Assembly (NCBI GenBank): GCA_021781815.1
Contig: JAJXWB010000004.1
Coordinates: 1 to 64,000, forward strand
Direction of reading: 5' to 3'
DNA length: 64,000 nucleotides
DNA from: Pseudomonadota bacterium
Lineage (GTDB): Bacteria; Pseudomonadota; Alphaproteobacteria; Rhizobiales; Beijerinckiaceae
Shown: in pieces, positions 1 to 64,000 of the stretch
How positions within the stretch are numbered: position 1 is the stretch's first letter
How the letters are laid out: every line of letters begins with the position of its first letter
The notes under the pieces: generated by a model
The model's input: the letters and a program-made list of their open reading frames with translations, nothing else
Database searches by the model: none
What the model was told of the DNA's origin: nothing
Program-made: the position numbers and the translations under genes

Positions 1-2
1 GC

Positions 3-1010
3 GTGCGCTACATCATGCATTCGCCGCCAATCCGGATCGTTCTGATCCGGACGATGGTGACGGGCGTCGTTGGCGGCTCGGTTTCCGCCTTGCTGCCGAT
101 CGTGACCCGCGACCTCCTCGGCGGCGATGCTCGGGATTTCGGTGTGATGCTCGGCTGTTTCGGTTTCGGGGCCGTGATCGGCGCGCTGAATGTCTCCAAC
201 ATCAGATCGTTTCTGGGGGCCGAGCAGGCGATAAGGCTGTGTATCGCGCTCATGGGGGCGGGCGTCGCGGTGATTGCGATGAGCCATTCGAAAATCCTGA
301 CGGGGGGCGCGCTGCTGTTCGCCGGCGCCGGATGGACGGCGTCGGTGACGTTGTTCAACGTCGGGATTCAGCTCGCCGCCCCCCGTTGGGTCGCTGGCCG
401 GGCGCTCGCCGCATTCCAGGCTGCGATTGCAGGGGGGATAGCGCTCGGCGCGTGGATTTGGGGCTCGATGGCAACTGCGATTGGCGTGTCGGAAGCCCTT
501 GTTTTCTCGAGCCTGGCGTTGCTGCTTTCCGCGCTGCTCGGGGTCTGGATGCGCATGCCGCAGGTCCGCGGAGCCAACGAACAATCGTCCGACTGGCTCG
601 AAGATCCGGAACTGCGTCTTCAATTGACCGACCGCAGCGGGCCGATCGTTGTCGAAATCGAATATCGCGTCGATCCGAAAAAAGCGCGTCTCTTTTATGC
701 TGTCATGCAGCAGGTCCAGCACAGTCGGCAGAGAAACGGCGCCTACGCCTGGTCGATTGCGCGCGACATCGCAGACCCCGAATTGTGGACAGAACGTTAT
801 CATTGCCCGACCTGGCTCGACTATCTCAGGCAGCGCAACCGGCCGACCGATTCAGAACGGACCCTGCACGCGCGAGCCATGGAGTTTCATATCGGTCAGG
901 AGCCTGTCCGGATTCGTCGAATGCTCGAACGCCCTGTCGGGTCGGTTCGTTGGAAAGAGGAAACGCCGGACAGGTCGGTGGAGGCGGAGGCCACGATTGT
1001 CCGCACCTGA
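3..1010 (+). CDS. MFS exporter, C-terminal part (cut by window edge)
   Basis: The frame is open to the left edge, so this is the 3' part of a longer gene; the family is usually about 500-550 residues and about 335 are present. The first ~180 residues are hydrophobic with several membrane helices (for example around residues 13-30, 45-60 and 150-180) and Gly/Ala-rich loops of a major facilitator permease. The last ~140 residues are soluble and look like an alpha/beta, monooxygenase-like tail (an IEYRVDP strand, then YAWSIARDIADP). This pairing is typical of the enterobactin-exporter-like MFS_3 family. The substrate cannot be read. The first codon inside the window is GTG but is probably internal. 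Confidence 0.75.
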   Translation: MRYIMHSPPIRIVLIRTMVTGVVGGSVSALLPIVTRDLLGGDARDFGVMLGCFGFGAVIGALNVSNIRSFLGAEQAIRLCIALMGAGVAVIAMSHSKILTGGALLFAGAGWTASVTLFNVGIQLAAPRWVAGRALAAFQAAIAGGIALGAWIWGSMATAIGVSEALVFSSLALLLSALLGVWMRMPQVRGANEQSSDWLEDPELRLQLTDRSGPIVVEIEYRVDPKKARLFYAVMQQVQHSRQRNGAYAWSIARDIADPELWTERYHCPTWLDYLRQRNRPTDSERTLHARAMEFHIGQEPVRIRRMLERPVGSVRWKEETPDRSVEAEATIVRT

Positions 1011-1104
1011 GCGGCGCAGGATTGGGAACGATCCTCGTTATCGGCGCGCCACGCGCCGCGACGCATGGAGCCTCGCGGAGAGCGTCGTCCGGCCCGAGCC
1101 AATC

Positions 1105-2019
1105 TCACCGCGTCCGTTTTGCGCGCTTCGCTGGATAGCGCAGGGCGTCGACCAGCAATGCGAAGGCCGGCGAGAGCTGGCGGCTGCTTGGGTAATACAG
1201 ATGATAGCCCGCGAACGGCGGGCACCAGTCGGCGAGCGCGCGAACAAGGCGGCCCTCGGCGATGTCTTCGCGCACATGATCTTCGAGCAGGAAGGCGAGG
1301 CCCGCGCCGGAAATTGCGGTCTTTATGGCGAGGTGCGGCGCGTTGAACGCCAACGGTCCCTGCACGCGCACTTTCAGTTCGCGCCCGCCGCGCTCGAACT
1401 CCCATGCGTAGAATCCGCCATATGTCTGGAGCCGCAGGTTTATGCAGGCATGGTTTGTCAGATCCTGCGGCGAGCGGGGCATGGGCCGCTGCGCGAAATA
1501 CGAGGGAGCGCCAACGAGCGCCATGCGCATCTCCGGGCTTATCGGCACGGCGATCATGTCCTTGTCGACGTGTTCGCCGAGGCGCACCCCCGCGTGGTAG
1601 CGCTCTGCGACGATGTCGGTCATGCCGTTGTCCACGTCGATCTCGGCGGCGATGTCGGGATAGTCGCGGCGAAGGCGCTGGACGGCCGGCCACAGGATCG
1701 ATTCCGCCGCATGTTCGCCGGCGACGAGCCGTAGCGCGCCGGCTGGCTTTTCGCGCAACGCCGTCACCGCGGCGAGCGCGTCCTCGATACCGTCGAAATG
1801 CGGGCCGACGGTTTGCAGGAGGCGTTCGCCGGCGTCGGTCAGGGAAACGCTTCGCGTCGTGCGCGTCAGAAGCTGGAGGCCAAGCCGTTCTTCGAGCCCC
1901 CGTATTGTGTGGCTCGCCGCAGATGGCGAGACGCCAAGCGTCGCCGCGCCGCGCGTGAAGCTTCTCGCGCGGGCCACGGCGAGAAAGGCTAGCAGATCGC
2001 TGGTCGGCTCCCGGGCCAT
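1105..2019 (-). CDS. LysR-family transcriptional regulator
   Basis: The product has 304 residues, the normal LysR length. The N-terminal ~60 residues form the winged helix-turn-helix ([19 protein letters not shown], then [17 protein letters not shown]). The rest fits the two-lobed inducer-binding domain, with the [18 protein letters not shown] segment common in the subgroup that controls oxidoreductase genes. It is transcribed away from the cupin-SDR-ADH run starting at 2148, and a perfect inverted repeat lies just before its start codon. It therefore probably controls both itself and that run. The inducer is unknown. Confidence 0.9.
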
Positions 2020-2021
2020 TA

Positions 2022-2036
2022 ATGAATTCCATTCAT
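2022..2036. promoter_or_regulatory. Inverted repeat, probable LysR operator
   Basis: ATGAAT-TCC-ATTCAT is a perfect 6-bp inverted repeat with a 3-nt spacer, and it contains a T-N11-A LysR signature. It begins 3 bp upstream of the LysR start codon and lies in the 128-bp gap before the divergent cupin gene. Binding here would cover the LysR ribosome binding region and its own promoter, which fits autoregulation. Function is inferred from position and symmetry only. Confidence 0.5.
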
Positions 2037-2147
2037 AATCGCATGCATAAATTTACATCTAATCGCATGAATAGGCGAGCGCTACATCTGTTGCGGACCC
2101 GGCTGCCATGCGGCGTCGGGCGTCTCGCGTCATCTGGAAGCTCGGAA

Positions 2148-2546
2148 ATGAAAATCACGCAGAGTGGCTCCACGCCGTCCCGCTCCGGCCCTACGGAATG
2201 GTTCACCGGCATCGTTCGGATCGACGCCCCCTTCAGCGGCAGCGGGGCGCTGAGCGGCGCTACCGTCACCTTCGAGCCGGGCGCGCGGACGGCCTGGCAC
2301 ACGCACCCGCTCGGCCAGACGCTTCTGGTCGTATCGGGGTTCGGGCGCGTCCAGCGGGAGGGCGGGCCGATCGAGACGATCCGGCCCGGCGACGTCGTCT
2401 GGTTCGAGCCGAACGAGAAACACTGGCATGGCGCAGCGCCGGACTGCGCCATGTCGCATATCGCCATCGCTGAGATGAAGGACGGCTCTGTCGTGACGTG
2501 GATGGAGAAAGTCGCCGATGAACAATATGCGAAGGGAAGCGAGTGA
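2148..2546 (+). CDS. Small cupin-domain protein
   Basis: 132 residues from ATG 2148, chosen because GGAAG lies 7 nt upstream and the longer in-frame extension back to 2022 has no family-like sequence and overlaps the operator. The cupin motif 1 region [19 protein letters not shown] and the motif 2 region [19 protein letters not shown] supply His residues for a metal site. Single-domain cupins of this type occur next to SDR and alcohol dehydrogenase genes and are often called quercetin-dioxygenase-like, but the substrate is not known. The stop overlaps the start of the next gene (GTGA), so the two are translationally coupled. Confidence 0.85.
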
Positions 2547-3376
2547 TTCCGCGCAACGTCATTGTCGTGATCGGCGCCGGCTCGATCGGCCAGGCGATCG
2601 CGCGTCGCGTAGGCGCAGGCAGGCATGTGCTGCTGGCGGACCTGCGGGAGGAAAATGCCGCCGCCGCGGCGCAGACGTTGAGCAACGCCGGCTTTGAGGT
2701 CAGTACGGCGACGGTCGATGTTACTTCGCGCGTCTCTGTTCACGCGCTGGTCGAGGCGGCCAGAGCGCTCGGCGATGTCGCAGGCCTCATCCACGCCGCT
2801 GGCGTTTCCCCCTCGCAGGCCTCGCCAGCCACAATCCTGCGCGTCGACCTCTACGGCGTGGCGCTGGCGCTGGAGGAATTCGGCAATGTGATTGCGCGCG
2901 GAGGATCTGGCGTCGTCATCGCCTCGCAGTCCGGTCATCGCCTCGGCGCGCTGACGCAGGAGCAGAATATGGCGCTGGCGATGACGCCCGCCGACGAGCT
3001 GCTCGCCCTGCCGATGCTGCGACCGGATGAGGTCAAGGACTCGCTGCACGCCTACCAGCTTTCCAAGCGCGCCAATGCGTTGCGGGTGATGGCCGAGGCC
3101 GTGCGCTGGGGCAAACGCGGCGCGAGAGTCAACACGATCAGCCCCGGCATCGTCATCACCCCGCTGGCGAACGACGAACTCGCAGGCCCGCGCGGCGAAG
3201 GGTATCGCCGGATGATCGAGCTTTGTCCGGTCGGACGGGCCGCCACGCCGGACGAGGTCGGCGCCGTCGGCGCGCTGCTGATGGGACCGGACGGCGCCTT
3301 CATCACGGGCAGCGACGTCTTGATGGATGGCGGCGTCGCCGCTTCCTGGTTCTTCGGCGAACTCGCGCCGAAGTGA
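2543..3376 (+). CDS. SDR-family oxidoreductase
   Basis: 277 residues starting at GTG 2543, which overlaps the cupin stop codon by 4 nt. The Rossmann cofactor loop is GAGSIGQ at residues 11-17, followed by the HAAG motif at 84-87. The catalytic pair is Tyr171/Lys175 in YQLSK, and the C-terminal SPGIVITP segment and the end motif [10 protein letters not shown] are typical of classical short-chain dehydrogenases using NAD(P). The substrate is unknown. It sits between the cupin gene and a zinc alcohol dehydrogenase in the same orientation, which suggests consecutive steps on the same small alcohol or ketone. Confidence 0.9.
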
Positions 3377-3406
3377 GATTCTGGCGCCGATACGGAGAAT
3401 GCAGTC

Positions 3407-4423
3407 ATGCTGGGAACCATGATCTACGGGCCGCGCGACATACGCTGTGAGGAAGTGCCCGAGCCGAAGATTCTGAAGCCGACGGACGCCGTCATTCGCC
3501 TGGCGGCTTCCTGCATCTGCGGATCGGATCTCTGGCCCTACCGCGGCCTGAACGATGTCGACTGGCCGAAACCGATGGGCCATGAATATTGTGGAATCGT
3601 CGAGGAGGTCGGCAGCGCGGTGACGAGTGTCCGGCCCGGTCAGTTCGTTGTCGGCTCGTTCTGCATTTCCGACAACACCTGCCCGCATTGCCGCTTTGGC
3701 TTTCAGTCGTCCTGCGCGCAGCGCGAGTTCATGGTTGGCGCACAGGCGCCGTTCGCGCGCGTACCGCTTGCCGACGGCACGCTCGTCGCCACGTCCGAAA
3801 TCCCCGCCGACGATCTTGTCCCGAGTCTGCTCGCAACGTCGGACGTGCTCGGCACGGGTTGGTATGCGGCCGACGCCGCGCGCGTGCAGCGTGGCTCCAC
3901 GGTCGTTGTCGTTGGCGACGGCGCGGTCGGGCTGATGGGCGTGCTTGCGGCCAAACAGATGGAGGCTGGCCGCATCATCGCGATGAGCCGCCACAAGACG
4001 CGGCAGGAACTGGCGCTCGAATTCGGCGCGACCGACATCGTCACGGAGCGCGGAGAGGCGGGCGCGGCCCGGATCAAGGCGTTGACCAATAATATCGGCG
4101 CCGATTCTGTTCTGGAATGCGTGGGAACAAAGGAGTCGATGGCGCAGGCCATCCAGTGCGCGCGCCCCGGTTCCATGATCGGCTATGTCGGCGTGCCGCA
4201 CGGCGTTGAATTCGACGGGCAGGCGTTGTTCTTTTCGCAGGTGGGCATGCTGGGCGGGCCTGCGCCGGTGCGTCGGTTCCTTCCCTACCTGATCGATCTG
4301 GTGCTTGAGCGCAAGATCAACCCCGGCAAGGTGTTCGACCTGACGTTGCCGCTGTCTGACGTCGCCGAAGGTTATCGCGCGATGGACGAACGGCGCGCGA
4401 TCAAGACAATGTTGCGCGTCTGA
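3407..4423 (+). CDS. Zinc-dependent alcohol dehydrogenase family protein
   Basis: 338 residues. Catalytic zinc ligands are visible as Cys38 (CGSD) and His59-Glu60 (GHEYCG). Cys86, Cys92, Cys95 and Cys103 form the structural-zinc lobe, spaced differently from classical horse-liver-type ADH but as in the bacterial CISDNTCPHC subfamily. A GDGAVG nucleotide-binding loop follows near residue 167. It is a medium-chain dehydrogenase using NAD(P). It starts 30 bp after the SDR gene and is probably co-transcribed with it. Substrate not identifiable. Confidence 0.9.
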   Translation: MLGTMIYGPRDIRCEEVPEPKILKPTDAVIRLAASCICGSDLWPYRGLNDVDWPKPMGHEYCGIVEEVGSAVTSVRPGQFVVGSFCISDNTCPHCRFGFQSSCAQREFMVGAQAPFARVPLADGTLVATSEIPADDLVPSLLATSDVLGTGWYAADAARVQRGSTVVVVGDGAVGLMGVLAAKQMEAGRIIAMSRHKTRQELALEFGATDIVTERGEAGAARIKALTNNIGADSVLECVGTKESMAQAIQCARPGSMIGYVGVPHGVEFDGQALFFSQVGMLGGPAPVRRFLPYLIDLVLERKINPGKVFDLTLPLSDVAEGYRAMDERRAIKTMLRV

Positions 4424-4519
4424 TCGGAAGGGAAGATCTATGAAGCCGCTTGCCGCCCGGCGGCCGTTGCGCCGCATTGGACCTGACGGCGGCCGGCGCG
4501 GCGAGACAAAACGGGTCGG

Positions 4520-6817
4520 ATGGTGGACGGCATGAGTGATCGCATCCTTCGCCGCGCACTGATCGTGATCGCCCTGGCGGCGCTGAACCTCGGCATACTG
4601 GCCTGGTTCACGGGGCGACAGGACATTGCCGGCTGGATCTGGGCGGCCGGCACGGCGCCTGTGGTCGTGGGGCTGGCGGTCTCGATCGTCCGCGATTTCA
4701 TGTCCGGGCGACTTGGCGTCGATGCGGTCGCGTTCGTCTCCATGGCCGCGGCGATCGCCCTCCGGGAAAATCTAGCCGGCGTTGTTGTCGCCGTCATGTA
4801 TGCGGGTGGCAATGTCCTCGAGGATTTCGCCGTCGCCCGCGCCGAGCGCGATCTGCGGACGCTTGTCGACCGCGCCCCACGCCTGGCGCACCGTCGAATA
4901 TCCGCATCCGTCGAGGATGTTTTGATCGAACAGGTCGCCGTCGGGGACGCCGTCATCGTGCGCGCCGGGGAGGTCATTCCGGTGGACGGCGTCATCATGG
5001 ATGCGAGCGCCACGCTGGATGAGGCCGCGCTGACCGGCGAGCCCATTCCCGTCACCCGCAATCGCGGCGAATCGGTTCGCAGCGGGATCATCAACGCTGG
5101 CGAGACATTTGAGCTTCAGGCGACCACGACAGCAGGCGAGAGCACCTATGCCGGCATAATTCGCATGGTCACGGCCGCGCAAACGGCGAAGGCGCCCTTC
5201 ACCCGTCTTGCCGACCGCTATGCTCTGCTGCTCCTGCCCGCGACGCTTCTGCTCGCCGGGGCGGCCTGGCTCGTCTCGGGCGACCCGATTCGCGGGCTCG
5301 CCGTTCTCGTTGCGGCGACCCCCTGCCCGCTGATCCTTGCAGCGCCTGTGGCGTTCATATCGGGCGTCGCGCAGGCCGCCAGACGCGGAATTCTGATCAA
5401 GGGCGGAGGGCCGCTGGAAGCGCTCGCACGCACGCACGCTGTCATGTTCGACAAGACAGGCACATTGACGGTCGGCGGCGCGCGTCTCGTCGCCATCGAA
5501 ACCGCGCCCGGCGAAACGCCGGACGAGGTGTTGCGCTTCGCTGGTTCGCTGGAACAGGCCTCGCACCATGTGGTGGCGGCCGCAATCGTGTCGGCGGCCC
5601 TGGCCCGAGGAATAGCGCTCCATCCGCCGGATCAGGTCCGCGAAATCATGGGCTCCGGTCTCGAAGGCAATGTAGACGGCCGCCGCGTGCGCGCGGGCTC
5701 GCACATTTTTGTCTGTGGACCGGCGAAGCCTGATCAATGGGCGGTGCGGGCGCTCCGGCGGGCCGCCTGGCGCTCGGCCCTCAGCGTGTTCGTCGCTGTC
5801 GACGGACGGGTCGTCGGCGCCATCCTGCTCGCCGACGAATTGCGGCGCGAGACGGCGCGCGCGGTGCAGGCTTTGCGCGCGGCCGGCGTCGCGCGCATCG
5901 TGATGGTGACCGGCGATCGCGCCGAGGCCGCCGAGACGATCGGCGCCGCGCTCGATCTCGACGCCGTGCTGGCCGACCGCGATCCTTCGGACAAGGTCGA
6001 GGCGGTGGCGGCCGAGCAAAGATTGCATCCAACGCTGATGGTCGGCGACGGCATCAACGATGCGCCCGCGCTCGCAGCAGCGAATGTCGGCATAGCCATG
6101 GGCGCGCGCGGGGCCAGCGCGTCATCGGAGGCGGCTGACGTCGTGATTCTGATCGATCGCATCGACCGCGTTTCGGACGCCGTGTCCATCGCCCGGCGCG
6201 CCCGTGGAATTGCGATACAAAGCATGGTCGCGGGGATGACATTGTCGGGCCTTGCAATGGCCGCCGCTGCCGTCGGTTGGTTGACGCCGATCGAAGGCGC
6301 GCTCATTCAGGAAGCGATCGACGTCGCCGTGATTCTGAATGCATTACGCGCGCTGAGGCCTGGCCGTGGACGTACGCGCGCCGCGATGCAGGACTCCGCG
6401 GCGCAAGCGCTGCAGGACGACCACAAGGATTTGACGCTGCGCCTCAATCGGCTTCGCGAACTCGCCGACGCGCTCGACGACGCGCAGCCTGCGGAAGCAG
6501 TCTCTTTTATCTGCGAGGCCAATCGAATTGTGAGTGAAGAAATCGTTGAGCACGAACGCAACGACGAGGCGATCGTCTATCCCGGCCTCGGCAAGTTCCT
6601 GCGCGATGGGCACGGTCTTGTCGCAATGAGCCGCGCGCATCGCGAAATACTCCATCTTTCGAGACTTCTGGGGCGACTTTCACACGAATTGACGCCGGGC
6701 GACGTCGACCGCTATCTGATCCGCGATGCGCAACGCGTGATCGAATCGATCGAGGCGCTCGTCCGCATCCACAATGCGCAGGAAGAGGACATCTACGAAC
6801 ATGCCGCCGTCGGTTAG
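4520..6817 (+). CDS. P1B-type metal-transporting ATPase with C-terminal hemerythrin domain
   Basis: 765 residues from ATG 4520; ATG 4532 (MSDRILRR) is an equally good start. It pumps a transition metal across the inner membrane using ATP. The sixth-helix-type metal motif is Thr267-Pro268-Cys269 (TPCPL), the phosphorylation site is Asp311 in DKTGTLT, and the hinge is GDGINDAPAL. There is no N-terminal HMA domain. The usual SxHP nucleotide-domain motif reads SHHVVA. Residues ~633-762 form a hemerythrin-like bundle (His635 in DHKDL, EEIVEHERND, SRAHREIL, HNAQEEDIYE), which binds a non-heme diiron site. TPC plus hemerythrin is the known P1B-5 layout (for example Nia of Sinorhizobium meliloti, linked to Ni/Fe), so Fe, Ni or Co export is likely. 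Confidence 0.9.
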   Translation: MVDGMSDRILRRALIVIALAALNLGILAWFTGRQDIAGWIWAAGTAPVVVGLAVSIVRDFMSGRLGVDAVAFVSMAAAIALRENLAGVVVAVMYAGGNVLEDFAVARAERDLRTLVDRAPRLAHRRISASVEDVLIEQVAVGDAVIVRAGEVIPVDGVIMDASATLDEAALTGEPIPVTRNRGESVRSGIINAGETFELQATTTAGESTYAGIIRMVTAAQTAKAPFTRLADRYALLLLPATLLLAGAAWLVSGDPIRGLAVLVAATPCPLILAAPVAFISGVAQAARRGILIKGGGPLEALARTHAVMFDKTGTLTVGGARLVAIETAPGETPDEVLRFAGSLEQASHHVVAAAIVSAALARGIALHPPDQVREIMGSGLEGNVDGRRVRAGSHIFVCGPAKPDQWAVRALRRAAWRSALSVFVAVDGRVVGAILLADELRRETARAVQALRAAGVARIVMVTGDRAEAAETIGAALDLDAVLADRDPSDKVEAVAAEQRLHPTLMVGDGINDAPALAAANVGIAMGARGASASSEAADVVILIDRIDRVSDAVSIARRARGIAIQSMVAGMTLSGLAMAAAAVGWLTPIEGALIQEAIDVAVILNALRALRPGRGRTRAAMQDSAAQALQDDHKDLTLRLNRLRELADALDDAQPAEAVSFICEANRIVSEEIVEHERNDEAIVYPGLGKFLRDGHGLVAMSRAHREILHLSRLLGRLSHELTPGDVDRYLIRDAQRVIESIEALVRIHNAQEEDIYEHAAVG

Positions 6818-6883
6818 GCCGCGCGACAGTCTTGCGAGCGGTTCCGAAAACGCATTTGCAGACTTTCGGGAGACAGCGCCCGC

Positions 6884-7525
6884 ATGCTGGACATTCTAAA
6901 TCAGGCGACAGGCAACCTGCCCGGACTGGCTACTGTTTTTGTAGCCGTGTTCCTGCTCAACATCATCCCGATTTTCGCGCCCCCCACATGGATTGCGCTT
7001 TCCGCGATCAGCCTTGGCGTTCCGGACGCGGACCCTTGCGGGCTCGCTCTTGTCGGCGCAAGCGCCGCGACGACCGGCCGCGTGACGCTCGCGCGGCTGT
7101 CTCGGGGGATATTGCGTGAAAAGCTGCTGGGAGACGATGCAAGACGAAACATCGACGAAATTCGACATGGAATCGAGCGACATCGCGTCGCCTCCGCCGG
7201 GGCTGTGCTCATGTATGCATTCAGTCCCCTCCCGTCGAATCACCTGTTCATCGCCTATGGGCTGACGAACCTGCCAGTTCGGTTTGCGGCTATCCCCTTC
7301 TTCCTGGGGCGTCTCGTCAGCTATTCCTTCTGGATATTCAGCGCCGCGGCGGCGGGGAGGAAATTTGATATCGATCTTGCGGAGTCTGGCTTTGGCATGG
7401 GCGTCTATTTCATAGTCACCCAACTCCTGCTGGTTCCCGTGATCTATTTTCTCGTGAAGATTGATTGGAAATTGCTCATTGCGGATCGACGTCTTGCGCT
7501 GCGCAAGACGCATGTGTCGGGATGA
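6884..7525 (+). CDS. Multi-pass membrane protein of unknown function
   Basis: 213 residues, with GGGAGA about 10 nt before the ATG. Hydrophobic stretches near residues 16-35, 38-60, 100-125, 128-150 and 167-190 give four or five helices. A polar, Arg-rich segment lies between the second and third (around residues 65-98, RLSRGILREKLLGDDARRN). FSPLPSNHLFIAYGL resembles the re-entrant Pro motif of DedA/VTT-type proteins, but I cannot assign the family with confidence. It lies 66 bp downstream of the hemerythrin ATPase in the same orientation, so it may be a partner of that transporter. Confidence 0.7.
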   Translation: MLDILNQATGNLPGLATVFVAVFLLNIIPIFAPPTWIALSAISLGVPDADPCGLALVGASAATTGRVTLARLSRGILREKLLGDDARRNIDEIRHGIERHRVASAGAVLMYAFSPLPSNHLFIAYGLTNLPVRFAAIPFFLGRLVSYSFWIFSAAAAGRKFDIDLAESGFGMGVYFIVTQLLLVPVIYFLVKIDWKLLIADRRLALRKTHVSG

Positions 7526-7574
7526 GAGTCTGCTTGCGCCCGCCTCTGTTGTCCAGCGCGCCGCCAAAGTTCTT

Positions 7575-8405
7575 TCAATAGGAATAGAGAACCGGCACGT
7601 TTGCGGCGCTCATCATGAATTTCGTCATGCCGCCCAGCACGAATTGCCACAGACGCGAGTGCGCATAGGCCCCCATGACAAGCAAATCCGGCCGTCGACC
7701 ATCCAGATGGGCGCGCAACGTCAAACCCGCGTCCGCGTGTTCGAGCGGCAAATCCGTCAACCTGATGGCGCGACAATGCCGGGCCAGATGTTCGGCCAGT
7801 TCGGCTCCGGCCGCGCTCGGACCGCCATCGTCAACGACACAGACGACCTCGACCTCGTCCGCCCGCGCCAGAATCGGCATCGCATCGCCAACGGCGCGCG
7901 CCGCGCGCGCGCCACCGTCCCAGGCGATGACTATCCGCTTGAATGTGGGCCCCTTTGACCAGTCCGAAGGAACGACAATCACGGGGCGCCCCGCTTCAAA
8001 CAGGATGCTTTCGATAACGCCCGTCTCCGCTGAAAGCCCCCCCTTCGCTTGAGGAAGTATCACGAAGTCGCTTGCTCTCGTCGCTGCCGCCAGGTCGATC
8101 CGCGCGGCGGTGAATGGCTTTTGCACGATCCGGCAATCGAGCGGGACGCCGGAAATCCGCGCTGCCGTTTCAATCCTGCCGCGCGTTTCGTTCGCCTTCG
8201 CAAGTCGCTCGGCATTGACCTGATCAACCAGGGCCTGCGCCAGCGGGAGGAGCCGCGCGGTTGTCAGGTCGAGAAGCGGCGCGGCGATCCGGCACGACAG
8301 ATGCGCTCGCTCGACGTCGCAGAACGCGATGGCGTAGTCGATGGCGGCGGCCGACGATACGTCATCTTCGATGATCGTCGCGAGATTGACGGTCTTGATT
8401 GGCAT
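7575..8405 (-). CDS. Universal stress protein (UspA-like)
   Basis: 276 residues from ATG 8405, chosen because GCGGAGG lies just before it; an in-frame ATG at 8477 has no such site. The C-terminal half carries the UspA fold: FKRIVIAWDGGARAARAV, then LLVMGAYAHSRLWQFVLGGMTKFMM, where G-A-Y/G-x9-G-(S/T) is the ATP-loop pattern. The N-terminal half (VNLATIIEDD, VILPQAKGG) looks like a degenerate second Usp domain, so this is a tandem form. It converges with the membrane protein gene at 7525. Role: stress survival, details unknown. Confidence 0.85.
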   Translation of the reverse strand: MPIKTVNLATIIEDDVSSAAAIDYAIAFCDVERAHLSCRIAAPLLDLTTARLLPLAQALVDQVNAERLAKANETRGRIETAARISGVPLDCRIVQKPFTAARIDLAAATRASDFVILPQAKGGLSAETGVIESILFEAGRPVIVVPSDWSKGPTFKRIVIAWDGGARAARAVGDAMPILARADEVEVVCVVDDGGPSAAGAELAEHLARHCRAIRLTDLPLEHADAGLTLRAHLDGRRPDLLVMGAYAHSRLWQFVLGGMTKFMMSAANVPVLYSY

Positions 8406-8642
8406 GGCGGCCTCCGCGGTCAGTATATCTTCAGGATCAGTCAATATAAGCTGAATTTCGTCCTTGTGAGGGATCAAAGACCTGGTCGATCCCCTTATCG
8501 ACGCTAGAGGACGCGGGTCAGGCGCCGCATCCCTGAATTTTCGGGACAGGGCGACGGCGAGGTTCGAAAGCGTCGTTCTGAATTTTCAAACCAATCTGGT
8601 CTAGGCTCGCGCCGCATTCATTGTCGTAACCCAGGGTGTTCC

Positions 8643-10286
8643 ATGGATCGATCCGAAGTTCGCGCCGCTTTCGCCGCGCTTGAGGCGCACCGCGCCCAAA
8701 TCGCCGGCGCGCGCATTGCCGATCTGTTTGACCGCGATCCCCGCCGGTTCGAGCGGTTCAGCGTGCGCCTCGCCGACATGCTGTTTGATTATTCCAAGCA
8801 CAAGGCGACCAGCGCGACGATCCAGTTGCTGGTCGCGCTCGCCCGCGCGGCGAAGCTCGAGGAGCGGCGCGCGGCCCTGTTCGCAGGCGAGAAGGTGAAT
8901 GTCACCGAGCGGCGGCCAGCCCTGCATATGGCGCTGCGCAATCTGACGGATCGTCCCTTCTGCGTGGATGGACGGGATGTCATGCCGGATGTGCGCGACG
9001 TGCGCGCGCGGGTCGCGAGCTTCGCGCAGGCGGTCCGCGCCGGCGCGATTCGCGGCGCGCGCGGCGAGGTCTTCACGGATGTCGTGAACATCGGCATCGG
9101 CGGCTCCGATCTCGGCCCGGCGATGGCCGCCCGCGCGCTCTCGCCGTATATGTCGCCGAAATTGCGCGGGCATTTCGTCTCCAATGTGGATGGCGCCGAT
9201 CTCGGAGATACGATCAGGTCGCTCGATCCGGCCAGAACACTGTTCGTCGTCTCGTCGAAAACATTCACGACACAGGAAACGATGGCGAACGCAGCGTCAG
9301 CGCGAAAATTCGTGGCGGATGCCCTCGGCGAGGCGGCGGTCGCCGACCATTTCGCGGCGGTCTCGACCCGTCTCGACAAGGTTGCGGAATTCGGAATCCG
9401 GCCCGATCGCGTCTTTGGTTTCTGGGATTGGGTCGGCGGTCGCTATTCCATGTGGTCGGCGATCGGACTGTCGCTCGTCATCGCGATTGGTCCCGAGCCG
9501 TTCGAGGAGTTTCTCCGGGGCGGGCAGGATGTGGACGAACATTTCGTTTCGGCGCCGCTCGACGCCAACATCCCCGTGCTGATGGGCCTGCTCGGCGTCT
9601 GGCGGCGCAATATGTTCGCAGAGAGCGTCCATCTCGTCATTCCCTATGACCAGCGGCTCGCCCGTTTTCCGGCTTACCTGCAGCAGCTCGACATGGAATC
9701 GAACGGCAAGCACGTGACCCGCGACGGCGCGCCGGTTGCGACCGCCACGGGTCCATTCGTGTTCGGCGAGCCCGGCACCAATGGCCAGCACGCCTTCTTC
9801 CAGCTTCTGCATCAGGGCGTGAACGTCGCGCCGATCGACTTCCTCGTTGCCGCGGAGCCGACCGACGCCGATCCCGTCCATCATGCGCTGCTCGTCGCCA
9901 ATTGTCTGGCCCAGAGCGAGGCGATGATGCGCGGCCGGAGCCGGGCGGAAGTGCAGGCCATCCTGAAGGCGCAGGGCCTGAGCGCGGAAGAGGCGGCTTC
10001 GCTCGCCCCGCACAAGACCTTCGCCGGCGACCGTCCGTCCTCGACTCTGATGTATCGCAGGCTCGATCCGCGCAATCTTGGTCGTCTGGTCGCTCTCTAC
10101 GAGCACAAGGTGTTCGTTCAGTCGGTGATCTGGGATATCAATCCGTTTGACCAGTGGGGCGTCGAACTCGGCAAGGAATTGTGCAATAGGCTCGCCCCGA
10201 TCGTGCAGGATCCCGCCCGCACGACGGAAGGGCTCGACGGCTCGACGGCCGGTCTGATTGCGTGGCGGCGCCATCTCAGCCGCTGA
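8643..10286 (+). CDS. pgi: Glucose-6-phosphate isomerase
   Basis: 547 residues, the usual length of the long bacterial form. It interconverts glucose 6-phosphate and fructose 6-phosphate in the cytosol. The phosphate-binding loops are GIGGSDLGP and SSKTFTTQET, the first PGI signature region is followed by the catalytic Glu in MESNGKHV, and the second signature is the stretch VIWDINPFDQWGVELGK near residue 500. The 237-bp gap upstream is shared with the divergent stress protein gene and holds only a weak GGATC/GATCC repeat (8471-8492). Monocistronic as far as can be seen. Confidence 0.97.
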   Translation: MDRSEVRAAFAALEAHRAQIAGARIADLFDRDPRRFERFSVRLADMLFDYSKHKATSATIQLLVALARAAKLEERRAALFAGEKVNVTERRPALHMALRNLTDRPFCVDGRDVMPDVRDVRARVASFAQAVRAGAIRGARGEVFTDVVNIGIGGSDLGPAMAARALSPYMSPKLRGHFVSNVDGADLGDTIRSLDPARTLFVVSSKTFTTQETMANAASARKFVADALGEAAVADHFAAVSTRLDKVAEFGIRPDRVFGFWDWVGGRYSMWSAIGLSLVIAIGPEPFEEFLRGGQDVDEHFVSAPLDANIPVLMGLLGVWRRNMFAESVHLVIPYDQRLARFPAYLQQLDMESNGKHVTRDGAPVATATGPFVFGEPGTNGQHAFFQLLHQGVNVAPIDFLVAAEPTDADPVHHALLVANCLAQSEAMMRGRSRAEVQAILKAQGLSAEEAASLAPHKTFAGDRPSSTLMYRRLDPRNLGRLVALYEHKVFVQSVIWDINPFDQWGVELGKELCNRLAPIVQDPARTTEGLDGSTAGLIAWRRHLSR

Positions 10287-10418
10287 GTCCGTTTCGTCAA
10301 CAGGATGAGTTGTCAGGCAAAATTCGCTCGCCCGACCCAAGGCTGCAACGCTTTGGTAAAGGCTTCGAGACATGATGGCCAAGGCCCAATCCGGTTCCCC
10401 AGCGGAAAGGCTGAAGGC

Positions 10419-13082
10419 GTGCGCGGCTACAGATACAGGTGGATCATCGGCGTCGCCGTGGCAATCGCGCTGCTGGCGTCGGCCGTCGTCGGCCTTGTGA
10501 TCCGGCGAATGCAGGAAGAGGCCCTGTCCGACGCGCGGCGCGCCGTATCGGGGCTGGCGGCGATGTTGGGCGAACAGGTCCAGCAGTCTATCCAGGCGAT
10601 CGATCTCGCCCTGAACGAGGTGGCGGCCGACGCGGCGGCGAATTCGGAGGCGGAATTCGCGGCGAAAGCCCGCACGCCTCGCGTTCTGGAATCGCTGGCG
10701 AACATAGCCGCCAGGCGAACGTCGATCGACCTCATTTCGATCGAGGATACCAATGGCGCGACGCTGGCGACCTCGCGCGGCGCGGCCACGGAAAGCAGCA
10801 ACCCGATTTATCTCCTGTTCGATTTCCTCAAGAACAACCGCACGCGCGAGACGCAGGTCGGCCCCCTGCGGGTCAGCGAGGCGACCGGCGCGCTCGTGGT
10901 CGACTTCATGCGTCGACTGGAGACGAGCGACGGCGCCTTCCTTGGCGTGGCGCGCGTCAGCGTCACGCCGGAAACGCTGGTGAGCACCTACTCGCCGCTC
11001 GCCGCGATGCAGGGCCGCAGCTATGCGCTGTTTTCCCATGATGGATCGATCCTCGCGCGATACCCGGCCCATTTCGCCGTCGTCGGCCAGAAACTGCCGC
11101 GGGAATCCAAATGGTACGACGTGGTTGCGCGCGGCGGCGGTCTGTATGAAACGCGCAGCGTCTTCGACGGCGCCGAGCGGATCCTCGCTGTAAAGACCTT
11201 GCCGCTCTCGCAACTCGTCGTCACGGTCGCAATCCTGCGCTCGACCGCGCTCGCGCAATGGCGAGAGCAATCAAGTCTGCTCGTCCTGGGCTTCGTGCTG
11301 GCGTTGATGGTTGCCGGCGTTCTCGTCCGGACGCTGCTCGTCCAGTTCCAGAACGTGGGCGACAAGGAAGCCGCCCTCCGGGCCAAGTCCCTGGAGCTCG
11401 AACTGTCGAACCAGCGATTCGCGACCGCTCTCGGCAATATGTCGCAGGGACTGGTCGTCTTCGATCGCGATGGGCGCGTCGTCATCTCGAATGAGCGCTA
11501 TGCGACGATCTATGGCCTGGACCCGGACGCGATAAAGCCCGGAATGATGGCCAAGGCGATCCTTGATCTGCGAACGTCGCGCGGCGTGTTCGCCGGCGAG
11601 TCGCCGCAATCGTATATCCAGAACGCGATGAGTCGGCGGTACACGGATCAGCGGATCGATCATCTCAATACGGGACGGTCGATCCTCGTCAATCACGCCG
11701 CATGTGGCGATGGCGGCCTCGTCGTCACGCACGAGGATGTGACAGAACGCGAACAGACCCACGCGCGCATCGCCTATCTGGCGATGCACGACGAACTGAC
11801 GCAACTGGCCAATCGCGCGCTTTTTCTCAGCGCGCTGGAAACGCTGAAACGCGGATTGGGATCGACCAGCGCTGCGATCGTCGTCATGCTGATAGATCTC
11901 GACAATTTCAAACCCGTCAACGATACGTTCGGGCATGAGGCGGGCGACAGGGTTTTGCGGGAATGCGCGCTGCGCATCCTCAGCGCGGCGCCCTATGCCC
12001 ACGTCGTCGCCAGGCTCGGCGGCGACGAATTCGCCATCGCCTGCGGAACTCACGATTCAGATGGCGCAGGCATGTCCGAGGCGGCCGCGCGGCTGATTTC
12101 GGCGATTTCGGCGCCTTACACGATCGATGGGCAATCGCCGGAGGTCGGCGCCTGTGTCGGCGTCGCCGTGCATGTCGATCCCGATCTGTCGATCGACGAC
12201 ATGCTGCGGCGCGCCGATCTGGCGCTCTATACGGCAAAGGCTGGCGGCGCCAACCGCTCCCGTCTGTTCGAGCCATGGATGGAGCTGGAGGCGATCACGC
12301 GCCGCGAACTTGCGGCGGACCTGGCGCATGCCATCGACAATGATCAGCTCTATCTGGCCTATCAGCCGATCGTTGACGCCGACACGATGGAAATTCGGCA
12401 GATGGAGGCCCTGCTGCGGTGGCCGCATGCCCGGCGCGGCCTGATTCCGCCTCAGGAATTTGTGCGACTGGCCGAGGAAATGCATTTGATCGATCATCTC
12501 GGCGCCTGGGTTATCCGCCGCGCGACGGCGGACGCCGCGCAATGGCCGCAGGAGGTTGTCGTCGCAGTCAATGTGTCGCCGCTGCAACTGGCCAGCAGCG
12601 ATTTCGCCGCATCGGTCCTGCGGGCGCTCGAAGCGAGCGAAATCTCGCCGCGACGCCTCGAAATCGAGATAACGGAATCCGCCTTCCTGCAGGACAAGGG
12701 GGACAGCCTCGTCGGTCTGCATCGTCTGCGCGATCTGGGCGTCTCCGTCGCCCTCGATGATTTCGGCACCGGATTTTCGTCGCTGAGCTATCTGAAGCGG
12801 TTTCCATTCGACAGGCTCAAGATCGATCGATCTTTTGTAGCCGACGCCGCGCGCGACGCCGGATCGGCGGCGATCATCGCGGCGACCGTCCAGCTTGCGC
12901 GCGCGTTCGAGATCGAGATCACGGCCGAAGGCGTTGAGACCTGGGAACAGTATCAGGTATTGCGCGCTACGGGCGTGCGGATGATGCAGGGTTATCTCTT
13001 TGGCTGGCCAGAACGCGTCGAGGGCGCGCTGCCCATCGTATCGACCGTGATTCCAGCGACGGCGTCGCGCCGCCTCGCCTGA
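10419..13082 (+). CDS. Membrane-bound GGDEF-EAL c-di-GMP protein with PAS domain
   Basis: 887 residues from GTG 10419, chosen for GGAAAGG 8 nt upstream; an ATG at 10305 without a ribosome site would add 38 residues. A transmembrane helix (IIGVAVAIALLASAVVGLVI) and a second near residue 285 flank a periplasmic Cache/dCACHE-like sensor. A PAS domain follows (FATALGNMSQGLVVFDRDGRV), then GGDEF at residues 534-538 and EAL at 663-665. Cyclase and phosphodiesterase motifs both look intact (GGDEF; EALLRW, NVSPLQL, EITESAF, DDFGTGFSS, AEGVET, QGYLFG). No RxxD inhibitory site precedes GGDEF. It makes and/or degrades c-di-GMP; the net direction cannot be read. Confidence 0.9.
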   Translation: MRGYRYRWIIGVAVAIALLASAVVGLVIRRMQEEALSDARRAVSGLAAMLGEQVQQSIQAIDLALNEVAADAAANSEAEFAAKARTPRVLESLANIAARRTSIDLISIEDTNGATLATSRGAATESSNPIYLLFDFLKNNRTRETQVGPLRVSEATGALVVDFMRRLETSDGAFLGVARVSVTPETLVSTYSPLAAMQGRSYALFSHDGSILARYPAHFAVVGQKLPRESKWYDVVARGGGLYETRSVFDGAERILAVKTLPLSQLVVTVAILRSTALAQWREQSSLLVLGFVLALMVAGVLVRTLLVQFQNVGDKEAALRAKSLELELSNQRFATALGNMSQGLVVFDRDGRVVISNERYATIYGLDPDAIKPGMMAKAILDLRTSRGVFAGESPQSYIQNAMSRRYTDQRIDHLNTGRSILVNHAACGDGGLVVTHEDVTEREQTHARIAYLAMHDELTQLANRALFLSALETLKRGLGSTSAAIVVMLIDLDNFKPVNDTFGHEAGDRVLRECALRILSAAPYAHVVARLGGDEFAIACGTHDSDGAGMSEAAARLISAISAPYTIDGQSPEVGACVGVAVHVDPDLSIDDMLRRADLALYTAKAGGANRSRLFEPWMELEAITRRELAADLAHAIDNDQLYLAYQPIVDADTMEIRQMEALLRWPHARRGLIPPQEFVRLAEEMHLIDHLGAWVIRRATADAAQWPQEVVVAVNVSPLQLASSDFAASVLRALEASEISPRRLEIEITESAFLQDKGDSLVGLHRLRDLGVSVALDDFGTGFSSLSYLKRFPFDRLKIDRSFVADAARDAGSAAIIAATVQLARAFEIEITAEGVETWEQYQVLRATGVRMMQGYLFGWPERVEGALPIVSTVIPATASRRLA

Positions 13083-13088
13083 CCGGAT

Positions 13089-13418
13089 CTATTCGTCTTC
13101 GCCGAATCGGTTCGCGACCAGCGTCGCGATCGCCTCGATCGCCGTCCGCGCCTGCGGCCCGACGGCCGCGACCCGGATCGAGGAGCCGATCCCGGCGCCG
13201 AGCGTCAAAATTCCCATGATCGACGTGCCGCCGACGGTTTCGCCGCAGCGGGACACGGTTACGTCGCAGTCGAAATTCTCGACGCATTGTACGAACTTCG
13301 CCGTTGCGCGCGCGTGCAGCCCCTTTTTGTTGACGATCGTCAGGTCGCGCGCGACGGCCCCTTCGGGAACCGCGTCGTTGTCCGGGCACTCGTCGCAGCC
13401 TTGCTCGTCCATGCTCAT
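13089..13418 (-). CDS. ptsH: HPr-like phosphocarrier protein of the regulatory PTS
   Basis: 109 residues. The phospho-acceptor His35 sits in KKGLHARATAKF, and the HPr-kinase target Ser66 in GGTSIMGILTLGAG. It relays phosphate from enzyme I to EIIA and is the substrate of HprK. The start at 13418 overlaps the EIIA stop (ATGA), so it is the last gene of the hprK-manX-ptsH group. It carries an acidic N-terminal extension of about 23 residues with Cys8-x2-Cys11 (CDEC) that core HPr proteins lack. A second ATG at 13412 would shorten it by two residues. It converges with the GGDEF-EAL gene, 6 bp between stops. Confidence 0.93.
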   Translation of the reverse strand: MSMDEQGCDECPDNDAVPEGAVARDLTIVNKKGLHARATAKFVQCVENFDCDVTVSRCGETVGGTSIMGILTLGAGIGSSIRVAAVGPQARTAIEAIATLVANRFGEDE

Positions 13419-13816
13419 TTCCCGCTCAGAACGCGGCTGGCGATTTGAATGTACTTGCGGCCGGCGTCCTGCGCCTGCGCCACCGCTGTTTCTAGGCTGC
13501 AATGATCGCGCACCGAGGTGAGCTTGATCAGCATCGGAAGATTGACGCCGGCCACGACCTCGACTTTCGCGCCGTTCATGACCGAGATCGACAGGTTCGA
13601 CGGCGTGCCGCCGAACATGTCGGTCAACAGAACCACGCCTTGGCCCGATTCGACAGATTTGACAGCGTCCATGATGTCGCGCCGTCTCTGTTCCATGTCG
13701 TCGTCCGGCCCGATCGTGATGGTGGCGAGCTGTTTTTGCGGGCCGACCACGTGTTCGAGCGCCGCGCGAAACTCTGTCGCGAGGCAACCATGGGTCACGA
13801 GGACCATACCGATCAT
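13415..13816 (-). CDS. manX: PTS EIIA component, mannose family (regulatory)
   Basis: 133 residues. The phosphorylated residue is His9 in MVLVTHG; GGTPSNLSI and GVNLPMLIKL are signature segments of the EIIA-Man fold. No EIIB, EIIC or EIID gene is near, so it is not a sugar transporter component but the regulatory EIIA found in Alphaproteobacteria, where it forms a chain with HPr and EI-Ntr. It overlaps ptsH by 4 nt. Upstream, 177 bp separate it from hprK (13817-13993), where I see no gene. Its phosphorylation state probably informs on carbon or nitrogen supply. Confidence 0.92.
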   Translation of the reverse strand: MIGMVLVTHGCLATEFRAALEHVVGPQKQLATITIGPDDDMEQRRRDIMDAVKSVESGQGVVLLTDMFGGTPSNLSISVMNGAKVEVVAGVNLPMLIKLTSVRDHCSLETAVAQAQDAGRKYIQIASRVLSGK

Positions 13817-13993
13817 CTGGCGTAACCGTTCATGTCGAGCTCGGTTCCGATCGCGCCGCGCTGGTGCGCAGGCTCGCCGGAAATGCTTAATTTATTCACT
13901 TTGTGCAAGCCGACCTCTCCCAGCCCGCAGCGGGCGGCCATTTTGTTCGTCGCCGCGAGCTTGGCAAGCGAAATGCGCATCGCTGTCGTCAAT

Positions 13994-14470
13994 TTAGGCG
14001 CCCGCCGCTGCGATTTTTTCGACCAGCAGGCGCGCGCCCCCTGGTTCGCCGATGACGAGTGCTATACGTGGCGCCGCAACCCCCGCAATTTCCGTCGATC
14101 GCGCTCTTTCGTCGGGGAAACGGGGCGGATCGTCGCCGCCTTGCGCCCGGTCGACGAGATCGACCACGAGACGCAGCACGGCCGCCTTTTCATGGTCGAC
14201 CACGAAAATCCCCTGTCCCCGCCGCTCCACCTGCCCGGCGATGGTCGGATGCGGCGACAATATCGCGCGGCCGGCGCGCGCGACGATCTGGACCCGGTCG
14301 TCCGCGACGAGTCGGCCGAACCAGCCGCGCGAGCGCGCCTCGGCCGCCAGTTCCTCCGCAAGTCTGCTCTTGCCCGCGCCGGAGCGCCCGCGAATAAGAA
14401 CCCCGGCGTCCCGGACGATCACGGCGACGGCGTGGTGCGTGGAGCTGACGGGTCGATGCGTCCTTGTCAT
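13994..14470 (-). CDS. hprK: HPr kinase/phosphorylase, short alphaproteobacterial form
   Basis: 158 residues, about half the size of the Firmicutes enzyme; it holds only the C-terminal catalytic domain. Walker A is GRSGAGKS at residues 28-35, followed by the HPrK-type LVADDRV and GQGIFVVDHE segments. It phosphorylates Ser66 of the HPr encoded downstream. Its start overlaps the chvG stop by 4 nt (ATGA), placing the PTS kinase in the same transcript as the ChvG/ChvI sensor system. This gene order is typical of Hyphomicrobiales. Confidence 0.93.
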   Translation of the reverse strand: MTRTHRPVSSTHHAVAVIVRDAGVLIRGRSGAGKSRLAEELAAEARSRGWFGRLVADDRVQIVARAGRAILSPHPTIAGQVERRGQGIFVVDHEKAAVLRLVVDLVDRAQGGDDPPRFPDERARSTEIAGVAAPRIALVIGEPGGARLLVEKIAAAGA

Positions 14471-16266
14471 GGGGCCGCCGGAAGCCAGACGATGAATCGT
14501 GCGCCGGCAGGTTTGTCAGGATCGCCCGCCGTGGCGCGGTTCATTGCGCGGATCCGGCCCTGGTGCGCCTCGACGATCTGGCGCGAGATCGACAGGCCAA
14601 GCCCCGAATTCTGGCCAAAGCCCTGGTTGGGTCGATCCGTGTAAAACCGTTCAAAAATACGCTCTAAGGCGTGAGCGGGAATGCCTGGCCCGTCGTCGTC
14701 GATCACGATCTCGTATCCGTCGCGCACCGGACCGTCGTTCGCCGCGCCGCGCGCCTGCCGCAGGCCGACGCGCACGGAGCCGCCGTGCGCCGAGAATGAC
14801 CGCGCGTTGTCGATGAGATTGTTGAAAACCTGGCCGAGCCGCGAATCATGCGCGAGCACCCGCCATGATCGGCGTTCGGGCTCGCTCGCGGGCGCAGCTT
14901 CGATCTTCAGCGTGACCGACACACCGTCTCCGCGATCGACGCTCTGTGCGACGCCAACGACCGCATGCAGCACCGCCGACAGGTCGACCGTCTGCATGTC
15001 GGCGCGGGCGAGTTCGGCGTCGAGACGCGAGGCGTCGGAAATATCGCTGATCAGCCGATCGAGCCGGCGCACGTCATGCTGAATGACCGCCAGCAGGCGA
15101 CCACGGGACTCCTCACTGCGCGCAATCGGCAGGGTCTCGACCGCGCTGCGCAGTGAGGTCAGCGGGTTCTTGAGTTCATGCGCGACATCGGCGGCGAAGC
15201 TCTCGATCGCCTCGATCCTTGAATAGAGCGCGCCGGTCATTTCGCGCAATGCGCCGGAAAGGTGTCCAATTTCGTCGGATCGATCGGAAAAATCGGGAAT
15301 TTCCTGCCGGGATTTGCTGCCGCGGCGCACGCGCTCGGCGGCCTCGGCCAGTCGGCGGATTGGTTCAGCGATCGTTCCCGCGAAGAACAGCGACAGGAGA
15401 AGCATCACGCCGGCCGAAACGACGAAAATGCGCACGATCGCCCAACGTTCAGACGCGATGATCGCGTCGATGTCGCCTCCCCTTGTCGACAGCAGCAGCG
15501 CGCCGCGCACCGCCCGGAACCGCTGGATTGGCACCGCGACGGACACGACCGTCTCGCCGCGGTCGTTCACCAGCACCACAGATTCCTCGCCGCCGGCCAG
15601 CGCGCGCGCGACCTCGGGATAGTTTCGGGCGCCGTTTTCGCCGATGTCGTCGTCCGCTGCCGAACCGGTCGAGCCAAAACGTCGCTTCAGGTCGTTCCAC
15701 AGCCGCTGGAGGACACCGGGGCGATTCCTTCCCACCGGCGGCAGATCCGCGCGCAGGATCGTCGACCGGCTCGTGAGCGAGCGCGAGTCCAGCAGCATGT
15801 AGCCGTCGCGGTCGAAAACCCGGGCGCGCGTTCGCGTCGGCGAGACCAGCCGGTGCAGCAGCGGTCCGATGCGATCGGGATTGATCGAGAATTCGAGACT
15901 GGGCGAGGTCTCATCGGAGGGGCCATAGCTCTGCCCCGGCGCCAGACGCAGCAGTTTTTCCGGATCGATGGCGATCGAATCGGTCTCGACCGTGGCCGAC
16001 GAGGCGATCGCCGCGGCAATGATTTCGCTCTGAATCCGAAGGCTCTGCAGGCGGGCGTCGATCAGGCCGGCGCGGAACTGGTTCAGGTAGAGGAAGCCGA
16101 TCAGCAGCGCAAACAGCCCGCCGAGATTGAGAACGATGATGCGGCGCGTCAGCGACGACGAGAAGCGCGCCATCAGCGCGCGCCATAGCTGGCGCACCCG
16201 CACAAGTCGTTTCAATCTGCGCAGCGACCGCCCGGCCGGCTGCTCCATGTGCGCGCCGACGCTCAT
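14467..16266 (-). CDS. chvG: Sensor histidine kinase ChvG (BvrS/ExoS type)
   Basis: 599 residues. Two membrane helices (about residues 42-60 and 276-296) enclose a large periplasmic sensor region, followed by HAMP. His363 lies in DVAHELKNPLTSLRSA, and the ATPase has the N box (FNNLIDNARSFSAHGG), DDDGPGIP and the GLGLSISRQIVEAHQG end. ChvG senses acid and envelope stress and phosphorylates ChvI in plant- and animal-associated rhizobia and Brucella. The start codon lies 27 bp after the chvI stop. The gene is coupled to hprK downstream. Confidence 0.93.
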   Translation of the reverse strand: MSVGAHMEQPAGRSLRRLKRLVRVRQLWRALMARFSSSLTRRIIVLNLGGLFALLIGFLYLNQFRAGLIDARLQSLRIQSEIIAAAIASSATVETDSIAIDPEKLLRLAPGQSYGPSDETSPSLEFSINPDRIGPLLHRLVSPTRTRARVFDRDGYMLLDSRSLTSRSTILRADLPPVGRNRPGVLQRLWNDLKRRFGSTGSAADDDIGENGARNYPEVARALAGGEESVVLVNDRGETVVSVAVPIQRFRAVRGALLLSTRGGDIDAIIASERWAIVRIFVVSAGVMLLLSLFFAGTIAEPIRRLAEAAERVRRGSKSRQEIPDFSDRSDEIGHLSGALREMTGALYSRIEAIESFAADVAHELKNPLTSLRSAVETLPIARSEESRGRLLAVIQHDVRRLDRLISDISDASRLDAELARADMQTVDLSAVLHAVVGVAQSVDRGDGVSVTLKIEAAPASEPERRSWRVLAHDSRLGQVFNNLIDNARSFSAHGGSVRVGLRQARGAANDGPVRDGYEIVIDDDGPGIPAHALERIFERFYTDRPNQGFGQNSGLGLSISRQIVEAHQGRIRAMNRATAGDPDKPAGARFIVWLPAAP

Positions 16267-16293
16267 CTGGCCTGAAAGCCCGCCAAAAACGTC

Positions 16294-16992
16294 TTACGCC
16301 TCCTTGAAGCGATAGCCGACGCCGTACAGTGTTTCGATCATTTCAAAATCGTCGTCCACGGCCTTGAATTTCTTGCGCAGGCGCTTGATGTGGCTGTCGA
16401 TGGTGCGGTCGTCGACATAGACCTGGTCGTCGTAGGCCGCGTCCATCAGCGCATTGCGGCTCTTGACCACGCCCGGCCGGGTGGCGAGCGCCTGCAGGAT
16501 CAGGAATTCCGTGACCGTCAACGTTACGGGCTCTCCGTTCCACGTGCAGGTGTGGCGCTCGGGGTCCATGCGCAGCGCCCCGCGCTCAAGAAGTCTGGCC
16601 TCCGATTCTTTCTGCGCGCCCGCTTCCTTCGGGTTCGCGCGGCGCAGGATGGCCTTCACGCGCTCGACCAGCAGGCGCTGCGAAAACGGCTTTCGGATGA
16701 AATCGTCGGCGCCCATCTTGAGGCCGAACAATTCGTCGATCTCCTCGTCCTTGGAGGTGAGGAAGATCACGGGCAGATCCGACTTCTGGCGCAGGCGTCG
16801 CAGCAATTCCATCCCGTCCATCCTCGGCATCTTGATGTCGAAGATGGCGAGGTCGGGCGGGTTTGTCCGCAAACCGTCGAGCGCTGCGGCGCCGTCCGTA
16901 TAGGTCTGCACCCGGTACCCCTCGCCTTCCAGCGCTATGGAGACGGAGGTGAGGATGTTGCGGTCGTCGTCGACGAGAGCGATTGTAGGCAT
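16294..16992 (-). CDS. chvI: Response regulator ChvI (BvrR/ExoS-system type)
   Basis: 232 residues. The receiver domain has the acidic pair VDDD at residues 7-10, phospho-acceptor Asp52 in [13 protein letters not shown], and the FLTSKDEE Lys segment. The C-terminal OmpR-type winged helix shows [17 protein letters not shown] and [17 protein letters not shown]. It is a DNA-binding regulator of envelope, exopolysaccharide and acid-response genes in this order. It is the first gene of the chvI-chvG-hprK-manX-ptsH group. The 199-bp gap 16993-17191 should hold its promoter and that of the divergent HugZ-like gene. Confidence 0.95.
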
Positions 16993-17191
16993 GAAGGGTG
17001 TTGTCCTCGGTCGGTTCGGGCGGGCGTCCGCAGCCGGTCACCGCGGGTCCCGACCATATTTCGCCACGCGGACTGAATGTGGCCTGAACGCCGGCGGCCT
17101 AACTCGGGCGGCCGGAATGTCTTGGCCATTTCGGGCCACAATGCGACAAAGCGCTCGATATATAGGCGCAACGCCAGAGGAAATCGACCCC

Positions 17192-17959
17192 GTGCCAGGC
17201 AAACCCGCGGAAACTCTCAACAAGCAGCCCGATTACGACCCGGTCGGCGAGGCGAAGCGCCTCCTCCGCATCGTACGGGCGGGATGCCTCGCCACGCTCG
17301 ACGGGCGCAGCCGGCCATTCGCCACGCTGGTCAATGTCGCCACCGCCGCGGACGGCGCGCCGATCCTGCTGATGTCGAAACTGGCGGCCCATACACGCCA
17401 TCTCGAAGCCCGGGCGGAGGCGTCGATCCTGCTGCCGCAGGCGGGCAAGGGCGATCCGCTCGCCCATCCGCGCCTCACCGTCTCGGGCAGTCTCGCGCGC
17501 GATCCGGACCCCGCCCTGCGCGCGAGATTTCTGGCGCGACACCCCAAATCCGAGCTGTATGCCGGCTTTGCCGACTTCTCCTTCTGGCGGATGGAGGTCG
17601 ACGGCTTCCATCTCAATGGCGGCTTCGCACGCGCCGCCGATTTCGAGCCGGCGGACATCCTGACCGATGTCGTCGGGGCGGCGGACCTCGTCGCTGCGGA
17701 GGCGGGCGTCCTGCAGCACCTCAACCAGGATCACGCCGAGACGTTGCGACTCTATGCCGCCCGCCTCGATGGGCAGGCGCATGCGCGCTGGCATGCCACC
17801 GGCGTCGATCCGGAGGGCCTCGACCTGTCGGCGGGCGACAAGACCTCGCGAATTGCCTTTCCGAATCGCATCACGACGGCGGCCGATCTGCGGGCTGTGC
17901 TGGTCGAACTGGCCGCTGAAGCGCGCCGGCGCGATGCGGGCGAGACGCCGCCCCTATAA
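17192..17959 (+). CDS. HugZ-like heme/FMN split-barrel protein
   Basis: 255 residues from GTG 17192, chosen for AGAGGA about 11 nt upstream and because family members begin near this point. Longer starts (17141, 17117) would run into the chvI promoter region. The N-terminal part is a pyridoxamine-phosphate-oxidase-like split barrel (CLATLDGRSRPFATLVNVA, ILLMSKLAAHTRHLEA). The C-terminal part is a DUF2470-like domain with HLNQDHAETLRLY, the heme-ligand region in HugZ proteins. Members take part in heme iron use. Its place between divergent chvI and pckA is unusual compared with relatives where those two are adjacent. Confidence 0.85.
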   Translation: MPGKPAETLNKQPDYDPVGEAKRLLRIVRAGCLATLDGRSRPFATLVNVATAADGAPILLMSKLAAHTRHLEARAEASILLPQAGKGDPLAHPRLTVSGSLARDPDPALRARFLARHPKSELYAGFADFSFWRMEVDGFHLNGGFARAADFEPADILTDVVGAADLVAAEAGVLQHLNQDHAETLRLYAARLDGQAHARWHATGVDPEGLDLSAGDKTSRIAFPNRITTAADLRAVLVELAAEARRRDAGETPPL

Positions 17960-18108
17960 CGGGATGTTTATCCTGTCTTCTGGCTAAACCTTTGGATGGC
18001 TTGCCCTGAACGCTCGTGGCGACTAAACGTCGCGCGAATTCCAATCTTGTGACACGATGCCGGCGAGCGATGGAGCTAATCTTCGCCCCGACCGGCCGGG
18101 AGATGCGC

Positions 18109-19722
18109 ATGAAACAGGTAGGCGATTTCAACCCTGCGTATGGCGCAGACAAGTTCGGCTTCAAGGGCGTAGCGAGCGTCGAATACAATTTCGAGGCGCC
18201 GCATCTCTATGAAGTGTCGATGCTGCGGCGCGAGGGCGTGATCGCCAGGGGCGGCGCGCTCGTGGCCGAGACGGGCGTACACACAGGCCGGTCGCCCAGG
18301 GACAAGTTCGTCGTCGACGACGCGCTCACGCACGACTCTGTCTGGTGGGACAACAATGGCCGCATGTCGAAAGAGAATTTCGACGTCCTTCTGGCCGATT
18401 TCATCGATCACGCGAAGGGCAAGAACCTTTTCGCGCAGGATCTCTATGGCGGCGCCGACCATCACTACCGCGTCCGCACGCGCGTCTTCACGGAATTCGC
18501 CTGGCATTCGCTGTTCATCCGCACGATGCTGATCCGTCCGGAGCGCGACGAACTCGCGTCCTTCGTGCCGGAACTGACGATCGTCGATCTGCCGTCCTTC
18601 CGCGCCGATCCGAAGCGTCACGGCTGCCGCAGCGAAACCGTGATCGCCATCGATTTCTCGCGCAAGATTATGCTGATCGGCGGCACGAGCTATGCCGGGG
18701 AGATCAAGAAGTCGGTCTTCACCTATCTGAACTACATGCTGCCCGCGCAGCACGTCATGCCCATGCACTGTTCCGCCAACGTTGCGCACAATGGCGAGTC
18801 CGCAATCTTCTTCGGGCTGTCCGGCACCGGCAAGACAACGCTCTCCGCCGATCCCGAACGCATTCTGCTTGGCGACGACGAGCACGGCTGGAGCAAGGAC
18901 GGCGTCTTCAATTTTGAGGGCGGTTGCTACGCGAAGGCGATCAAGCTCTCGCAGGAGGCCGAGCCGGAAATCTTCGCCACGACCGAGCGGTTCGGCACGG
19001 TCATGGAAAACGTCGTGCTCGATCCGATCACGCGCGTTCCCGACTTCGACGATGATTCGAAGACCGAAAACACCCGCATCGCCTATCCGCTCGATTTCAT
19101 CCCGAACGCCTCCCCGACCGGCCGCGCGCATCATCCCAAGAATATCGTGATGCTGACCTGCGACGCCTTCGGCGTCCTGCCGCCGATCGCCAAGCTCGAT
19201 CCGAGCCAGGCCATGTACCACTTCCTGTCCGGGTACACCGCCAAGGTCGCTGGCACGGAAAAGGGCGTGACCGAGCCGCAGGCGACCTTCTCCACCTGCT
19301 TCGGCGGCCCGTTCATGCCGCGCCATCCCTCGGAATACGGCAATCTTCTGCGCGAGTTGATCGCCCGGCACCATGTCGATTGCTGGCTGGTCAACACGGG
19401 CTGGACCGGCGGCAAGTATGGCGTCGGCCGGCGCATGCCGATCCGCGTGACGCGCCGGCTACTGCGCGCCGCGCTCGACGGCTCGCTGAGCAAGGAGCAC
19501 TTCCGCACCGATCCCTATTTCGGTCTGGCCGTGCCGACCTCGGTTCCCGGCGTCGAGCCGCATATCCTCGACCCGATCAAAACCTGGCATTCCAAGGCCG
19601 AATTCGTCGAGACGGCGAGGAAGCTGGTTGGCATGTTCCGGGAGAATTTCGTGAAATTCGAGCCGCATGTCGACGACAAGGTGAAAGACGCCGCGCCCAC
19701 GTTGCGCATTGCCGCCGAATAA
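18109..19722 (+). CDS. pckA: Phosphoenolpyruvate carboxykinase (ATP)
   Basis: 537 residues from ATG 18109, where GGGAG lies 6 nt upstream; this matches the usual ~536-residue length. It converts oxaloacetate and ATP to phosphoenolpyruvate, CO2 and ADP, the first step of gluconeogenesis. The kinase P-loop is GLSGTGKT at residues 236-243, followed by LLGDDEHGW (metal binding) and [13 protein letters not shown]. It is the usual neighbour of chvI in this order, and its control by the ChvG/ChvI system is documented in rhizobia. A strong hairpin follows the stop codon. Confidence 0.97.
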
Positions 19723-19740
19723 TCGAATCGATCCGCTCCG

Positions 19741-19776
19741 ATTGCGCCGCCGCCGCCTTGCGGTGGCGCAATTTCG
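19741..19776 (+). terminator. Hairpin terminator after pckA
   Basis: ATTGCGCC (19741-19748) pairs with GGCGCAAT (19765-19772), and the inner CCGC pairs with GCGG through one G-T wobble. This gives a stem of about 13 bp with a 6-nt loop, 18 bp after the pckA stop. The following T run is short (ATTTCG), so termination may be only partial. Confidence 0.6.
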
Positions 19777-19864
19777 TAAACGTGGCGCGCGCGAACAAGG
19801 CTAGAGCGAAGCTGTGTGTTACGAATCAGTGGAAATGATCCTCTGATTTTGGAGCTGTTCGCCG

Positions 19865-20260
19865 GTGCGCCGAGACCACCTCCTTCTAGCCGCCGACATC
19901 CTGGTCTGGGCCGAGCCGATGGTGCGGGACCGGATTGATGCGTTCTGGGCGGATGCGGCGCGCAACAGCGACGCGGTGCGCGCCATCGCCGATCAGCACT
20001 GGCGTGTCTGGCGATGCGCGCTTTCGGGATTGTCCCACGGCGCCGCCTCCAATCGACGGGATCTGACGCTGCTCGTGCGCGCCGCGTCGATCGCCATGGA
20101 TTCGCTTGGGGACGCCGATGAAGCGGTGATCGACGAGATCGCGGAAGTGATCGTCGCCCGCTTCCGCCGGTCGCCGCTTCTGGCGAAGGAATATACCAAG
20201 GCGCTCGTCCTGACCGCTGCCGGTCTGGTGGTGGCCCGCCGGGCGGCCGAGGCCGCCTGA
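19865..20260 (+). CDS. Hypothetical protein, 131 residues
   Basis: GTG start with GGAG 10 nt upstream. The sequence is helical and charged, with no signal peptide or membrane segment. Tryptophans cluster near residues 15-60 (LVWAEPM, DAFWADA, QHWRVWRC), and the C-terminal half (VIDEIAEVIVARFRRSPLLAKEYTKAL) looks like amphipathic helices. I do not recognise the family. It is isolated between the pckA terminator and a convergent YidB-like gene, with 4 bp between stops. Codon use matches the neighbours, which supports it as a real gene. Confidence 0.65.
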   Translation: MRRDHLLLAADILVWAEPMVRDRIDAFWADAARNSDAVRAIADQHWRVWRCALSGLSHGAASNRRDLTLLVRAASIAMDSLGDADEAVIDEIAEVIVARFRRSPLLAKEYTKALVLTAAGLVVARRAAEAA

Positions 20261-20264
20261 CCGC

Positions 20265-20708
20265 TCATGGCTGGCGCATGCCGAGTTCCGCCGCTGTCGG
20301 CAGCCGCCCGTTCGGCGTCAGCTTGTCGATCACGCCCGGCAGCGCCTGCGCGAGTTGATTGAGAAGATCCTGCTCGCTGACGCCCGCCCGACGCGCGAGA
20401 TCGCTGATTGTGGTCTGTCCGAGCGCGCTGCCGAGAGGCCCTGGCTGGATCGGCCGATTGGGGCCCGAGCCAATCCAGGTGTCGATGGTCGCGCCGTGGC
20501 CGGCGTTCTGGAATTTGGAAACGAGTTCGCTGAGGCCGCCGAGCAGTCCGCCGTCATCGCCGCCGCTCTGGGGCGGCGTCTGGGGCGCGGGCGCGGACTC
20601 GTGCGTCAGCATCTTCTTCAGCAACAGCGCGCCGAGCGCGATCATGACCGGCTTGGCGAGGCTTCCGCCGGGGATGGCGTCCTGCAATGCATTATCGAAC
20701 AGACCCAT
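20265..20708 (-). CDS. YidB-like (DUF937) protein
   Basis: 147 residues from ATG 20708 (MGLFDNALQDAI). It carries the YidB/DUF937 pattern: an N-terminal GLFD segment, a short Gly-rich linker (GGDDGGLLGGLSELVSKFQ), GHGATIDTWIGSGPNRPI, and then SDLARRAGVSEQDLLNQLAQALPGVIDKLTPNG. The biochemical role of the family is not established. It is divergent from the small stress membrane protein gene at 20925, with a 216-bp gap between them that holds both promoters and no other gene that I can see. Confidence 0.85.
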   Translation of the reverse strand: MGLFDNALQDAIPGGSLAKPVMIALGALLLKKMLTHESAPAPQTPPQSGGDDGGLLGGLSELVSKFQNAGHGATIDTWIGSGPNRPIQPGPLGSALGQTTISDLARRAGVSEQDLLNQLAQALPGVIDKLTPNGRLPTAAELGMRQP

Positions 20709-20924
20709 GTCACTCTCCCTGATTGACCGCGGCGCGTCGTCGGCCCGAAGTCGAAACGGATTTGGCGAATTCAAATGGCGCGCCCTGCGTTGCATCGTGC
20801 ATCGCGACGGGAATGTCGTACCGCCGGACTCGCCGTGCAAGAGTTCGTGGCTTGTCTTTTGGACCATTCGTGGGAACATTCCAGTCGCCGGCGCGATCCC
20901 GCAACGGTTTACCTGGAGAGAACC

Positions 20925-21182
20925 ATGGGCTTCATCGCTTGGATCGTGCTCGGCCTGATCGCCGGCTTCATTGCGAGCAAGATCGTCAACAAGAGCGGTC
21001 AGGGCCTGCTGCTCGACATCGTCCTCGGCATCGTTGGCGCAGTCGTTGGCGGCTACATCTTCTCGTTCTTTGGCGTCGGCGGCGTCACCGGCGTCAACAT
21101 CTACAGTATCGTCATCTCGGTGGTCGGCGCGGTCATCGTGCTCTGGATCTATCACGCGGTGTCCGGCCGCAACACGCTCTAG
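20925..21182 (+). CDS. GlsB/YeaQ/YmgE-family small membrane protein
   Basis: 85 residues from ATG 20925, with GGAGAG 4 nt upstream. Three hydrophobic helices with the family's Gly patterns are clear: WIVLGLIAGFIASKIV, LDIVLGIVGAVVGGYIFSFFG and VISVVGAVIVLWIYHAV. Members are transglycosylase-associated or general stress membrane proteins of unclear biochemical function. Its TAG stop overlaps the TAG stop of the convergent MFS gene in the shared tetranucleotide CTAG (21179-21182), so there is no room for a separate terminator. Confidence 0.88.
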   Translation: MGFIAWIVLGLIAGFIASKIVNKSGQGLLLDIVLGIVGAVVGGYIFSFFGVGGVTGVNIYSIVISVVGAVIVLWIYHAVSGRNTL

Positions 21183-22357
21183 CGCGCGCGAGAAACAACG
21201 AAGCCGAGCGCGGCCAGCCCCGCAAGGTTGAGCGCGCCCGTGACATAGAGGCTCGCCGCGCCGCTGACATCAAGCAGCATGCCGAGAAGCAGCGGGGCAA
21301 GCGCGCCCGAGATGCGCGCCGGCGCGGCAAGCAGGCCGACGCGCCGGCCATAGCCGGACGGGCCAAAGATCGCCAGCGGCAGCGTGCCGCGCGAAATGGT
21401 GATAATGCCGTTGCCGACGCCGTAAAACATCACGAACACGGTCGAGAAGATCGGCCCGCCGAACGCCAGCGCGACGACCCCGATCGGCAGGAAGACCGTC
21501 GCCAGACGCGCCGACATTACCGGATGGAAGCGACGCAGGAAGAACATTTCCGCGAGCCGCCCGGCGATCTGCGAGGGACCGACCAGCGCGGAAGCGGCGA
21601 TGGCGCTCGCCGCCGTAAGTCCGAATTGCGTCAGCAGATTCGGCATGACCGCCGACAGGCCCGAACTGACGAAGCTCGTCGCGGCGAACATCACGGCGAC
21701 AGCGATCATCGCCGCGCGGTCCGAAGCCTCGTCCTGCGGGTCGCGCGGACGTTCGTCATCCTGCGTCGCCGAGGGGCGCGGCATGGCCGATTGCGCCGGC
21801 AGCAGCAGGTTGAGCGGCAGCGCCACGAAAATGTTCGCCGCCGCCCAGAACAGGAGCGCGGCTCGCCAGCCGTAATGGACTTCGAGCAGCGCCGTCAGCG
21901 GCCAGCCGACCGTCGATGTGAAGCCGGCGATCAGCGTGACGCCGGAGATGAGATTGCGCGCATTGACGCCATAGAGCAGCGTCAGCGCCGCGAAGGCCGT
22001 CTCGTAGAAGCCCAGTCCCATGCCGACGCCCATGACGATCCAGCCCGCCGCCAGCAACCAGGGGCCATGGGCCGCAGCGAGCAGCAGGAGTCCGGCGGCG
22101 AAACAGATGTTGGCTGCCACGAGCGCCATGCGCGCGCCGCCCCTGTCGATCCATTGGCCGACGCGCGGACCCATGAAGCTCGAAACGACCAGCGCCGCCG
22201 ACAGGCCGGCGAAGGTCGCCGTCGCTGGCAGGCCGAGATCGCGGCCGATCGGCCCGGCGAGAATCGCCGGCATGTAATAGGCGCCGCCATAGCCGACGAG
22301 CTGGGCGACGCCGATCGGCGCCACCACGCGAAAGGCGGAGGGCGCCGGCCGGCTCAA
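21179..22357 (-). CDS. MFS transporter, coupled to vapC
   Basis: 392 residues from TTG 22357, which overlaps the vapC stop (TTGA); the next possible start is GTG 22327. Twelve hydrophobic segments fit a full major facilitator protein, with a polar central loop near residues 190-210 (SATQDDERPRDPQDEASDR). Landmarks are GPRVGQWIDRGGARMAL after helix 2 and GYGRRVGLLAAPARI in the second half. Substrate is unknown. Overlap with vapC on the same strand, and the lack of a gap for a promoter, imply that it is expressed from the vapBC promoter. Confidence 0.82.
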   Translation of the reverse strand: MSRPAPSAFRVVAPIGVAQLVGYGGAYYMPAILAGPIGRDLGLPATATFAGLSAALVVSSFMGPRVGQWIDRGGARMALVAANICFAAGLLLLAAAHGPWLLAAGWIVMGVGMGLGFYETAFAALTLLYGVNARNLISGVTLIAGFTSTVGWPLTALLEVHYGWRAALLFWAAANIFVALPLNLLLPAQSAMPRPSATQDDERPRDPQDEASDRAAMIAVAVMFAATSFVSSGLSAVMPNLLTQFGLTAASAIAASALVGPSQIAGRLAEMFFLRRFHPVMSARLATVFLPIGVVALAFGGPIFSTVFVMFYGVGNGIITISRGTLPLAIFGPSGYGRRVGLLAAPARISGALAPLLLGMLLDVSGAASLYVTGALNLAGLAALGFVVSRAR

Positions 22358-22779
22358 GCCGGACGCCAGTCGGCGAGGTGGATGACGCGGGATTTGTGTC
22401 GGCTCGACGCCAGTGCGCGAATGAAGCCTTCGTCGAGGGTCACAAGTCTGGCGTCGCGCTGCACGGAGAGCGCCAGATAGACACAGTCGTAGACGGAATG
22501 GCCCGTTTCGACCGCCAGCGCGAAGGCTTCGCGCGCGAGGCGTTCGACAGGCGCGAGATCGCGGACGAATCGCCGCAATTCGACGGTTGCAGCGATGGCC
22601 TGTTCCTCCGACATCTCTCCGTTGCGCAGCTTCTTCCACGCGGTATTCGCGACTTCGACACACAGCAGCGACGGCGCGATCAACTCCTCGGCCGAGCGCA
22701 GCAAACCATTCGCTGTCGCCGATGATGCCTCGCGGGTGAACCAGCAGATCGCGACGCTGGCGTCGACGACCAGCGTCAC
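22354..22779 (-). CDS. vapC: VapC-type PIN-domain ribonuclease toxin
   Basis: 141 residues from GTG 22779, overlapping the antitoxin stop by 4 nt. The four PIN-domain acidic residues are present: Asp6 (VVDASV), Glu42 (LCVEVANT), Asp98 (SVYDCVYLA) and Asp116 (LVTLDEGF). So the metal-dependent RNase site looks intact. VapC toxins cut tRNA or rRNA when the labile antitoxin is lost; the target here cannot be predicted. It is coupled upstream to vapB and downstream to the MFS gene. Confidence 0.92.
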   Translation of the reverse strand: MTLVVDASVAICWFTREASSATANGLLRSAEELIAPSLLCVEVANTAWKKLRNGEMSEEQAIAATVELRRFVRDLAPVERLAREAFALAVETGHSVYDCVYLALSVQRDARLVTLDEGFIRALASSRHKSRVIHLADWRPA

Positions 22780-23006
22780 CTGTTTCGGTCTTCGCGGATC
22801 AGGGTCACAGGATCGCTGCGCCGGCCGGACGGGGTCTGCGCCTGCAATCGCTCGGCAACCGCCAGCCGTTCGGCGGGAGAATAGGGCGCCGCGGCTTCGA
22901 TCAGGTCGCGTAGCGCCTGCTCGAGGGACTGGCCGCGGGCTTTCGCGCGGGCGCGATGCGCCTCCAGCGTGTCGTCGTCGATGTTGCGGATCAGAACCTG
23001 AGCCAT
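22776..23006 (-). CDS. vapB: VapB/FitA-type antitoxin, ribbon-helix-helix
   Basis: 76 residues. The N-terminus MAQVLIRNIDDDTLEAHRAR is the ribbon-helix-helix DNA-binding fold of FitA-like antitoxins, followed by GQSLEQALRDLIEAAA. The C-terminal ~30 residues (RLQAQTPSGRRSDPVTLIREDR) would form the extended tail that plugs the VapC site. A perfect 12-bp inverted repeat lies 12 bp upstream of its start codon, which fits autoregulation by the VapBC complex. Confidence 0.92.
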   Translation of the reverse strand: MAQVLIRNIDDDTLEAHRARAKARGQSLEQALRDLIEAAAPYSPAERLAVAERLQAQTPSGRRSDPVTLIREDRNR

Positions 23007-23017
23007 ACAGGCGGTCT

Positions 23018-23047
23018 CCGGATGCTATCGAATATGATAGCATCCGG
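23018..23047. promoter_or_regulatory. Perfect palindromic operator of vapBC
   Basis: CCGGATGCTATC (23018-23029) and GATAGCATCCGG (23036-23047) are exact reverse complements separated by GAATAT. The centre contains TATC-GAATAT-GATA, which overlaps a possible -10 element for vapB. The position directly before the antitoxin gene makes it the expected binding site of the VapB ribbon-helix-helix dimers. Confidence 0.8.
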
Positions 23048-23072
23048 TTCCGGCAAGAGCCAGATCAGTTCA

Positions 23073-24572
23073 TCAATTCATCGTCGGGATGACAAAGCTT
23101 GCGCCATCCTTGACGCCGGACGGCCAGCGTGAGGTGACTGTCTTGGTCTTCGTGTAGAACCGGATCGAATCCGGACCGTGCTGGTTGAGATCGCCGAAGC
23201 CCGAGCGCTTCCAGCCGCCGAACGTGTAATAGGCGATCGGCACCGGGATCGGCACGTTGACGCCGACCATGCCGATCTGACAGCGCGAGGCGAAGTCGCG
23301 CGCCGCATCGCCATCCCTGGTGAAAATCGCGACGCCGTTGCCGTATTCGTGGTCGTTCACGAGCGAGAGCGCCTCTTCATAATTTCCGGCGCGCACGACC
23401 GACAGCACGGGACCGAAGATCTCTTCCTTGTAGATGCGCATGTCCTTGGTCACATTGTCGAACAGACAGCCGCCCATGTAGAAGCCGTTCTCGTAGCCCT
23501 GCATCTTGAAGCCACGGCCGTCGACCACGAGTTTCGCGCCTTCCTTCACGCCGATCGCGACGTAATTCCTGACGCGCTGCAGCGCCTCGGCCGTCACGAG
23601 CGGGCCGAAGTCGGCGGCAAGGTCCGTCGACGGACCGACCTTCAGCGATTCAACACGCGGGATGAGTTTTTCCATCAGGGCTTCGGCAGTGCCCTTGCCG
23701 ACGGGAACGGCGGCCGAGATCGCCATGCAGCGTTCGCCGGCCGAGCCGTAGCCCGCGCCGATCAGCGCATCGGTCACTTGATCCATGTCCGCGTCGGGCA
23801 TGATGACCATGTGGTTCTTGGCGCCGCCGAAGCACTGGACCCGCTTGCCGGCCGCGCAACCGCGCGTGTAGACGTATTCAGCGATCGGCGTGGAGCCGAC
23901 GAAGCCGACGGCCTTCACGTCGCGATCGTCGAGAATGGCGTCGACGGCCTCCTTGTCGCCGTTGACGACGTTGAGAATGCCGGCCGGCAGACCCGCCTCG
24001 ATCATCAGTTCGGCCAGGCGCAGGGGCACGCCGCAGTCGCGCTCCGACGGTTTCAGGATGAAGGCGTTGCCGCAGGCGATGGCCGGGCCGAACTTCCACA
24101 TCGGGATCATCGCCGGGAAGTTGAACGGCGTGATGCCAGCGACTACGCCGAGTGGCTGGCGCATCGAATAGATGTCGATGCCGGGGCCGGCGCCGTCGGT
24201 ATATTCGCCCTTCATCAGGTGCGGGACGCCGCAGGCGAACTCGATGACTTCGACGCCACGCTGGATGTCGCCCTTCGCGTCGGGAATGGTCTTGCCGTGC
24301 TCGCGCGCGAGAAGCTCGGCGAGCGGTTCCATGTCGCGCGCCACGAGGTCGAGAAATTTCATGAGGACGCGCGCGCGCCGCTGCGGATTGGTCGCGCCCC
24401 AGCCGACCTGCGCAGCCCTGGCGTTCTCGATGGCGGCGCGCACCTCGGCCTTCGAGGCGAGCGGCACCTTCGAGATCAGTTCGCCCGTCATGGGCTGGTA
24501 GGCGTCGGCGAAGCGGCCGGACGCGCCCTTGACGTGCTTGCCGCCGATGAAATGCGTGAGTTCCCTGGCCAT
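23073..24572 (-). CDS. mmsA: Methylmalonate-semialdehyde dehydrogenase (CoA-acylating)
   Basis: 499 residues from ATG 24572, where AGGGAGA lies 6 nt upstream; an upstream in-frame extension has no family sequence. It oxidises methylmalonate and malonate semialdehydes with NAD and CoA to propionyl-CoA and acetyl-CoA, in valine, myo-inositol and beta-alanine breakdown. The N-terminus (THFIGGKHVKG), the GVVAGITPFNFPAMIPMW segment, the catalytic Cys in AGERCMAIS and PIPVPIAYYTFGGWK are typical. It lacks the Glu general base of ordinary aldehyde dehydrogenases, as usual for CoA-dependent members. A LysR gene diverges from it. Confidence 0.95.
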   Translation of the reverse strand: MARELTHFIGGKHVKGASGRFADAYQPMTGELISKVPLASKAEVRAAIENARAAQVGWGATNPQRRARVLMKFLDLVARDMEPLAELLAREHGKTIPDAKGDIQRGVEVIEFACGVPHLMKGEYTDGAGPGIDIYSMRQPLGVVAGITPFNFPAMIPMWKFGPAIACGNAFILKPSERDCGVPLRLAELMIEAGLPAGILNVVNGDKEAVDAILDDRDVKAVGFVGSTPIAEYVYTRGCAAGKRVQCFGGAKNHMVIMPDADMDQVTDALIGAGYGSAGERCMAISAAVPVGKGTAEALMEKLIPRVESLKVGPSTDLAADFGPLVTAEALQRVRNYVAIGVKEGAKLVVDGRGFKMQGYENGFYMGGCLFDNVTKDMRIYKEEIFGPVLSVVRAGNYEEALSLVNDHEYGNGVAIFTRDGDAARDFASRCQIGMVGVNVPIPVPIAYYTFGGWKRSGFGDLNQHGPDSIRFYTKTKTVTSRWPSGVKDGASFVIPTMN

Positions 24573-24615
24573 TTTTGTCTCCCTGACCGGCTGTTTCTGG
24601 TCTATGATTTTGCGC

Positions 24616-24632
24616 ATATCAATCTTTGATAT
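24616..24632. promoter_or_regulatory. Inverted repeat between mmsA and LysR, probable operator
   Basis: ATATCAA-TCT-TTGATAT is a perfect 7-bp inverted repeat and contains T-N11-A spacings. It lies in the 89-bp gap between the divergent mmsA (start 24572) and LysR gene (start 24662). That is where a LysR activator of the neighbouring gene would bind. Confidence 0.55.
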
Positions 24633-24661
24633 CGCGCAACCGTTGTGCAGAATTTCGCGCC

Positions 24662-25546
24662 ATGCTTGATTGGGACAATACTCGTGTCTTTCTCGCCGTC
24701 GCCCGCACTGGACAGATGCTGGGTGCCGCCCGCAAGCTCGGACTCGATCATGCGACCGTGAGCCGCAGAATCGCAAATCTGGAGGCTGGCCTCGGCGTCA
24801 AATTGATCGAGCGCCGCACTAGCGGCTGCGTGCTGACGGCCACCGGCGAGACCTTTCTGGCGAGCGCCGAGCGGATCGAGACAGAACTCTTGCGGGCGCA
24901 GGCCGCGTTAACGGGCGCTGACGTCGCCGTGACAGGCAACGTGCGTGTCGGCGCCCCCGACGGTTTCGGCACTTTCGTGCTCGCGAGAAGTTTCGGCGCG
25001 CTGATGGACGAGCATCCCGGCCTCAACGTGCAGCTTGTTCCATTGCCGCGCGCGTTTTCGCTGGCGAAGCGCGAGGCGGACATCGCCGTCACTATCGATC
25101 GTCCGGTCGAGGGCCGGCTGACGGTGCGAAAACTGACGGACTACACGCTGAGCCTCTACGCTTCTTGCGAGTTCTTGACGCAGCATCCGCGGGCTGCAAT
25201 CGAGCCGCAGAATTGCCGCGTCGTCTCCTACGTGCCGGACCTGATCTTCAGCCCGGCGCTCGACTATCTCGGCGAGTTCGGCCTCGCCGGCAGCGCGAAA
25301 TTTGAATGCGCTGGCATGATCGGCCAGATGGAGGCGGTGCGCGCGGGCGCGGGCATCGGCGTGCTGCACGACTATTCCGCGCGCAATTTTCCTGACCTCG
25401 TCCGCATCGCGCCGGAGCGGCGGGTGACGCGATCCTACTGGATCGTCACGCACGACGACGTGAAGGATTTTGCACGAGTCAGGCTGGTGCACGATCATAT
25501 CGTCGCGACGACCGGGCGGCTGGCGCGGGAGTTCGTGCTGAAATGA
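24662..25546 (+). CDS. LysR-family transcriptional regulator (next to mmsA)
   Basis: 294 residues from ATG 24662. The helix-turn-helix is near residues 15-45 (RTGQMLGAARKLGLDHATVSRRI), followed by the linker helix and an effector-binding domain typical of the subgroup with MLDWDNTRVFL starts. Its divergence from mmsA across an 89-bp gap with a perfect inverted repeat suggests that it controls mmsA, as such LysR genes often do. It overlaps the next gene (acetyltransferase) by 4 nt (ATGA). Confidence 0.9.
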   Translation: MLDWDNTRVFLAVARTGQMLGAARKLGLDHATVSRRIANLEAGLGVKLIERRTSGCVLTATGETFLASAERIETELLRAQAALTGADVAVTGNVRVGAPDGFGTFVLARSFGALMDEHPGLNVQLVPLPRAFSLAKREADIAVTIDRPVEGRLTVRKLTDYTLSLYASCEFLTQHPRAAIEPQNCRVVSYVPDLIFSPALDYLGEFGLAGSAKFECAGMIGQMEAVRAGAGIGVLHDYSARNFPDLVRIAPERRVTRSYWIVTHDDVKDFARVRLVHDHIVATTGRLAREFVLK

Positions 25547-26019
25547 CAGAGAACCGGATCTCCGACCTCGCCTCCGTCCCTCATTTCTTCGATACCGTCG
25601 CCGACCGCATCTGGCGCGCATGGCATGCGCCGCGGGGCGCGACGCTCGCCCATTTGCGTGAGCGCCTGTCCGAAAACATGGGCGGCGCGCCGCTGCCGAA
25701 GGCCTTCGTCGCGCACGACGGTCCGAAATTTCTCGGGACAATTTCGCTCATAGCGAGCGACCTCGACGAGCGCCCGCAGTATACGCCCTGGGCGGCCGCG
25801 CTCTGGGTGGAGCCGGGAGCGCGGCGGGCGGGCGTCGGGACGGCGCTTCTGCGGCGGGCGGCGTCGGCGGCTCTCGCTTCCGGGGCGCAGGACGTTTACC
25901 TTTGCGCGCAGGAGCGCCTGTGCGCTTATTATCTCAACCGGGGCTGGCGCCTCGTCGAAACCGAAGCAGGTCCGCGCCGCCTCTCGATCATGCGCCGGGA
26001 CAGCCGGCAGGAGTTCTGA
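25543..26019 (+). CDS. GNAT-family N-acetyltransferase
   Basis: 158 residues, translationally coupled to the LysR gene (ATGA overlap) and followed directly by tal with no gap. The acetyl-CoA loop region is the stretch WVEPGARRAGVGTALLRRA (motif A, R-x-x-G-x-G/A pattern), with AYYLNRGWRLVET near the end (motif B region). The substrate is unknown; small-molecule or protein amines are possible. Confidence 0.88.
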   Translation: MTENRISDLASVPHFFDTVADRIWRAWHAPRGATLAHLRERLSENMGGAPLPKAFVAHDGPKFLGTISLIASDLDERPQYTPWAAALWVEPGARRAGVGTALLRRAASAALASGAQDVYLCAQERLCAYYLNRGWRLVETEAGPRRLSIMRRDSRQEF

Positions 26020-26973
26020 ATGCCCTCGAAACTCGACCAGCTCAAATCCATGACCACGATCGTCGCAGACACCGGCGACATAGACTCCATCAAGGCCTTC
26101 CATCCGACCGACTGCACCACCAATCCGTCGCTGATCCTCAAGGCGTCGGGCATGCCGCAATACAAGCATCTCGTCGACGAGGCGATCAGGTGGGGGCGTA
26201 GCCACAACGCGGTGTCGAGCGTGGTCACCGATCGTCTTGCGGTCAATTTCGGAACCGAGCTGGCGAAGATCGTGCCAGGCCGCGTCTCGACCGAGGTGGA
26301 CGCCGATTTGTCCTTCGACGCCCGCGCCATGATCGACAAGGGGCGCAGCCTCCTTGCCGCATATAAGGAGCGCGGCGTCGACCGCCAGCGCATCCTCATC
26401 AAGCTGGCGGCGACCTGGGAGGGCGTCGAGGCGGCGCGCGTGCTGCAGAAGGAAGGCGTCGACTGCAACATGACGCTGATGTTCTCGCTCGCCCAGGCCG
26501 CGGCCTGCGCCGACGCCGGAGCCTTTCTGATTTCTCCCTTCGTCGGCCGCATCCTCGATTGGTACAAGGCGCACGAAGGCAAGGAATATACGATCGAGAC
26601 CGATCCCGGCGTGCTGTCGGTTCGGCAGATTTACGCCTATTACAAAGCGCACGGGATCAAGACCATCGTCATGGGCGCGTCGTTCCGCGGCCTCGGCGAG
26701 ATCGAGGCGCTGGCTGGTTGCGACCGGCTGACGATCGCCCCCGATCTGCTCGCAAAACTCGCGGCGGACGAGGGTAGGCTGGAGCGAAAGCTTTCGCCGG
26801 ACAAGCCCGCCGGCGCCCCCGCGAAGATGACTCTCGACGAAAAGACCTTCCGCTGGCTCCTCAACGAAGACAGAATGGCGACGGAGAAGCTCAGCGACGG
26901 CATCCGGATTTTCGCGAGGGATTTGCGCATCCTGCGCGAATTGGTCTCGAAGAAGCTGGAGCAGGCGGCGTAA
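26020..26973 (+). CDS. tal: Transaldolase, classical TalB type
   Basis: 317 residues. It transfers dihydroxyacetone units between sugar phosphates in the non-oxidative pentose phosphate pathway. The Schiff-base Lys128 is in ILIKLAATWEG, Asp17 in VADTGD is the acid/base residue, and TDCTTNPSLIL and the GRISTEVDA-like stretch GRVSTEVDADLSFD are the two family signatures. Length and order match the E. coli TalB group rather than the short TalC group. It begins right after the acetyltransferase stop. Confidence 0.96.
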   Translation: MPSKLDQLKSMTTIVADTGDIDSIKAFHPTDCTTNPSLILKASGMPQYKHLVDEAIRWGRSHNAVSSVVTDRLAVNFGTELAKIVPGRVSTEVDADLSFDARAMIDKGRSLLAAYKERGVDRQRILIKLAATWEGVEAARVLQKEGVDCNMTLMFSLAQAAACADAGAFLISPFVGRILDWYKAHEGKEYTIETDPGVLSVRQIYAYYKAHGIKTIVMGASFRGLGEIEALAGCDRLTIAPDLLAKLAADEGRLERKLSPDKPAGAPAKMTLDEKTFRWLLNEDRMATEKLSDGIRIFARDLRILRELVSKKLEQAA

Positions 26974-27000
26974 CGGGGGAGTAGCGAACAGGGAGGAATC

Positions 27001-27375
27001 ATGTCGACCGAAAAGGCCGCGATCGAGAAAGCCGTCCAGACCTATTTCGACGGCCTGTACGAAGGCGACGCCGACAAGCTCGCGCGCGTCTTTCACCCCA
27101 CGAGCGAACTCACCTTCGAGCAGGACGGCAAACTGGTCGTGTGGACGCGCGACCAGTGGCTCGATGCGGTGCGCAAGCGCCCGTCCGCGAAATCGAAGGG
27201 CTCGCCGCGTGAAGACGCCATCCTGATCTTCGATCAGTCCGGCCCGGCGACGGCTTTCGTGAAAGTGAAGTGCCAGCTTCCACCGGCCTATTTCACGGAT
27301 TATCTGGTGTTCGCCAAGGCTGATGGCGAATGGAAGGTCGCACAGAAGATTTTCGCGACCGTCGTCAAAAAATAA
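27001..27375 (+). CDS. NTF2-like / Lumazine-binding-like small protein
   Basis: 124 residues, with GGGAGGA before the ATG. The pattern EKAVQTYFDGLYEGDADKLARVFHP at the N-terminus, then VWTRDQWLDAV, and the C-terminal ADGEWKVAQKIFATV is the cone-like NTF2/SnoaL fold of putative lumazine-binding proteins. Such proteins bind small hydrophobic ligands or act as isomerases; nothing here fixes a function. It lies 27 bp after tal in the same direction. Confidence 0.8.
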   Translation: MSTEKAAIEKAVQTYFDGLYEGDADKLARVFHPTSELTFEQDGKLVVWTRDQWLDAVRKRPSAKSKGSPREDAILIFDQSGPATAFVKVKCQLPPAYFTDYLVFAKADGEWKVAQKIFATVVKK

Positions 27376-27386
27376 GGCGACCGGGA

Positions 27387-27408
27387 CCGCCGGCCTTCAG
27401 GCCGGCGG
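27387..27408. terminator. Hairpin between convergent genes
   Basis: CCGCCGGCC-TTCA-GGCCGGCGG forms a perfect 9-bp GC stem with a tetraloop. It sits between the stop codons at 27375 and 27422 of converging genes, so it can act for both. There is no clear T run on either side. Confidence 0.55.
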
Positions 27409-27421
27409 CGTCACGACATCC

Positions 27422-29104
27422 CTACTTCCCCTGCGCCAGCGCCGCTTCCCTGATCTTCGTCAGCGTCGTCGCCGGCGTGATCGCTTCGGGATCGATTTTC
27501 ACGTGCAGGATCGCGGGTTTTCCGCTCGCCAGCGCGCGCTCGAAGGCCGGCATGAAGTCGTCCGTCGTCAAGACCGTCTCGCCATGCCCGCCGAAGGCGC
27601 GGGCGTAGGCGGCAAAATCCGGGTTCTTCAACGCCGTGCCGATGGGGCGGTTCGGATATTCGCGTTCCTGATGCATGCGGATCGTGCCGTACATGCCGTT
27701 GTCGACAACGACGAAGACGATGCCCAGGGCATATTGCACGGCGGTGGCGAATTCCTGCCCGTTCATCAGGAAGCAGCCGTCGCCGGCGAACGACACGACG
27801 GTCTTGTCCGGATGCAGACGCTTGGCGCCGATCGCCGCCGGAACGCCATAGCCCATCGAACCCGACGTCGTCGCAAGCTGCCCGCCGAATTTTGGAATGC
27901 GCAGGAAGCGGCCGACGAAGGTGTTGTAATTGCCGGCGCCCGACGTGACGATGAAATCATCGCCCAGTCTTTCACGCAATTGCGTCAGCGCCTCGCCGAA
28001 CTGCATCGCGCCGGGGATTTGCGGCGCCTTTTCTGTCCACACGACATAGTCGCCATGCGACGCGGCGCCCGCGCCGGCCCAGCCGACAGCATTCGGCGGC
28101 TGCACGCTTTCGAGTTGCGCGCAAAAAGCCTGTGGCGTCGCGTTGATGGCGAGCGTCGGGTGATAGACGCGCCCCAGTTCGGCGGTGTCGGCATGCACGT
28201 GCACGAATGTCTGACGCGGAAGGGGAATGTCGAACAGCGTGTAGGATTGCGACGGCATTTCCGCCATGCGCCCGCCGACGAGCAGCACGAGATCGGCGCT
28301 TTCGATGCGCGCTTTAAGTTTTGGATTGGGGCCGATGCCGATCTCACCCGCGTAATTGGCGTCGGCATTCGGAAACAGCATGGCGCGGCGGAACGAGGTC
28401 GCGACCGGCAGATCGAACCGTTCGGCGAAGCGCACGAAGGACTCGACGGCCTTCGCACTCCAGCCGGAGCCGCCGAGAATCGCGACTGGCGCTTTCGCGG
28501 CCCAGAGGAGCTTCTGCAATTCGGCCATTTGCGGCAGGCCGGGCCATGTCGGCGCGGGCTCCACGCGCACCGCGTCGGCGGCCTGCGCGGTCTCGACCAG
28601 CATGTCCTCGGGCAATGCGATCACGACTGGGCCGGGGCGCCCCTGCATGGCGACATGGAAGGCGCGCGAAACGAATTCGGGAATGCGCGCGGGATCGTCG
28701 ATCTCGCACACCCATTTGGCGGTCGAGCCGAAGAAGGCCTTGAAGTCCATTTCCTGGAACGCGCCGCGGCTCCGCATCGAGCGTTCGATCTGGCCGACGA
28801 ACAGGATCAGCGGTGTCGAATCGTGTTCGGCGATGTGGATGGCGTGCGCCGCGTTGGTCGCGCCCGGCCCGCGCGTGACGAAGGCGATTCCGGGCCGCCC
28901 GGTGAGACGCGCGATCGCTTCCGCCGCGAGCGCGGCGCCCGTCTCCTGCCGGCACACCGTCACCTGCACCGACGAATCATGCAGCGCGTCGAGCACGGCG
29001 AGATAGGATTCGCCGGGCACGCAGAACACGTGCTGCACACCCTGAATGGCGAGCTGGTCGACGAGGATCTGCCCGCCTGTGCGCAGAGAGTTGGATTGCG
29101 TCAT
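27422..29104 (-). CDS. ThDP-dependent enzyme, acetolactate-synthase-like
   Basis: 560 residues. The three-domain ThDP decarboxylase/synthase layout is complete: the catalytic Glu54 in CRQETGAALAAEA, RGPGATNAAHAI, GRPGPVVIALPEDML, and the ThDP/Mg motif GDGCFLMNGQE ending at VVDNGMYGT. It resembles the acetolactate synthase large subunit, but no IlvH regulatory subunit is near. It overlaps by 4 nt a CaiB-type CoA-transferase gene (upstream on this strand). So an acyl-CoA or 2-keto acid/2-hydroxyacyl-CoA lyase-type reaction is conceivable. The true substrate is unknown. It lacks the oxalyl-CoA decarboxylase N-terminus. Confidence 0.85.
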   Translation of the reverse strand: MTQSNSLRTGGQILVDQLAIQGVQHVFCVPGESYLAVLDALHDSSVQVTVCRQETGAALAAEAIARLTGRPGIAFVTRGPGATNAAHAIHIAEHDSTPLILFVGQIERSMRSRGAFQEMDFKAFFGSTAKWVCEIDDPARIPEFVSRAFHVAMQGRPGPVVIALPEDMLVETAQAADAVRVEPAPTWPGLPQMAELQKLLWAAKAPVAILGGSGWSAKAVESFVRFAERFDLPVATSFRRAMLFPNADANYAGEIGIGPNPKLKARIESADLVLLVGGRMAEMPSQSYTLFDIPLPRQTFVHVHADTAELGRVYHPTLAINATPQAFCAQLESVQPPNAVGWAGAGAASHGDYVVWTEKAPQIPGAMQFGEALTQLRERLGDDFIVTSGAGNYNTFVGRFLRIPKFGGQLATTSGSMGYGVPAAIGAKRLHPDKTVVSFAGDGCFLMNGQEFATAVQYALGIVFVVVDNGMYGTIRMHQEREYPNRPIGTALKNPDFAAYARAFGGHGETVLTTDDFMPAFERALASGKPAILHVKIDPEAITPATTLTKIREAALAQGK

Positions 29105-30282
29105 TTACCGCCGCCCCACGCCGGGTCGGCGAGCACTTCCGCATTATGTTCGCCGAGTGCGGGCGCGTGGCGCGGCGAGGCGGCGGGCTTGCCGTCGATC
29201 ATGATCGCCGAACGGATGCCGGGCGTCGACCCGCCCCTGGCTCTTGGATTGGGACGGTCGATCCGCATGCCCCGGTGGATCACCTGCGGGTCGGCGAATA
29301 CATCCGGGATCGTGTTGATCGGCCCGGCCGGCACGCCGATGGCGTCCAGTTTGGGCAACAATTCCGCGCGTGAAAATTGCGAGGTCATCGCGTTCAGCTT
29401 CTCGTCCATCGCCTTGCGATTGATGGCGCGCGACGGCATTTCGGCGAAGCGCGGATCGTCCGCCATCTCGGGCGCGCCGAGCGCGGTCACGAGCTTTCTG
29501 AACTGGCCGTTATTGGCGGTGGCGATGATGATGTCGCCGTCAGATACCTTGTACACGTCGTAAGGCGTGACGTTCGGATGCGCATTGCCCATCCGCTTGC
29601 CGGCCGCGCCGCCGACAAAATAATTCAGCGCCTGGAAGCCGAGCACGGCCGTCACGCTGTCGATCAGCGCGCAATCGATATAGGCGCCCTCGCCGGTCTT
29701 CTGCCGACGGATCAGCGCCGCCTGAATGGCGTTCGACGCATACAAGCCCGTAAAAATGTCGACGATGGAGATGCCGACCTTGGTTGGCGGTCCGTCGGGC
29801 TGGCCGGTGACGTGCATGATGCCCCCCATGCCCTGCAGCAGGAAGTCGTAGCCCGCGCGCGGCGCATAGGGGCCGGTCTGGCCGAATCCGGTGATAGAGC
29901 AATAGATGATGTCGGGTTTCACTTTTTTCAGGCCTTCGTAGTCGAGCCCGAATTTCGAGAGGCCGCCGACCTTGAAGTTCTCGATCACGACATCGGCGTT
30001 GGCCGCCAGACGCCGCACCAGGGCGCGGCCCTCTTCCGTGTCGAAATCGCCCTCGATGCAGCGCTTGCCGCGATTGCAGCCATAGAAATAGGCCGCTCCC
30101 AGTTTTTCTCCGTCTTCGCTTTCGACGAAAGGCGGGCCCCATTGCCTGGTGTCGTCGCCCTCGCGCGCGCGCTCGACTTTCACGACGTCGGCGCCGAGAT
30201 CAGCGAGCAATTGCCCGGCCCAGGGGCCGGCGAGAATGCGGGCAAGTTCGAGGACGCGAATGCCGGAAAGTGGTTCAGTCAT
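29101..30282 (-). CDS. CaiB/BaiF family CoA-transferase
   Basis: 393 residues from ATG 30282 (MTEPLSGIRV); upstream in-frame ATGs add unrelated residues. It is a class III CoA-transferase moving CoA between carboxylic acids. The catalytic Asp146 is in APRAGYDFLLQ, with the N-terminal GIRVLELARILAGPWAGQLLADLGADVVKVE and CSITGFGQTGP segments as family marks. Its stop overlaps the start of the ThDP enzyme (ATGA), so the pair is translated together. The acyl donor and acceptor are unknown. Confidence 0.9.
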   Translation of the reverse strand: MTEPLSGIRVLELARILAGPWAGQLLADLGADVVKVERAREGDDTRQWGPPFVESEDGEKLGAAYFYGCNRGKRCIEGDFDTEEGRALVRRLAANADVVIENFKVGGLSKFGLDYEGLKKVKPDIIYCSITGFGQTGPYAPRAGYDFLLQGMGGIMHVTGQPDGPPTKVGISIVDIFTGLYASNAIQAALIRRQKTGEGAYIDCALIDSVTAVLGFQALNYFVGGAAGKRMGNAHPNVTPYDVYKVSDGDIIIATANNGQFRKLVTALGAPEMADDPRFAEMPSRAINRKAMDEKLNAMTSQFSRAELLPKLDAIGVPAGPINTIPDVFADPQVIHRGMRIDRPNPRARGGSTPGIRSAIMIDGKPAASPRHAPALGEHNAEVLADPAWGGGK

Positions 30283-30347
30283 GGGCGCTGGAAGTCCGAT
30301 CGTTGAGACCCGGAAGCGGGGCGCGCAGTCTAGCGCATTCTGACCAC

Positions 30348-30363
30348 GGGAAACCAGTTTCCC
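30348..30363. promoter_or_regulatory. Inverted repeat upstream of the CoA-transferase
   Basis: GGGAAAC-CA-GTTTCCC is a perfect 7-bp inverted repeat 66-81 bp upstream of the CoA-transferase start, within the 174-bp gap 30283-30456. Two GGCGCGCAG copies (one near 30320, one near 30367) flank it. It looks like an operator for the CoA-transferase/ThDP pair, but no regulator is adjacent. Confidence 0.4.
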
Positions 30364-30456
30364 ATGAGGCGCGCAGGGCTTGACCGCCATCGTGGTCCAC
30401 CGTGCGGCCTCGTTCGGGTTCGCCGCAGGTCGGCCGGCGCACCCGCGTTCCCGCGT

Positions 30457-31089
30457 CTACTCTGCATCCGCTTGCCGTTCCGGCGCGGCGGCCTGGAAGG
30501 CCGGCAGATCTTTGCAGGCCGCCTCCGTCGTCAATAGTCGCGGGAATGCCGAGACATCGACGCCGAAACGACGCGCGTTGCCAAGCTGCGGCACAAGACA
30601 GATATCAGCGAGCGTCGGCGCCTGGCCGAAGCAGAATGGACCGGGTTCGCTGGCGATCAGCCTCTCGCATGCCGCCAGCCCTTCCGCATTCGCCCATTTC
30701 GCCCAGCCTGTCACATCTTCCTCGGCGACCCCGAGATCGGTCAGTTTGCGCAGCACCCTGAGATTCTGGACGGGATGGATGTCGCAGGCGATGGCGTAGG
30801 CGAAGGCGCGCACGCGCGCGCGCTGGAACGCGTCCTGCGGCAGCAGCGGCGGCGTCGGGCGTGTCTCGTCGAGCCATTCGATGATGGCGAGCGACTGGGT
30901 CAGCGTTCCGCCGTCATCGGTTTCCAGGGTCGGCACGAGACCCTGCGGGTTGAGGCTGAGATAGGCGGGCGCGCGCTGTTCCTGCCTGCGCAGGTGGTGC
31001 GACACGTGCCCGGCCGAAAGCCCCTTGAGATTGAGCGCGATGCGAACGCGATAGGCGGCTGAGCTACGAAAATACCCGTGAAGGCGCAT
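30457..31089 (-). CDS. nagL: Maleylpyruvate isomerase, glutathione-dependent (zeta GST)
   Basis: 210 residues from ATG 31089. The N-terminal thioredoxin-fold active site is SSAAYRVRIALNLKGL, followed by NPQGLVPTLE and LTQSLAIIEWLDE, typical of zeta-class glutathione transferases. This group includes maleylacetoacetate isomerase (MaiA) and maleylpyruvate isomerase (NagL). I favour NagL because gentisate dioxygenase and a fumarylpyruvate-hydrolase-like gene are nearby and no homogentisate gene is. It converts maleylpyruvate to fumarylpyruvate with glutathione. It is divergent from the fumarylpyruvate hydrolase gene. Confidence 0.85.
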   Translation of the reverse strand: MRLHGYFRSSAAYRVRIALNLKGLSAGHVSHHLRRQEQRAPAYLSLNPQGLVPTLETDDGGTLTQSLAIIEWLDETRPTPPLLPQDAFQRARVRAFAYAIACDIHPVQNLRVLRKLTDLGVAEEDVTGWAKWANAEGLAACERLIASEPGPFCFGQAPTLADICLVPQLGNARRFGVDVSAFPRLLTTEAACKDLPAFQAAAPERQADAE

Positions 31090-31188
31090 TCTTTCCCTCG
31101 TCCTGTCCGCAATCCGCCTGGCGGCTACGCGGTTCCGTGACGGCCAGCATGGCGACGCGCCGCCGCCAGTCAATGCATGAAGCGCGAA

Positions 31189-31217
31189 ATTGACAGCAAT
31201 CTGATATTCAGTACAGT
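31189..31217 (+). promoter_or_regulatory. Promoter/operator of the fumarylpyruvate hydrolase-ABC operon
   Basis: TTGACA at 31190-31195 is followed after 16 nt by TACAGT (31212-31217). CTGA-TAT-TCAG (31201-31211) is an inverted repeat between them. The 17-nt block starting at 31189 (ATTGACAGCAATCTGAT) matches 13 of 17 positions of the minus-strand block before the hydroxylase gene (39465-39481). So it is probably the regulated promoter of the island. It lies about 100 bp upstream of the ATG at 31319. Confidence 0.55.
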
Positions 31218-31318
31218 GAGCAATAATGAAAACCAGAAGGGGGGATGATGCCGTTCGCGCTTTTGCCGCGAGGCGCTATGCTTGCCCGCCCTCGCTCACA
31301 GGCCGAAGAGAGAGCTGC

Positions 31319-32014
31319 ATGAACTACGTGGTCGCGCCGCCCGCCATCGCTTCGATCGCCGTCGCCGACGGAGATGATCGCTTTCCCGTCCGCCGCGTCA
31401 TCTGCGTCGGTCGGAATTACGAGGCGCATGCGCGCGAGATGGGCAAGGACCCGGCGCGCGAGCCGCCGTTCTTCTTCACCAAGCCTGCCGACGCCATCGT
31501 GCCGGATGGAACGGCCGTTCCCTATCCGCCCGAGACAAGGAACTTCCACTACGAGATTGAACTCGTCGTCGCGATCGGCAGGGATGGGTTTGAGATCCCG
31601 GAAGACAGGGCGCTGGATCACGTCTTCGGTTATGCCGTCGGCATCGATCTGACGCGCCGCGACCTGCAATTGGCCGCGCGTGATCTCGGCCGTCCCTGGG
31701 ACTGGGGCAAGGCCTTCGACAATTCAGCGCCGATATCGCCGTTGCGGCCGGCTGCAGCCATTGGCCACCCCGCCAGCGGTCGGATCTGGCTGTCGGTCAA
31801 CGGCGTCGTGAAGCAGGACGCCGATATCGCCGATCTCATCTGGAGCGTGCCGGAGATCGTCGCCGTCGCGTCTCGGTCCATCCGGTTGAAGGCTGGCGAC
31901 GTCATCATGACCGGCACGCCCGCCGGCGTCGGGCCGATCGTCGTCGGCGACAGGGTCGAGGGCGGGATCGACGGGATCGGTCGGATCGCGATCACGATCG
32001 CGCCAGCGGCCTGA
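31319..32014 (+). CDS. nagK: Fumarylpyruvate hydrolase (FAH family)
   Basis: 231 residues from ATG 31319 (GAGAG 7 nt upstream); the upstream in-frame extension to 31226 has no family sequence. The FAH fold signature is clear: ICVGRNYEAHAREMG, PFFFTKPADAIVP, the metal-binding HYEIELVVAIG (Glu-x-Glu), and TRRDLQ, KAFDNSAPI, TGTPAGVGPI. In the gentisate pathway this enzyme splits fumarylpyruvate to fumarate and pyruvate. It heads the operon with the ABC importer genes and diverges from nagL. Confidence 0.88.
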   Translation: MNYVVAPPAIASIAVADGDDRFPVRRVICVGRNYEAHAREMGKDPAREPPFFFTKPADAIVPDGTAVPYPPETRNFHYEIELVVAIGRDGFEIPEDRALDHVFGYAVGIDLTRRDLQLAARDLGRPWDWGKAFDNSAPISPLRPAAAIGHPASGRIWLSVNGVVKQDADIADLIWSVPEIVAVASRSIRLKAGDVIMTGTPAGVGPIVVGDRVEGGIDGIGRIAITIAPAA

Positions 32015-32065
32015 AAAAGCGCGCGCCGCACGAATGGCGCGCGCAACACCAAGGGGAGGAACACC

Positions 32066-33241
32066 ATGCGTCACGTTCTTGCGCCGGTTTTCGCGCTCGG
32101 TCTGCTGTCCGGCGCAGCCTTCGGCGCCGAGCCGGTCAGAATCGGTTTCCTGTCGACGTTTTCGGGGCCCTCGGGCCAGCTCGGTCAGGAACTGCTCGAC
32201 GGCTTCAATCTCGCGCTCGACCAGAACGGGCGCGCCATCGGCGGGCGTCCCGTGGAGTTGATTCAGGGCGACGATCAGGCCAAGCCCGACGTCGGCCGTC
32301 AGGTCGCTGAAAAGATGGTCGAGCAGGACAAGGCGCAGATCCTCACCGGCGTCAACTTCTCCAACGTCATGCTCGCCGTCGCCAGGCCCGTGCTCGATGC
32401 CGGCGCCTTCATTGTCTCGTCCAACGCGGGCGCCTCGCAATTTGCGGGCGCGCAGTGCAATCCGCACTTCTTCGCCGCCTCGTTCCAGAATGACACGGCG
32501 TCGGAGGCGATGGGCCTCTATCTCCAGAACAAGGGCGTGAAGAAGATATACCTGCTCGCGCCGAATTACCCGGCCGGCAAGGATTTCCTTGCGGGCTTCA
32601 AGCGCGCCTACAAGGGCCAGATCGTCGGCGAGGTGTACACGACCTTCGGGCAGCTCGATTACGCCGCCGAGATCGCGCAGGTGCGCGCGGCCAATCCGGA
32701 CGGGGTCTATTTTTTCTATCCCGGCGGCATGGGCGTCAATTTCGTCAAACAGTACGATCAGGCCGGACTGAAGAAGACGATCCCGCTCTACGGCCCGTCT
32801 TTCTCGCTCGACCAGACGGTGCTGCCGGCGATCGGCGATGCGGCGGTAGGGGCCTATGCCTCGGCCTTCTGGGCGGAGACGTTCGACAATCCCCAGAGCA
32901 AGAAATTCGTCGCGGATTTCGAGGCGAAATATCACCGCATTCCCTCACCCAACGCCGCCGTCGCCTTCGACACCGCGCGCCTGCTCGACGCCGCCGCCAG
33001 GAGCATCGGCGGCAGGATCGAGGACAAGCCGGCGTTTCAGAAGGCGCTGGAGAACGTGAAATTCGAGTCGCTGCGCGGCAATTTCCGGTTCAACACGAAT
33101 CACTATCCGATCCAGGATTTCTATCTGACGGAGATCGTGAAGGATGCTCAGGGTCGTCCCGTGATGGCGGTGCGCGAAAAGATCGACAGCGATCATAAGG
33201 ACGCCTATGTCGGCCAGTGCAAGATGCCGCCCGCGAACTGA
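32066..33241 (+). CDS. ABC transporter substrate-binding protein, branched-chain type
   Basis: 391 residues with a cleavable signal peptide (MRHVLAPVFALGLLSGAAFGA, cut near residue 20). The periplasmic two-lobed LivK-like fold starts with VRIGFLSTFSGPSGQLGQE, then NRGAFIVSSNAGASQFAG-like residues around 110-125. The family binds branched-chain amino acids or aromatic acids. Its position between fumarylpyruvate hydrolase and the permease genes makes an aromatic acid (3-hydroxybenzoate or gentisate) the likeliest ligand. This is inference from context. Confidence 0.88.
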   Translation: MRHVLAPVFALGLLSGAAFGAEPVRIGFLSTFSGPSGQLGQELLDGFNLALDQNGRAIGGRPVELIQGDDQAKPDVGRQVAEKMVEQDKAQILTGVNFSNVMLAVARPVLDAGAFIVSSNAGASQFAGAQCNPHFFAASFQNDTASEAMGLYLQNKGVKKIYLLAPNYPAGKDFLAGFKRAYKGQIVGEVYTTFGQLDYAAEIAQVRAANPDGVYFFYPGGMGVNFVKQYDQAGLKKTIPLYGPSFSLDQTVLPAIGDAAVGAYASAFWAETFDNPQSKKFVADFEAKYHRIPSPNAAVAFDTARLLDAAARSIGGRIEDKPAFQKALENVKFESLRGNFRFNTNHYPIQDFYLTEIVKDAQGRPVMAVREKIDSDHKDAYVGQCKMPPAN

Positions 33242-33259
33242 CGCCCGGATGGATCGCGG

Positions 33260-34132
33260 ATGACCCCGTCGCTGCTGATCGAACAGACGCTCAACGGCGT
33301 GCAGTTCGGGATCATGCTGTTCCTGATGTCGGCAGGCCTGACGCTCGTGTTCGGCATCATGAACTTCATCAATCTTGCGCACGGCTCGCTTTACATGATC
33401 GGCGCCTTCGCCGGCGCGGCGACCCAGGCGGCGACCGGCAGCTTCGCTCTGGCGATCGTCGCCGCGCCCATTGCCGCCGCGCTCGCCGGCCTTGTGCTTG
33501 AAAGCGCGCTGCTGAGACGCTTCTATGGACGCGATCATCTCGATCAGGTGCTCGTCACCTTCGGAACCATCCTGGCGCTGAACGAGGCTACACGTATTCT
33601 GTTCGGACTGACGCCGCTGCGCATGGACCTGCCGTCGGCGCTGGCGGGCCATGTCGAGATCATCCCCGGCGCGCCATATCCTACGTTTCGTCTCGCCATT
33701 CTCGCCGTCGGCCTGCTGGTTGCGGCGTCGTTGTATGTCATCATCATGCGCACGCGCCTTGGAATGTGGGTGCGCGCTGGCGCCAGCGACCGTCAGATCG
33801 CCTCCGCCATGGGCGTCAACGTTCCGCTCGTGTTTGCGGCCCTGTTCGCGACCGGGGCGGCGCTCGCCGGACTTGCCGGCGTCATGGCCGCTCCGATTCT
33901 GTCGGTCCAGGTCGGCATGGGCGAGCCGATCCTCATCCTCGCGCTCGTCGTCACCGTCATCGGCGGCATAGGATCGATTCGCGGCGCCTTCGTTGCGGCG
34001 CTACTGGTCGGCGTCGTCGACACCTTCGCCCGTGTGCTGCTGACGCCGGCGCTCGGCGGTATGGCCATCTTCATGACCATGGCGGCCATACTCGCGTTTC
34101 GGCCGAAGGGCCTGTTCCCCGCTCATGGCTGA
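33260..34132 (+). CDS. ABC transporter permease, LivH type
   Basis: 290 residues with about eight hydrophobic helices. GVQFGIMLFLMSAGLTLVFGIMNFINLAHGSLYMIGA is the LivH N-terminal signature, and the cytoplasmic coupling segment is near ASDRQIASAMGVNV. It forms the inner-membrane channel with the LivM-like product, whose gene overlaps it by 8 nt. Confidence 0.9.
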   Translation: MTPSLLIEQTLNGVQFGIMLFLMSAGLTLVFGIMNFINLAHGSLYMIGAFAGAATQAATGSFALAIVAAPIAAALAGLVLESALLRRFYGRDHLDQVLVTFGTILALNEATRILFGLTPLRMDLPSALAGHVEIIPGAPYPTFRLAILAVGLLVAASLYVIIMRTRLGMWVRAGASDRQIASAMGVNVPLVFAALFATGAALAGLAGVMAAPILSVQVGMGEPILILALVVTVIGGIGSIRGAFVAALLVGVVDTFARVLLTPALGGMAIFMTMAAILAFRPKGLFPAHG

Positions 34133-35141
34133 CAATCCGCCTCATCCCGTACGCTGGCGCGATGCGCTTCCTCCCGCGATCCTGATCGCGACGCTGGCCG
34201 CGACCCCTCTGGTTGCGACCGCGATCGGCGATCCCTTCCTCGTCAAGGTTGCGACGCGCGTCGTCATTTTCTCCATCGCTGCGGTCGCTCTCAATTTTGT
34301 TCTGGGCTTCGGCGGTCTGGTCAGCCTCTGTCACGCCGGCCTGTTCGGCGTCGGCGGCTATGTCGTCGGCGTTCTCGCCTGGCACGATTTCAACGCCGAG
34401 CCGGTCTGGATATTCCATGGCACGTCCAATCTCGCCATTTCGCTGCCGCTGGCGGCGATGACGTCCGGCCTGGCTGCGGCGGCCGTCGGCGCGATCTCCT
34501 TGCGCACGAGCGGGCCGTATTTCCTGATGATCACGCTCGCCTTCAACCAGATGCTCTATTACGGCGCGATCGCGCTGCAGAAATACGGCGGCGAGGATGG
34601 ACTGCAGATCATGAGCGATGTCTCGCTTGGGCCGTTCGACGTCTCCAACCGTTACCGCTTCTTCTATCTCGCGCTGGTCGTCCTCTCGGCGACGTTGCTG
34701 TTGACCGGCCGCTTCGTGCGGAGCCGGTTCGGCGTGGCGTTGCGCGCCGCCGCGCAGAACGAGACGCGCGCGATTGCGGTCGGGATCGATCCATGGGTTT
34801 ATCGCCTCGTCGCCTTTGTCATTTCGGGCGCGCTCGTCGGCGTCGCCGGCGCGCTGCTGGCGGCGGGACAGCAGTTTGTCTCGCCCGTGGACATGAGCTG
34901 GGATCGCTCCGGAGATCTGGTCGTCATGGCGGTGCTCGGCGGCATCGGCGTCGTCTGGGGGCCGGCGCTCGGCGCGGCAGTGTTCATTGTCCTCGAACTC
35001 GTGCTGTCGTCATGGACCTCGCACTGGCAACTCGCCTTCGGCCTGCTCGTCGTGCTGATCGTCGTCACGCTACGCGGCGGGCTGGCCGATCTCGGTCGCG
35101 CATTAGCCGGCGCCCGGCGCATGGAGGCGGCCCGTGGCTGA
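34125..35141 (+). CDS. ABC transporter permease, LivM type
   Basis: 338 residues, about nine or ten helices. ALNFVLGFGGLVSLCHAGLFGVGGYVVGVL is the LivM signature, and the coupling loop is AAAQNETRAIAVGIDPWVYRLVAFVISGALVG. It pairs with the LivH-like permease. It overlaps the upstream permease gene and the downstream ATPase gene by 8 nt each, so all are one translation-coupled unit. Confidence 0.9.
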   Translation: MADNPPHPVRWRDALPPAILIATLAATPLVATAIGDPFLVKVATRVVIFSIAAVALNFVLGFGGLVSLCHAGLFGVGGYVVGVLAWHDFNAEPVWIFHGTSNLAISLPLAAMTSGLAAAAVGAISLRTSGPYFLMITLAFNQMLYYGAIALQKYGGEDGLQIMSDVSLGPFDVSNRYRFFYLALVVLSATLLLTGRFVRSRFGVALRAAAQNETRAIAVGIDPWVYRLVAFVISGALVGVAGALLAAGQQFVSPVDMSWDRSGDLVVMAVLGGIGVVWGPALGAAVFIVLELVLSSWTSHWQLAFGLLVVLIVVTLRGGLADLGRALAGARRMEAARG

Positions 35142-35877
35142 CGCTATCCTCCAGGTGGAATGCCTGATGAAGAGCTTTGGCGGCCTGCGCGCGACCAACG
35201 ACCTGTCGATGAATGTCGAGCGTGGCGAATGCCATGCGATCATCGGTCCGAACGGCGCTGGCAAGACGACATTCATCGCGCAATTGCAGGGCATGCTGCG
35301 GCCGGATGCGGGCGTGATCCGGCTCGAAGGCCGCGACATCGCCGGCGAACCGGCGCACCGGCGCGCGCGCATGGGGATTGCGCGTTCATTCCAGATCACC
35401 TCCCTCGTACCGAATTTCACGGCGCTAGATCACGCTGCGCTCGCGGTGCAGGCGCGATCCGGCCATTCCTTCCGCTTCTGGCGCGCTGCCCGCCGCGATG
35501 CGAGGCTCCTCGATCCGGCGCGCGAGGCCATCGAAACGGTCGGCCTCGGCGCAAGAGCCGACACGCAGGCGCGCGATCTCTCGCATGGCGAGGCGCGTCA
35601 ACTCGAACTCGCCATCGCAATCGCGCAGCGCCCCAAGCTGCTGCTCCTCGACGAGCCGATGGCCGGCATGGGGCGCAAGGACGGCGCAGCCATGACGCGA
35701 TTGCTGGCGCAACTGAAACGGACCTATTCCATGATCCTGATCGAGCATGACATGCAGGCCGTCTTCTCGCTCGCCGACCGGATCAGCGTGCTGGTTGCGG
35801 GCCATATCATCAGGACCGGCGCCCCGGCGGAAATCCGCGCCGATCCGGAGGTCCGCGCCGCCTATCTCGGACATTGA
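35134..35877 (+). CDS. ABC transporter ATPase, LivG type
   Basis: 247 residues from GTG 35134. Walker A is GPNGAGKT near residue 43, the Q loop follows in RSFQITSLVPNF, the signature motif is the variant LSHGEARQLELAIA (usually LSGGQ/LSYGE), and Walker B is KLLLLDEPMAG with the switch His in LIEHDM. It is one of the two nucleotide-binding subunits of the importer. Confidence 0.92.
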   Translation: MADAILQVECLMKSFGGLRATNDLSMNVERGECHAIIGPNGAGKTTFIAQLQGMLRPDAGVIRLEGRDIAGEPAHRRARMGIARSFQITSLVPNFTALDHAALAVQARSGHSFRFWRAARRDARLLDPAREAIETVGLGARADTQARDLSHGEARQLELAIAIAQRPKLLLLDEPMAGMGRKDGAAMTRLLAQLKRTYSMILIEHDMQAVFSLADRISVLVAGHIIRTGAPAEIRADPEVRAAYLGH

Positions 35878-35883
35878 GGTCGC

Positions 35884-36588
35884 ATGTTGCTCGATGTTCG
35901 AGGGCTCGAAGCAGGGTATGGACCGAGCAAGGTTCTGTTCGGTCTTGACCTTGTGATTGCAGAAGGCGAAGTCGTGACGCTTCTCGGCCGCAACGGCATG
36001 GGCAAATCCACGACCGTCAAGTGCCTGTCGGGGCTGCTGCGGCCGACCGCGGGGGAAATCCTGTTCAAGGGCGCGCGCATCGATCGGGCGCCGCCGCACG
36101 TCATCGCGCATGGCGGCCTGGGCCTCGTGCCGGAGGGCCGCCATATCTTCGCCAATCTGACGGTGCGCGAGAACCTGTTGATGGCGGCCATCCGGCGCGG
36201 GGATCGCAAGGATCCCTGGACATTCGAGCGCGTGCTCGATTTCTTTCCGCGCCTCGCCGAACGGCTGGGCAATGGCGGCGCCCAGTTGTCGGGCGGGGAG
36301 CAGCAGATGCTGGCCATCGGTCGCGCACTGATGACCAACCCCGATCTGCTTGTGCTGGATGAGGCGACCGAGGGGCTTGCGCCGCTCATCCGCCAGCAAA
36401 TCTGGCGGAAACTCGAAGCGCTCAAGGCTATGGGGTTGGCCATGATCGTGATCGACAAGGAACTCGACGCGCTGTTGGGCCTGGCGGATCGTCACTACGT
36501 CATCGAGAAGGGCGAGATCGTCTGGCGCGGCGACAGCGCCGCGCTCGATGCGGACAAGACGGCGCAGGACGCTTATCTCGGGGTTTAG
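35884..36588 (+). CDS. ABC transporter ATPase, LivF type
   Basis: 234 residues. Walker A is GRNGMGKST near residue 38, the Q loop RHIFANLTVRENLLMA, the signature LSGGEQQMLAIGRAL, and Walker B LLVLDEATEGLAP. A conserved Lys replaces the switch His (VIDKEL, where LivF proteins often have E-Q/H). It completes the five-component importer and is followed after 29 bp by the MarR gene. Confidence 0.92.
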   Translation: MLLDVRGLEAGYGPSKVLFGLDLVIAEGEVVTLLGRNGMGKSTTVKCLSGLLRPTAGEILFKGARIDRAPPHVIAHGGLGLVPEGRHIFANLTVRENLLMAAIRRGDRKDPWTFERVLDFFPRLAERLGNGGAQLSGGEQQMLAIGRALMTNPDLLVLDEATEGLAPLIRQQIWRKLEALKAMGLAMIVIDKELDALLGLADRHYVIEKGEIVWRGDSAALDADKTAQDAYLGV

Positions 36589-36617
36589 CTCCGTTTGAAC
36601 GAAAGCATTTGAACGCC

Positions 36618-37088
36618 ATGAAGACCCGCAATGATTTTCATCTCATGCCCGGCCACCTCGTCCGGCGCGCGCACCAGATCTCCGTGGCGATCTTCATGGA
36701 GGAATGCGCCGCGCAGAACGTGACGCCGGTGCAATACGCCTGCCTCTCGGCGATTGCCCGCCAGCCTGGCGTCGATGCGACACGACTTGCTGCGACCGTC
36801 GCCTTCGATCGCTCGACGCTCGGCAATGTTCTGGAGCGGCTGGAGGCCAAGGGCTGGGTGCGCCGCGATCCATCGCCGGAGGACAGGCGCATCAAGCTCG
36901 TATACATCACCGAGGCCGGGGAGGCCTTGCTCGATGCGATCGAACCGGCCGTGCTCACCACCCAAAAACGATTGTTGAAGCCGCTGGCGCCTGCCGACCG
37001 CAAGACCTTCATGCGGCTGTTGACCGAGATGGTGGATGGCAACAACGAGATATCGCGCGCGCCGCTCTCGCGCGCGATCGGGGATTAG
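36618..37088 (+). CDS. MarR-family transcriptional regulator
   Basis: 156 residues from ATG 36618; a TTG at 36609 would add three. The winged helix-turn-helix is around residues 45-100 (QYACLSAIARQPGVDATRLAATVAFDRSTLGNVLERLEAKGWVRR, the wing SPEDRRIKLVYIT). MarR proteins usually repress genes for aromatic-acid breakdown and release DNA when the substrate or its CoA ester binds. At the end of the importer operon it is the natural candidate regulator of both gentisate transcripts. Confidence 0.9.
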   Translation: MKTRNDFHLMPGHLVRRAHQISVAIFMEECAAQNVTPVQYACLSAIARQPGVDATRLAATVAFDRSTLGNVLERLEAKGWVRRDPSPEDRRIKLVYITEAGEALLDAIEPAVLTTQKRLLKPLAPADRKTFMRLLTEMVDGNNEISRAPLSRAIGD

Positions 37089-37125
37089 ATTTCACTCATC
37101 GTCACGCCAGCCGCGATCGCGCGGT

Positions 37126-38169
37126 TCAGCCGAACTCTTCGTAAAATCCGAGCTTGCGCTGCATCGGCGCGTCGTCGATCTGGAATAGATAGGCCGGCGA
37201 TTTCGACGACGAATTGGCGATCCTGATCTTCGCGTGCGTGGGCGCGGCGATCGTGTCGTTCTGCGCAAAGCGCAGGCTCGTTCCATCGATCTCGACATCG
37301 CCTTCGCCCTCGATCACGTGGAACACACACGACGCCGAACGCTTCACCGGAGCAACCGTCTCGCCCGGCCGAAGCATGATCGCGGAAAAGCCGAGGATCG
37401 GCATGCATTCCTCGCCGGTCTGCGGATTGACGTAGGCGAGTTGCACGAGGTCGCCGATGTTGACGACCTGCGCGAGATCGCCGAGAGCGGCGCGCACCTC
37501 GCGCCACGGAAACCGCAGCAGCGGATATTTCTCTCGCGGCGTAGAAAGGGAGCGGTAGGGGACCAGACCGGCGCGACGGTAGCGCGTCTGCGATCCGTCG
37601 GGCTGGTTGCGTTGAACTTGCGGCGCGCCCTCCGTGCAATAGGAGGCTTCGAGTCCGTAGACCATCGGCAGGTCGAGCGCATCGAGCCAGATCACCGGAC
37701 CGGCGCCGGTGTGGCCGTGCTCGTGCCAGAGGCCGGCAGGCGTGAGAATGAGGTCGCCCGGCTCCATCGGCAGTCGCTCGCCCTCGACCATGGTGAAGCC
37801 GCCCTCGCCCTCGACCACGAATCGCACGGCGCTTGGCGAGTGACGATGGTTGGGCGCGGTTTCGCGCGGCAGGATCAGTTGCAGACCGAGATAGATCGAC
37901 GGCGTCGCCTGCATGTTGTCGAGGCCGAGGCCGGGATTGGCCAGCACCAGCACGCGGCGTTCGGCCTTTTCAATCGGCGTCAGTTCGCCTGCGCGCAGCA
38001 GGCGTGGGCGCACGTCGGCGTAGCGCCACAGGGTCGGCTTCGTCTTGCGCGTCGGAATTGCATAGGGCAGCGCCGCGCGCAGGTTGGGCCACAGCGCCAC
38101 GAGATTGTTGGCCGTCAGATCCTGCCGATATTCAAGCGGCAGATCTTCCAGACGTCCGAGTTCCGACAT
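37126..38169 (-). CDS. nagI: Gentisate 1,2-dioxygenase
   Basis: 347 residues from ATG 38169 (AGGAGG 8 nt upstream). It opens the ring of gentisate (2,5-dihydroxybenzoate) to maleylpyruvate using Fe(II) and O2. The N-terminal cupin shows His108 and His110 ([17 protein letters not shown]) and His149 (WHEHGH), the likely iron ligands. The C-terminal cupin ([22 protein letters not shown]) lacks a full ligand set, as usual in this bicupin family. It follows the hydroxylase gene by 46 bp on the same strand. Confidence 0.93.
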
Positions 38170-38215
38170 GACGTTCCTCCTTGGTGGGGACTTCGCGAAG
38201 TATGGCTTCCCCTGG

Positions 38216-39412
38216 TTATTGGTCGAGACAATTGGCGACGTTCCAGCCGTAGAGCCATTCCAGCGCGTCGTAGAAGCGCTCCGGCGAGCGGCCCTTCCAC
38301 AGCGAATTGCGGATTTTCCGTTCAACGCCTTTCGCGTGGTAGATGCGTCCCATCTCGCGGCCGGACAGCACGATGCGCGCCGTGCGCGTCGTCCGGCAAT
38401 TCTGGTACTGGACCAGCGCCCGCTCGATGTCGTTCTGGTTGCCCCGCAGCGTCTCGCCGAGCGTGACGGCGTCTTCCAGCGCCATGCACGCGCCCTGCGC
38501 CATGTATTGAGTCGTCGGATGCGCGGCGTCGCCGAGCAGGGTCACGCGGCCGAAGGTCCAGGTGTCGATCGGCTCGCGGTCGGCTGTCGCCCAGCGTCGC
38601 CAGCTCTTCGGCAGGTCGATCAACTGGCGGGCCTTCGGGCAGACCTCCTGGAAGTAGCTCTGCACCTCCTCCTTGCTGCCGTCCGTGACGCCCCACTCTT
38701 CCTTGTTGCGACTGTGGAAGGTCACAACGACATTATATTGCTCGCCGCCGCGCAGCGGATAATGGACGAGGTGGCAATTGGGGCCGACCCATATGCTGGC
38801 GGCGTTCCATTGCAGATCCGCCGGGAAGTCCCGCTTGTCGACAACGGCGCGATAGACGACATGTCCGGTGATGCGCGGCGGATCGCCGACATATTGCGCG
38901 CGAACCACCGACTTTCCGCCGTCCGCGGCGATCAGGGCTAGGCCGCGATGCGCCGCGCCATGCTGGTCGTAGGCGGTCACGCCGTCGGCGTCCTGTTCGA
39001 CCCGTTCGATCCGCGTCGACGTCAGAAACTCGACCCGCCCCGTCTCCTGCGCGCCTTCGAGCAGTGACAGATGAATGTCGACGCGATGGATGACGGCGTA
39101 AGGATTTCCGAAACGATTGCGGAACGCGTCGCCGGTCGGGATGCGGCCGACCAGCGTTTCATCGATCGCGTCGTGCATGACCATTTCGTCGGTGTAGACC
39201 GCCCTTGCGCGCGCCTTGTCGCCCACCCCGAGCGCGTCGAACGCGTGAAATGCGTTCGGACCGAGCTGGATGCCCGCGCCGATTTCGCCGATCTCCGGCG
39301 CCTGTTCGAGAACCTTGACCCGGAAACCCTGCCGCACGAGTGCGAGCGCCGCGGCGAGCCCGCCGATGCCGCCGCCCACGACGATGATCTTCTTGTCCGC
39401 CGCGCCGTTCAT
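38216..39412 (-). CDS. nagX: 3-hydroxybenzoate 6-hydroxylase (FAD monooxygenase)
   Basis: 398 residues from ATG 39412 (GGGGAGGA before it). The FAD-binding [13 protein letters not shown] is near residue 11, the [23 protein letters not shown] motif near residue 280, and the DG motif in [12 protein letters not shown]. These are typical of group A flavin hydroxylases. Adjacent gentisate dioxygenase makes 3-hydroxybenzoate the most probable substrate and gentisate the product; salicylate 5-hydroxylation or another phenol is possible but would not normally use this single-component type. It is first in the minus-strand unit and has the shared promoter motif upstream. Confidence 0.85.
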
Positions 39413-39464
39413 GCCGTCCTCCCCGGATGCATCTTGTCGATATTGCCGGCGACAAGGCCATATA

Positions 39465-39485
39465 ATCTGTATACTGTCAATCAGT
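39465..39485 (-). promoter_or_regulatory. Promoter/operator of hydroxylase-dioxygenase genes
   Basis: On the minus strand ATTGACAGTATACAGAT (39481 to 39465) agrees at 13 of 17 positions with the block before fumarylpyruvate hydrolase. It includes TTGACA as a -35 candidate. ACTG-TCAAT-CAGT (39473-39485) is an inverted repeat. It lies 53-69 bp upstream of the hydroxylase start. A good -10 element at the right distance is not obvious. The rest of the 294-bp gap 39413-39706 shows nothing else except the divL ribosome site. Confidence 0.5.
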
Positions 39486-39706
39486 GTGCTTTTGATCTCC
39501 GGATTTGACGCCATGGGACGCGGGCGGGCGCCATCCCAAAACGGATCTCCGTGCGGAGAGGTCTTCCGCATTAACCACTTTCTCAGAAGGATGAGCTAAG
39601 GCTACATTGCAATGATTCGGGCAGTGTGGCGGACGCTGCCGATCAGGAGGCGCGACGCGGTCGGCTTTGCCGCCGGCGCCGTTTTGCGCCTCGGAGGGGA
39701 TGGCGA

Positions 39707-42211
39707 ATGAGGCGGCAGCGGCGGCTTGGCGAAACTCGTGTCGCTGGTCTGGCGAGGCTCTGCGCAACTACCTCCATTTCCGCCCTGATGTCTGCCGCGA
39801 CTGCGTTCGCTGCCGATGGCCTGCAGGCCGCGCCGATGCCGGAGCCGAATGTCGTCGGCGCCTCTCTCGTCGTTGGCCTGGTCATTTTCTCCACCATCAC
39901 GGCGCTGCTGCATCTGGCCGGCCGCAAGCAATGGACGCAGCGGGAGCGCGAGCTCGTGTCGGAGCTTGAAGCAGCCCGCGCCAAGCTCGAACGCGCGCAA
40001 TTGTTTCTGTCGGCCGAACCGCAGGTGATCGTCGCCTGGGGCTCGGCCGCTGCCGAACCCGACATCGAGGGCGAGATCAGCCTCGTAACGGATGCGCCGG
40101 TGCCGCGCCGCGTGCTCGGTTTCGGCTCGTGGCTCGAACCCGCGACGGCGCAGCGACTGGACAATTGTGTCGAACGGCTGCGGGCGCGGGGCGAAGGGTT
40201 CCGGATGTCGCTCGTCAGCCTCGCCGGGCGCCATCTCGAGGCCGAAGGGCGCGCCATCGCCGGTCGCGCGGTGCTGCGAATCCGGGACGTTTCGGGGGAC
40301 CGCATGGAGCTTCTCTCGCTGCGTCAGCGCCACGCCGACCTTGGCGCGCAGGCCGAGGCGCTGCGCACCATGCTCGATTCCATTGCCGCGCCCGTGTGGA
40401 TGCGCGACGCGCAGGGGCGCTTGACGTGGGTCAATGCAGCCTATGCGCGCGCGGTCGACGCCAGGGACGCTGTCGAGGTGACGACGAGAAAAGTCGAACT
40501 GCTCGACCGCGACGCGCGCGAGGCGAGCGCGCGTATGATCGCCGCCGGCGATGTCTGGCGCGCGCGCCTGCCGGGTCTCGTGTCCGGAGAGCGTCATTTG
40601 CTCGACATCGTCGATGTTCCGGCGCGCGCGGGCTCCGTCGGCATCGCGCAGGATCTGAGCGAACTTGAAGCGGTGCGCGACAATCTCGAACAGCAGATGG
40701 AATCGCACACGCGCACGCTCGACCTGCTGCCGACCGCGGTCGCGATCTTCGACGGCCGCAAGCGACTCGTGTTTCACAACGCCGCCTATCGCCAGGTCTG
40801 GGCGCTGCCGCAGGCCTTCCTTGACCAGAACCCGAGCGATTCGGAAATTCTCGATCGCCTGCGCGCCGAGCGCCGTCTGCCGGAACAGGCCGATTTTCGC
40901 ACATGGAAAAACAGCGTGCTGTCGGCTTACCAGTCGCAGGAAACACGCGAGCATGTCTGGTACCTGCCGGACGGGCGCACGCTGCGCGTCGTCTCAAATC
41001 CGGGCCCGCATGGCGGCGTCACCTATCTCTACGATGACGTGAGCGAACGCTTCCAGATCGAATCGCAATTCAACGCTCTGGTGCGCGTGCAGGGCGAGAC
41101 GCTCGATACGCTTCAGGAAGGCGTTGCGGTGTTCGGCACCGACGGCAAGCTCAAACTGTACAATCCGGCCTTTGGCCTTCTCTGGCGGCTCAACAACGAG
41201 GCGCTCGCCACGCGACCGCATTTCGACTGGATCGCGTCGGAATGCGGACGCCTGTGCGCGGAGCCGACGTCCTTTGCCCGGATCCGCGAGGTCGTCACCG
41301 GCCTCCACGAAGAACGCAAGGGCTACGACTGCCGGCTCGAACGCACCGACGGCATTGTCATGGACTGCGCGGCGCAACCGTTGCCGGATGGCGCGACGCT
41401 CGTAACCTTCATCGACGTGACCGCGCAGATCAGCGTCGAGCGCGCGCTCACCGACCGCAATCAGGCGCTGGTCGAGGCCGAAAACCTGCGCGACGATTTC
41501 GTCCACCACATCTCCTACGAACTGCGCTCGCCGCTGACCAATATCATCGGATTCACGCAGCTCCTCGGCGATGCGAGCGTCGGTCCGCTCAACGGTCGCC
41601 AGCGCGAATATCTTGGTTTTGTTCTGAATTCGTCGTCGGCGCTGCTCGCCATCATCAACGATATTCTTGACCTTGCGACGATCGACAAGGATGGGATGCA
41701 GCTTGAACTCCAGGACATCGACATCGCCGAAACGATTCGCGCAGCCTCGGCCGGCGTTCAGGACAGGCTGTCGGAATCGGGCATACACCTGTCGGTCGTC
41801 ATGCGCGACAACGTCGGCGCGCTGCGCGCCGACGGCAAACGGCTGCGCCAGATTTTGTTCAATCTGCTGTCCAACGCGATCGGTTTCTCCGAGCCTGGCC
41901 AGACCGTCACGCTCGCCGCGCTGCGCCGTGGCGACGAGGTCGCGTTCAAGGTCAGCGACAGCGGTCGCGGCATTCCGCCCGATGTGCTCGACAAGGTATT
42001 CGACCGTTTCAAGAGTCATACCATCGGCACGCGCCATCGTGGCGTCGGCCTTGGCTTGTCCATAGTCAAGGCGCTGGTGGAGCTGCATGGCGGCGTCGTG
42101 CATATCGACTCCGCGCCCGGCGAAGGCACGAGCGTCACCTGCATATTCCCCACGCGCAGCGCGCAGGCGGTTGGCGCGGCGGCCTACGACGACCAGCGGA
42201 AGCCCGTATGA
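39707..42211 (+). CDS. divL: DivL-like PAS sensor kinase with Tyr in the H box
   Basis: 834 residues from ATG 39707 (GGAGGGG 7 nt upstream). One or two hydrophobic segments lie at residues 20-70, followed by several PAS-type domains (about 220-560) and a kinase core. The dimerisation helix reads VHHISYELRSPLTNIIGF, so Tyr604 (codon 41516-41518) takes the place of the usual phospho-accepting His. The ATPase is well kept (NLLSNAIGFS, DSGRGIPPD, GVGLGLSIVKALVELHGG). Tyr at this position is the hallmark of DivL, which tunes the cell-cycle kinase CckA and thereby CtrA. It overlaps tsaE by 4 nt. Confidence 0.85.
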   Translation: MRRQRRLGETRVAGLARLCATTSISALMSAATAFAADGLQAAPMPEPNVVGASLVVGLVIFSTITALLHLAGRKQWTQRERELVSELEAARAKLERAQLFLSAEPQVIVAWGSAAAEPDIEGEISLVTDAPVPRRVLGFGSWLEPATAQRLDNCVERLRARGEGFRMSLVSLAGRHLEAEGRAIAGRAVLRIRDVSGDRMELLSLRQRHADLGAQAEALRTMLDSIAAPVWMRDAQGRLTWVNAAYARAVDARDAVEVTTRKVELLDRDAREASARMIAAGDVWRARLPGLVSGERHLLDIVDVPARAGSVGIAQDLSELEAVRDNLEQQMESHTRTLDLLPTAVAIFDGRKRLVFHNAAYRQVWALPQAFLDQNPSDSEILDRLRAERRLPEQADFRTWKNSVLSAYQSQETREHVWYLPDGRTLRVVSNPGPHGGVTYLYDDVSERFQIESQFNALVRVQGETLDTLQEGVAVFGTDGKLKLYNPAFGLLWRLNNEALATRPHFDWIASECGRLCAEPTSFARIREVVTGLHEERKGYDCRLERTDGIVMDCAAQPLPDGATLVTFIDVTAQISVERALTDRNQALVEAENLRDDFVHHISYELRSPLTNIIGFTQLLGDASVGPLNGRQREYLGFVLNSSSALLAIINDILDLATIDKDGMQLELQDIDIAETIRAASAGVQDRLSESGIHLSVVMRDNVGALRADGKRLRQILFNLLSNAIGFSEPGQTVTLAALRRGDEVAFKVSDSGRGIPPDVLDKVFDRFKSHTIGTRHRGVGLGLSIVKALVELHGGVVHIDSAPGEGTSVTCIFPTRSAQAVGAAAYDDQRKPV

Positions 42212-43746
42212 GCGCGACGCCCGGCCAGACAGCCGCCTGGCGCCTTGACCTCGCCAACGAGGAGGCGACGCGCGAACTCGCGGACGTCGTCGCCTCGTTT
42301 GTCGGCGCAGGCGACCTTGTGACGCTCTCAGGCGATCTCGGCGTCGGCAAGACGGCGTTCGCGCGCGCGCTGATCCGGCGAATCGTCGGGGATCCCGCCC
42401 TCGAAGCGCCGAGCCCGACGTTTACGTTGCTGCAGGTTTACGAGGGCCGTGATTTCCCGATCGTGCATGCCGACCTGTACCGCATCTCCGGTCCCGACGA
42501 ACTCGTCGAACTTGGCTGGGACGAGGCGACCGAAAGCGCGCTTGTGCTGGTCGAGTGGGCCGATCGCGCCGGCGACTCGCTGCCGGACGACAGGCTGGAC
42601 ATATCCTTTGCCATACCGCCCACCTCGGACGAGGCGCGAGTCGTCGAGATCGTCGGCTACGGCGCCTTCGCCGCGCGGGTTGCGCGGGCGAAGGGCGTGA
42701 TGGAAATCATGCGCAGTTCCGGCTGGAGCGGCGCGCAGCGCACGTTCATGCTCGGCGACGCCTCCACGCGCGCCTATGAGCGACTCCAAAAGGCGACCGG
42801 CGAAAAGGCGATCCTGATGATCTCGCCGCCGCGGCCGGACGGCCCGCCGGTGCGCTTCGGCAAATCCTACAGCGCAATTGCGCGTCTGGCCGAGAACATC
42901 CGGCCGTTCGTCGCGATAGGCCGCGCGCTGCGCGCCGAAAGTCTCTCGGCGCCTGAAATCTATGGTGCGGATCTCGAAAACGGATTCGCCATCCTCGAAG
43001 ATTTGGGTTCCGAAGGAGTCGTCGACGCCGCCGGCCCGATCCGCGAACGCTACGCGGTGGCGCTGGACGTGCTGGCGTTTCTGCACGGCAGGGCGCTTCC
43101 TGAAATCGTGCCCGTCGGCGACGGGACGAACTACCAAATCCCGCCTTATGATCTCGACGCGCTGCTGATCGAGATCGAGCTCCTGGCCGATTGGTACGCG
43201 CCGCACATAGGGGGGGCGGCGCTCAGTTCCGGACAGCGTGCGACCTTCGTCAACCTGTGGCGCCAGACGGCGCTCGAAATCGCGAACGCCGCCCCGACCT
43301 GGACATTGCGCGATTATCATTCGCCGAATCTCATCTGGCTGAACGAGCGCGATGGTCTGGCGCGGGTCGGCGTCATCGATTTCCAGGATTGCGTGATGGG
43401 CCACCCTGCTTACGACGTAGCCTCTCTGCTGCAGGACGCGCGCGTCGACGTGCCCGACGAGATGGAGCTTCGCCTGCTCGGCCATTACGCGCAACTGCGG
43501 CGCGCCGCTGCCGCCGACTTCGACATGGCGGCCTTCGCGCGCGCCTACGCCATTCTCGGCGCCCAGCGCGCGACAAAAATCCTCGGCATCTTCGCGCGGC
43601 TCGACAAGCGCGACGGCAAGCCGCAGTATCTTGCGCATCTGCCGCGCGTGACGCGATATCTACGCAAGAATCTTGCGCACCCCGCGCTGATTTTGTTGCG
43701 GGAATGGCACGTGGCCAATCTTCCGCATCTCGTCGAGGGGGCCTGA
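42208..43746 (+). CDS. tsaE: TsaE-phosphotransferase (AmgK-like) fusion
   Basis: 512 residues with two parts. Residues ~10-155 are TsaE, the ATPase of the t6A37 tRNA modification complex, with Walker A GDLGVGKTAF near residue 42 and SPTFTLLQVYEG, VHADLYRI, WADR. Residues ~165-505 are an aminoglycoside-phosphotransferase-fold sugar kinase like AmgK (N-acetylmuramate/GlcNAc anomeric kinase), with LRDYHSPNLIWL as catalytic loop and VIDFQDCVMGHPAYDVASLLQDAR as metal motif. The fusion occurs in related Alphaproteobacteria. It sits directly before a MurU-like gene, which supports a peptidoglycan recycling role for the second half. Confidence 0.9.
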   Translation: MSATPGQTAAWRLDLANEEATRELADVVASFVGAGDLVTLSGDLGVGKTAFARALIRRIVGDPALEAPSPTFTLLQVYEGRDFPIVHADLYRISGPDELVELGWDEATESALVLVEWADRAGDSLPDDRLDISFAIPPTSDEARVVEIVGYGAFAARVARAKGVMEIMRSSGWSGAQRTFMLGDASTRAYERLQKATGEKAILMISPPRPDGPPVRFGKSYSAIARLAENIRPFVAIGRALRAESLSAPEIYGADLENGFAILEDLGSEGVVDAAGPIRERYAVALDVLAFLHGRALPEIVPVGDGTNYQIPPYDLDALLIEIELLADWYAPHIGGAALSSGQRATFVNLWRQTALEIANAAPTWTLRDYHSPNLIWLNERDGLARVGVIDFQDCVMGHPAYDVASLLQDARVDVPDEMELRLLGHYAQLRRAAAADFDMAAFARAYAILGAQRATKILGIFARLDKRDGKPQYLAHLPRVTRYLRKNLAHPALILLREWHVANLPHLVEGA

Positions 43747-44499
43747 TTGTCCGAAGCTTCCGCGCAAGGGCCGGGCGCGTTGGCCGCGATCGACACGGCG
43801 CTGGTGTTCGCCGCGGGCCTTGGAACGCGCATGCGGCCAATCACTGACACGCTGCCCAAGCCGCTGGTGCGAATCGGCGGCCGCGCCATGCTCGACCATA
43901 TGCTCGACCGTCTGGCCGAAGCAGGCGTCGCGCGCGCCATCGTCAACGTGCATCACCTCGCCGATCAGATCGAGGCGCATCTTGCCGGCCGCACGCGCCC
44001 GCAGATCCTCGTCTCCGACGAACGCGACAAGCTGCTCGATCAGGGCGGCGGCATCCGCAAGGTCTTGCCGCTCCTCGGCGGCCGCGATTTCATCATCTGC
44101 AACACCGACGCCGTCTGGACCGAAGGCCCGCAATCGGCGCTTGCCGCGCTGATCGCGGCGTGGCGGCCAGCCGAGATGGACGTATTGCTGCTGGTGGCCT
44201 CGACGGCGACGAGCGTCGGCGTCGACTGGCCGGGCGACTTCCACATGGCGCCGGATGGGCGTCTGACCAAGCGCGGCGAGAGGGAAGTGGCGGCCTTCGT
44301 CTATGCGGGCGTCGGCGTCATCAAGTCGTCGCTGTTCGCCGGCGCGACGGATGAAGTATTCCGTCTCGCGCCCTATTTCTTTGACGCAGCGCGCGCCGGC
44401 CGTCTCTTCGGCATGCGGCTTGGCGGAACCTGGCTGCACGTCGGCACGCCCGCAGCCATCGGGGAGGCGGAGCGCGCGTTGGCGCGCTCGGCCGCCTGA
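43747..44499 (+). CDS. murU: Nucleotidyltransferase, MurU-like
   Basis: 250 residues from TTG 43747 right after the previous stop; GAGGGGG lies just upstream. The nucleotide-binding motif AAGLGTRMRPITDTLPKPLV is followed by LDHMLDRLAEAG, SDERDKLLDQGGGIRKVLPLLG and ICNTDAVWT, a sugar-1-phosphate uridylyl/mannosyl transferase fold. MurU makes UDP-N-acetylmuramate from MurNAc-1-phosphate, the product of AmgK. Its place next to an AmgK-like kinase domain makes this role likely. A general sugar nucleotidyltransferase remains possible. Confidence 0.83.
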   Translation: MSEASAQGPGALAAIDTALVFAAGLGTRMRPITDTLPKPLVRIGGRAMLDHMLDRLAEAGVARAIVNVHHLADQIEAHLAGRTRPQILVSDERDKLLDQGGGIRKVLPLLGGRDFIICNTDAVWTEGPQSALAALIAAWRPAEMDVLLLVASTATSVGVDWPGDFHMAPDGRLTKRGEREVAAFVYAGVGVIKSSLFAGATDEVFRLAPYFFDAARAGRLFGMRLGGTWLHVGTPAAIGEAERALARSAA

Positions 44500-44501
44500 G
44501 C

Positions 44502-47500
44502 GTGGCGCGCCGGCGCCTCTTTTCCATTCCGCCTGGCGTCGGCTTCCTGCCGACCTTCGTCGATGCGCTGCTCGAGGGCGACATCGTTCCCGGCGTCTCG
44601 CGCGCAGACGGACCGTTTGCGCTTGCCGACACGACGATCTACGTGCCGACTCGCCGCGCCGCGCGCGCGCTGTTAGCCGCATTCGCCGCTGGCGCGGGCG
44701 CCGGAGCGACGATGCTGCCGAGGGTGAGGCCGCTCGGCGCCGTGGATGAAGACGCCGAATTGTTCGCCCGCCCCGATGAGTCGCCTTTCGCATTCGCGCC
44801 AGATCTGCCTGACGCAATCGGCGACATACCGCGCCGTTTCATTCTGGCCCAACTTGTTCTCGGCTGGGCGCGCGCGCTCGGCGGAGCGATCGTGCGGGTC
44901 GATCGCGACGGAGTGCTGACGACGGATGCGCGGGACGCGCTCGCGGTCGGCGCGACGCCAGCCGATGCTGTTGCGCTCGCCGGCGAACTTGCCGGCCTCA
45001 TCGACGAGTTCATCGTCGAGGGCGTCCCCTGGTCGAGGGTGCATGACCTCGTCGCCGAAGACTATGATCGCTATTGGGGCATCACGACGCGCTTCCTGAA
45101 AATCGCGATCGAGCAATGGCCGGAACTGCTGCGCGCGTATGGTTTGATCGACGACGCAGAACGCCGGGCCAGACTGATCGACCGGGAGATCAGGCGACTG
45201 TCCGGCGCCGGCGGGGCGGAGCCGACGATCGTGCTTGGCTCCACCGGCACGAACCGCGCGACGGCGAAACTCATGCGCGCGATCCTCGGGCTTGAACGCG
45301 GCGCGGTCGTGCTGCCTGGCCTCGACCAGGGCATGCGGGACATGGACTGGCGCATCGTCGCTGGAGGCGACGGCGAAGCGCCCGTATTCGGCCATCCGCA
45401 GGCGATGCTGGCGCGTCTCATGCGCATCCTCGAATGCAGCCGCGACGATGTGCGCACGCTCGGCGCGCCGGCGCCGGCGCTGGCGAGCCGCGTGCGCTTC
45501 GTCTCGCAGGCGATGGCGCCGGAAGAATCGACAGCCGGCTGGCGTCCCTATCGCCAGGGTCGCGACGCCGAACTCGCCGCCGCGCTCGAAGATGTCGCGC
45601 TGATCGAATCGCCGGACGAGCGCACCGAGGCGCTGGCGATCGCTATCCGCTTGCGTGAGACGCTGGAGACGCCGGGCGCGACTGCGGCGCTTGTCACGCC
45701 TGACCGTTCGATCGCGCGGCGTGTGCAGGCGGAACTGCGGCGCTGGGGCATCGATATCGACGATTCCGGCGGCGCGCCGCTCGGCCAGATGCCGGCGGGC
45801 GCCTTTGCCCGCGCCGCGCTCGCCGCCGCCCGCGACCACAGCGATGTCGCGCTTGCGGCGCTGCTTTCGCACGAGGCTGTGGCGCCGGCGCAGGACCGCG
45901 CACGCACGCGGCAAGTCGCTGCGTTGCTGGAGATCGCCGTCCTCCGAGCGACTCCGCACGACCCCGACGCGCTTCGCCGCATCGATGTTGCGCGCGCGCA
46001 GGCGCAGGGTCATTTCGCTCATCCCGCCGCCAGGCGTATCGACGATAGCCAATGGACTGAAATAACCGATCTCATGTCGGCGGTGGGCGCAGCGCTGGCG
46101 CCGCTGCGCGCGCCGTTCGGGCCGCGCCCGCTCGCCGACTGGAGCGCCGCGCATCGCGAGAGCATGGCGCGGCTTTCGGCGGAGTCCGCAGCCCCTTTCG
46201 GCGACGACGCTGCGGCGCTCGACGGACTTTTTGTCGAACTCGAGGCCACGCAGGGCGCCGGTCAGAGCGCGATGCGCGTCAGCCTTGATGAATATGCGCG
46301 CCTGTTCGATACGCTCGTCGCGTCGCTCGTCGTGCGCGGTCAGCAAAGCGGCCATCCGCGACTCAGGATTCTTGGTTTGCTGGAAGCTCGCCTGCTCCAC
46401 GCCGATCTCGTCGTGCTCGCCGGACTGGACGAGACGGTCTGGCCCCCGCAGCCGAAATCCGATCCATTCCTCAATCGGCCGATGCGAGCGCAGCTCGGCC
46501 TGACGCCGCCCGAACGTCGTGTCGGGCAGAGCGCGCACGATTTCTGGATGGCGATAGGCGCGCCGCGCGTCGTGCTTACACGCGCGCTGAAGCGCGGCGG
46601 CGCGCCGACGGTCGCGTCGCGATTCCTGCAACGCTTGTCCGCGCTCGCCGACGTGAGCTTCGATGCAGTGCGGGCGCGCGGCGCAGAATGGACCGAGCTT
46701 GCGCGCCGGATTGATCTGCAGGCGACGGTCCGCTCCGCCGCGCGGCCCTCGCCCGCGCCGCCGCTGGACCTGCGTCCGCGCGCGCTGAGCGTGACAAAGA
46801 TCGAAACGCTGCGACGCGATCCCTATGCAGTCTATGCCGAAAAGATCCTGAACCTCGCGCCGCTCGGGCCGCTGGACGGTGTGGTCGACGTCGCCGAGCA
46901 GGGCACAGCCATTCACGACGCCTTGCACGAACTCGCCAGGCGCTGGCCGTCAGGGCCGCTGCCGCCCGATGCGCGCGACATTCTGCTCGCCGCCGCCCGG
47001 GAGAACTTGAGCGCCTTTTTCGTCGATCCCGGCTGGGCGGCGTTTCGTTGGCCGCGTCTGGTCGCTGGCCTCGATTTCGTTCTCGACTATGAGAGCGCCC
47101 GACGCCCGTCGCTCGGTATCGTGCATGGAGAGGTGGAAGGCCGCGTCGTGTTGACGCTCGCAGACGGGAGCGTGTTCAAGCTCTCCGCGCGCGCCGATCG
47201 CATCGAGGTCGACCGGGACGGGCGAGCGCGCATCATCGACTACAAGACCGGCGTCGCGCCGACCGCGAAACAGGCGAAGGCTGGCTTTGCCTCGCAACTG
47301 ACGCTGGAAGCGGCTATGGTGGAGCGCGGCGGTTTTGCGACGGTGGGCGCGCGTCCGGTCGATTCGGCGCTCTATCTCAAACTCGGCGGCCCGAACGGCG
47401 GCAAGGAAGTAGACATCACGCCGAAGGGGGAAGCTTTCGTCGATCTTGTGGCCGACCATTGGGCCGAGTTGCAGAAGATGCTCGAGTCCTGGCGCGATGT

Positions 47501-47612
47501 CGCGCAGGGCTATGCCTCGCGCCCGTTCGTGCAATATGCGTCGCGCTACAGCGATTACGATCATCTCGCGCGCGTCAGTGAATGGTCTGTATCGGGCGAG
47601 GATGGGGAATGA
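44502..47612 (+). CDS. addB: Double-strand break repair protein AddB
   Basis: 1036 residues from GTG 44502, two nucleotides after the previous stop. AddB is the partner of AddA in the helicase-nuclease that processes DNA ends for RecA; Alphaproteobacteria use AddAB instead of RecBCD. The RecB-type nuclease is at the C-terminus (LSARADRIEVDRDGRARIIDYKTGVAP, with the D-x-K motif near residue 912). The N-terminal part is a degenerate helicase fold (VPTRRAARALLAAFA). Stop and addA start overlap (ATGA). Confidence 0.95.
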   Translation: MARRRLFSIPPGVGFLPTFVDALLEGDIVPGVSRADGPFALADTTIYVPTRRAARALLAAFAAGAGAGATMLPRVRPLGAVDEDAELFARPDESPFAFAPDLPDAIGDIPRRFILAQLVLGWARALGGAIVRVDRDGVLTTDARDALAVGATPADAVALAGELAGLIDEFIVEGVPWSRVHDLVAEDYDRYWGITTRFLKIAIEQWPELLRAYGLIDDAERRARLIDREIRRLSGAGGAEPTIVLGSTGTNRATAKLMRAILGLERGAVVLPGLDQGMRDMDWRIVAGGDGEAPVFGHPQAMLARLMRILECSRDDVRTLGAPAPALASRVRFVSQAMAPEESTAGWRPYRQGRDAELAAALEDVALIESPDERTEALAIAIRLRETLETPGATAALVTPDRSIARRVQAELRRWGIDIDDSGGAPLGQMPAGAFARAALAAARDHSDVALAALLSHEAVAPAQDRARTRQVAALLEIAVLRATPHDPDALRRIDVARAQAQGHFAHPAARRIDDSQWTEITDLMSAVGAALAPLRAPFGPRPLADWSAAHRESMARLSAESAAPFGDDAAALDGLFVELEATQGAGQSAMRVSLDEYARLFDTLVASLVVRGQQSGHPRLRILGLLEARLLHADLVVLAGLDETVWPPQPKSDPFLNRPMRAQLGLTPPERRVGQSAHDFWMAIGAPRVVLTRALKRGGAPTVASRFLQRLSALADVSFDAVRARGAEWTELARRIDLQATVRSAARPSPAPPLDLRPRALSVTKIETLRRDPYAVYAEKILNLAPLGPLDGVVDVAEQGTAIHDALHELARRWPSGPLPPDARDILLAAARENLSAFFVDPGWAAFRWPRLVAGLDFVLDYESARRPSLGIVHGEVEGRVVLTLADGSVFKLSARADRIEVDRDGRARIIDYKTGVAPTAKQAKAGFASQLTLEAAMVERGGFATVGARPVDSALYLKLGGPNGGKEVDITPKGEAFVDLVADHWAELQKMLESWRDVAQGYASRPFVQYASRYSDYDHLARVSEWSVSGEDGE

Positions 47613-50600
47613 TCCGCGCCATTCCGCCCCGCACGCTCGCGCAGCAGCGCGCGGCCTCAGACCCTGCGGCCTCCGCATGGGTATCGGCGCATGCGGGGTC
47701 GGGCAAGACGCACGTATTGACGCAGCGCGTCGTGCGCCTGCTGCTCGAAGGAGTCGCGCCGGCGCGGTTGATCTGTCTCACATTCACCAAGGCGGCGGCC
47801 GCCAACATGTCGGAGCGCGTGTTCCGAACGCTCGCGCGCTGGACGCTCATGCCCGACGACAAGCTGCGCGCCGAGATCATTGCGACGGGCGCGCCGACGC
47901 CTGACGATCTGGACATTGCGCGCCGCCTGTTCGCCATCGCGGTTGAAACGCCGGGCGGACTGAAAATCCAGACGATCCACGCCTTCTGCGAGCGCGTGCT
48001 GCATCTGTTTCCATTCGAGGCGAACGCCCCCGCCGATTTTCGTGTCGTCGAGGATCTGGAACGGCTGGAGCTGGTGCAGGCCGCGCGCGCGCAGACCCTG
48101 GCGGCGGCGGCTGACGATCCGGCGCTTGAAGCGGCGCTCGCGCGTGTTTCTTTGGAAACATGGGATGGCGGCTTCGACGCCGCGCTCGATGCGCTGTTTG
48201 GGCGACGCGATCTCCTGCGCGACGCCGACGAGCTGATTGCCCGTCTTCCCGCCGCGCTCGGTCTCGCGCCGGACGAAACCGAAGCCGAGATCGAGCGGCG
48301 CATCATCCATGACGGCTTGCCCTGCAATGAATGGATGGCGATCGCGGACATGATGGCGAACGGGTCGAAGACCGACGCGGGAATCGCCGAAACACTCCGT
48401 GTCGCGGCGCGTCACGCGCCGCTTGGAAGCTGCGTCGAACCCTATATGTCTGTGTACCTCACCGACAAGGGAACGCTGCGCGCGCGGGTGGCGACGGCGG
48501 CTGTCGAAAAGATCAGCCCCGGCCTGCCTGCCCGGCTGCTGGCGGAAGGCGTGCGTGTCACCGCGTTGCGCGACAAGCTGAAGGCGGCGAACGCGCTTGC
48601 GCGCAGCGACGCGCTCATCACGCTCGCGGCCGACAGCCTGCGCCGTTACGCGCAAATGAAGCAGGCGCGCGGATTGCTCGATTTCGAGGATCTTATCATG
48701 CGCACGCGCAACCTGCTCGGGCGCGAGGGTGCGTCGTCCTGGGTGCTCTACAAGCTCGATGGCGGCATCGACCATATTCTCGTCGACGAGGCGCAGGACA
48801 CGAGCGAGGCGCAGTGGGACATCCTGCGCTCGCTTGCGGCGGAATTCACCGCGGGCGCCGGGGCGCGGCCGCGGCTGCGCACGTTCTTCGCCGTCGGCGA
48901 CGAGAAGCAGTCGATCTTTTCGTTCCAGGGCGCCGCGCCGGCGGAATTCGCACGCATGCAAACGGAGTTTCAGCGTCGCGCAGAAGGAGTGGGCCAGCGA
49001 TTTGCGCCCGTGCAGCTCGATCTCTCCTTTCGCTCGGCGCGTATCGTGCTGCAGGCTGTCGATGCGGTCTTCGCAAATCCGGTCGCCGCCCGCGGCCTCA
49101 CCGCGACGCCCGACCAGCCGCCGCGCCACCACGCGCTGAAGCAGGATATCGCTGGCCTGGTCGAAGTCTGGCCGGCGATCGAAGCGCAGAAGGTGGACGA
49201 TCCGCAGAGCTGGGCGCTGCCGGTCGACCTGACGCGCGAAAGCGATCCGCCCGTTGAACTCGCGCGCCGCATCGCGCGCAAGATCGCGGCGATGACCGCA
49301 AAAGACTCGGACGAGCGTGTGACGGGATTGGCGCCGGGAACGAAACGCCCGATCACGCCGGGCGACATCATGATCCTGGTGCGACGGCGCGACTCGTTCT
49401 TCGAGGCGATGGTGCGCGCGCTGAAGGACGAGCGCGTTCCGGTCGCTGGCGCGGACCGGCTCGACGTCGGGCGGCACATCGCCGTGAAGGACATGATCGC
49501 GGCTGCGCGCGTCACGCTCGCGCCGGACGACGATCTGACGCTTGCCTGTGTGCTGAAATCGCCGCTGTGCGGTCTCGACGACCAGGATCTGATGGCATTG
49601 GCGCCTCGGCGCTCCGGCAGTCTTTGGACCGCGTTGGCGCATTCGGACGAGCCGCGCCATCGTGCGGTCGCAGCGCGCCTCGAAAACTGGCGCGCGGGCG
49701 CGCGGCAGGAGAAGCCTTTCGATTTCTTCAGCCGATTGCTCGGACCCGAAGGCGGTCGCAAGGCGTTTCTGGAGCGGATTGGACCTGAGGCCGGCGACGC
49801 GCTCGACGAATTGCTGGCCCTGGCGTTGGCGCACGAACGGCAGGAGGGGCCGTCGCTCGTGGCTTTCGTGCATGCGCTTGAGACGATCGACCTGACGGTG
49901 AAACGCGACATGGAGGCTGCGGGCGGCCTCGTGCGCGTGATGACCGTACATGCAGCCAAGGGCCTGGAGGCGCCCGTCGTGTTTCTGCCTGACACCTGCG
50001 CGACGCCTGCGGCCAGCCACGATCCCTCGATCTTCGCGCTTGAGACGATCTCTGGCCAGGCGCTCGTCTGGTCGGCGCGCAAGGGCGGGGATCCGCCGGC
50101 GGTGGCGCTGCGCCGTGCAGCGGGCCGCGCGGAAGCCGACGACGAGTATCGCCGGCTGCTCTATGTCGCGATGACTCGCGCTGAGGAGCGGCTCTATATC
50201 GCCGGCTACGCGGGCTCGCGCGGACCTGCGGAAGGCTGCTGGCTCAATTTGATCTGCGCCGCGCTGGCGCCTTTGAGTGAGACGGCGGCGAATCCTGATT
50301 GGCCGGAGCAGAAGATCTTCCGTTTCGGCGAGCCTTTGCGCGGCGGCGAACCCATCGCTTTGGCGCTGGCCAGCGATGCGACGGAGCCCGACTGGCTGCG
50401 GCGCCGCGCGCCGGTGGAGCCCAATCCGGCGCCGCCGCTGCGACCATCGAGCGCGCTCACAAGCGCCGACGCCCCGGAGCGGGACGAGGCCGGCGCGCGC
50501 CGATCGGATGCAGCAGCTTTGACCCGTGGAGACCTGGTTCACTCGTTGCTGCAATCGCTGCCGGACGTCGAGGCCGCGCGGCGCCTGGACGTGGCGGCGC

Positions 50601-51016
50601 GCTATATTCGCGCGCGAATTTCCGGGATCGCGGCCGACGCGGCCGACGCGCTGGCGCGTGAGGCGGTCGGCGCGCTTGAAGCGCCGGATTGTGCGCCGCT
50701 GTTTGGCCCGCGGTCGCGCGCCGAAGTCGGCGTCGCCGCGCGGATCGAGCGCGAGGCAGGCGCGTGCATCGACGTGGTCGGGCGCATCGACAGGCTGGCG
50801 GAGGTCGGCGACGAGATCTGGATCGCCGATTTCAAGACAGGCGAATCGTCGATCGGGACGCCGCGCGCCTATATCACGCAGCTCGCGCTCTACCACGCGG
50901 CGGTGCGCCTGCTTTATCCGGCGCGCAATGTGCGGGCCTTCATTCTGTGGACGGGCGTGCGGCGCCTCGACGAGATCGACGCCGCGGCGCTCGATGCGGC
51001 GCTGGAGGCTGTCTGA
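47609..51016 (+). CDS. addA: Double-strand break repair helicase AddA
   Basis: 1135 residues from ATG 47609, coupled to addB. UvrD-type helicase motifs are in order: AHAGSGKTHVLTQRVV (Walker A), LICLTFTKAAAANM (Ia), ILVDEAQDTSEAQWDIL (II), VGDEKQSIFSFQGA (III), VMTVHAAKGLEAPVVFLPDT and YVAMTRAEERLYI (V-VI). A RecB nuclease domain closes the protein (GRIDRLAEVGDEIWIADFKTGES, D-x-K). It unwinds and trims broken DNA ends. It converges on kup, 7 bp between stops. Confidence 0.96.
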   Translation: MIRAIPPRTLAQQRAASDPAASAWVSAHAGSGKTHVLTQRVVRLLLEGVAPARLICLTFTKAAAANMSERVFRTLARWTLMPDDKLRAEIIATGAPTPDDLDIARRLFAIAVETPGGLKIQTIHAFCERVLHLFPFEANAPADFRVVEDLERLELVQAARAQTLAAAADDPALEAALARVSLETWDGGFDAALDALFGRRDLLRDADELIARLPAALGLAPDETEAEIERRIIHDGLPCNEWMAIADMMANGSKTDAGIAETLRVAARHAPLGSCVEPYMSVYLTDKGTLRARVATAAVEKISPGLPARLLAEGVRVTALRDKLKAANALARSDALITLAADSLRRYAQMKQARGLLDFEDLIMRTRNLLGREGASSWVLYKLDGGIDHILVDEAQDTSEAQWDILRSLAAEFTAGAGARPRLRTFFAVGDEKQSIFSFQGAAPAEFARMQTEFQRRAEGVGQRFAPVQLDLSFRSARIVLQAVDAVFANPVAARGLTATPDQPPRHHALKQDIAGLVEVWPAIEAQKVDDPQSWALPVDLTRESDPPVELARRIARKIAAMTAKDSDERVTGLAPGTKRPITPGDIMILVRRRDSFFEAMVRALKDERVPVAGADRLDVGRHIAVKDMIAAARVTLAPDDDLTLACVLKSPLCGLDDQDLMALAPRRSGSLWTALAHSDEPRHRAVAARLENWRAGARQEKPFDFFSRLLGPEGGRKAFLERIGPEAGDALDELLALALAHERQEGPSLVAFVHALETIDLTVKRDMEAAGGLVRVMTVHAAKGLEAPVVFLPDTCATPAASHDPSIFALETISGQALVWSARKGGDPPAVALRRAAGRAEADDEYRRLLYVAMTRAEERLYIAGYAGSRGPAEGCWLNLICAALAPLSETAANPDWPEQKIFRFGEPLRGGEPIALALASDATEPDWLRRRAPVEPNPAPPLRPSSALTSADAPERDEAGARRSDAAALTRGDLVHSLLQSLPDVEAARRLDVAARYIRARISGIAADAADALAREAVGALEAPDCAPLFGPRSRAEVGVAARIEREAGACIDVVGRIDRLAEVGDEIWIADFKTGESSIGTPRAYITQLALYHAAVRLLYPARNVRAFILWTGVRRLDEIDAAALDAALEAV

Positions 51017-51023
51017 TTCCGGA

Positions 51024-53015
51024 TCAGATCGTCACTTGCGCGCCGAGTTCGACCACGCGATCCGATGGGATCGAGAAAAACTCTGTCGCATTCGCCGATT
51101 GCTTGGACAAGGCGATGAACAGCTTGTCCTGCCAGTGCGGCATGCCCGACGAAGGGCTCGCCTTCAGCGAACGGCGGCCGAGGAAGAAGGACGTCGTCAT
51201 GATGTCGAACTTGAATCCGGCCTTGCGCAGAAGCGCCATCGCCGCAGGGATGCGCGGGCTCTCCATGAAGCCGAAATGCAGGGTGACGCGCGTGAAGTCA
51301 TCCGACAGCTTTTCAATTTCGTAGCGCCGGTCCGGCGCGACGCGCGGCATGTCCTCGGTCACGATGTTCATGAGGACGATGCGCTCGTGCAGGACCTTGT
51401 TGTGCTTGAGATTGTGCATGAGCGCGCTCGGGGCGACCATCGGGTTGGCGGTGAGGAACACCGCCGTGCCCGGCACGCGCGTCGGCTTGGACTTTTCCAG
51501 CATGCGCAGAAGATCGCGTGTCGGAATGGAATCGCGATCGGTCTTGGCGTTGAGAAGATGCGTGCCGCGCACCCAGGTCCACATCGTCACCATTGATGCT
51601 GCGCCGAGCGTGAGCGGCACCCAGCCGCCTTCGAGCACCTTGACCAGATTGGCCGCAAGGAACGCGAGGTCGACGGCCAGGAAGCAGGAGATGAACAGGA
51701 TCGCCGCCCACAAAGGCCAGCGCCAGAGTTTCCAGACGACGACGAAGGCAAGAGCGGTCGTGACCACCATCGTGCCGGTGACGGCGATGCCGTAGGCGTT
51801 GGCGAGGGAGTCGGACGTCTTGAACACGACGACGAGGACGAGCACGCCGATCAGCAGCAGGCGGTTGACGCGCGGGACGAATATCTGCCCTTCGAGCGTC
51901 TCCGACGTGTGGCTGATGACCATGCGCGGCAACAGACCGAGCTGGATCGCCTGCCGGATGATTGAATAGGCGCCGGTGATGACCGCCTGGCTCGCGATAA
52001 TCGTGGCGAGCGTCGACAGAAGGATGAGCGGTATGACGGCCCAATCCGGCGCGATCTGAAAGAACGGACTGAAATCGTTCGACTTCACGACGTCGAGATT
52101 GTTCAGGATAAATGCGCCCTGCCCGTAGTAGTTCAGGAGCAGCGAGGGCAGCACGAAAAACACCCAGGCGATCTGGATCGGCAGGCGGCCGAAATGGCCC
52201 ATGTCTGCATAGAGCGCCTCGGCGCCGGTGACGGCGAGAAACACCAGACCGAGCGTCGTGAAGCCTTGCCAGCCGTTCGAGAAAAGAAAAACGAGGCCGT
52301 TGACCGGATTGAACGCCAGCAGAATTTGCGGCGCATCGAGGACGTGCTTGGCGCCGAGCAGGCCGATCACGCCGAAGAACAGCACCATGACCGGGCCGAA
52401 GAAGGCGGCGACCCGGGCTGTGCCCTTGCTCTGAAACACAAACAGCGTGAACAGGATCGCCACCGTGATCGCGAGCACGTAGGGCGAGAAGTCGAAATAT
52501 TGCTGGACGGCGGGCAATTTCAGGCCCTCGACCGCCGAAAGTACGGAAATGGCGGGCGTGATGATCGCGTCGCCCGAGAATAGCGCGGCGCCGGCGACCC
52601 CCATCAGGAAAACGAAATGCGTTCGCTTGCCGAGCGCGTTTTGCGCCAGCGCCATCAGCGCGAGCGTGCCGCCTTCGCCCCGGTTGTCGGCGCGCATCAG
52701 GAACAGCACGTATTTGACGGTGACGGTGAAAATCAGCGCCCAGGTCAGCAGCGATACGATGCCGATCACTTCTCCCGGATTCACGCCCTCGACCTTGGCG
52801 TGGTCGAGCGAGGACTTGAGCGCGTAAAGCGGGCTGGTGCCGATGTCGCCGTAGACGACGCCGAGAGAGCCGAGGACCATCGGCCAGAAGCTGACGGCGT
52901 GGCCATGCGCGACGGCCGCCGCGCTCGAAGCCGGGACAGCGTCTGCGACGGGCGGGGGGCTCGACGCCTGCGGCGTGGCGCTGGGCTGGGAGACCGCCGG
53001 TTCGTTGTCCGCCAT
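51024..53015 (-). CDS. kup: Low-affinity potassium uptake protein Kup
   Basis: 663 residues from ATG 53015, where GAGG sits 7 nt upstream; ATG 53021 would add two. K+ is taken up with protons. About twelve helices start at SFWPMVLGSLGVVYGDIGTSPLYALKSS, the Kup signature, followed by SLLTWALIFTVTVKYVLFLMRADNRGEGG. The C-terminal ~170 residues are cytoplasmic. An Ala/Pro/Ser-rich N-terminal tail of about 45 residues precedes the first helix and is longer than in E. coli Kup. It is divergent from hrpB. Confidence 0.95.
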   Translation of the reverse strand: MADNEPAVSQPSATPQASSPPPVADAVPASSAAAVAHGHAVSFWPMVLGSLGVVYGDIGTSPLYALKSSLDHAKVEGVNPGEVIGIVSLLTWALIFTVTVKYVLFLMRADNRGEGGTLALMALAQNALGKRTHFVFLMGVAGAALFSGDAIITPAISVLSAVEGLKLPAVQQYFDFSPYVLAITVAILFTLFVFQSKGTARVAAFFGPVMVLFFGVIGLLGAKHVLDAPQILLAFNPVNGLVFLFSNGWQGFTTLGLVFLAVTGAEALYADMGHFGRLPIQIAWVFFVLPSLLLNYYGQGAFILNNLDVVKSNDFSPFFQIAPDWAVIPLILLSTLATIIASQAVITGAYSIIRQAIQLGLLPRMVISHTSETLEGQIFVPRVNRLLLIGVLVLVVVFKTSDSLANAYGIAVTGTMVVTTALAFVVVWKLWRWPLWAAILFISCFLAVDLAFLAANLVKVLEGGWVPLTLGAASMVTMWTWVRGTHLLNAKTDRDSIPTRDLLRMLEKSKPTRVPGTAVFLTANPMVAPSALMHNLKHNKVLHERIVLMNIVTEDMPRVAPDRRYEIEKLSDDFTRVTLHFGFMESPRIPAAMALLRKAGFKFDIMTTSFFLGRRSLKASPSSGMPHWQDKLFIALSKQSANATEFFSIPSDRVVELGAQVTI

Positions 53016-53151
53016 ATACATGCCTCGGGGAGACGCCCTTCCGGCCGGCTGGCCCGGCTGGGCCGCGCCCTATACGCTTTTTCCAGGCGTGAGAGAAGCC
53101 CTGCCGGCGCAGGATGCTTGTCCCGAAGCGGCGATCCTGCGATGAGCGGCC

Positions 53152-55662
53152 GTGCGCCGATTTTCTTCCACCCTGCCGATCGATGATGCGCTCGACGCGC
53201 TGGCGGCAACCCTTGCCGCCGGCGTGAACGCCGTCCTTGTCGCGCCGCCTGGAGCCGGCAAGACGACCCGCGTTCCGCTCGCGCTGCTGGAAGAACGCTG
53301 GACCAACGGCAAGTCGATCATTCTGCTGGAGCCGCGCCGCCTGGCCGCCCGCGCGGCGGCGAGCCGCATGGCCGAGACGCTGGGCGAACAGGTCGGCGAA
53401 ACGGTCGGCCTGCGCATCCGCATGGAATCCCGCGCCTCCGCGCGTACACGCATCCTGGTTGTCACCGAGGGCGTGTTCACGCGCATGATTCTCGACGATC
53501 CGATGCTGGAGAGCGTCGCCGCGGTCCTGTTCGACGAGTTTCACGAGCGTTCGCTCGACGCCGACCTCGGCCTCGCGCTGGCGCTCGATGCGCAGGGCGG
53601 CCTGCGCGAGGATCTGCGGCTTCTCGTCATGTCCGCCACGCTCGACGGCGCCCGCGTCGCCAGACTGATGCGCGACGCGCCCGTGGTCGAGAGCGCGGGA
53701 CGCGCCTATCCGGTCGAAACGACCTATCTCGGCCGCGACCCGGCCGAACGGATCGAGATGGCCGTCGAGCGCGCCGTTTTGCGTGCGCTCGATCGTGAGA
53801 AGGGTTCGATCCTCGTCTTCCTGCCCGGCCAGGGCGAAATCGAGCGCGTTGCGCGCGCGCTTTCGGCGAAAATCAGCAACCCGGCAATCATCGTCGCGCC
53901 GCTTTACGGCGCGCTCGACCGGCGCGCCCAGGACCGCGCCGTGCTGCCGGCCAGACCGGGCGAACGCAAGATCGTGCTGGCGACATCGGTTGCGGAAACG
54001 TCGCTGACGATCGAGGGCGTCCGCGTTGTCATCGACAGCGGACTTGCGCGCGTTCCAAGGTTCGAGCCGGACATTGGGCTCGCCCGGCTCGAAACGGCGC
54101 GGGCGGCGCGCGCTTCGGTCGATCAGCGGCGCGGGCGGGCCGGGCGCACGGAGCCGGGCGTCTGCTACAGGCTGTGGGAAGAGGCGGCGACCGGCGCGCT
54201 GCCCGCCTTCGCGACGCCGGAAATTCTCAGCGCGGACCTGTCCGGCCTCGCGCTCGATCTGGCTTCGTGGGGCGTCCGCGATCGCACGACGCTCTCCTTT
54301 CTCGACCCGCCGCCGGCCGCCGCATGGGCGGAGGCGGTCAGACTGCTGCAAAGCCTCGGGGCGCTCGACGCTGACGGCGGCATTACCGACGAGGGCAGGG
54401 CGGTCCGCCATCTTCCGCTGCCACCGAGGCTGGCGCGCATGGTGCTGGACGCCGGCCGCCTCGGCGCGGGCGAGATGGCGGCGGAAATCGCCGTGCTCCT
54501 GTCCGAACGCGGTCTGGGCGGCGCTTCTGTCGATCTCGCCGACAGGCTCGAACTGTTTCGTCGCGACCGTTCTGCGCGCGCGCAGGCTGCGCGGGGCCTG
54601 GCGCGGGGATGGGCGCGCGCGGCGCAGGTGGACGGCAAGCCCCCCGGCTCGCGTTTCGGCCAGTCGGCGGTCCGCGGTCCAGGTCTGCCCGATCTCTCGG
54701 TCGGCGCGCTTCTGGCGCTGGCTTTCCCCGAACGGGTGGCGCAAGCGCGCGGAAAACCCGGCGAGTTCCTGATGGCGAACGGCCGCGCCGCAGCCGTCGA
54801 ACCGCACGATCCTCTAGCGAAAGCCGCTTTCGTCGCCGTTGCGGAGGCCACCGGCAAGGCGTCGCAGGCGCGCATTCTCGCAGCCGCGGCGATCGAGCCG
54901 GCCGAGATCGAACGCATGTTTGCAGACGCCATCGAGACGCGCCGCGAAATCGCCTTCGATCGGACGAAAGGCGCGCTGCGTGCGAGAGAAACGCGAAAGC
55001 TGGGCGCGCTCACGCTCGACCAGCGCAACCTGCCGGTCGAACCGGACGAGACGACGGCCAAGCTGCTGGCCGAAGGGATCGCCGCGCTCGGGGTCGACTG
55101 TCTGCCGTGGAGCCCGCGGCTGAAGCAGTTGCGCGCGCGTATCGCCTTCCTGCGCCGCGCCGAGGGCGAGGAATGGCCGGATACCGGCGACCGGGCGCTC
55201 GCCGCAACGGCGGTAGACTGGATCGCGCCCTTTCTGGCGAGCGCCCGCAGCCTCGACGACATATCCGAGGATATGCTCGCCGCCGCGCTTGAATCGCTGC
55301 TGCCCTGGGACATGCGCAGAAGGCTGGACGCCGAGGCGCCCACGCATTTCGAAACGCCGGCCGGCTCGCGCGTGGCGGTCGATTACGAATCCGGCGACGA
55401 ACCGACGATTTCCGCCCGCGTGCAGGAATTCTTCGGGCTGAAGGACCATCCGACGCTCGCCGGCGGTCGTGTCAAGCCGGTGCTGCGCCTGCTGTCGCCG
55501 GCGCACAGGCCGATCCAGACCACCGGCGATCTGCCGCGCTTCTGGGCCGGGGCGTGGGCGGATGTGAAGAAGGATATGAAGGGCCGCTACCCCCGCCACG
55601 TCTGGCCGGACGACCCGGCGTCCGCTGCCGCCACCACCCGCGCGAAACCGCGGGGAACGTGA
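53152..55662 (+). CDS. hrpB: ATP-dependent helicase HrpB
   Basis: 836 residues from GTG 53152. DEAH-type RNA helicase motifs are in order: VLVAPPGAGKTTRVPLALL (Walker A near residue 32), VLFDEFHERS (II, DEFH), VMSATLDG (III), and the C-terminal RRGRAGRTEPGVCYRLWEE (VI). The HrpB-specific C-terminal half (FETPAGSRVAVDYESGDEPTISARVQEFFGL) is intact. It is a non-essential helicase of uncertain substrate. Length fits the family. Confidence 0.95.
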   Translation: MRRFSSTLPIDDALDALAATLAAGVNAVLVAPPGAGKTTRVPLALLEERWTNGKSIILLEPRRLAARAAASRMAETLGEQVGETVGLRIRMESRASARTRILVVTEGVFTRMILDDPMLESVAAVLFDEFHERSLDADLGLALALDAQGGLREDLRLLVMSATLDGARVARLMRDAPVVESAGRAYPVETTYLGRDPAERIEMAVERAVLRALDREKGSILVFLPGQGEIERVARALSAKISNPAIIVAPLYGALDRRAQDRAVLPARPGERKIVLATSVAETSLTIEGVRVVIDSGLARVPRFEPDIGLARLETARAARASVDQRRGRAGRTEPGVCYRLWEEAATGALPAFATPEILSADLSGLALDLASWGVRDRTTLSFLDPPPAAAWAEAVRLLQSLGALDADGGITDEGRAVRHLPLPPRLARMVLDAGRLGAGEMAAEIAVLLSERGLGGASVDLADRLELFRRDRSARAQAARGLARGWARAAQVDGKPPGSRFGQSAVRGPGLPDLSVGALLALAFPERVAQARGKPGEFLMANGRAAAVEPHDPLAKAAFVAVAEATGKASQARILAAAAIEPAEIERMFADAIETRREIAFDRTKGALRARETRKLGALTLDQRNLPVEPDETTAKLLAEGIAALGVDCLPWSPRLKQLRARIAFLRRAEGEEWPDTGDRALAATAVDWIAPFLASARSLDDISEDMLAAALESLLPWDMRRRLDAEAPTHFETPAGSRVAVDYESGDEPTISARVQEFFGLKDHPTLAGGRVKPVLRLLSPAHRPIQTTGDLPRFWAGAWADVKKDMKGRYPRHVWPDDPASAAATTRAKPRGT

Positions 55663-55754
55663 TAAAGGGTCGGCGTCTTTTGTTCAGCCATGATTCAGCG
55701 GCTGCATCTATCGTGCGCGCCGTTTCTCGTCCCCCTTCTGCGACAGGATTTCTG

Positions 55755-57254
55755 ATGTATCCGAAGCCGGCGCCCTTTCTCAAAACCAACACTTACGAAT
55801 ACGAATCCGCGCCAATGGTGAAGGCGACGGGCTTCCGCGAATATGACGCGCGCTGGCTGTTTGAGAAGGAAATCAACCTGATGGGCGTGCAGGCGCTGGG
55901 GATCGGCCTCGGCACGCTGCTGCACGAGATGGGCGTGAAGCCGGAACTGGCGACCGGCCACGACTTCCGATCCTATTCGGCGTCGATCAAATACGCGCTT
56001 GCGACCGGGCTCATGGCTGCGGGCGTAAAAGTGCACGACATCGGGCTGGCGCTGTCGCCGATGGCCTATTTCGCGCAATTCGCGCTCGACGTGCCGGCGG
56101 TGGCGATGGTGACCGCCTCGCATAACGACAACGGCTGGACAGGTGTAAAGATGGGCGCGCAGCGTCCTGTCACCTTTGGGCCGGACGAGATGGGCCGCCT
56201 GCGCGACATCGTGCTTGGCGGCAAGTTCCGCTACGCCGAGGGCGGCGGCTATCGCTTCGTCGAGAATTTTCCGGATGTCTATCTGAACGACCTGACCAAC
56301 CGGCCGAAGATCAGGCGCAAGCTGAAGGTGGTCGCGGCCTGCGGCAACGGCACGGCGGGCGCCTTCGCGCCGAAAATGCTGGAGCGGCTCGGCGTCGAGG
56401 TGATCCCGATGGACACGGACCTCGACTGGACCTTCCCGAAATACAACCCGAACCCCGAGGACATGGAGATGCTCCATGCGATGGCGGAGAAGGTGAAGGA
56501 GACGGGCGCCGATATCGCACTCGGCTTCGATGGCGACGGCGACCGCTGCGGCGTGGTCGACAACAATGGCGACGAAATCTTCGCCGACAAGATCGGCGTG
56601 ATGCTGGCCCGCGACCTGTCGAAACTCCACACGAACGCGACGTTCGTGGTCGACGTCAAGTCGACCGGGTTGTTCGCGACCGATCCGGCGCTGCAGGCGC
56701 TGGGCGCGAAGACGGATTACTGGAAGACCGGCCATTCCTACATCAAGCGTCGCGTCGCCGACCTGAATGCGCTCGCCGGCTTCGAGAAGTCCGGCCATTT
56801 TTTCTTCAACGCGCCGGTCGGCCGTGGCTACGACGACGGACTTGTGACGGCGATCGCCGTGCTCGACATGCTCGACCGCAACCCGACGAAGTCGATGGCG
56901 GACCTCTACGCCGACCTCCCGAAGACCTGGGGTACGCCGACCATGTCGCCGCATTGCGACGACGAGAAGAAATACGGCGTGGTCGAGCGCGTGACGGCGC
57001 GCTTCAGGGACATGCAGGCGAGGGGCGAACTCCTGACCGGCCAGACGATTCGCGATCTCGTCACCGTCAACGGCGTGCGTGTGACGGTGGAGGACGGCAC
57101 CTGGGGTCTGGTGCGCGCCTCCTCGAACAAGCCGGAGCTGGTCGTCGTGGTCGAGAGCCCGGCTTCAGAGCAGCGCATGCGCGAGATGTTTCGGGCGGTC
57201 GACGGCGTGCTGCGCGAGAACGCGGACGTCGGGGCGTATAATCAGACGATCTGA
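55755..57254 (+). CDS. Phosphomannomutase/phosphoglucomutase
   Basis: 499 residues from ATG 55755 (AGGA 7 nt upstream); an in-frame extension upstream runs through the hrpB end and is not family-like. It isomerises hexose 1- and 6-phosphates. The phospho-Ser loop is TASHNDNGWTG (Ser122; usual TASHNP, here Asp replaces Pro), and the metal loop is Asp259-Gly-Asp261-Gly-Asp263-Arg in GFDGDGDRCG. The sugar-binding stretch FEKSGHFFFNAP is present. Family of alpha-D-phosphohexomutases feeding exopolysaccharide, LPS and glycogen. No other polysaccharide genes are near. Confidence 0.92.
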   Translation: MYPKPAPFLKTNTYEYESAPMVKATGFREYDARWLFEKEINLMGVQALGIGLGTLLHEMGVKPELATGHDFRSYSASIKYALATGLMAAGVKVHDIGLALSPMAYFAQFALDVPAVAMVTASHNDNGWTGVKMGAQRPVTFGPDEMGRLRDIVLGGKFRYAEGGGYRFVENFPDVYLNDLTNRPKIRRKLKVVAACGNGTAGAFAPKMLERLGVEVIPMDTDLDWTFPKYNPNPEDMEMLHAMAEKVKETGADIALGFDGDGDRCGVVDNNGDEIFADKIGVMLARDLSKLHTNATFVVDVKSTGLFATDPALQALGAKTDYWKTGHSYIKRRVADLNALAGFEKSGHFFFNAPVGRGYDDGLVTAIAVLDMLDRNPTKSMADLYADLPKTWGTPTMSPHCDDEKKYGVVERVTARFRDMQARGELLTGQTIRDLVTVNGVRVTVEDGTWGLVRASSNKPELVVVVESPASEQRMREMFRAVDGVLRENADVGAYNQTI

Positions 57255-57314
57255 GGCGGGCAGGCCTCGCACCCACCGTCTATCCGCGACGACGACAGCG
57301 TGCGCGCCGCGCGC

Positions 57315-58190
57315 TCAGGGGTTGCTCGGGTCGTTCTGCGAGCAGACGTTCACCGAGGTTGTCACGGCGGTGCTTGAGCCCGGCAGCGTCACGGCGGTCG
57401 ACGACAGCGAGTGGCCGTCGACCGGCAGGCCCGTGCGCGACCAGAAGGCCTGGGTCCAGCCCGTTGTGATGGACGTGAGGTTGGACCAGTTGAACACCTT
57501 GAAGGTGAAGCCCGGCGTATACGTATAAGCGATGTCGGCGACCAGCAGAAAGCCCGTGGCGCCGCCGGAAGTCGTATATTGCTTCGCCAGATTGTTCTGA
57601 TAGCCGGACGAGGTGGTCGAAACGGCGCTGAGCGGGGCGAGCAGCGGCCGGTTGCTCGAACTCGTCGTCATCGTGTTCGGCGGAGGCGGCGCCGTCGCGC
57701 CGGTGGTCGGGTTGGAGGTGGCCGTGCCGTCGCAGGGACGTAAGACGCCATTATAGCTGACCGACCATTTGGTGTAGGCCCACAGATTGGACGAACTGTC
57801 CTGCATCACATCGATGCGCGACAGCGTCATCTTGATCGGCGTCGTCGTATACGGCGCCATGATCGCAGCGGCCGCGTCGAAGAAATTTGTCACGTCGGCG
57901 TTGCCGACGCATGGGTTGGCCGTGTTCGTCGGCGTGCAATTAGCCGTGGCGCCGACTGCCTGGCGTGAAGCGACATCGGCGAGCGCACGGGCGACGAGGG
58001 CGACCTTGCGGGACGCCATATAGGCCTGGGTCGTCACGACCGTCGAGAGATAGAGCCCGATCATGACTGGCGCGATCAGCGCGAATTCGATGGCGGCGAC
58101 GCCGCGGTCGTCGCGCAGCGGCAAGCGGTCCTGCGCCTGTCGCGCCCATGCGCGCGCAGCGCCGAGGCAGAGGCTCATGGTGCGCATCAT
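57315..58190 (-). CDS. TadE/TadG-like pilus assembly protein
   Basis: 291 residues from ATG 58190 (GGAG 5 nt upstream); GTG 58196, which overlaps the preceding stop, is possible. The N-terminal TadE domain is RGVAAIEFALIAPVMIGLYLSTVVTTQAYMASRKV, a single membrane helix with the pseudopilin-like Glu. A periplasmic region rich in Thr, Ser and Asn follows, with Cys residues. TadE-like proteins are minor pilin-like components of the Tad/Flp pilus. It is translated with the gene upstream on this strand (58193-58735). Confidence 0.85.
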   Translation of the reverse strand: MMRTMSLCLGAARAWARQAQDRLPLRDDRGVAAIEFALIAPVMIGLYLSTVVTTQAYMASRKVALVARALADVASRQAVGATANCTPTNTANPCVGNADVTNFFDAAAAIMAPYTTTPIKMTLSRIDVMQDSSSNLWAYTKWSVSYNGVLRPCDGTATSNPTTGATAPPPPNTMTTSSSNRPLLAPLSAVSTTSSGYQNNLAKQYTTSGGATGFLLVADIAYTYTPGFTFKVFNWSNLTSITTGWTQAFWSRTGLPVDGHSLSSTAVTLPGSSTAVTTSVNVCSQNDPSNP

Positions 58191-58192
58191 CG

Positions 58193-58735
58193 TCACTCCG
58201 CTTTGAACACGGCGGTCGCCATGATGACCTTGGACCCCGAACCCATGCCGCTGAATGCGTTGAAGTAGAGTTTGTACGGGTAAGCCACGCGCGCGACGAC
58301 GACACTGCCGGACGCGCCCGGATTGTATGTCGGCGAACCCGGGTTGTAGGCCGACGTGAAATCCTTGGTCGTGTCCAGCGAACCGGTGAAGTCCGTTGCA
58401 GAGCGGACGTCGACCATCAGGTTTGCGCAGGTGAAGTTCTTCCAGAGGTTGGCGCAGACGGCGTTGCTGAAATCGGACGCCGTCCAGTTGTTGTTCTGTC
58501 CATAACCGACAAGCAACTGGCGCGAGGCCTCGTAGGTCGCGTATTCGAGATTGCCCTGGTTGAAGACCAGGAACGCGGATTCGAAGATTGCGCAGAAAAT
58601 CAGCAGGAACGGGACCGAAATCATCGCGAATTCGACCGCCGTCGCGCCGCCGACATCCGAGACGAATCGAAGGCTCCGGCGCCTGGCTCGATCCGCTCTT
58701 TCGAGAATGGCTTGATATGGCGCGCGGAAAAGCAT
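58193..58735 (-). CDS. TadE-like pilus assembly protein
   Basis: 180 residues from ATG 58735; an upstream in-frame start at 58792 adds 19 residues with no family sequence. The helix SDVGGATAVEFAMISVPFLLIFCAIFESAFLVFNQGNLEYATYEASRQLL carries the TadE Glu and the conserved A-S-R. The remaining periplasmic part has two Cys in NAVCANLWKNFTCANL, which may form a disulfide. It is the upstream partner of the longer TadE-like gene. Confidence 0.88.
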   Translation of the reverse strand: MLFRAPYQAILERADRARRRSLRFVSDVGGATAVEFAMISVPFLLIFCAIFESAFLVFNQGNLEYATYEASRQLLVGYGQNNNWTASDFSNAVCANLWKNFTCANLMVDVRSATDFTGSLDTTKDFTSAYNPGSPTYNPGASGSVVVARVAYPYKLYFNAFSGMGSGSKVIMATAVFKAE

Positions 58736-58856
58736 TGAGGCACTCTTTCGTCGACGAACCCGATCCACAGGCCGGCGTTCAGAAAGCCGCAAATTGTTTA
58801 AGAGCCGGTTCCGAAGTTCCGGCCAGTTGCGAGCGAGTGTGTAAACGGGATGTTGA

Positions 58857-59330
58857 TCATTTGCCGCCGGACAGGGCGGCGCCGTTACGGCTCTTCACGC
58901 TGCCGATGCTGTCGCCCATGAACTTGGGATCGTCGCCGAGCGCGATGGTCGGCGCGCAACGCGGCGTACAGGAATAGGACTCCTGCGCTGCGCCGCGCAG
59001 GACGACAACCGATTGCTCGCCGGCCGTGACCTTGATCGTGGTCTCGTCGATCGCGTTGCCTGCCGCATCGAGCGAGATCAGGTTAGTGGCGCCGAAGCTG
59101 CGGCCGGTTACGACCATCGAGACGTTGCCCTTGAGCATGGTCACATCCGCCACCAGCGGATTGCCGACAATCAGCGTCTGTGTGCCGTCCGGCACCTTCA
59201 CGATGCGCGCGCGGTCGAGGTTGACGACGATGGCTTTCGACTCGGCATGGGCCATGCTGGCCGATCCCAGCAAGCTGAATGCGATCGCGCCGACGATCGC
59301 GCGAGTCAAACCGAAAGCGATAATCCGCAT
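58857..59330 (-). CDS. Pilus assembly protein, CpaC N-domain-like
   Basis: 157 residues from ATG 59330 (GGAG 9 nt upstream). Signal peptide MRIIAFGLTRAIVGAIAFSLLGSASMAHA, then the pilus-assembly N-terminal domain seen also at the start of CpaC: VVNLDRARIVKVPDGTQTLIVGNPLVADVTMLKGN, GRSFGATNLISLDAAG, EQSVVVLRG. It has no secretin domain. Its tail has SYSCTPRCAPTIAL with two Cys. It probably lies in the periplasm and helps anchor the Tad secretin. Transcribed away from the Flp pilin gene. Confidence 0.85.
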   Translation of the reverse strand: MRIIAFGLTRAIVGAIAFSLLGSASMAHAESKAIVVNLDRARIVKVPDGTQTLIVGNPLVADVTMLKGNVSMVVTGRSFGATNLISLDAAGNAIDETTIKVTAGEQSVVVLRGAAQESYSCTPRCAPTIALGDDPKFMGDSIGSVKSRNGAALSGGK

Positions 59331-59481
59331 TTGCACGAACTCCGAGCTGTCTGAACAGCCCGCACAAGACAACACGCAAAGGTGAATGTTTCCTGAAACG
59401 CGCTGGATTTCCGCAGCGGGATTCATGTGTTCTTAACCACCGGCGACTGAATTCGCGGGACTGCATTTTGTCGGGCGTCGA

Positions 59482-59497
59482 TTAACTGTCTCGCAAC
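59482..59497 (+). promoter_or_regulatory. Weak CtrA-like box before the Flp pilin gene
   Basis: TTAA-CTGTCTC-GCAAC matches the TTAA-N7-TTAAC CtrA consensus fully in the first half and in three of five bases in the second. It lies 78 bp before the pilin ATG in the divergent gap 59331-59574. A further TTAACCA half-site is at 59433-59439. Support is position and similarity only. Confidence 0.3.
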
Positions 59498-59574
59498 GGA
59501 CCAAAGCTACTAGTGGAGACATTCCAGCGACGAGCCTGTCGATTGCGCTGGAACGATTATCGGAGCCAACCACG

Positions 59575-59736
59575 ATGTCCATTTTCTCTCGCTTCCTGAA
59601 AGACGAATCCGGCGCGACCTCGATCGAATACAGCTTGATCGCCGCGCTCATCGGCGTTGTGATCATCACCGCCGTGACCAAGCTCGGCACCAATCTGTCG
59701 GCCAAGTTCAACAACATCGCGAACAATGTGACTTAG
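59575..59736 (+). CDS. flp: Flp/Fap-type major pilin
   Basis: 53 residues, too short for usual gene finders (MSIFSRFLKDESG, then ATSIEYSLIAALIGVVIITAV). The prepilin peptidase site is Gly13-Ala14 in GATSIEY, with the required Glu at +5 and Tyr at +6, followed by one hydrophobic helix. It makes the Tad pilus fibre after cleavage by CpaA. It stands alone on a transcript: a good terminator follows before cpaA. Confidence 0.95.
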   Translation: MSIFSRFLKDESGATSIEYSLIAALIGVVIITAVTKLGTNLSAKFNNIANNVT

Positions 59737-59765
59737 TAAGTCGTCCGCGAATCGCGCCTGAAGGA

Positions 59766-59795
59766 ACGGCCCCGGTCCCCTGGGGCCGTTTTCTT
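59766..59795 (+). terminator. Rho-independent terminator after the pilin gene
   Basis: ACGGCCCC (59766-59773) pairs with GGGGCCGT (59782-59789) around an 8-nt loop, followed by TTTCTT. It sits 30 bp after the pilin stop, so a high-level monocistronic pilin message is likely, with some read-through to cpaA. Confidence 0.85.
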
Positions 59796-59883
59796 GTGCG
59801 CCGGTCGGACATAGTAACGTTCGATCAAGGCGTCGCGCGTAGTCTGGCCCCGATTGGTCAAGCGGCAGCTCAGGACTCCGTCA

Positions 59884-60390
59884 ATGCTCGACTTCGCGGT
59901 TCTCGCGGTTTTCCCGGGGCTTATGGTTTTCGCGGCCGTTTCCGACCTGCTGACCATGACGATTCCCAACCGTGTCTCGCTGATTCTGATCGCTGGCTTT
60001 TTCGCCCTCGGATTGGCGTTCGGCATGCCGCTCGCAGCCATGGGCTGGCACTTGCTCGCCGGCCTGATGGTGCTGGCCGTATGCTTTGTCATGTTCAATT
60101 TCGGCTGGATCGGCGGCGGCGACGCCAAGCTTGCCGCAGCGACCGCGCTCTGGCTCGGCTTCGGCGTCCTTGCCCGTTACGGATTTCTCGCAGCCATTTT
60201 CGGCGGAATCCTGACGCTCGCGATCCTGCAATTGCGCAATATGACCCGACCCGAGGGGTTCCTGGCCCGGAATTGGGTGTTGCGGCTGCATGATCACAAG
60301 ATCGGCATCCCCTATGGGGTCGCGCTCGCGCTCGCAGGCCTCGTCGTCTATCCGGACACGGCCATATGGCTGGCCGCACGCACCATTTGA
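59884..60390 (+). CDS. cpaA: Prepilin peptidase CpaA/TadV
   Basis: 168 residues from ATG 59884; TTG 59854 would add ten. Inner-membrane aspartic peptidase of the A24 family that cleaves the Flp leader. The two catalytic Asp motifs are FAAVSDLLTMTIPNR and GGGDAKLAAA (GxGD). Five or six hydrophobic helices. It lies between the pilin and CpaB genes, as in Caulobacter. Confidence 0.93.
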   Translation: MLDFAVLAVFPGLMVFAAVSDLLTMTIPNRVSLILIAGFFALGLAFGMPLAAMGWHLLAGLMVLAVCFVMFNFGWIGGGDAKLAAATALWLGFGVLARYGFLAAIFGGILTLAILQLRNMTRPEGFLARNWVLRLHDHKIGIPYGVALALAGLVVYPDTAIWLAARTI

Positions 60391-60453
60391 GCCGCCGTTC
60401 CAGCCCGGCGGCTCGCCGCCGGGCGTCCTCTCCGGCGGAATGAATAGAATCGG

Positions 60454-60469
60454 TTAACCCTAATTTGAC
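60454..60469 (+). promoter_or_regulatory. CtrA-like binding box upstream of cpaB
   Basis: TTAA-CCCTAAT-TTGAC matches the CtrA consensus TTAA-N7-TTAAC except for one base. It lies 56 bp upstream of the cpaB start, in the 134-bp gap after cpaA. CtrA control of pilus genes is established in Caulobacter; here it is inferred. Confidence 0.55.
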
Positions 60470-60524
60470 CTTTCGCTGATCAAATTCGGCCCATTGACAG
60501 GCGTCAGCTTCGGGTCGGGTGGTC

Positions 60525-61340
60525 ATGAAGAAAGCTCAAATCGCCGTTCTTGGCGTCGCTCTGGCGGCGGGCGCGGCGGCATATGCCCTGATGCCGTCCC
60601 AGCAGCCGCAGCAGGTCGCGCCCGTGCGCCTGCCGCCGCCCGTCGTCGAGAACGACGACGTGCTGGTCGCCGCCAGTGCGCTCGACTACGGCATGAAGCT
60701 CGGCGATTCGAACATTCGCTGGCAGACCTGGCCGAAATCGAGCCCGATCGCCGGCGTCATCCGCAAGAGCGCAGACCCCGGCGCCATCGAGGAACTCAAG
60801 GGCTACGTCGTGCGCGGCCAGTTCATGGCGGACGAACCGATCCGGCGCGATCGTCTGGTCAACGGGCCGACGGCGGGCCTCATGTCCACGCTCGTCTCGC
60901 CCGGCAAACGCGCTGTCGCCATCAATATCGACTCGAGCGGCGCGACCACCGCCGGCGGTTTCGTGCTGCCGAACGACCGGGTCGACATCCTCCGGACATC
61001 GCGCGACGAGGACGCCGCCAAGTCGGGGCAGGGCGACGCTTTCGTGACTGAAACCATCCTGCGCAACGTGAAAGTGCTTGCGATCGGGCCGAACGTGCAG
61101 ACCGAGAACGGCAAGTCGGTCATCGTCGGCTCCAACGCCACGCTCGAACTCGAACCGCGTCAGGCCGAATACATCATCCAGGCGCAGCGTTCGGGGCAAT
61201 TGTCGATGACCCTTCGCGCGCTCACGGACGCGGTGCAGGACACCGCCGTCACCGACACGCAGAACGATCCAAGACCGGACGACAAGTCGCTGACGATCGT
61301 ACGCTTCGGCGTGACGACCAACAGCAAGGCCAACAAATGA
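60525..61340 (+). CDS. cpaB: Flp pilus assembly protein CpaB
   Basis: 271 residues from ATG 60525; GTG 60519 would add two. An N-terminal helix (KKAQIAVLGVALAAGAAAYALM) is followed by a Pro-rich linker and the SAF domain: VLVAASALDYGMKLGDSNIRWQTWPKSS. RAVAINIDSSGATTAGGFVLPNDRVDIL is the RcpC/CpaB signature. It is a periplasmic component linked to the secretin. First gene of the cpaBCDE unit. Confidence 0.93.
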   Translation: MKKAQIAVLGVALAAGAAAYALMPSQQPQQVAPVRLPPPVVENDDVLVAASALDYGMKLGDSNIRWQTWPKSSPIAGVIRKSADPGAIEELKGYVVRGQFMADEPIRRDRLVNGPTAGLMSTLVSPGKRAVAINIDSSGATTAGGFVLPNDRVDILRTSRDEDAAKSGQGDAFVTETILRNVKVLAIGPNVQTENGKSVIVGSNATLELEPRQAEYIIQAQRSGQLSMTLRALTDAVQDTAVTDTQNDPRPDDKSLTIVRFGVTTNSKANK

Positions 61341-61389
61341 CCGTGTCCGATCGGGCGCGCGCGCATCAGTCATGACCGGAAGAGCCAAA

Positions 61390-62862
61390 ATGGGCGGATT
61401 GTCGAAGAAAATCGCGATCGGACTGGCGGCGGGCGCGCTCGCAGGGGGGCTGGTCGCAGCAGGTCCGGCGACGACCGCTTTCGCCCAGCGCGCCGGAATC
61501 GAACCCGCATCTTCCGCGCTGTTTGCGCGGCGCATCACGCTCGGCGTCGGCCGCACCATCATCGTCGATCTGCCCGCCGATGCGAGCGAGATCGTGGTCG
61601 GCGACCCGAAAGTGGCCAACGCAATCGTGCGTTCCACGCGCAAGCTCTATGTCATGGGCGTCGGCACCGGGCAGACGACGATTCTTGCGCTGGATCATTC
61701 CGGCCGCCAGATCGCCAACATTGAAATGAACGTCGGCCGCGACCTCGACGAACTCGACAAGTTGCTGCGCGCCGCGCTGCCCAGGACGCGCATCACGGCC
61801 AAGCAGGTCAGCGATTCGATCGTCCTGACCGGCGAAGCGCAGAATTCGGGCGAGGCCGCCACGGCGATCGACATTGCCAAGGCTTACGTTTCGCGCGTCG
61901 GCGGGGCCGGCGCGAACGGTGTGGTGGTGGGCGACGGCGCCGTCGTCAACGCCATCACGATCCGCAGCCAGGAACAGGTGATGGTCAAGCTCACCATCGC
62001 CGAAGTGCAGCGCACGATCCTCAAGCAGCTCGGCGTATCCACATCGCCGACCACGCCCGACACCCTGCTGAACAGCACCTGGGGCGTGCTCACCCAGCAG
62101 AACACGTTCGCCCTCAATGGCCAGACCACCGGGGGCGGCCTGACGGTTCCGCTGGGCACCGGCGCGTCCGCGACGCTCCAGGCCTTCGAGCGGTATGGCG
62201 TCTCGCGCATCCTCGCCGAGCCGACAGTGACTGCGATCTCCGGAGAAAGCGCGAAATTCACGGTCGGCGGCGAGTTGCCGATCCCGACGAATTCGACCTG
62301 TACGCCGAGCATCGTTCCAGGCGTGGCGCCCACCTGCATGATCGGCGTCACCTTCAAGAATTATGGCGTGACGCTCAACATGACGCCGGTCGTCATCGGC
62401 GAAGGCCGTATTCTGCTGAGGCTCGCGACCGAGGTGACGGAAGTCGACAAGACGCAGACCGTCACGATCTCGAATATTTCGGTTCCCGGATTCCGCACCC
62501 GCAAGAACGAAACATCGGTCGAACTGCCATCCGGCGGGTCGCTCGCCACGGCGGGCCTCATCACCAACGAATCGCGTCACGCGATCAACGGCACGCCCGG
62601 CCTCATGAACCTGCCGATTCTCGGCGCCCTGTTCCGGTCCCGCGATTACCAGCGCGATGAAACGGAACTGATGATCATCGTCACGCCATACATCGCCAGA
62701 TCTGTCGCTCCTGGCGACGTGGTTCGCCCGGACGACGGCTTCGCCGACGCGAGCGACCCGCAGGCTTGGCTGCTCGGGCGTGTGAACAGGCTCTATTCGA
62801 CCCGGTCCAATCCGCAGGCTGTGCAGAACTGGAAAGGCCGTTTCGGGTTCATCCAGGATTGA
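61390..62862 (+). CDS. cpaC: Tad pilus outer-membrane secretin CpaC
   Basis: 490 residues from ATG 61390 (GGAAGAG 5 nt upstream); ATG 61372 would add six but has no ribosome site. Signal peptide (IAIGLAAGALAGGLVAAGPATTAFAQ), pilus N-domain (IIVDLPADASEIVVGDPKVANAIV), a BON/N-domain (TRITAKQVSDSIVLTGEA-like stretch), then the secretin core (MVKLTIAEVQRTILKQLGV, SRILAEPTVTAISGESAKFTVGGELP, LPILGALFRSRDYQRDETELMIIVTPYI). It forms the channel for the pilus. Confidence 0.94.
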   Translation: MGGLSKKIAIGLAAGALAGGLVAAGPATTAFAQRAGIEPASSALFARRITLGVGRTIIVDLPADASEIVVGDPKVANAIVRSTRKLYVMGVGTGQTTILALDHSGRQIANIEMNVGRDLDELDKLLRAALPRTRITAKQVSDSIVLTGEAQNSGEAATAIDIAKAYVSRVGGAGANGVVVGDGAVVNAITIRSQEQVMVKLTIAEVQRTILKQLGVSTSPTTPDTLLNSTWGVLTQQNTFALNGQTTGGGLTVPLGTGASATLQAFERYGVSRILAEPTVTAISGESAKFTVGGELPIPTNSTCTPSIVPGVAPTCMIGVTFKNYGVTLNMTPVVIGEGRILLRLATEVTEVDKTQTVTISNISVPGFRTRKNETSVELPSGGSLATAGLITNESRHAINGTPGLMNLPILGALFRSRDYQRDETELMIIVTPYIARSVAPGDVVRPDDGFADASDPQAWLLGRVNRLYSTRSNPQAVQNWKGRFGFIQD

Positions 62863-62883
62863 GCGCGCGAGGAATTACGTAAA

Positions 62884-63642
62884 ATGACAAGTTCGTTCGA
62901 TCATGACTCGCTCCACAGGCCCGGCTCCCGCGCACGACGCGGCGCGCTCGCCCTCAGTCTGGCGCTGGCCGCGGCCGCCGCGCTTGCCGGATGCGGCGCC
63001 AACCGCGTCGTCGCCAATGCAGACAACGGTTCTGACGCGCGCCTTCGGCATCCGATCGCGCTGGTCCAACAACCCTATACTCTGGACATTTTCCCAGGAG
63101 AAGATGCGCCGCATCGCCTCGATCTCCACACGAGCAATCAGATCGCCACCTTCGCCGCGCGCTATCGGCAGTCGGGCCAGGGCCAGATCTCGATCCTGGT
63201 TCCGCGCATCGGGCCGCGCCCGCTCGTCGGCGGCGCGACCGTCGATGCGATCCGGCGGGAGCTGGCCCGCAATGGCGCCGCCGCTGCGGTGACGGTCAGT
63301 CAATATCCGGTCGAAAATCCGGCGCTGGCCTCGCCGGTCCGCATGTCGTTCGATGCGCTCAAGGCGGCCGTAACCCACCGCTGCGGCGACTGGCCGAGCG
63401 ATCTTGCATCCGGCTCGTCGACAGGGGGCTGGGAAAACAGGAGTTACTGGAATTTCGGCTGCGCCAGCCAAAACATGATCGCCACCCAGGTCGCCGATCC
63501 GCGCGATATCGCCGAGCCGCAGGGCGACACGCCGCCCGACGCGGCGATCCGGATGCGCGGTATCGCGAAGGTGCGCGCAGGCGCAGATCCCTCGACAGGC
63601 TGGGCGATGAAGAATTCCAACATCGGGGCAGTCGGAAACTGA
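62884..63642 (+). CDS. cpaD: CpaD-family pilus assembly lipoprotein
   Basis: 252 residues. A lipoprotein signal ends in the lipobox LAGC (Cys near residue 37, AALAGCGAN), so it is anchored in the outer membrane. The CpaD domain follows (HPIALVQQPYTLDIFPGE, then AVTHRCGDWPSDLASGSS and WENRSYWNFGCASQNMIATQVADPRDIAEPQ), with the family's conserved Cys, Trp and Gly residues. Its stop overlaps the cpaE start by one base (TGATG). Confidence 0.93.
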   Translation: MTSSFDHDSLHRPGSRARRGALALSLALAAAAALAGCGANRVVANADNGSDARLRHPIALVQQPYTLDIFPGEDAPHRLDLHTSNQIATFAARYRQSGQGQISILVPRIGPRPLVGGATVDAIRRELARNGAAAAVTVSQYPVENPALASPVRMSFDALKAAVTHRCGDWPSDLASGSSTGGWENRSYWNFGCASQNMIATQVADPRDIAEPQGDTPPDAAIRMRGIAKVRAGADPSTGWAMKNSNIGAVGN

Positions 63643-64000
63643 TGACAAAAGAATCCGATCCTAATTCCACTCCGCCGGCGGACGTGGTCCAGATCACGCC
63701 GATTCCGCGGATTTCGATGCAGGCTTTCTGCGAAAGCGGGGAGCTTGCAACTCTCGTCTCGGACGCTGCCGCCGATCGCCGCATGGACAAGGCGCATGTC
63801 AAGGTTCACATGGGCGGGGCCCCTGCCGCGATCGAGGCGTACCGGACCGCGCCGACCCCAAATCTCATTCTTCTGGAATCGGGCGAGGACCGTGACAGGC
63901 TGCACGCTCATCTCGACGAACTCGCGCAGTTCTGCGACGCCGGCACGAAAGTGATTGTGGTCGGCCGCACAAATGACATCTCGCTCTATCGCGATCTGAT
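63642..64000 (+). CDS. cpaE: Pilus assembly ATPase CpaE, N-terminal part
   Basis: Begins at ATG 63642 (MTKESDPNSTPPADVV) and runs off the right edge after about 119 codons. The visible part is the atypical receiver-like N-terminal domain of CpaE (MQAFCESGELATLVSDAAADRRM, NLILLESGEDRDRLHAHLDELAQFC, TKVIVVGRTNDISLYRDL). The MinD-like P-loop domain would follow outside the window. CpaE helps place the pilus at the pole. No frame break in the visible part. Confidence 0.88.
   Translation, partial: MTKESDPNSTPPADVVQITPIPRISMQAFCESGELATLVSDAAADRRMDKAHVKVHMGGAPAAIEAYRTAPTPNLILLESGEDRDRLHAHLDELAQFCDAGTKVIVVGRTNDISLYRDL

Follow-up and report, generated by a model that had tools for sequence, protein, structure and literature searches.

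The window, by which we mean the whole 64,000-nucleotide stretch of contig JAJXWB010000004.1 (Beijerinckiaceae) that was analysed, carries a pair of minus-strand genes for a ThDP-dependent enzyme and a class III CoA-transferase. A preliminary description of this DNA had reported that they overlap by 4 nt, and both open reading frames and the overlap are indeed where it had placed them. Gene calls were mechanical; the longest ORF of the CoA-transferase begins at 30390 and stops at 29101, and the ATG at 30282 was taken as its start because the family and structure matches begin at residue 1–5 from there. The genes, their features and two synteny markers are as follows:

27422..29104, minus strand: ThDP-dependent enzyme of the NCBIfam PRK08199 subfamily, 560 aa (NF006052 score, clade)
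29101..30282, minus strand: class III (CaiB/BaiF) CoA-transferase, 393 aa (PF02515)
29101..29104, minus strand: ATGA, the 4-nt overlap of the ThDP and CoA-transferase genes
30348..30363, no strand: palindrome GGGAAAC-CA-GTTTCCC, about 66 bp upstream of the CoA-transferase ATG (30282)
26020..26973, plus strand: transaldolase, a synteny marker outside the pathway (TIGR00874, 461.8 bits)
23073..24776, minus strand: CoA-acylating methylmalonate-semialdehyde dehydrogenase, start codon uncertain, a synteny marker outside the pathway (TIGR01722, 649.9 bits)

The ATGA overlap probably couples translation of the two genes, both of which have low dN/dS and look to be under purifying selection. The neighbours of the ThDP gene are the CoA-transferase gene and a Lumazine_bd_2 gene, with no regulatory subunit among them, and the sole aldehyde dehydrogenase seen near the pair is that of the methylmalonate-semialdehyde type. 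The latter has counterparts, 73–85% identical, in an equivalent place in loci L041, L045, L086, L093, L096 and L126, in all of which a transaldolase homologue lies 3' of the ThDP gene. The region upstream of the pair is now a 3-hydroxybenzoate/gentisate-type cluster; a link of the pair to these adjoining genes was rejected, since the 6 kb upstream of the CoA-transferase in G005, the nearest relative bearing the pair, gave no GST, FAH or transporter match. The palindrome noted in the preliminary description does exist, and is the sole site in the window even when 3 mismatches are allowed (expected number, 0.17), but among 190 loci it occurs in 4, each a copy of the window stretch, and so is not conserved; nothing marks it as an operator, and the idea of a conserved operator was rejected.

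With 850.9 bits against a cut-off of 539 for NF006052, the ThDP enzyme is a member of PRK08199, an NCBIfam family carrying no function, and Pfam finds TPP_enzyme N, M and C domains in it. Its nearest large group of sequence relatives is acetolactate (acetohydroxyacid) synthase, which is also among the nearest in fold. The next best model, TIGR00118 acetolactate synthase, scored 309.9 (cut-off 538.35), and the enzyme lay far under the cut-off of every acetolactate synthase model listed. Comparison of its predicted structure (pLDDT 90.6) yielded near-ties that do not separate families, with Z of 37.7–41.1 over 50 listed entries that span acetolactate synthases, hydroxy-keto acid synthases, carboligases, lyases and decarboxylases. 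In a tree built with 58 PRK08199 rows, picked by us from 128 available ThDP sequences with linked loci favoured, a branch with an SH-aLRT of 99 parts those 58 rows from IlvB, IlvI, the own-genome IlvB-like protein, PoxB, Gcl and E. coli Oxc, the reference branches being long and the order among the references unsure. (The references are these six, with no 2-hydroxyacyl-CoA lyase among them; two own-genome rows with doubtful translations, own_C28 and own_C46b, were left out of it and of the residue comparison.) The enzyme groups with neither the known acetolactate synthases nor E. coli Oxc, so that its separation from both, as first proposed, is borne out by NCBIfam scores and, long branches allowed for, by phylogeny. 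An ordinary acetolactate synthase was rejected on the model scores and the separate clade, and the setting differs too, with the gene beside a CoA-transferase and a Lumazine_bd_2 gene and no regulatory subunit. Six residues do not vary across the 58 PRK08199 rows: E32, R78, R113, W215, R239 and H478. The window protein keeps them all; at H478 two of the six references, IlvI among them, have Trp.

The CoA-transferase matches PF02515 (CoA_transf_3) over its full length with 416.6 bits (cut-off 23.3), which places it in class III, and it has in common with 4ed9 and 9br7 the Asp of GYDFLLQ, which we take to be catalytic. Its best NCBIfam model, SucGlutTfsCaiB (NF052585), gave 537.6 bits, under the cut-off of 750, and we file the protein as like a succinate-glutarate CoA-transferase, short of membership. 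That cut-off is passed by the ThDP-adjacent CoA-transferases of Rhizobium (L074, 793.6) and Agrobacterium (L161, 805.7); the homologue in G001, linked to a glutaryl-CoA dehydrogenase, scores 536.6 and stays under it. E. coli Frc reaches 191.7 on the same model, and by these scores the window protein is closest to the succinate-glutarate type and not to formyl-CoA transferase. SUGCT, the succinate-hydroxymethylglutarate CoA-transferase of PDB 9br7 (presumably the human protein), is likewise of class III and aligned over residues 3–385 (1.3e-96), but is eukaryotic and, to our knowledge, without a ThDP partner. The earlier suggestion that the CoA-transferase activates an acid is probably right.

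The pairing extends well beyond the window's genome, and a pair confined to that genome was rejected. The CoA-transferase adjoins the ThDP gene in 14 of the 30 genomes that carry it (the window's own included), and does so in rhizobia as well. In 29 of the 112 loci that were ORF-called and yielded a ThDP gene, a CoA-transferase gene sits directly upstream on that gene's strand; the exact 4-nt overlap recurs in 12 of those 29 pairs, window included. The pairing is beyond chance. In seven related genomes (G009, G015, G016, G017, G020, G022 and G034) the pair forms the end of an operon in the order piperidine-6-carboxylate dehydrogenase, glutaryl-CoA-dehydrogenase-like acyl-CoA dehydrogenase, CoA-transferase, ThDP enzyme. 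The first of these was above its cut-off in all seven, and the second was named from resemblance and position, the scanned G016 protein scoring 221.6, under 470, on the single NCBIfam glutaryl-CoA dehydrogenase model matched.

Other relatives arrange these genes differently. The Acidovorax order is LysR, piperidine-6-carboxylate dehydrogenase, FAD oxidoreductase, binding protein, aminotransferase and ThDP enzyme (the binding protein was scanned, the rest named from their resemblance to proteins scanned in other loci), while in Alcaligenaceae the ThDP gene is followed by a glutaryl-CoA-dehydrogenase-like gene (7 loci), and in Azospirillum and Microvirga it adjoins the piperidine-6-carboxylate dehydrogenase gene. 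G308 has a saccharopine-dehydrogenase-family gene, the ThDP gene and piperidine-6-carboxylate dehydrogenase beside an Lrp-type regulator, and the ThDP gene of L065, L067, L070 and L075 has as its immediate neighbour an aldehyde dehydrogenase distinct from piperidine-6-carboxylate dehydrogenase. Among the best 80 of at least 597 matches, piperidine-6-carboxylate dehydrogenase lay within 8 kb of the ThDP gene in 17, glutaryl-CoA dehydrogenase in 12, either of them in 26, and either or the CoA-transferase in 41; in 32 of these 80 none of six linked genes was within 8 kb. The linkage may be overstated for PRK08199 as a family, because the query alignment was built mostly of linked ThDP proteins. 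Genes were counted when their identity to single reference proteins, taken mostly from L047, passed set thresholds, and the relatives set (L036–L068) and the named set (L085–L164) share at least two contigs, L036 apparently being L085 and L050 being L129. In the accessible part of PMC6667623, the gcdR-gcdH-gcoT cluster of P. putida, one of the closest known systems, likewise brings together genes for a LysR regulator, a glutaryl-CoA dehydrogenase and a CoA-transferase for glutarate, but as described there it has neither a ThDP gene nor a piperidine-6-carboxylate dehydrogenase.

Across 348 sampled genomes of the phylum, in searches scoring about four candidates at most in each, ThDP relatives at E <= 1e-150 occurred in 97. 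The ThDP gene was within 10 kb of 7 of 91 piperidine-6-carboxylate dehydrogenase places, where simple arithmetic gives about 0.2 expected, and the two tended to occur in the same genomes (47 carry both; Fisher p 5.6e-10, kinship ignored). A known alternative for 2-oxoadipate is HglS (PF07063), an Fe(II) dioxygenase/decarboxylase that, according to the accessible part of PMC7286885, yields 2-hydroxyglutarate. It belongs to another protein family than the ThDP enzyme, acts on the substrate proposed for the latter, and can have its gene near piperidine-6-carboxylate dehydrogenase. We counted as HglS the full-length PF07063 matches of 47 genomes and left out the shorter matches of 32 (79 of 348 in all). 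Full-length HglS lay within 10 kb of 14 of the 91 places, and none had both HglS and the ThDP gene. Piperidine-6-carboxylate dehydrogenase was present in 85 genomes, of which 32 had the ThDP enzyme without full-length HglS (three of them, G243, G307 and G311, with a shorter PF07063 match) and 23 had neither at these thresholds; 50 genomes had the ThDP enzyme without piperidine-6-carboxylate dehydrogenase. In G186, G195 and G243 a shorter match is less than 4 kb from that dehydrogenase. Genome-wide mutual exclusion was not upheld: the ThDP enzyme (>=53% identity) and HglS occur together in 13 genomes and are near neighbours in G247, and hence are not simple substitutes.

We put a probability of about 0.58 on the reading that the two genes make up the distal half of a lysine (2-aminoadipate) breakdown operon running via free glutarate, in which the ThDP enzyme would decarboxylate 2-oxoadipate without FAD and the CoA-transferase would activate glutarate. 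The sequences establish which families the genes belong to, how they are linked, the separate clade and the conserved residues; all substrates and reactions that follow are inferences. L-Piperidine-6-carboxylate dehydrogenase would form 2-aminoadipate, and a transaminase 2-oxoadipate; the ThDP enzyme, probably without FAD, would convert this to glutarate semialdehyde (5-oxopentanoate) and CO2; an aldehyde dehydrogenase, possibly piperidine-6-carboxylate dehydrogenase itself, would give glutarate; the class III CoA-transferase would pass CoA from succinyl-CoA to glutarate; and glutaryl-CoA dehydrogenase would turn the resulting glutaryl-CoA into crotonyl-CoA. The steps from 2-oxoadipate to glutaryl-CoA would stand in place of the 2-oxoadipate (2-oxoglutarate) dehydrogenase complex and of HglS. 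2-Oxoadipate is proposed because its conversion to glutarate is the step missing between the flanking genes; as the neighbourhoods set the ThDP enzyme after the formation of 2-aminoadipate and ahead of the activation of glutarate, its action most likely precedes that of the CoA-transferase, on a free 2-oxo acid. In favour of this reading are the full operons and the other linked arrangements, the phylum-wide association with piperidine-6-carboxylate dehydrogenase, the Rhizobium and Agrobacterium CoA-transferases that pass the succinate-glutarate cut-off, the family-invariant residues, and the further aldehyde dehydrogenases that adjoin the ThDP gene in four loci. Against it are the partners not found in the window's genome, the sub-cut-off scores of the G016 dehydrogenase and of the window and G001 CoA-transferases, the loci and genomes in which the linked genes are absent, and the joint occurrence of the ThDP enzyme and HglS.

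The preliminary description had the reverse order, in which the thioester of an acid, once formed by the CoA-transferase, would be cleaved or built upon by the ThDP enzyme as an acyl-CoA lyase or carboligase in the manner of oxalate breakdown. The tight coupling of the two genes agrees with this, as do the 2-hydroxyacyl-CoA lyases, which have the same fold at 24–26% identity in the alignment; ThDP enzyme and class III CoA-transferase genes adjoin in E. coli oxc/frc as well. The gene neighbourhoods of relatives point instead to action on a free 2-oxo acid ahead of the CoA-transferase step, and the ThDP gene is often linked to lysine/glutarate genes with no CoA-transferase nearby (Acidovorax, Azospirillum, Microvirga, Alcaligenaceae). 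E. coli Oxc falls outside the PRK08199 clade, on long branches, and the CoA-transferase is glutarate-like and not oxalate-like, on which two grounds the oxalate system was rejected, and we consider action on a thioester very improbable. Hardly better placed is an AruI-like decarboxylation of lysine-derived 6-amino-2-oxohexanoate to 5-aminopentanal. AruI decarboxylates an arginine-derived 2-oxo acid, the model PRK07524 (5-guanidino-2-oxopentanoate decarboxylase) is among those related to the ThDP enzyme, and the neighbours are lysine genes. That model scored 233.6 bits, far under its cut-off of 500, piperidine-6-carboxylate dehydrogenase and the glutarate genes favour the 2-aminoadipate branch, and the invariant extra Arg and His would be better suited to binding a distal carboxylate group than an amino group.

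Somewhat less improbable is a pyruvate-oxidase-like 2-oxoadipate oxidase that would use FAD, with a quinone or O2 as acceptor, to yield glutarate in one step, all else being as proposed. The neighbourhoods would be identical, the fold is common to the FAD enzymes of the ThDP group, and the stretch from piperidine-6-carboxylate dehydrogenase to the ThDP gene gave no call for a second aldehyde dehydrogenase in any of the seven full operons. At position 283, however, all five references other than Oxc (IlvB, IlvI, the own-genome IlvB-like protein, PoxB and Gcl, which we take to be FAD enzymes) have an Arg, presumably the second Arg of the flavin-site motif GxRFxxR, which is missing in 58 of 58 PRK08199 rows, where position 215 is Trp; the family thus lacks that mark of the FAD-dependent pyruvate oxidase type, and the best pyruvate oxidase model listed gave 229.7 bits against a cut-off of 742. 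A more serious, if still doubtful, possibility is that in the window's genus the pair is repurposed or a relic, serving another 2-oxo dicarboxylate or sending glutaryl-CoA into a route without glutaryl-CoA dehydrogenase. Piperidine-6-carboxylate dehydrogenase was not found in the window's genome at E <= 1e-150, nor was a close glutaryl-CoA dehydrogenase (the best of 24 acyl-CoA dehydrogenase matches is 33% identical), so that at the thresholds used the genome lacks the two dehydrogenases of the full operon; HglS gave no match at 1e-20, and CsiD was not found. Neither dehydrogenase was found in G000 or G005. The absence of a close gcdH also sets this genome apart from the P. putida cluster, as far as the accessible part of PMC6667623 describes it. 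The gentisate-type cluster now upstream and the low dN/dS of both genes fit such a change of use. Against it, no active-site change was seen, the six family-invariant residues being kept, and G001 and G003 of the genus have a glutaryl-CoA dehydrogenase match. G001 has it together with the CoA-transferase and without a ThDP match at 1e-100, a combination that speaks against the preferred reading. With 2-oxoadipate decarboxylation as the preferred reading, the window pair would be a retained half-operon, since the partners for the first and last steps were not found and the genes nevertheless look to be under purifying selection.

Searches of the literature on PRK08199, oxoadipate/ketoadipate decarboxylase, lysine–2-oxoadipate–aminoadipate–glutarate and glutarate CoA-transferase/SUGCT returned no account of the ThDP enzyme, although subscription journals may be missing from them, and it is not described in the accessible parts of PMC9007349, PMC7286885, PMC12543098, PMC6265302, PMC6667623 and PMC4334477. 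It is a speculative extension, and an unlikely one as a whole, that PRK08199 is a dedicated 2-oxoadipate decarboxylase family, a third exit for 2-oxoadipate beside the dehydrogenase complex and HglS, which in the window's genus was kept with the CoA-transferase when glutaryl-CoA dehydrogenase was lost and now supplies glutaryl-CoA to some use not yet described. On the preferred reading by itself, a large family without function gains a testable one. If the ThDP enzyme does decarboxylate 2-oxoadipate, this would explain how 2-oxoadipate could become glutaryl-CoA in many bacteria that have piperidine-6-carboxylate dehydrogenase and no HglS, would mend a resemblance that points to acetolactate synthase, and would offer a simple route, through one protein, to glutarate semialdehyde and to glutarate, a polymer building block.

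The overlapping ThDP enzyme and CoA-transferase genes recognised in the preliminary description are present as two minus-strand open reading frames sharing 4 nt, as is the palindrome upstream of them, though among the loci compared the latter is restricted to the window's genome:

29101-30282, minus strand, class III CoA-transferase (ORF and domain search)
27422-29104, minus strand, three-domain ThDP enzyme, downstream of the CoA-transferase gene (ORF and domain search)
30348-30363, palindrome, upstream of the pair

The ThDP enzyme matched NCBIfam PRK08199, labelled just 'thiamine pyrophosphate protein', with 850.9 bits (cut-off 539), and acetolactate synthase models reached at most 309.9 bits, far below their respective cut-offs. 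Its structure was predicted confidently, the closest folds being nearly tied among many ThDP families. For the CoA-transferase the top NCBIfam model was succinate-glutarate (537.6 bits, below the cut-off of 750), followed by mesaconate (303.8), CoA:oxalate (255.3) and formyl-CoA (214.7), and its best solved relatives were 4ed9, a CaiB/BaiF protein, and 9br7, a succinate-hydroxymethylglutarate CoA-transferase. In Rhizobium and Agrobacterium the CoA-transferase linked to the ThDP gene exceeds the succinate-glutarate cut-off (793.6 and 805.7, respectively); the CoA-transferases of genome G001 (536.6, glutaryl-CoA-dehydrogenase-linked) and loci L047 (589.7) and L042 (601.7) fall below it, and all three, with that of the window, are much nearer this model than formyl-CoA transferase. 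By its scores the window protein is like the succinate-glutarate family, and we do not count it as a member.

A co-occurrence survey established that the pair is not limited to the window's genome. The ThDP enzyme occurs in 30 of 41 genomes (E <= 1e-100), the window's own (G000) included, and a CoA-transferase gene directly adjoins it in 14 of the 30 (G000, G002, G005, G007, G009, G012, G015, G016, G017, G018, G020, G022, G023 and G034). ORF calling gave a ThDP gene in 112 loci; in 29 of them, including those of Mesorhizobium, Aminobacter, Rhizobium, Agrobacterium and Asticcacaulis, the CoA-transferase gene comes directly before it in the same orientation, and 12 of these 29 pairs overlap by exactly 4 nt.

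In seven relatives two further genes precede the pair. The first exceeds the cut-off (730) for L-piperidine-6-carboxylate dehydrogenase, the ALDH7-type enzyme producing 2-aminoadipate, in all seven; the second encodes an acyl-CoA dehydrogenase, here called glutaryl-CoA dehydrogenase from its resemblance and its position beside a glutarate-type CoA-transferase, its score (221.6 bits) being under the cut-off (470) of the NCBIfam glutaryl-CoA dehydrogenase model it matches. Upstream lies a LysR gene, often with a DAO-family FAD oxidoreductase (PF01266). The gcdR-gcdH-gcoT cluster of P. putida (PMC6667623) follows the same logic. Independent arrangements point in the same direction: in Acidovorax, LysR, piperidine-6-carboxylate dehydrogenase, FAD oxidoreductase, amino-acid binding protein (itself scanned), aminotransferase (class assigned through cluster members in Bradyrhizobium and Rhizobium) and ThDP enzyme; in seven Alcaligenaceae loci, the ThDP gene and then a glutaryl-CoA-dehydrogenase-like gene, with no CoA-transferase match in those loci; in Azospirillum and Microvirga, piperidine-6-carboxylate dehydrogenase adjoining the ThDP gene; and in genome G308, a saccharopine-dehydrogenase-family gene, the ThDP gene and, next to a regulator of Lrp/AsnC type, piperidine-6-carboxylate dehydrogenase (823.1 bits). 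In locus L039 a dapB-like gene (7830-8636; 4-hydroxy-tetrahydrodipicolinate reductase model, 167.5 bits, over cut-off) sits between the CoA-transferase and the glutaryl-CoA-dehydrogenase-like gene. Six Bradyrhizobium loci (L098, L099, L102, L103, L105 and L107) have a DadA-like gene (by eye) after the ThDP gene, with a class I aminotransferase ahead of it in L103 and L107, which suggests a D-amino-acid variant of the route.

Within 8 kb in the 80 named loci, piperidine-6-carboxylate dehydrogenase was found in 17, glutaryl-CoA dehydrogenase in 12, either of these in 26, CoA-transferase in 20, either dehydrogenase or CoA-transferase in 41, and at least one of six linked genes in 48 (none in 32); because these are the best 80 loci from a search, seeded with an alignment built mostly from linked proteins, that gave at least 597 matches, the linked share is possibly too high for the family.

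The start of the operon would yield 2-aminoadipate and its end would consume glutaryl-CoA. A transaminase would convert 2-aminoadipate to 2-oxoadipate and the CoA-transferase would form glutaryl-CoA from glutarate, leaving a gap, 2-oxoadipate to glutarate, and one member without an assigned role, the ThDP enzyme. The most economical chemistry would be simple decarboxylation to glutarate semialdehyde, which an aldehyde dehydrogenase would oxidise to glutarate. Best supported (probability about 0.58) is the reading in which the ThDP enzyme would be a 2-oxoadipate decarboxylase supplying a glutarate CoA-transferase, and the earlier proposal, in which the CoA-transferase activates an acid and the ThDP enzyme acts as a lyase on the thioester, is judged unlikely beside it. 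The literature searched held no description of a ThDP-type 2-oxoadipate decarboxylase feeding a glutarate CoA-transferase. In loci L065, L067, L070 and L075 the ThDP gene has a different aldehyde dehydrogenase gene as its immediate neighbour. The PRK08199 members of these four loci are 37-60% identical to the window protein, and the pair in L070 is surrounded by binding proteins of tripartite tricarboxylate transporters and an alpha-hydroxy acid oxidase; several 2-oxo acids may fall within the range of the family.

The aligned family retains E54, which we take to be the catalytic Glu, and E32, R78, R113, W215, R239 and H478 occur in 58/58 rows. R239 is shared with PoxB; R78, R113 and H478 are unlike all six references (IlvB, IlvI, the window genome's own IlvB-like protein, PoxB, Gcl and Oxc), IlvI and the IlvB-like protein having Trp at the H478 position, and these three residues could bind the distal carboxylate. 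In the column of position 283, all five non-Oxc references have an Arg, presumably with a flavin role, that is in no family row (n = 58); its absence throughout suggests that the family does not bind FAD.

The known enzyme for 2-oxoadipate is HglS (2-oxoadipate dioxygenase/decarboxylase, PF07063; PMC7286885). Across 348 genomes of the phylum, the ThDP enzyme (E <= 1e-150) occurs in 97, piperidine-6-carboxylate dehydrogenase in 85, and the two co-occur in 47 (Fisher p 5.6e-10, kinship ignored). Within 10 kb of the 91 piperidine-6-carboxylate dehydrogenase places, the ThDP gene lies at seven against about 0.2 expected (47 genomes, 20 kb of an assumed ~4.6 Mb), full-length HglS at 14, shorter PF07063 matches being excluded, and both together at none. 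Neither enzyme is present in 23 of the 85 dehydrogenase genomes, 50 genomes have the ThDP enzyme and not the dehydrogenase, and some carry HglS and the ThDP enzyme together. These absences and cases of coexistence break the simple picture, so the evidence is for a common substrate rather than strict replacement. In genome G247 the two candidate 2-oxoadipate enzymes are near neighbours on one strand (locus L165, 8360-12763): HglS (538 bits) and a ThDP gene resembling PRK08199 (49% identical), with a LysR gene in between.

As for the window's own organism, the nearest named relative by ThDP protein, among the matches listed, is a Rhodoblastus MAG (88%). Downstream of the pair, transaldolase and methylmalonate-semialdehyde dehydrogenase are placed as they are in L041, L045 and L086, which carry the full operon, so the locus seems to have kept its ancestral place. 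Upstream, where the piperidine-6-carboxylate and glutaryl-CoA dehydrogenases would stand, there is another cluster:

30457-39571, 3-hydroxybenzoate/gentisate-type catabolic cluster, with the following members
3-hydroxybenzoate 6-monooxygenase (NF006021, 691.5 bits, over cut-off)
maleylacetoacetate-isomerase-type GST (TIGR01262, over cut-off)
FAA hydrolase (domain search)
37126-38325, ORF, cupin-like and similar to gentisate dioxygenase (by eye)
branched-chain-type ABC transporter genes and a MarR-like gene (by eye)

Elsewhere in the window's genome neither piperidine-6-carboxylate dehydrogenase (1e-150) nor glutaryl-CoA dehydrogenase (best acyl-CoA dehydrogenase 33%) was found, and G005, which has the pair, has neither at the thresholds used; within the same genus, G001 and G003 do show a match to glutaryl-CoA dehydrogenase. 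The pair is conserved between G000 and G005 (ThDP gene, dN 0.074 and dS 0.684; CoA-transferase gene, dN 0.030 and dS 0.632). From this conservation despite the missing dehydrogenases, we conclude that the window's pair either works with other partners or is retained for some other route.
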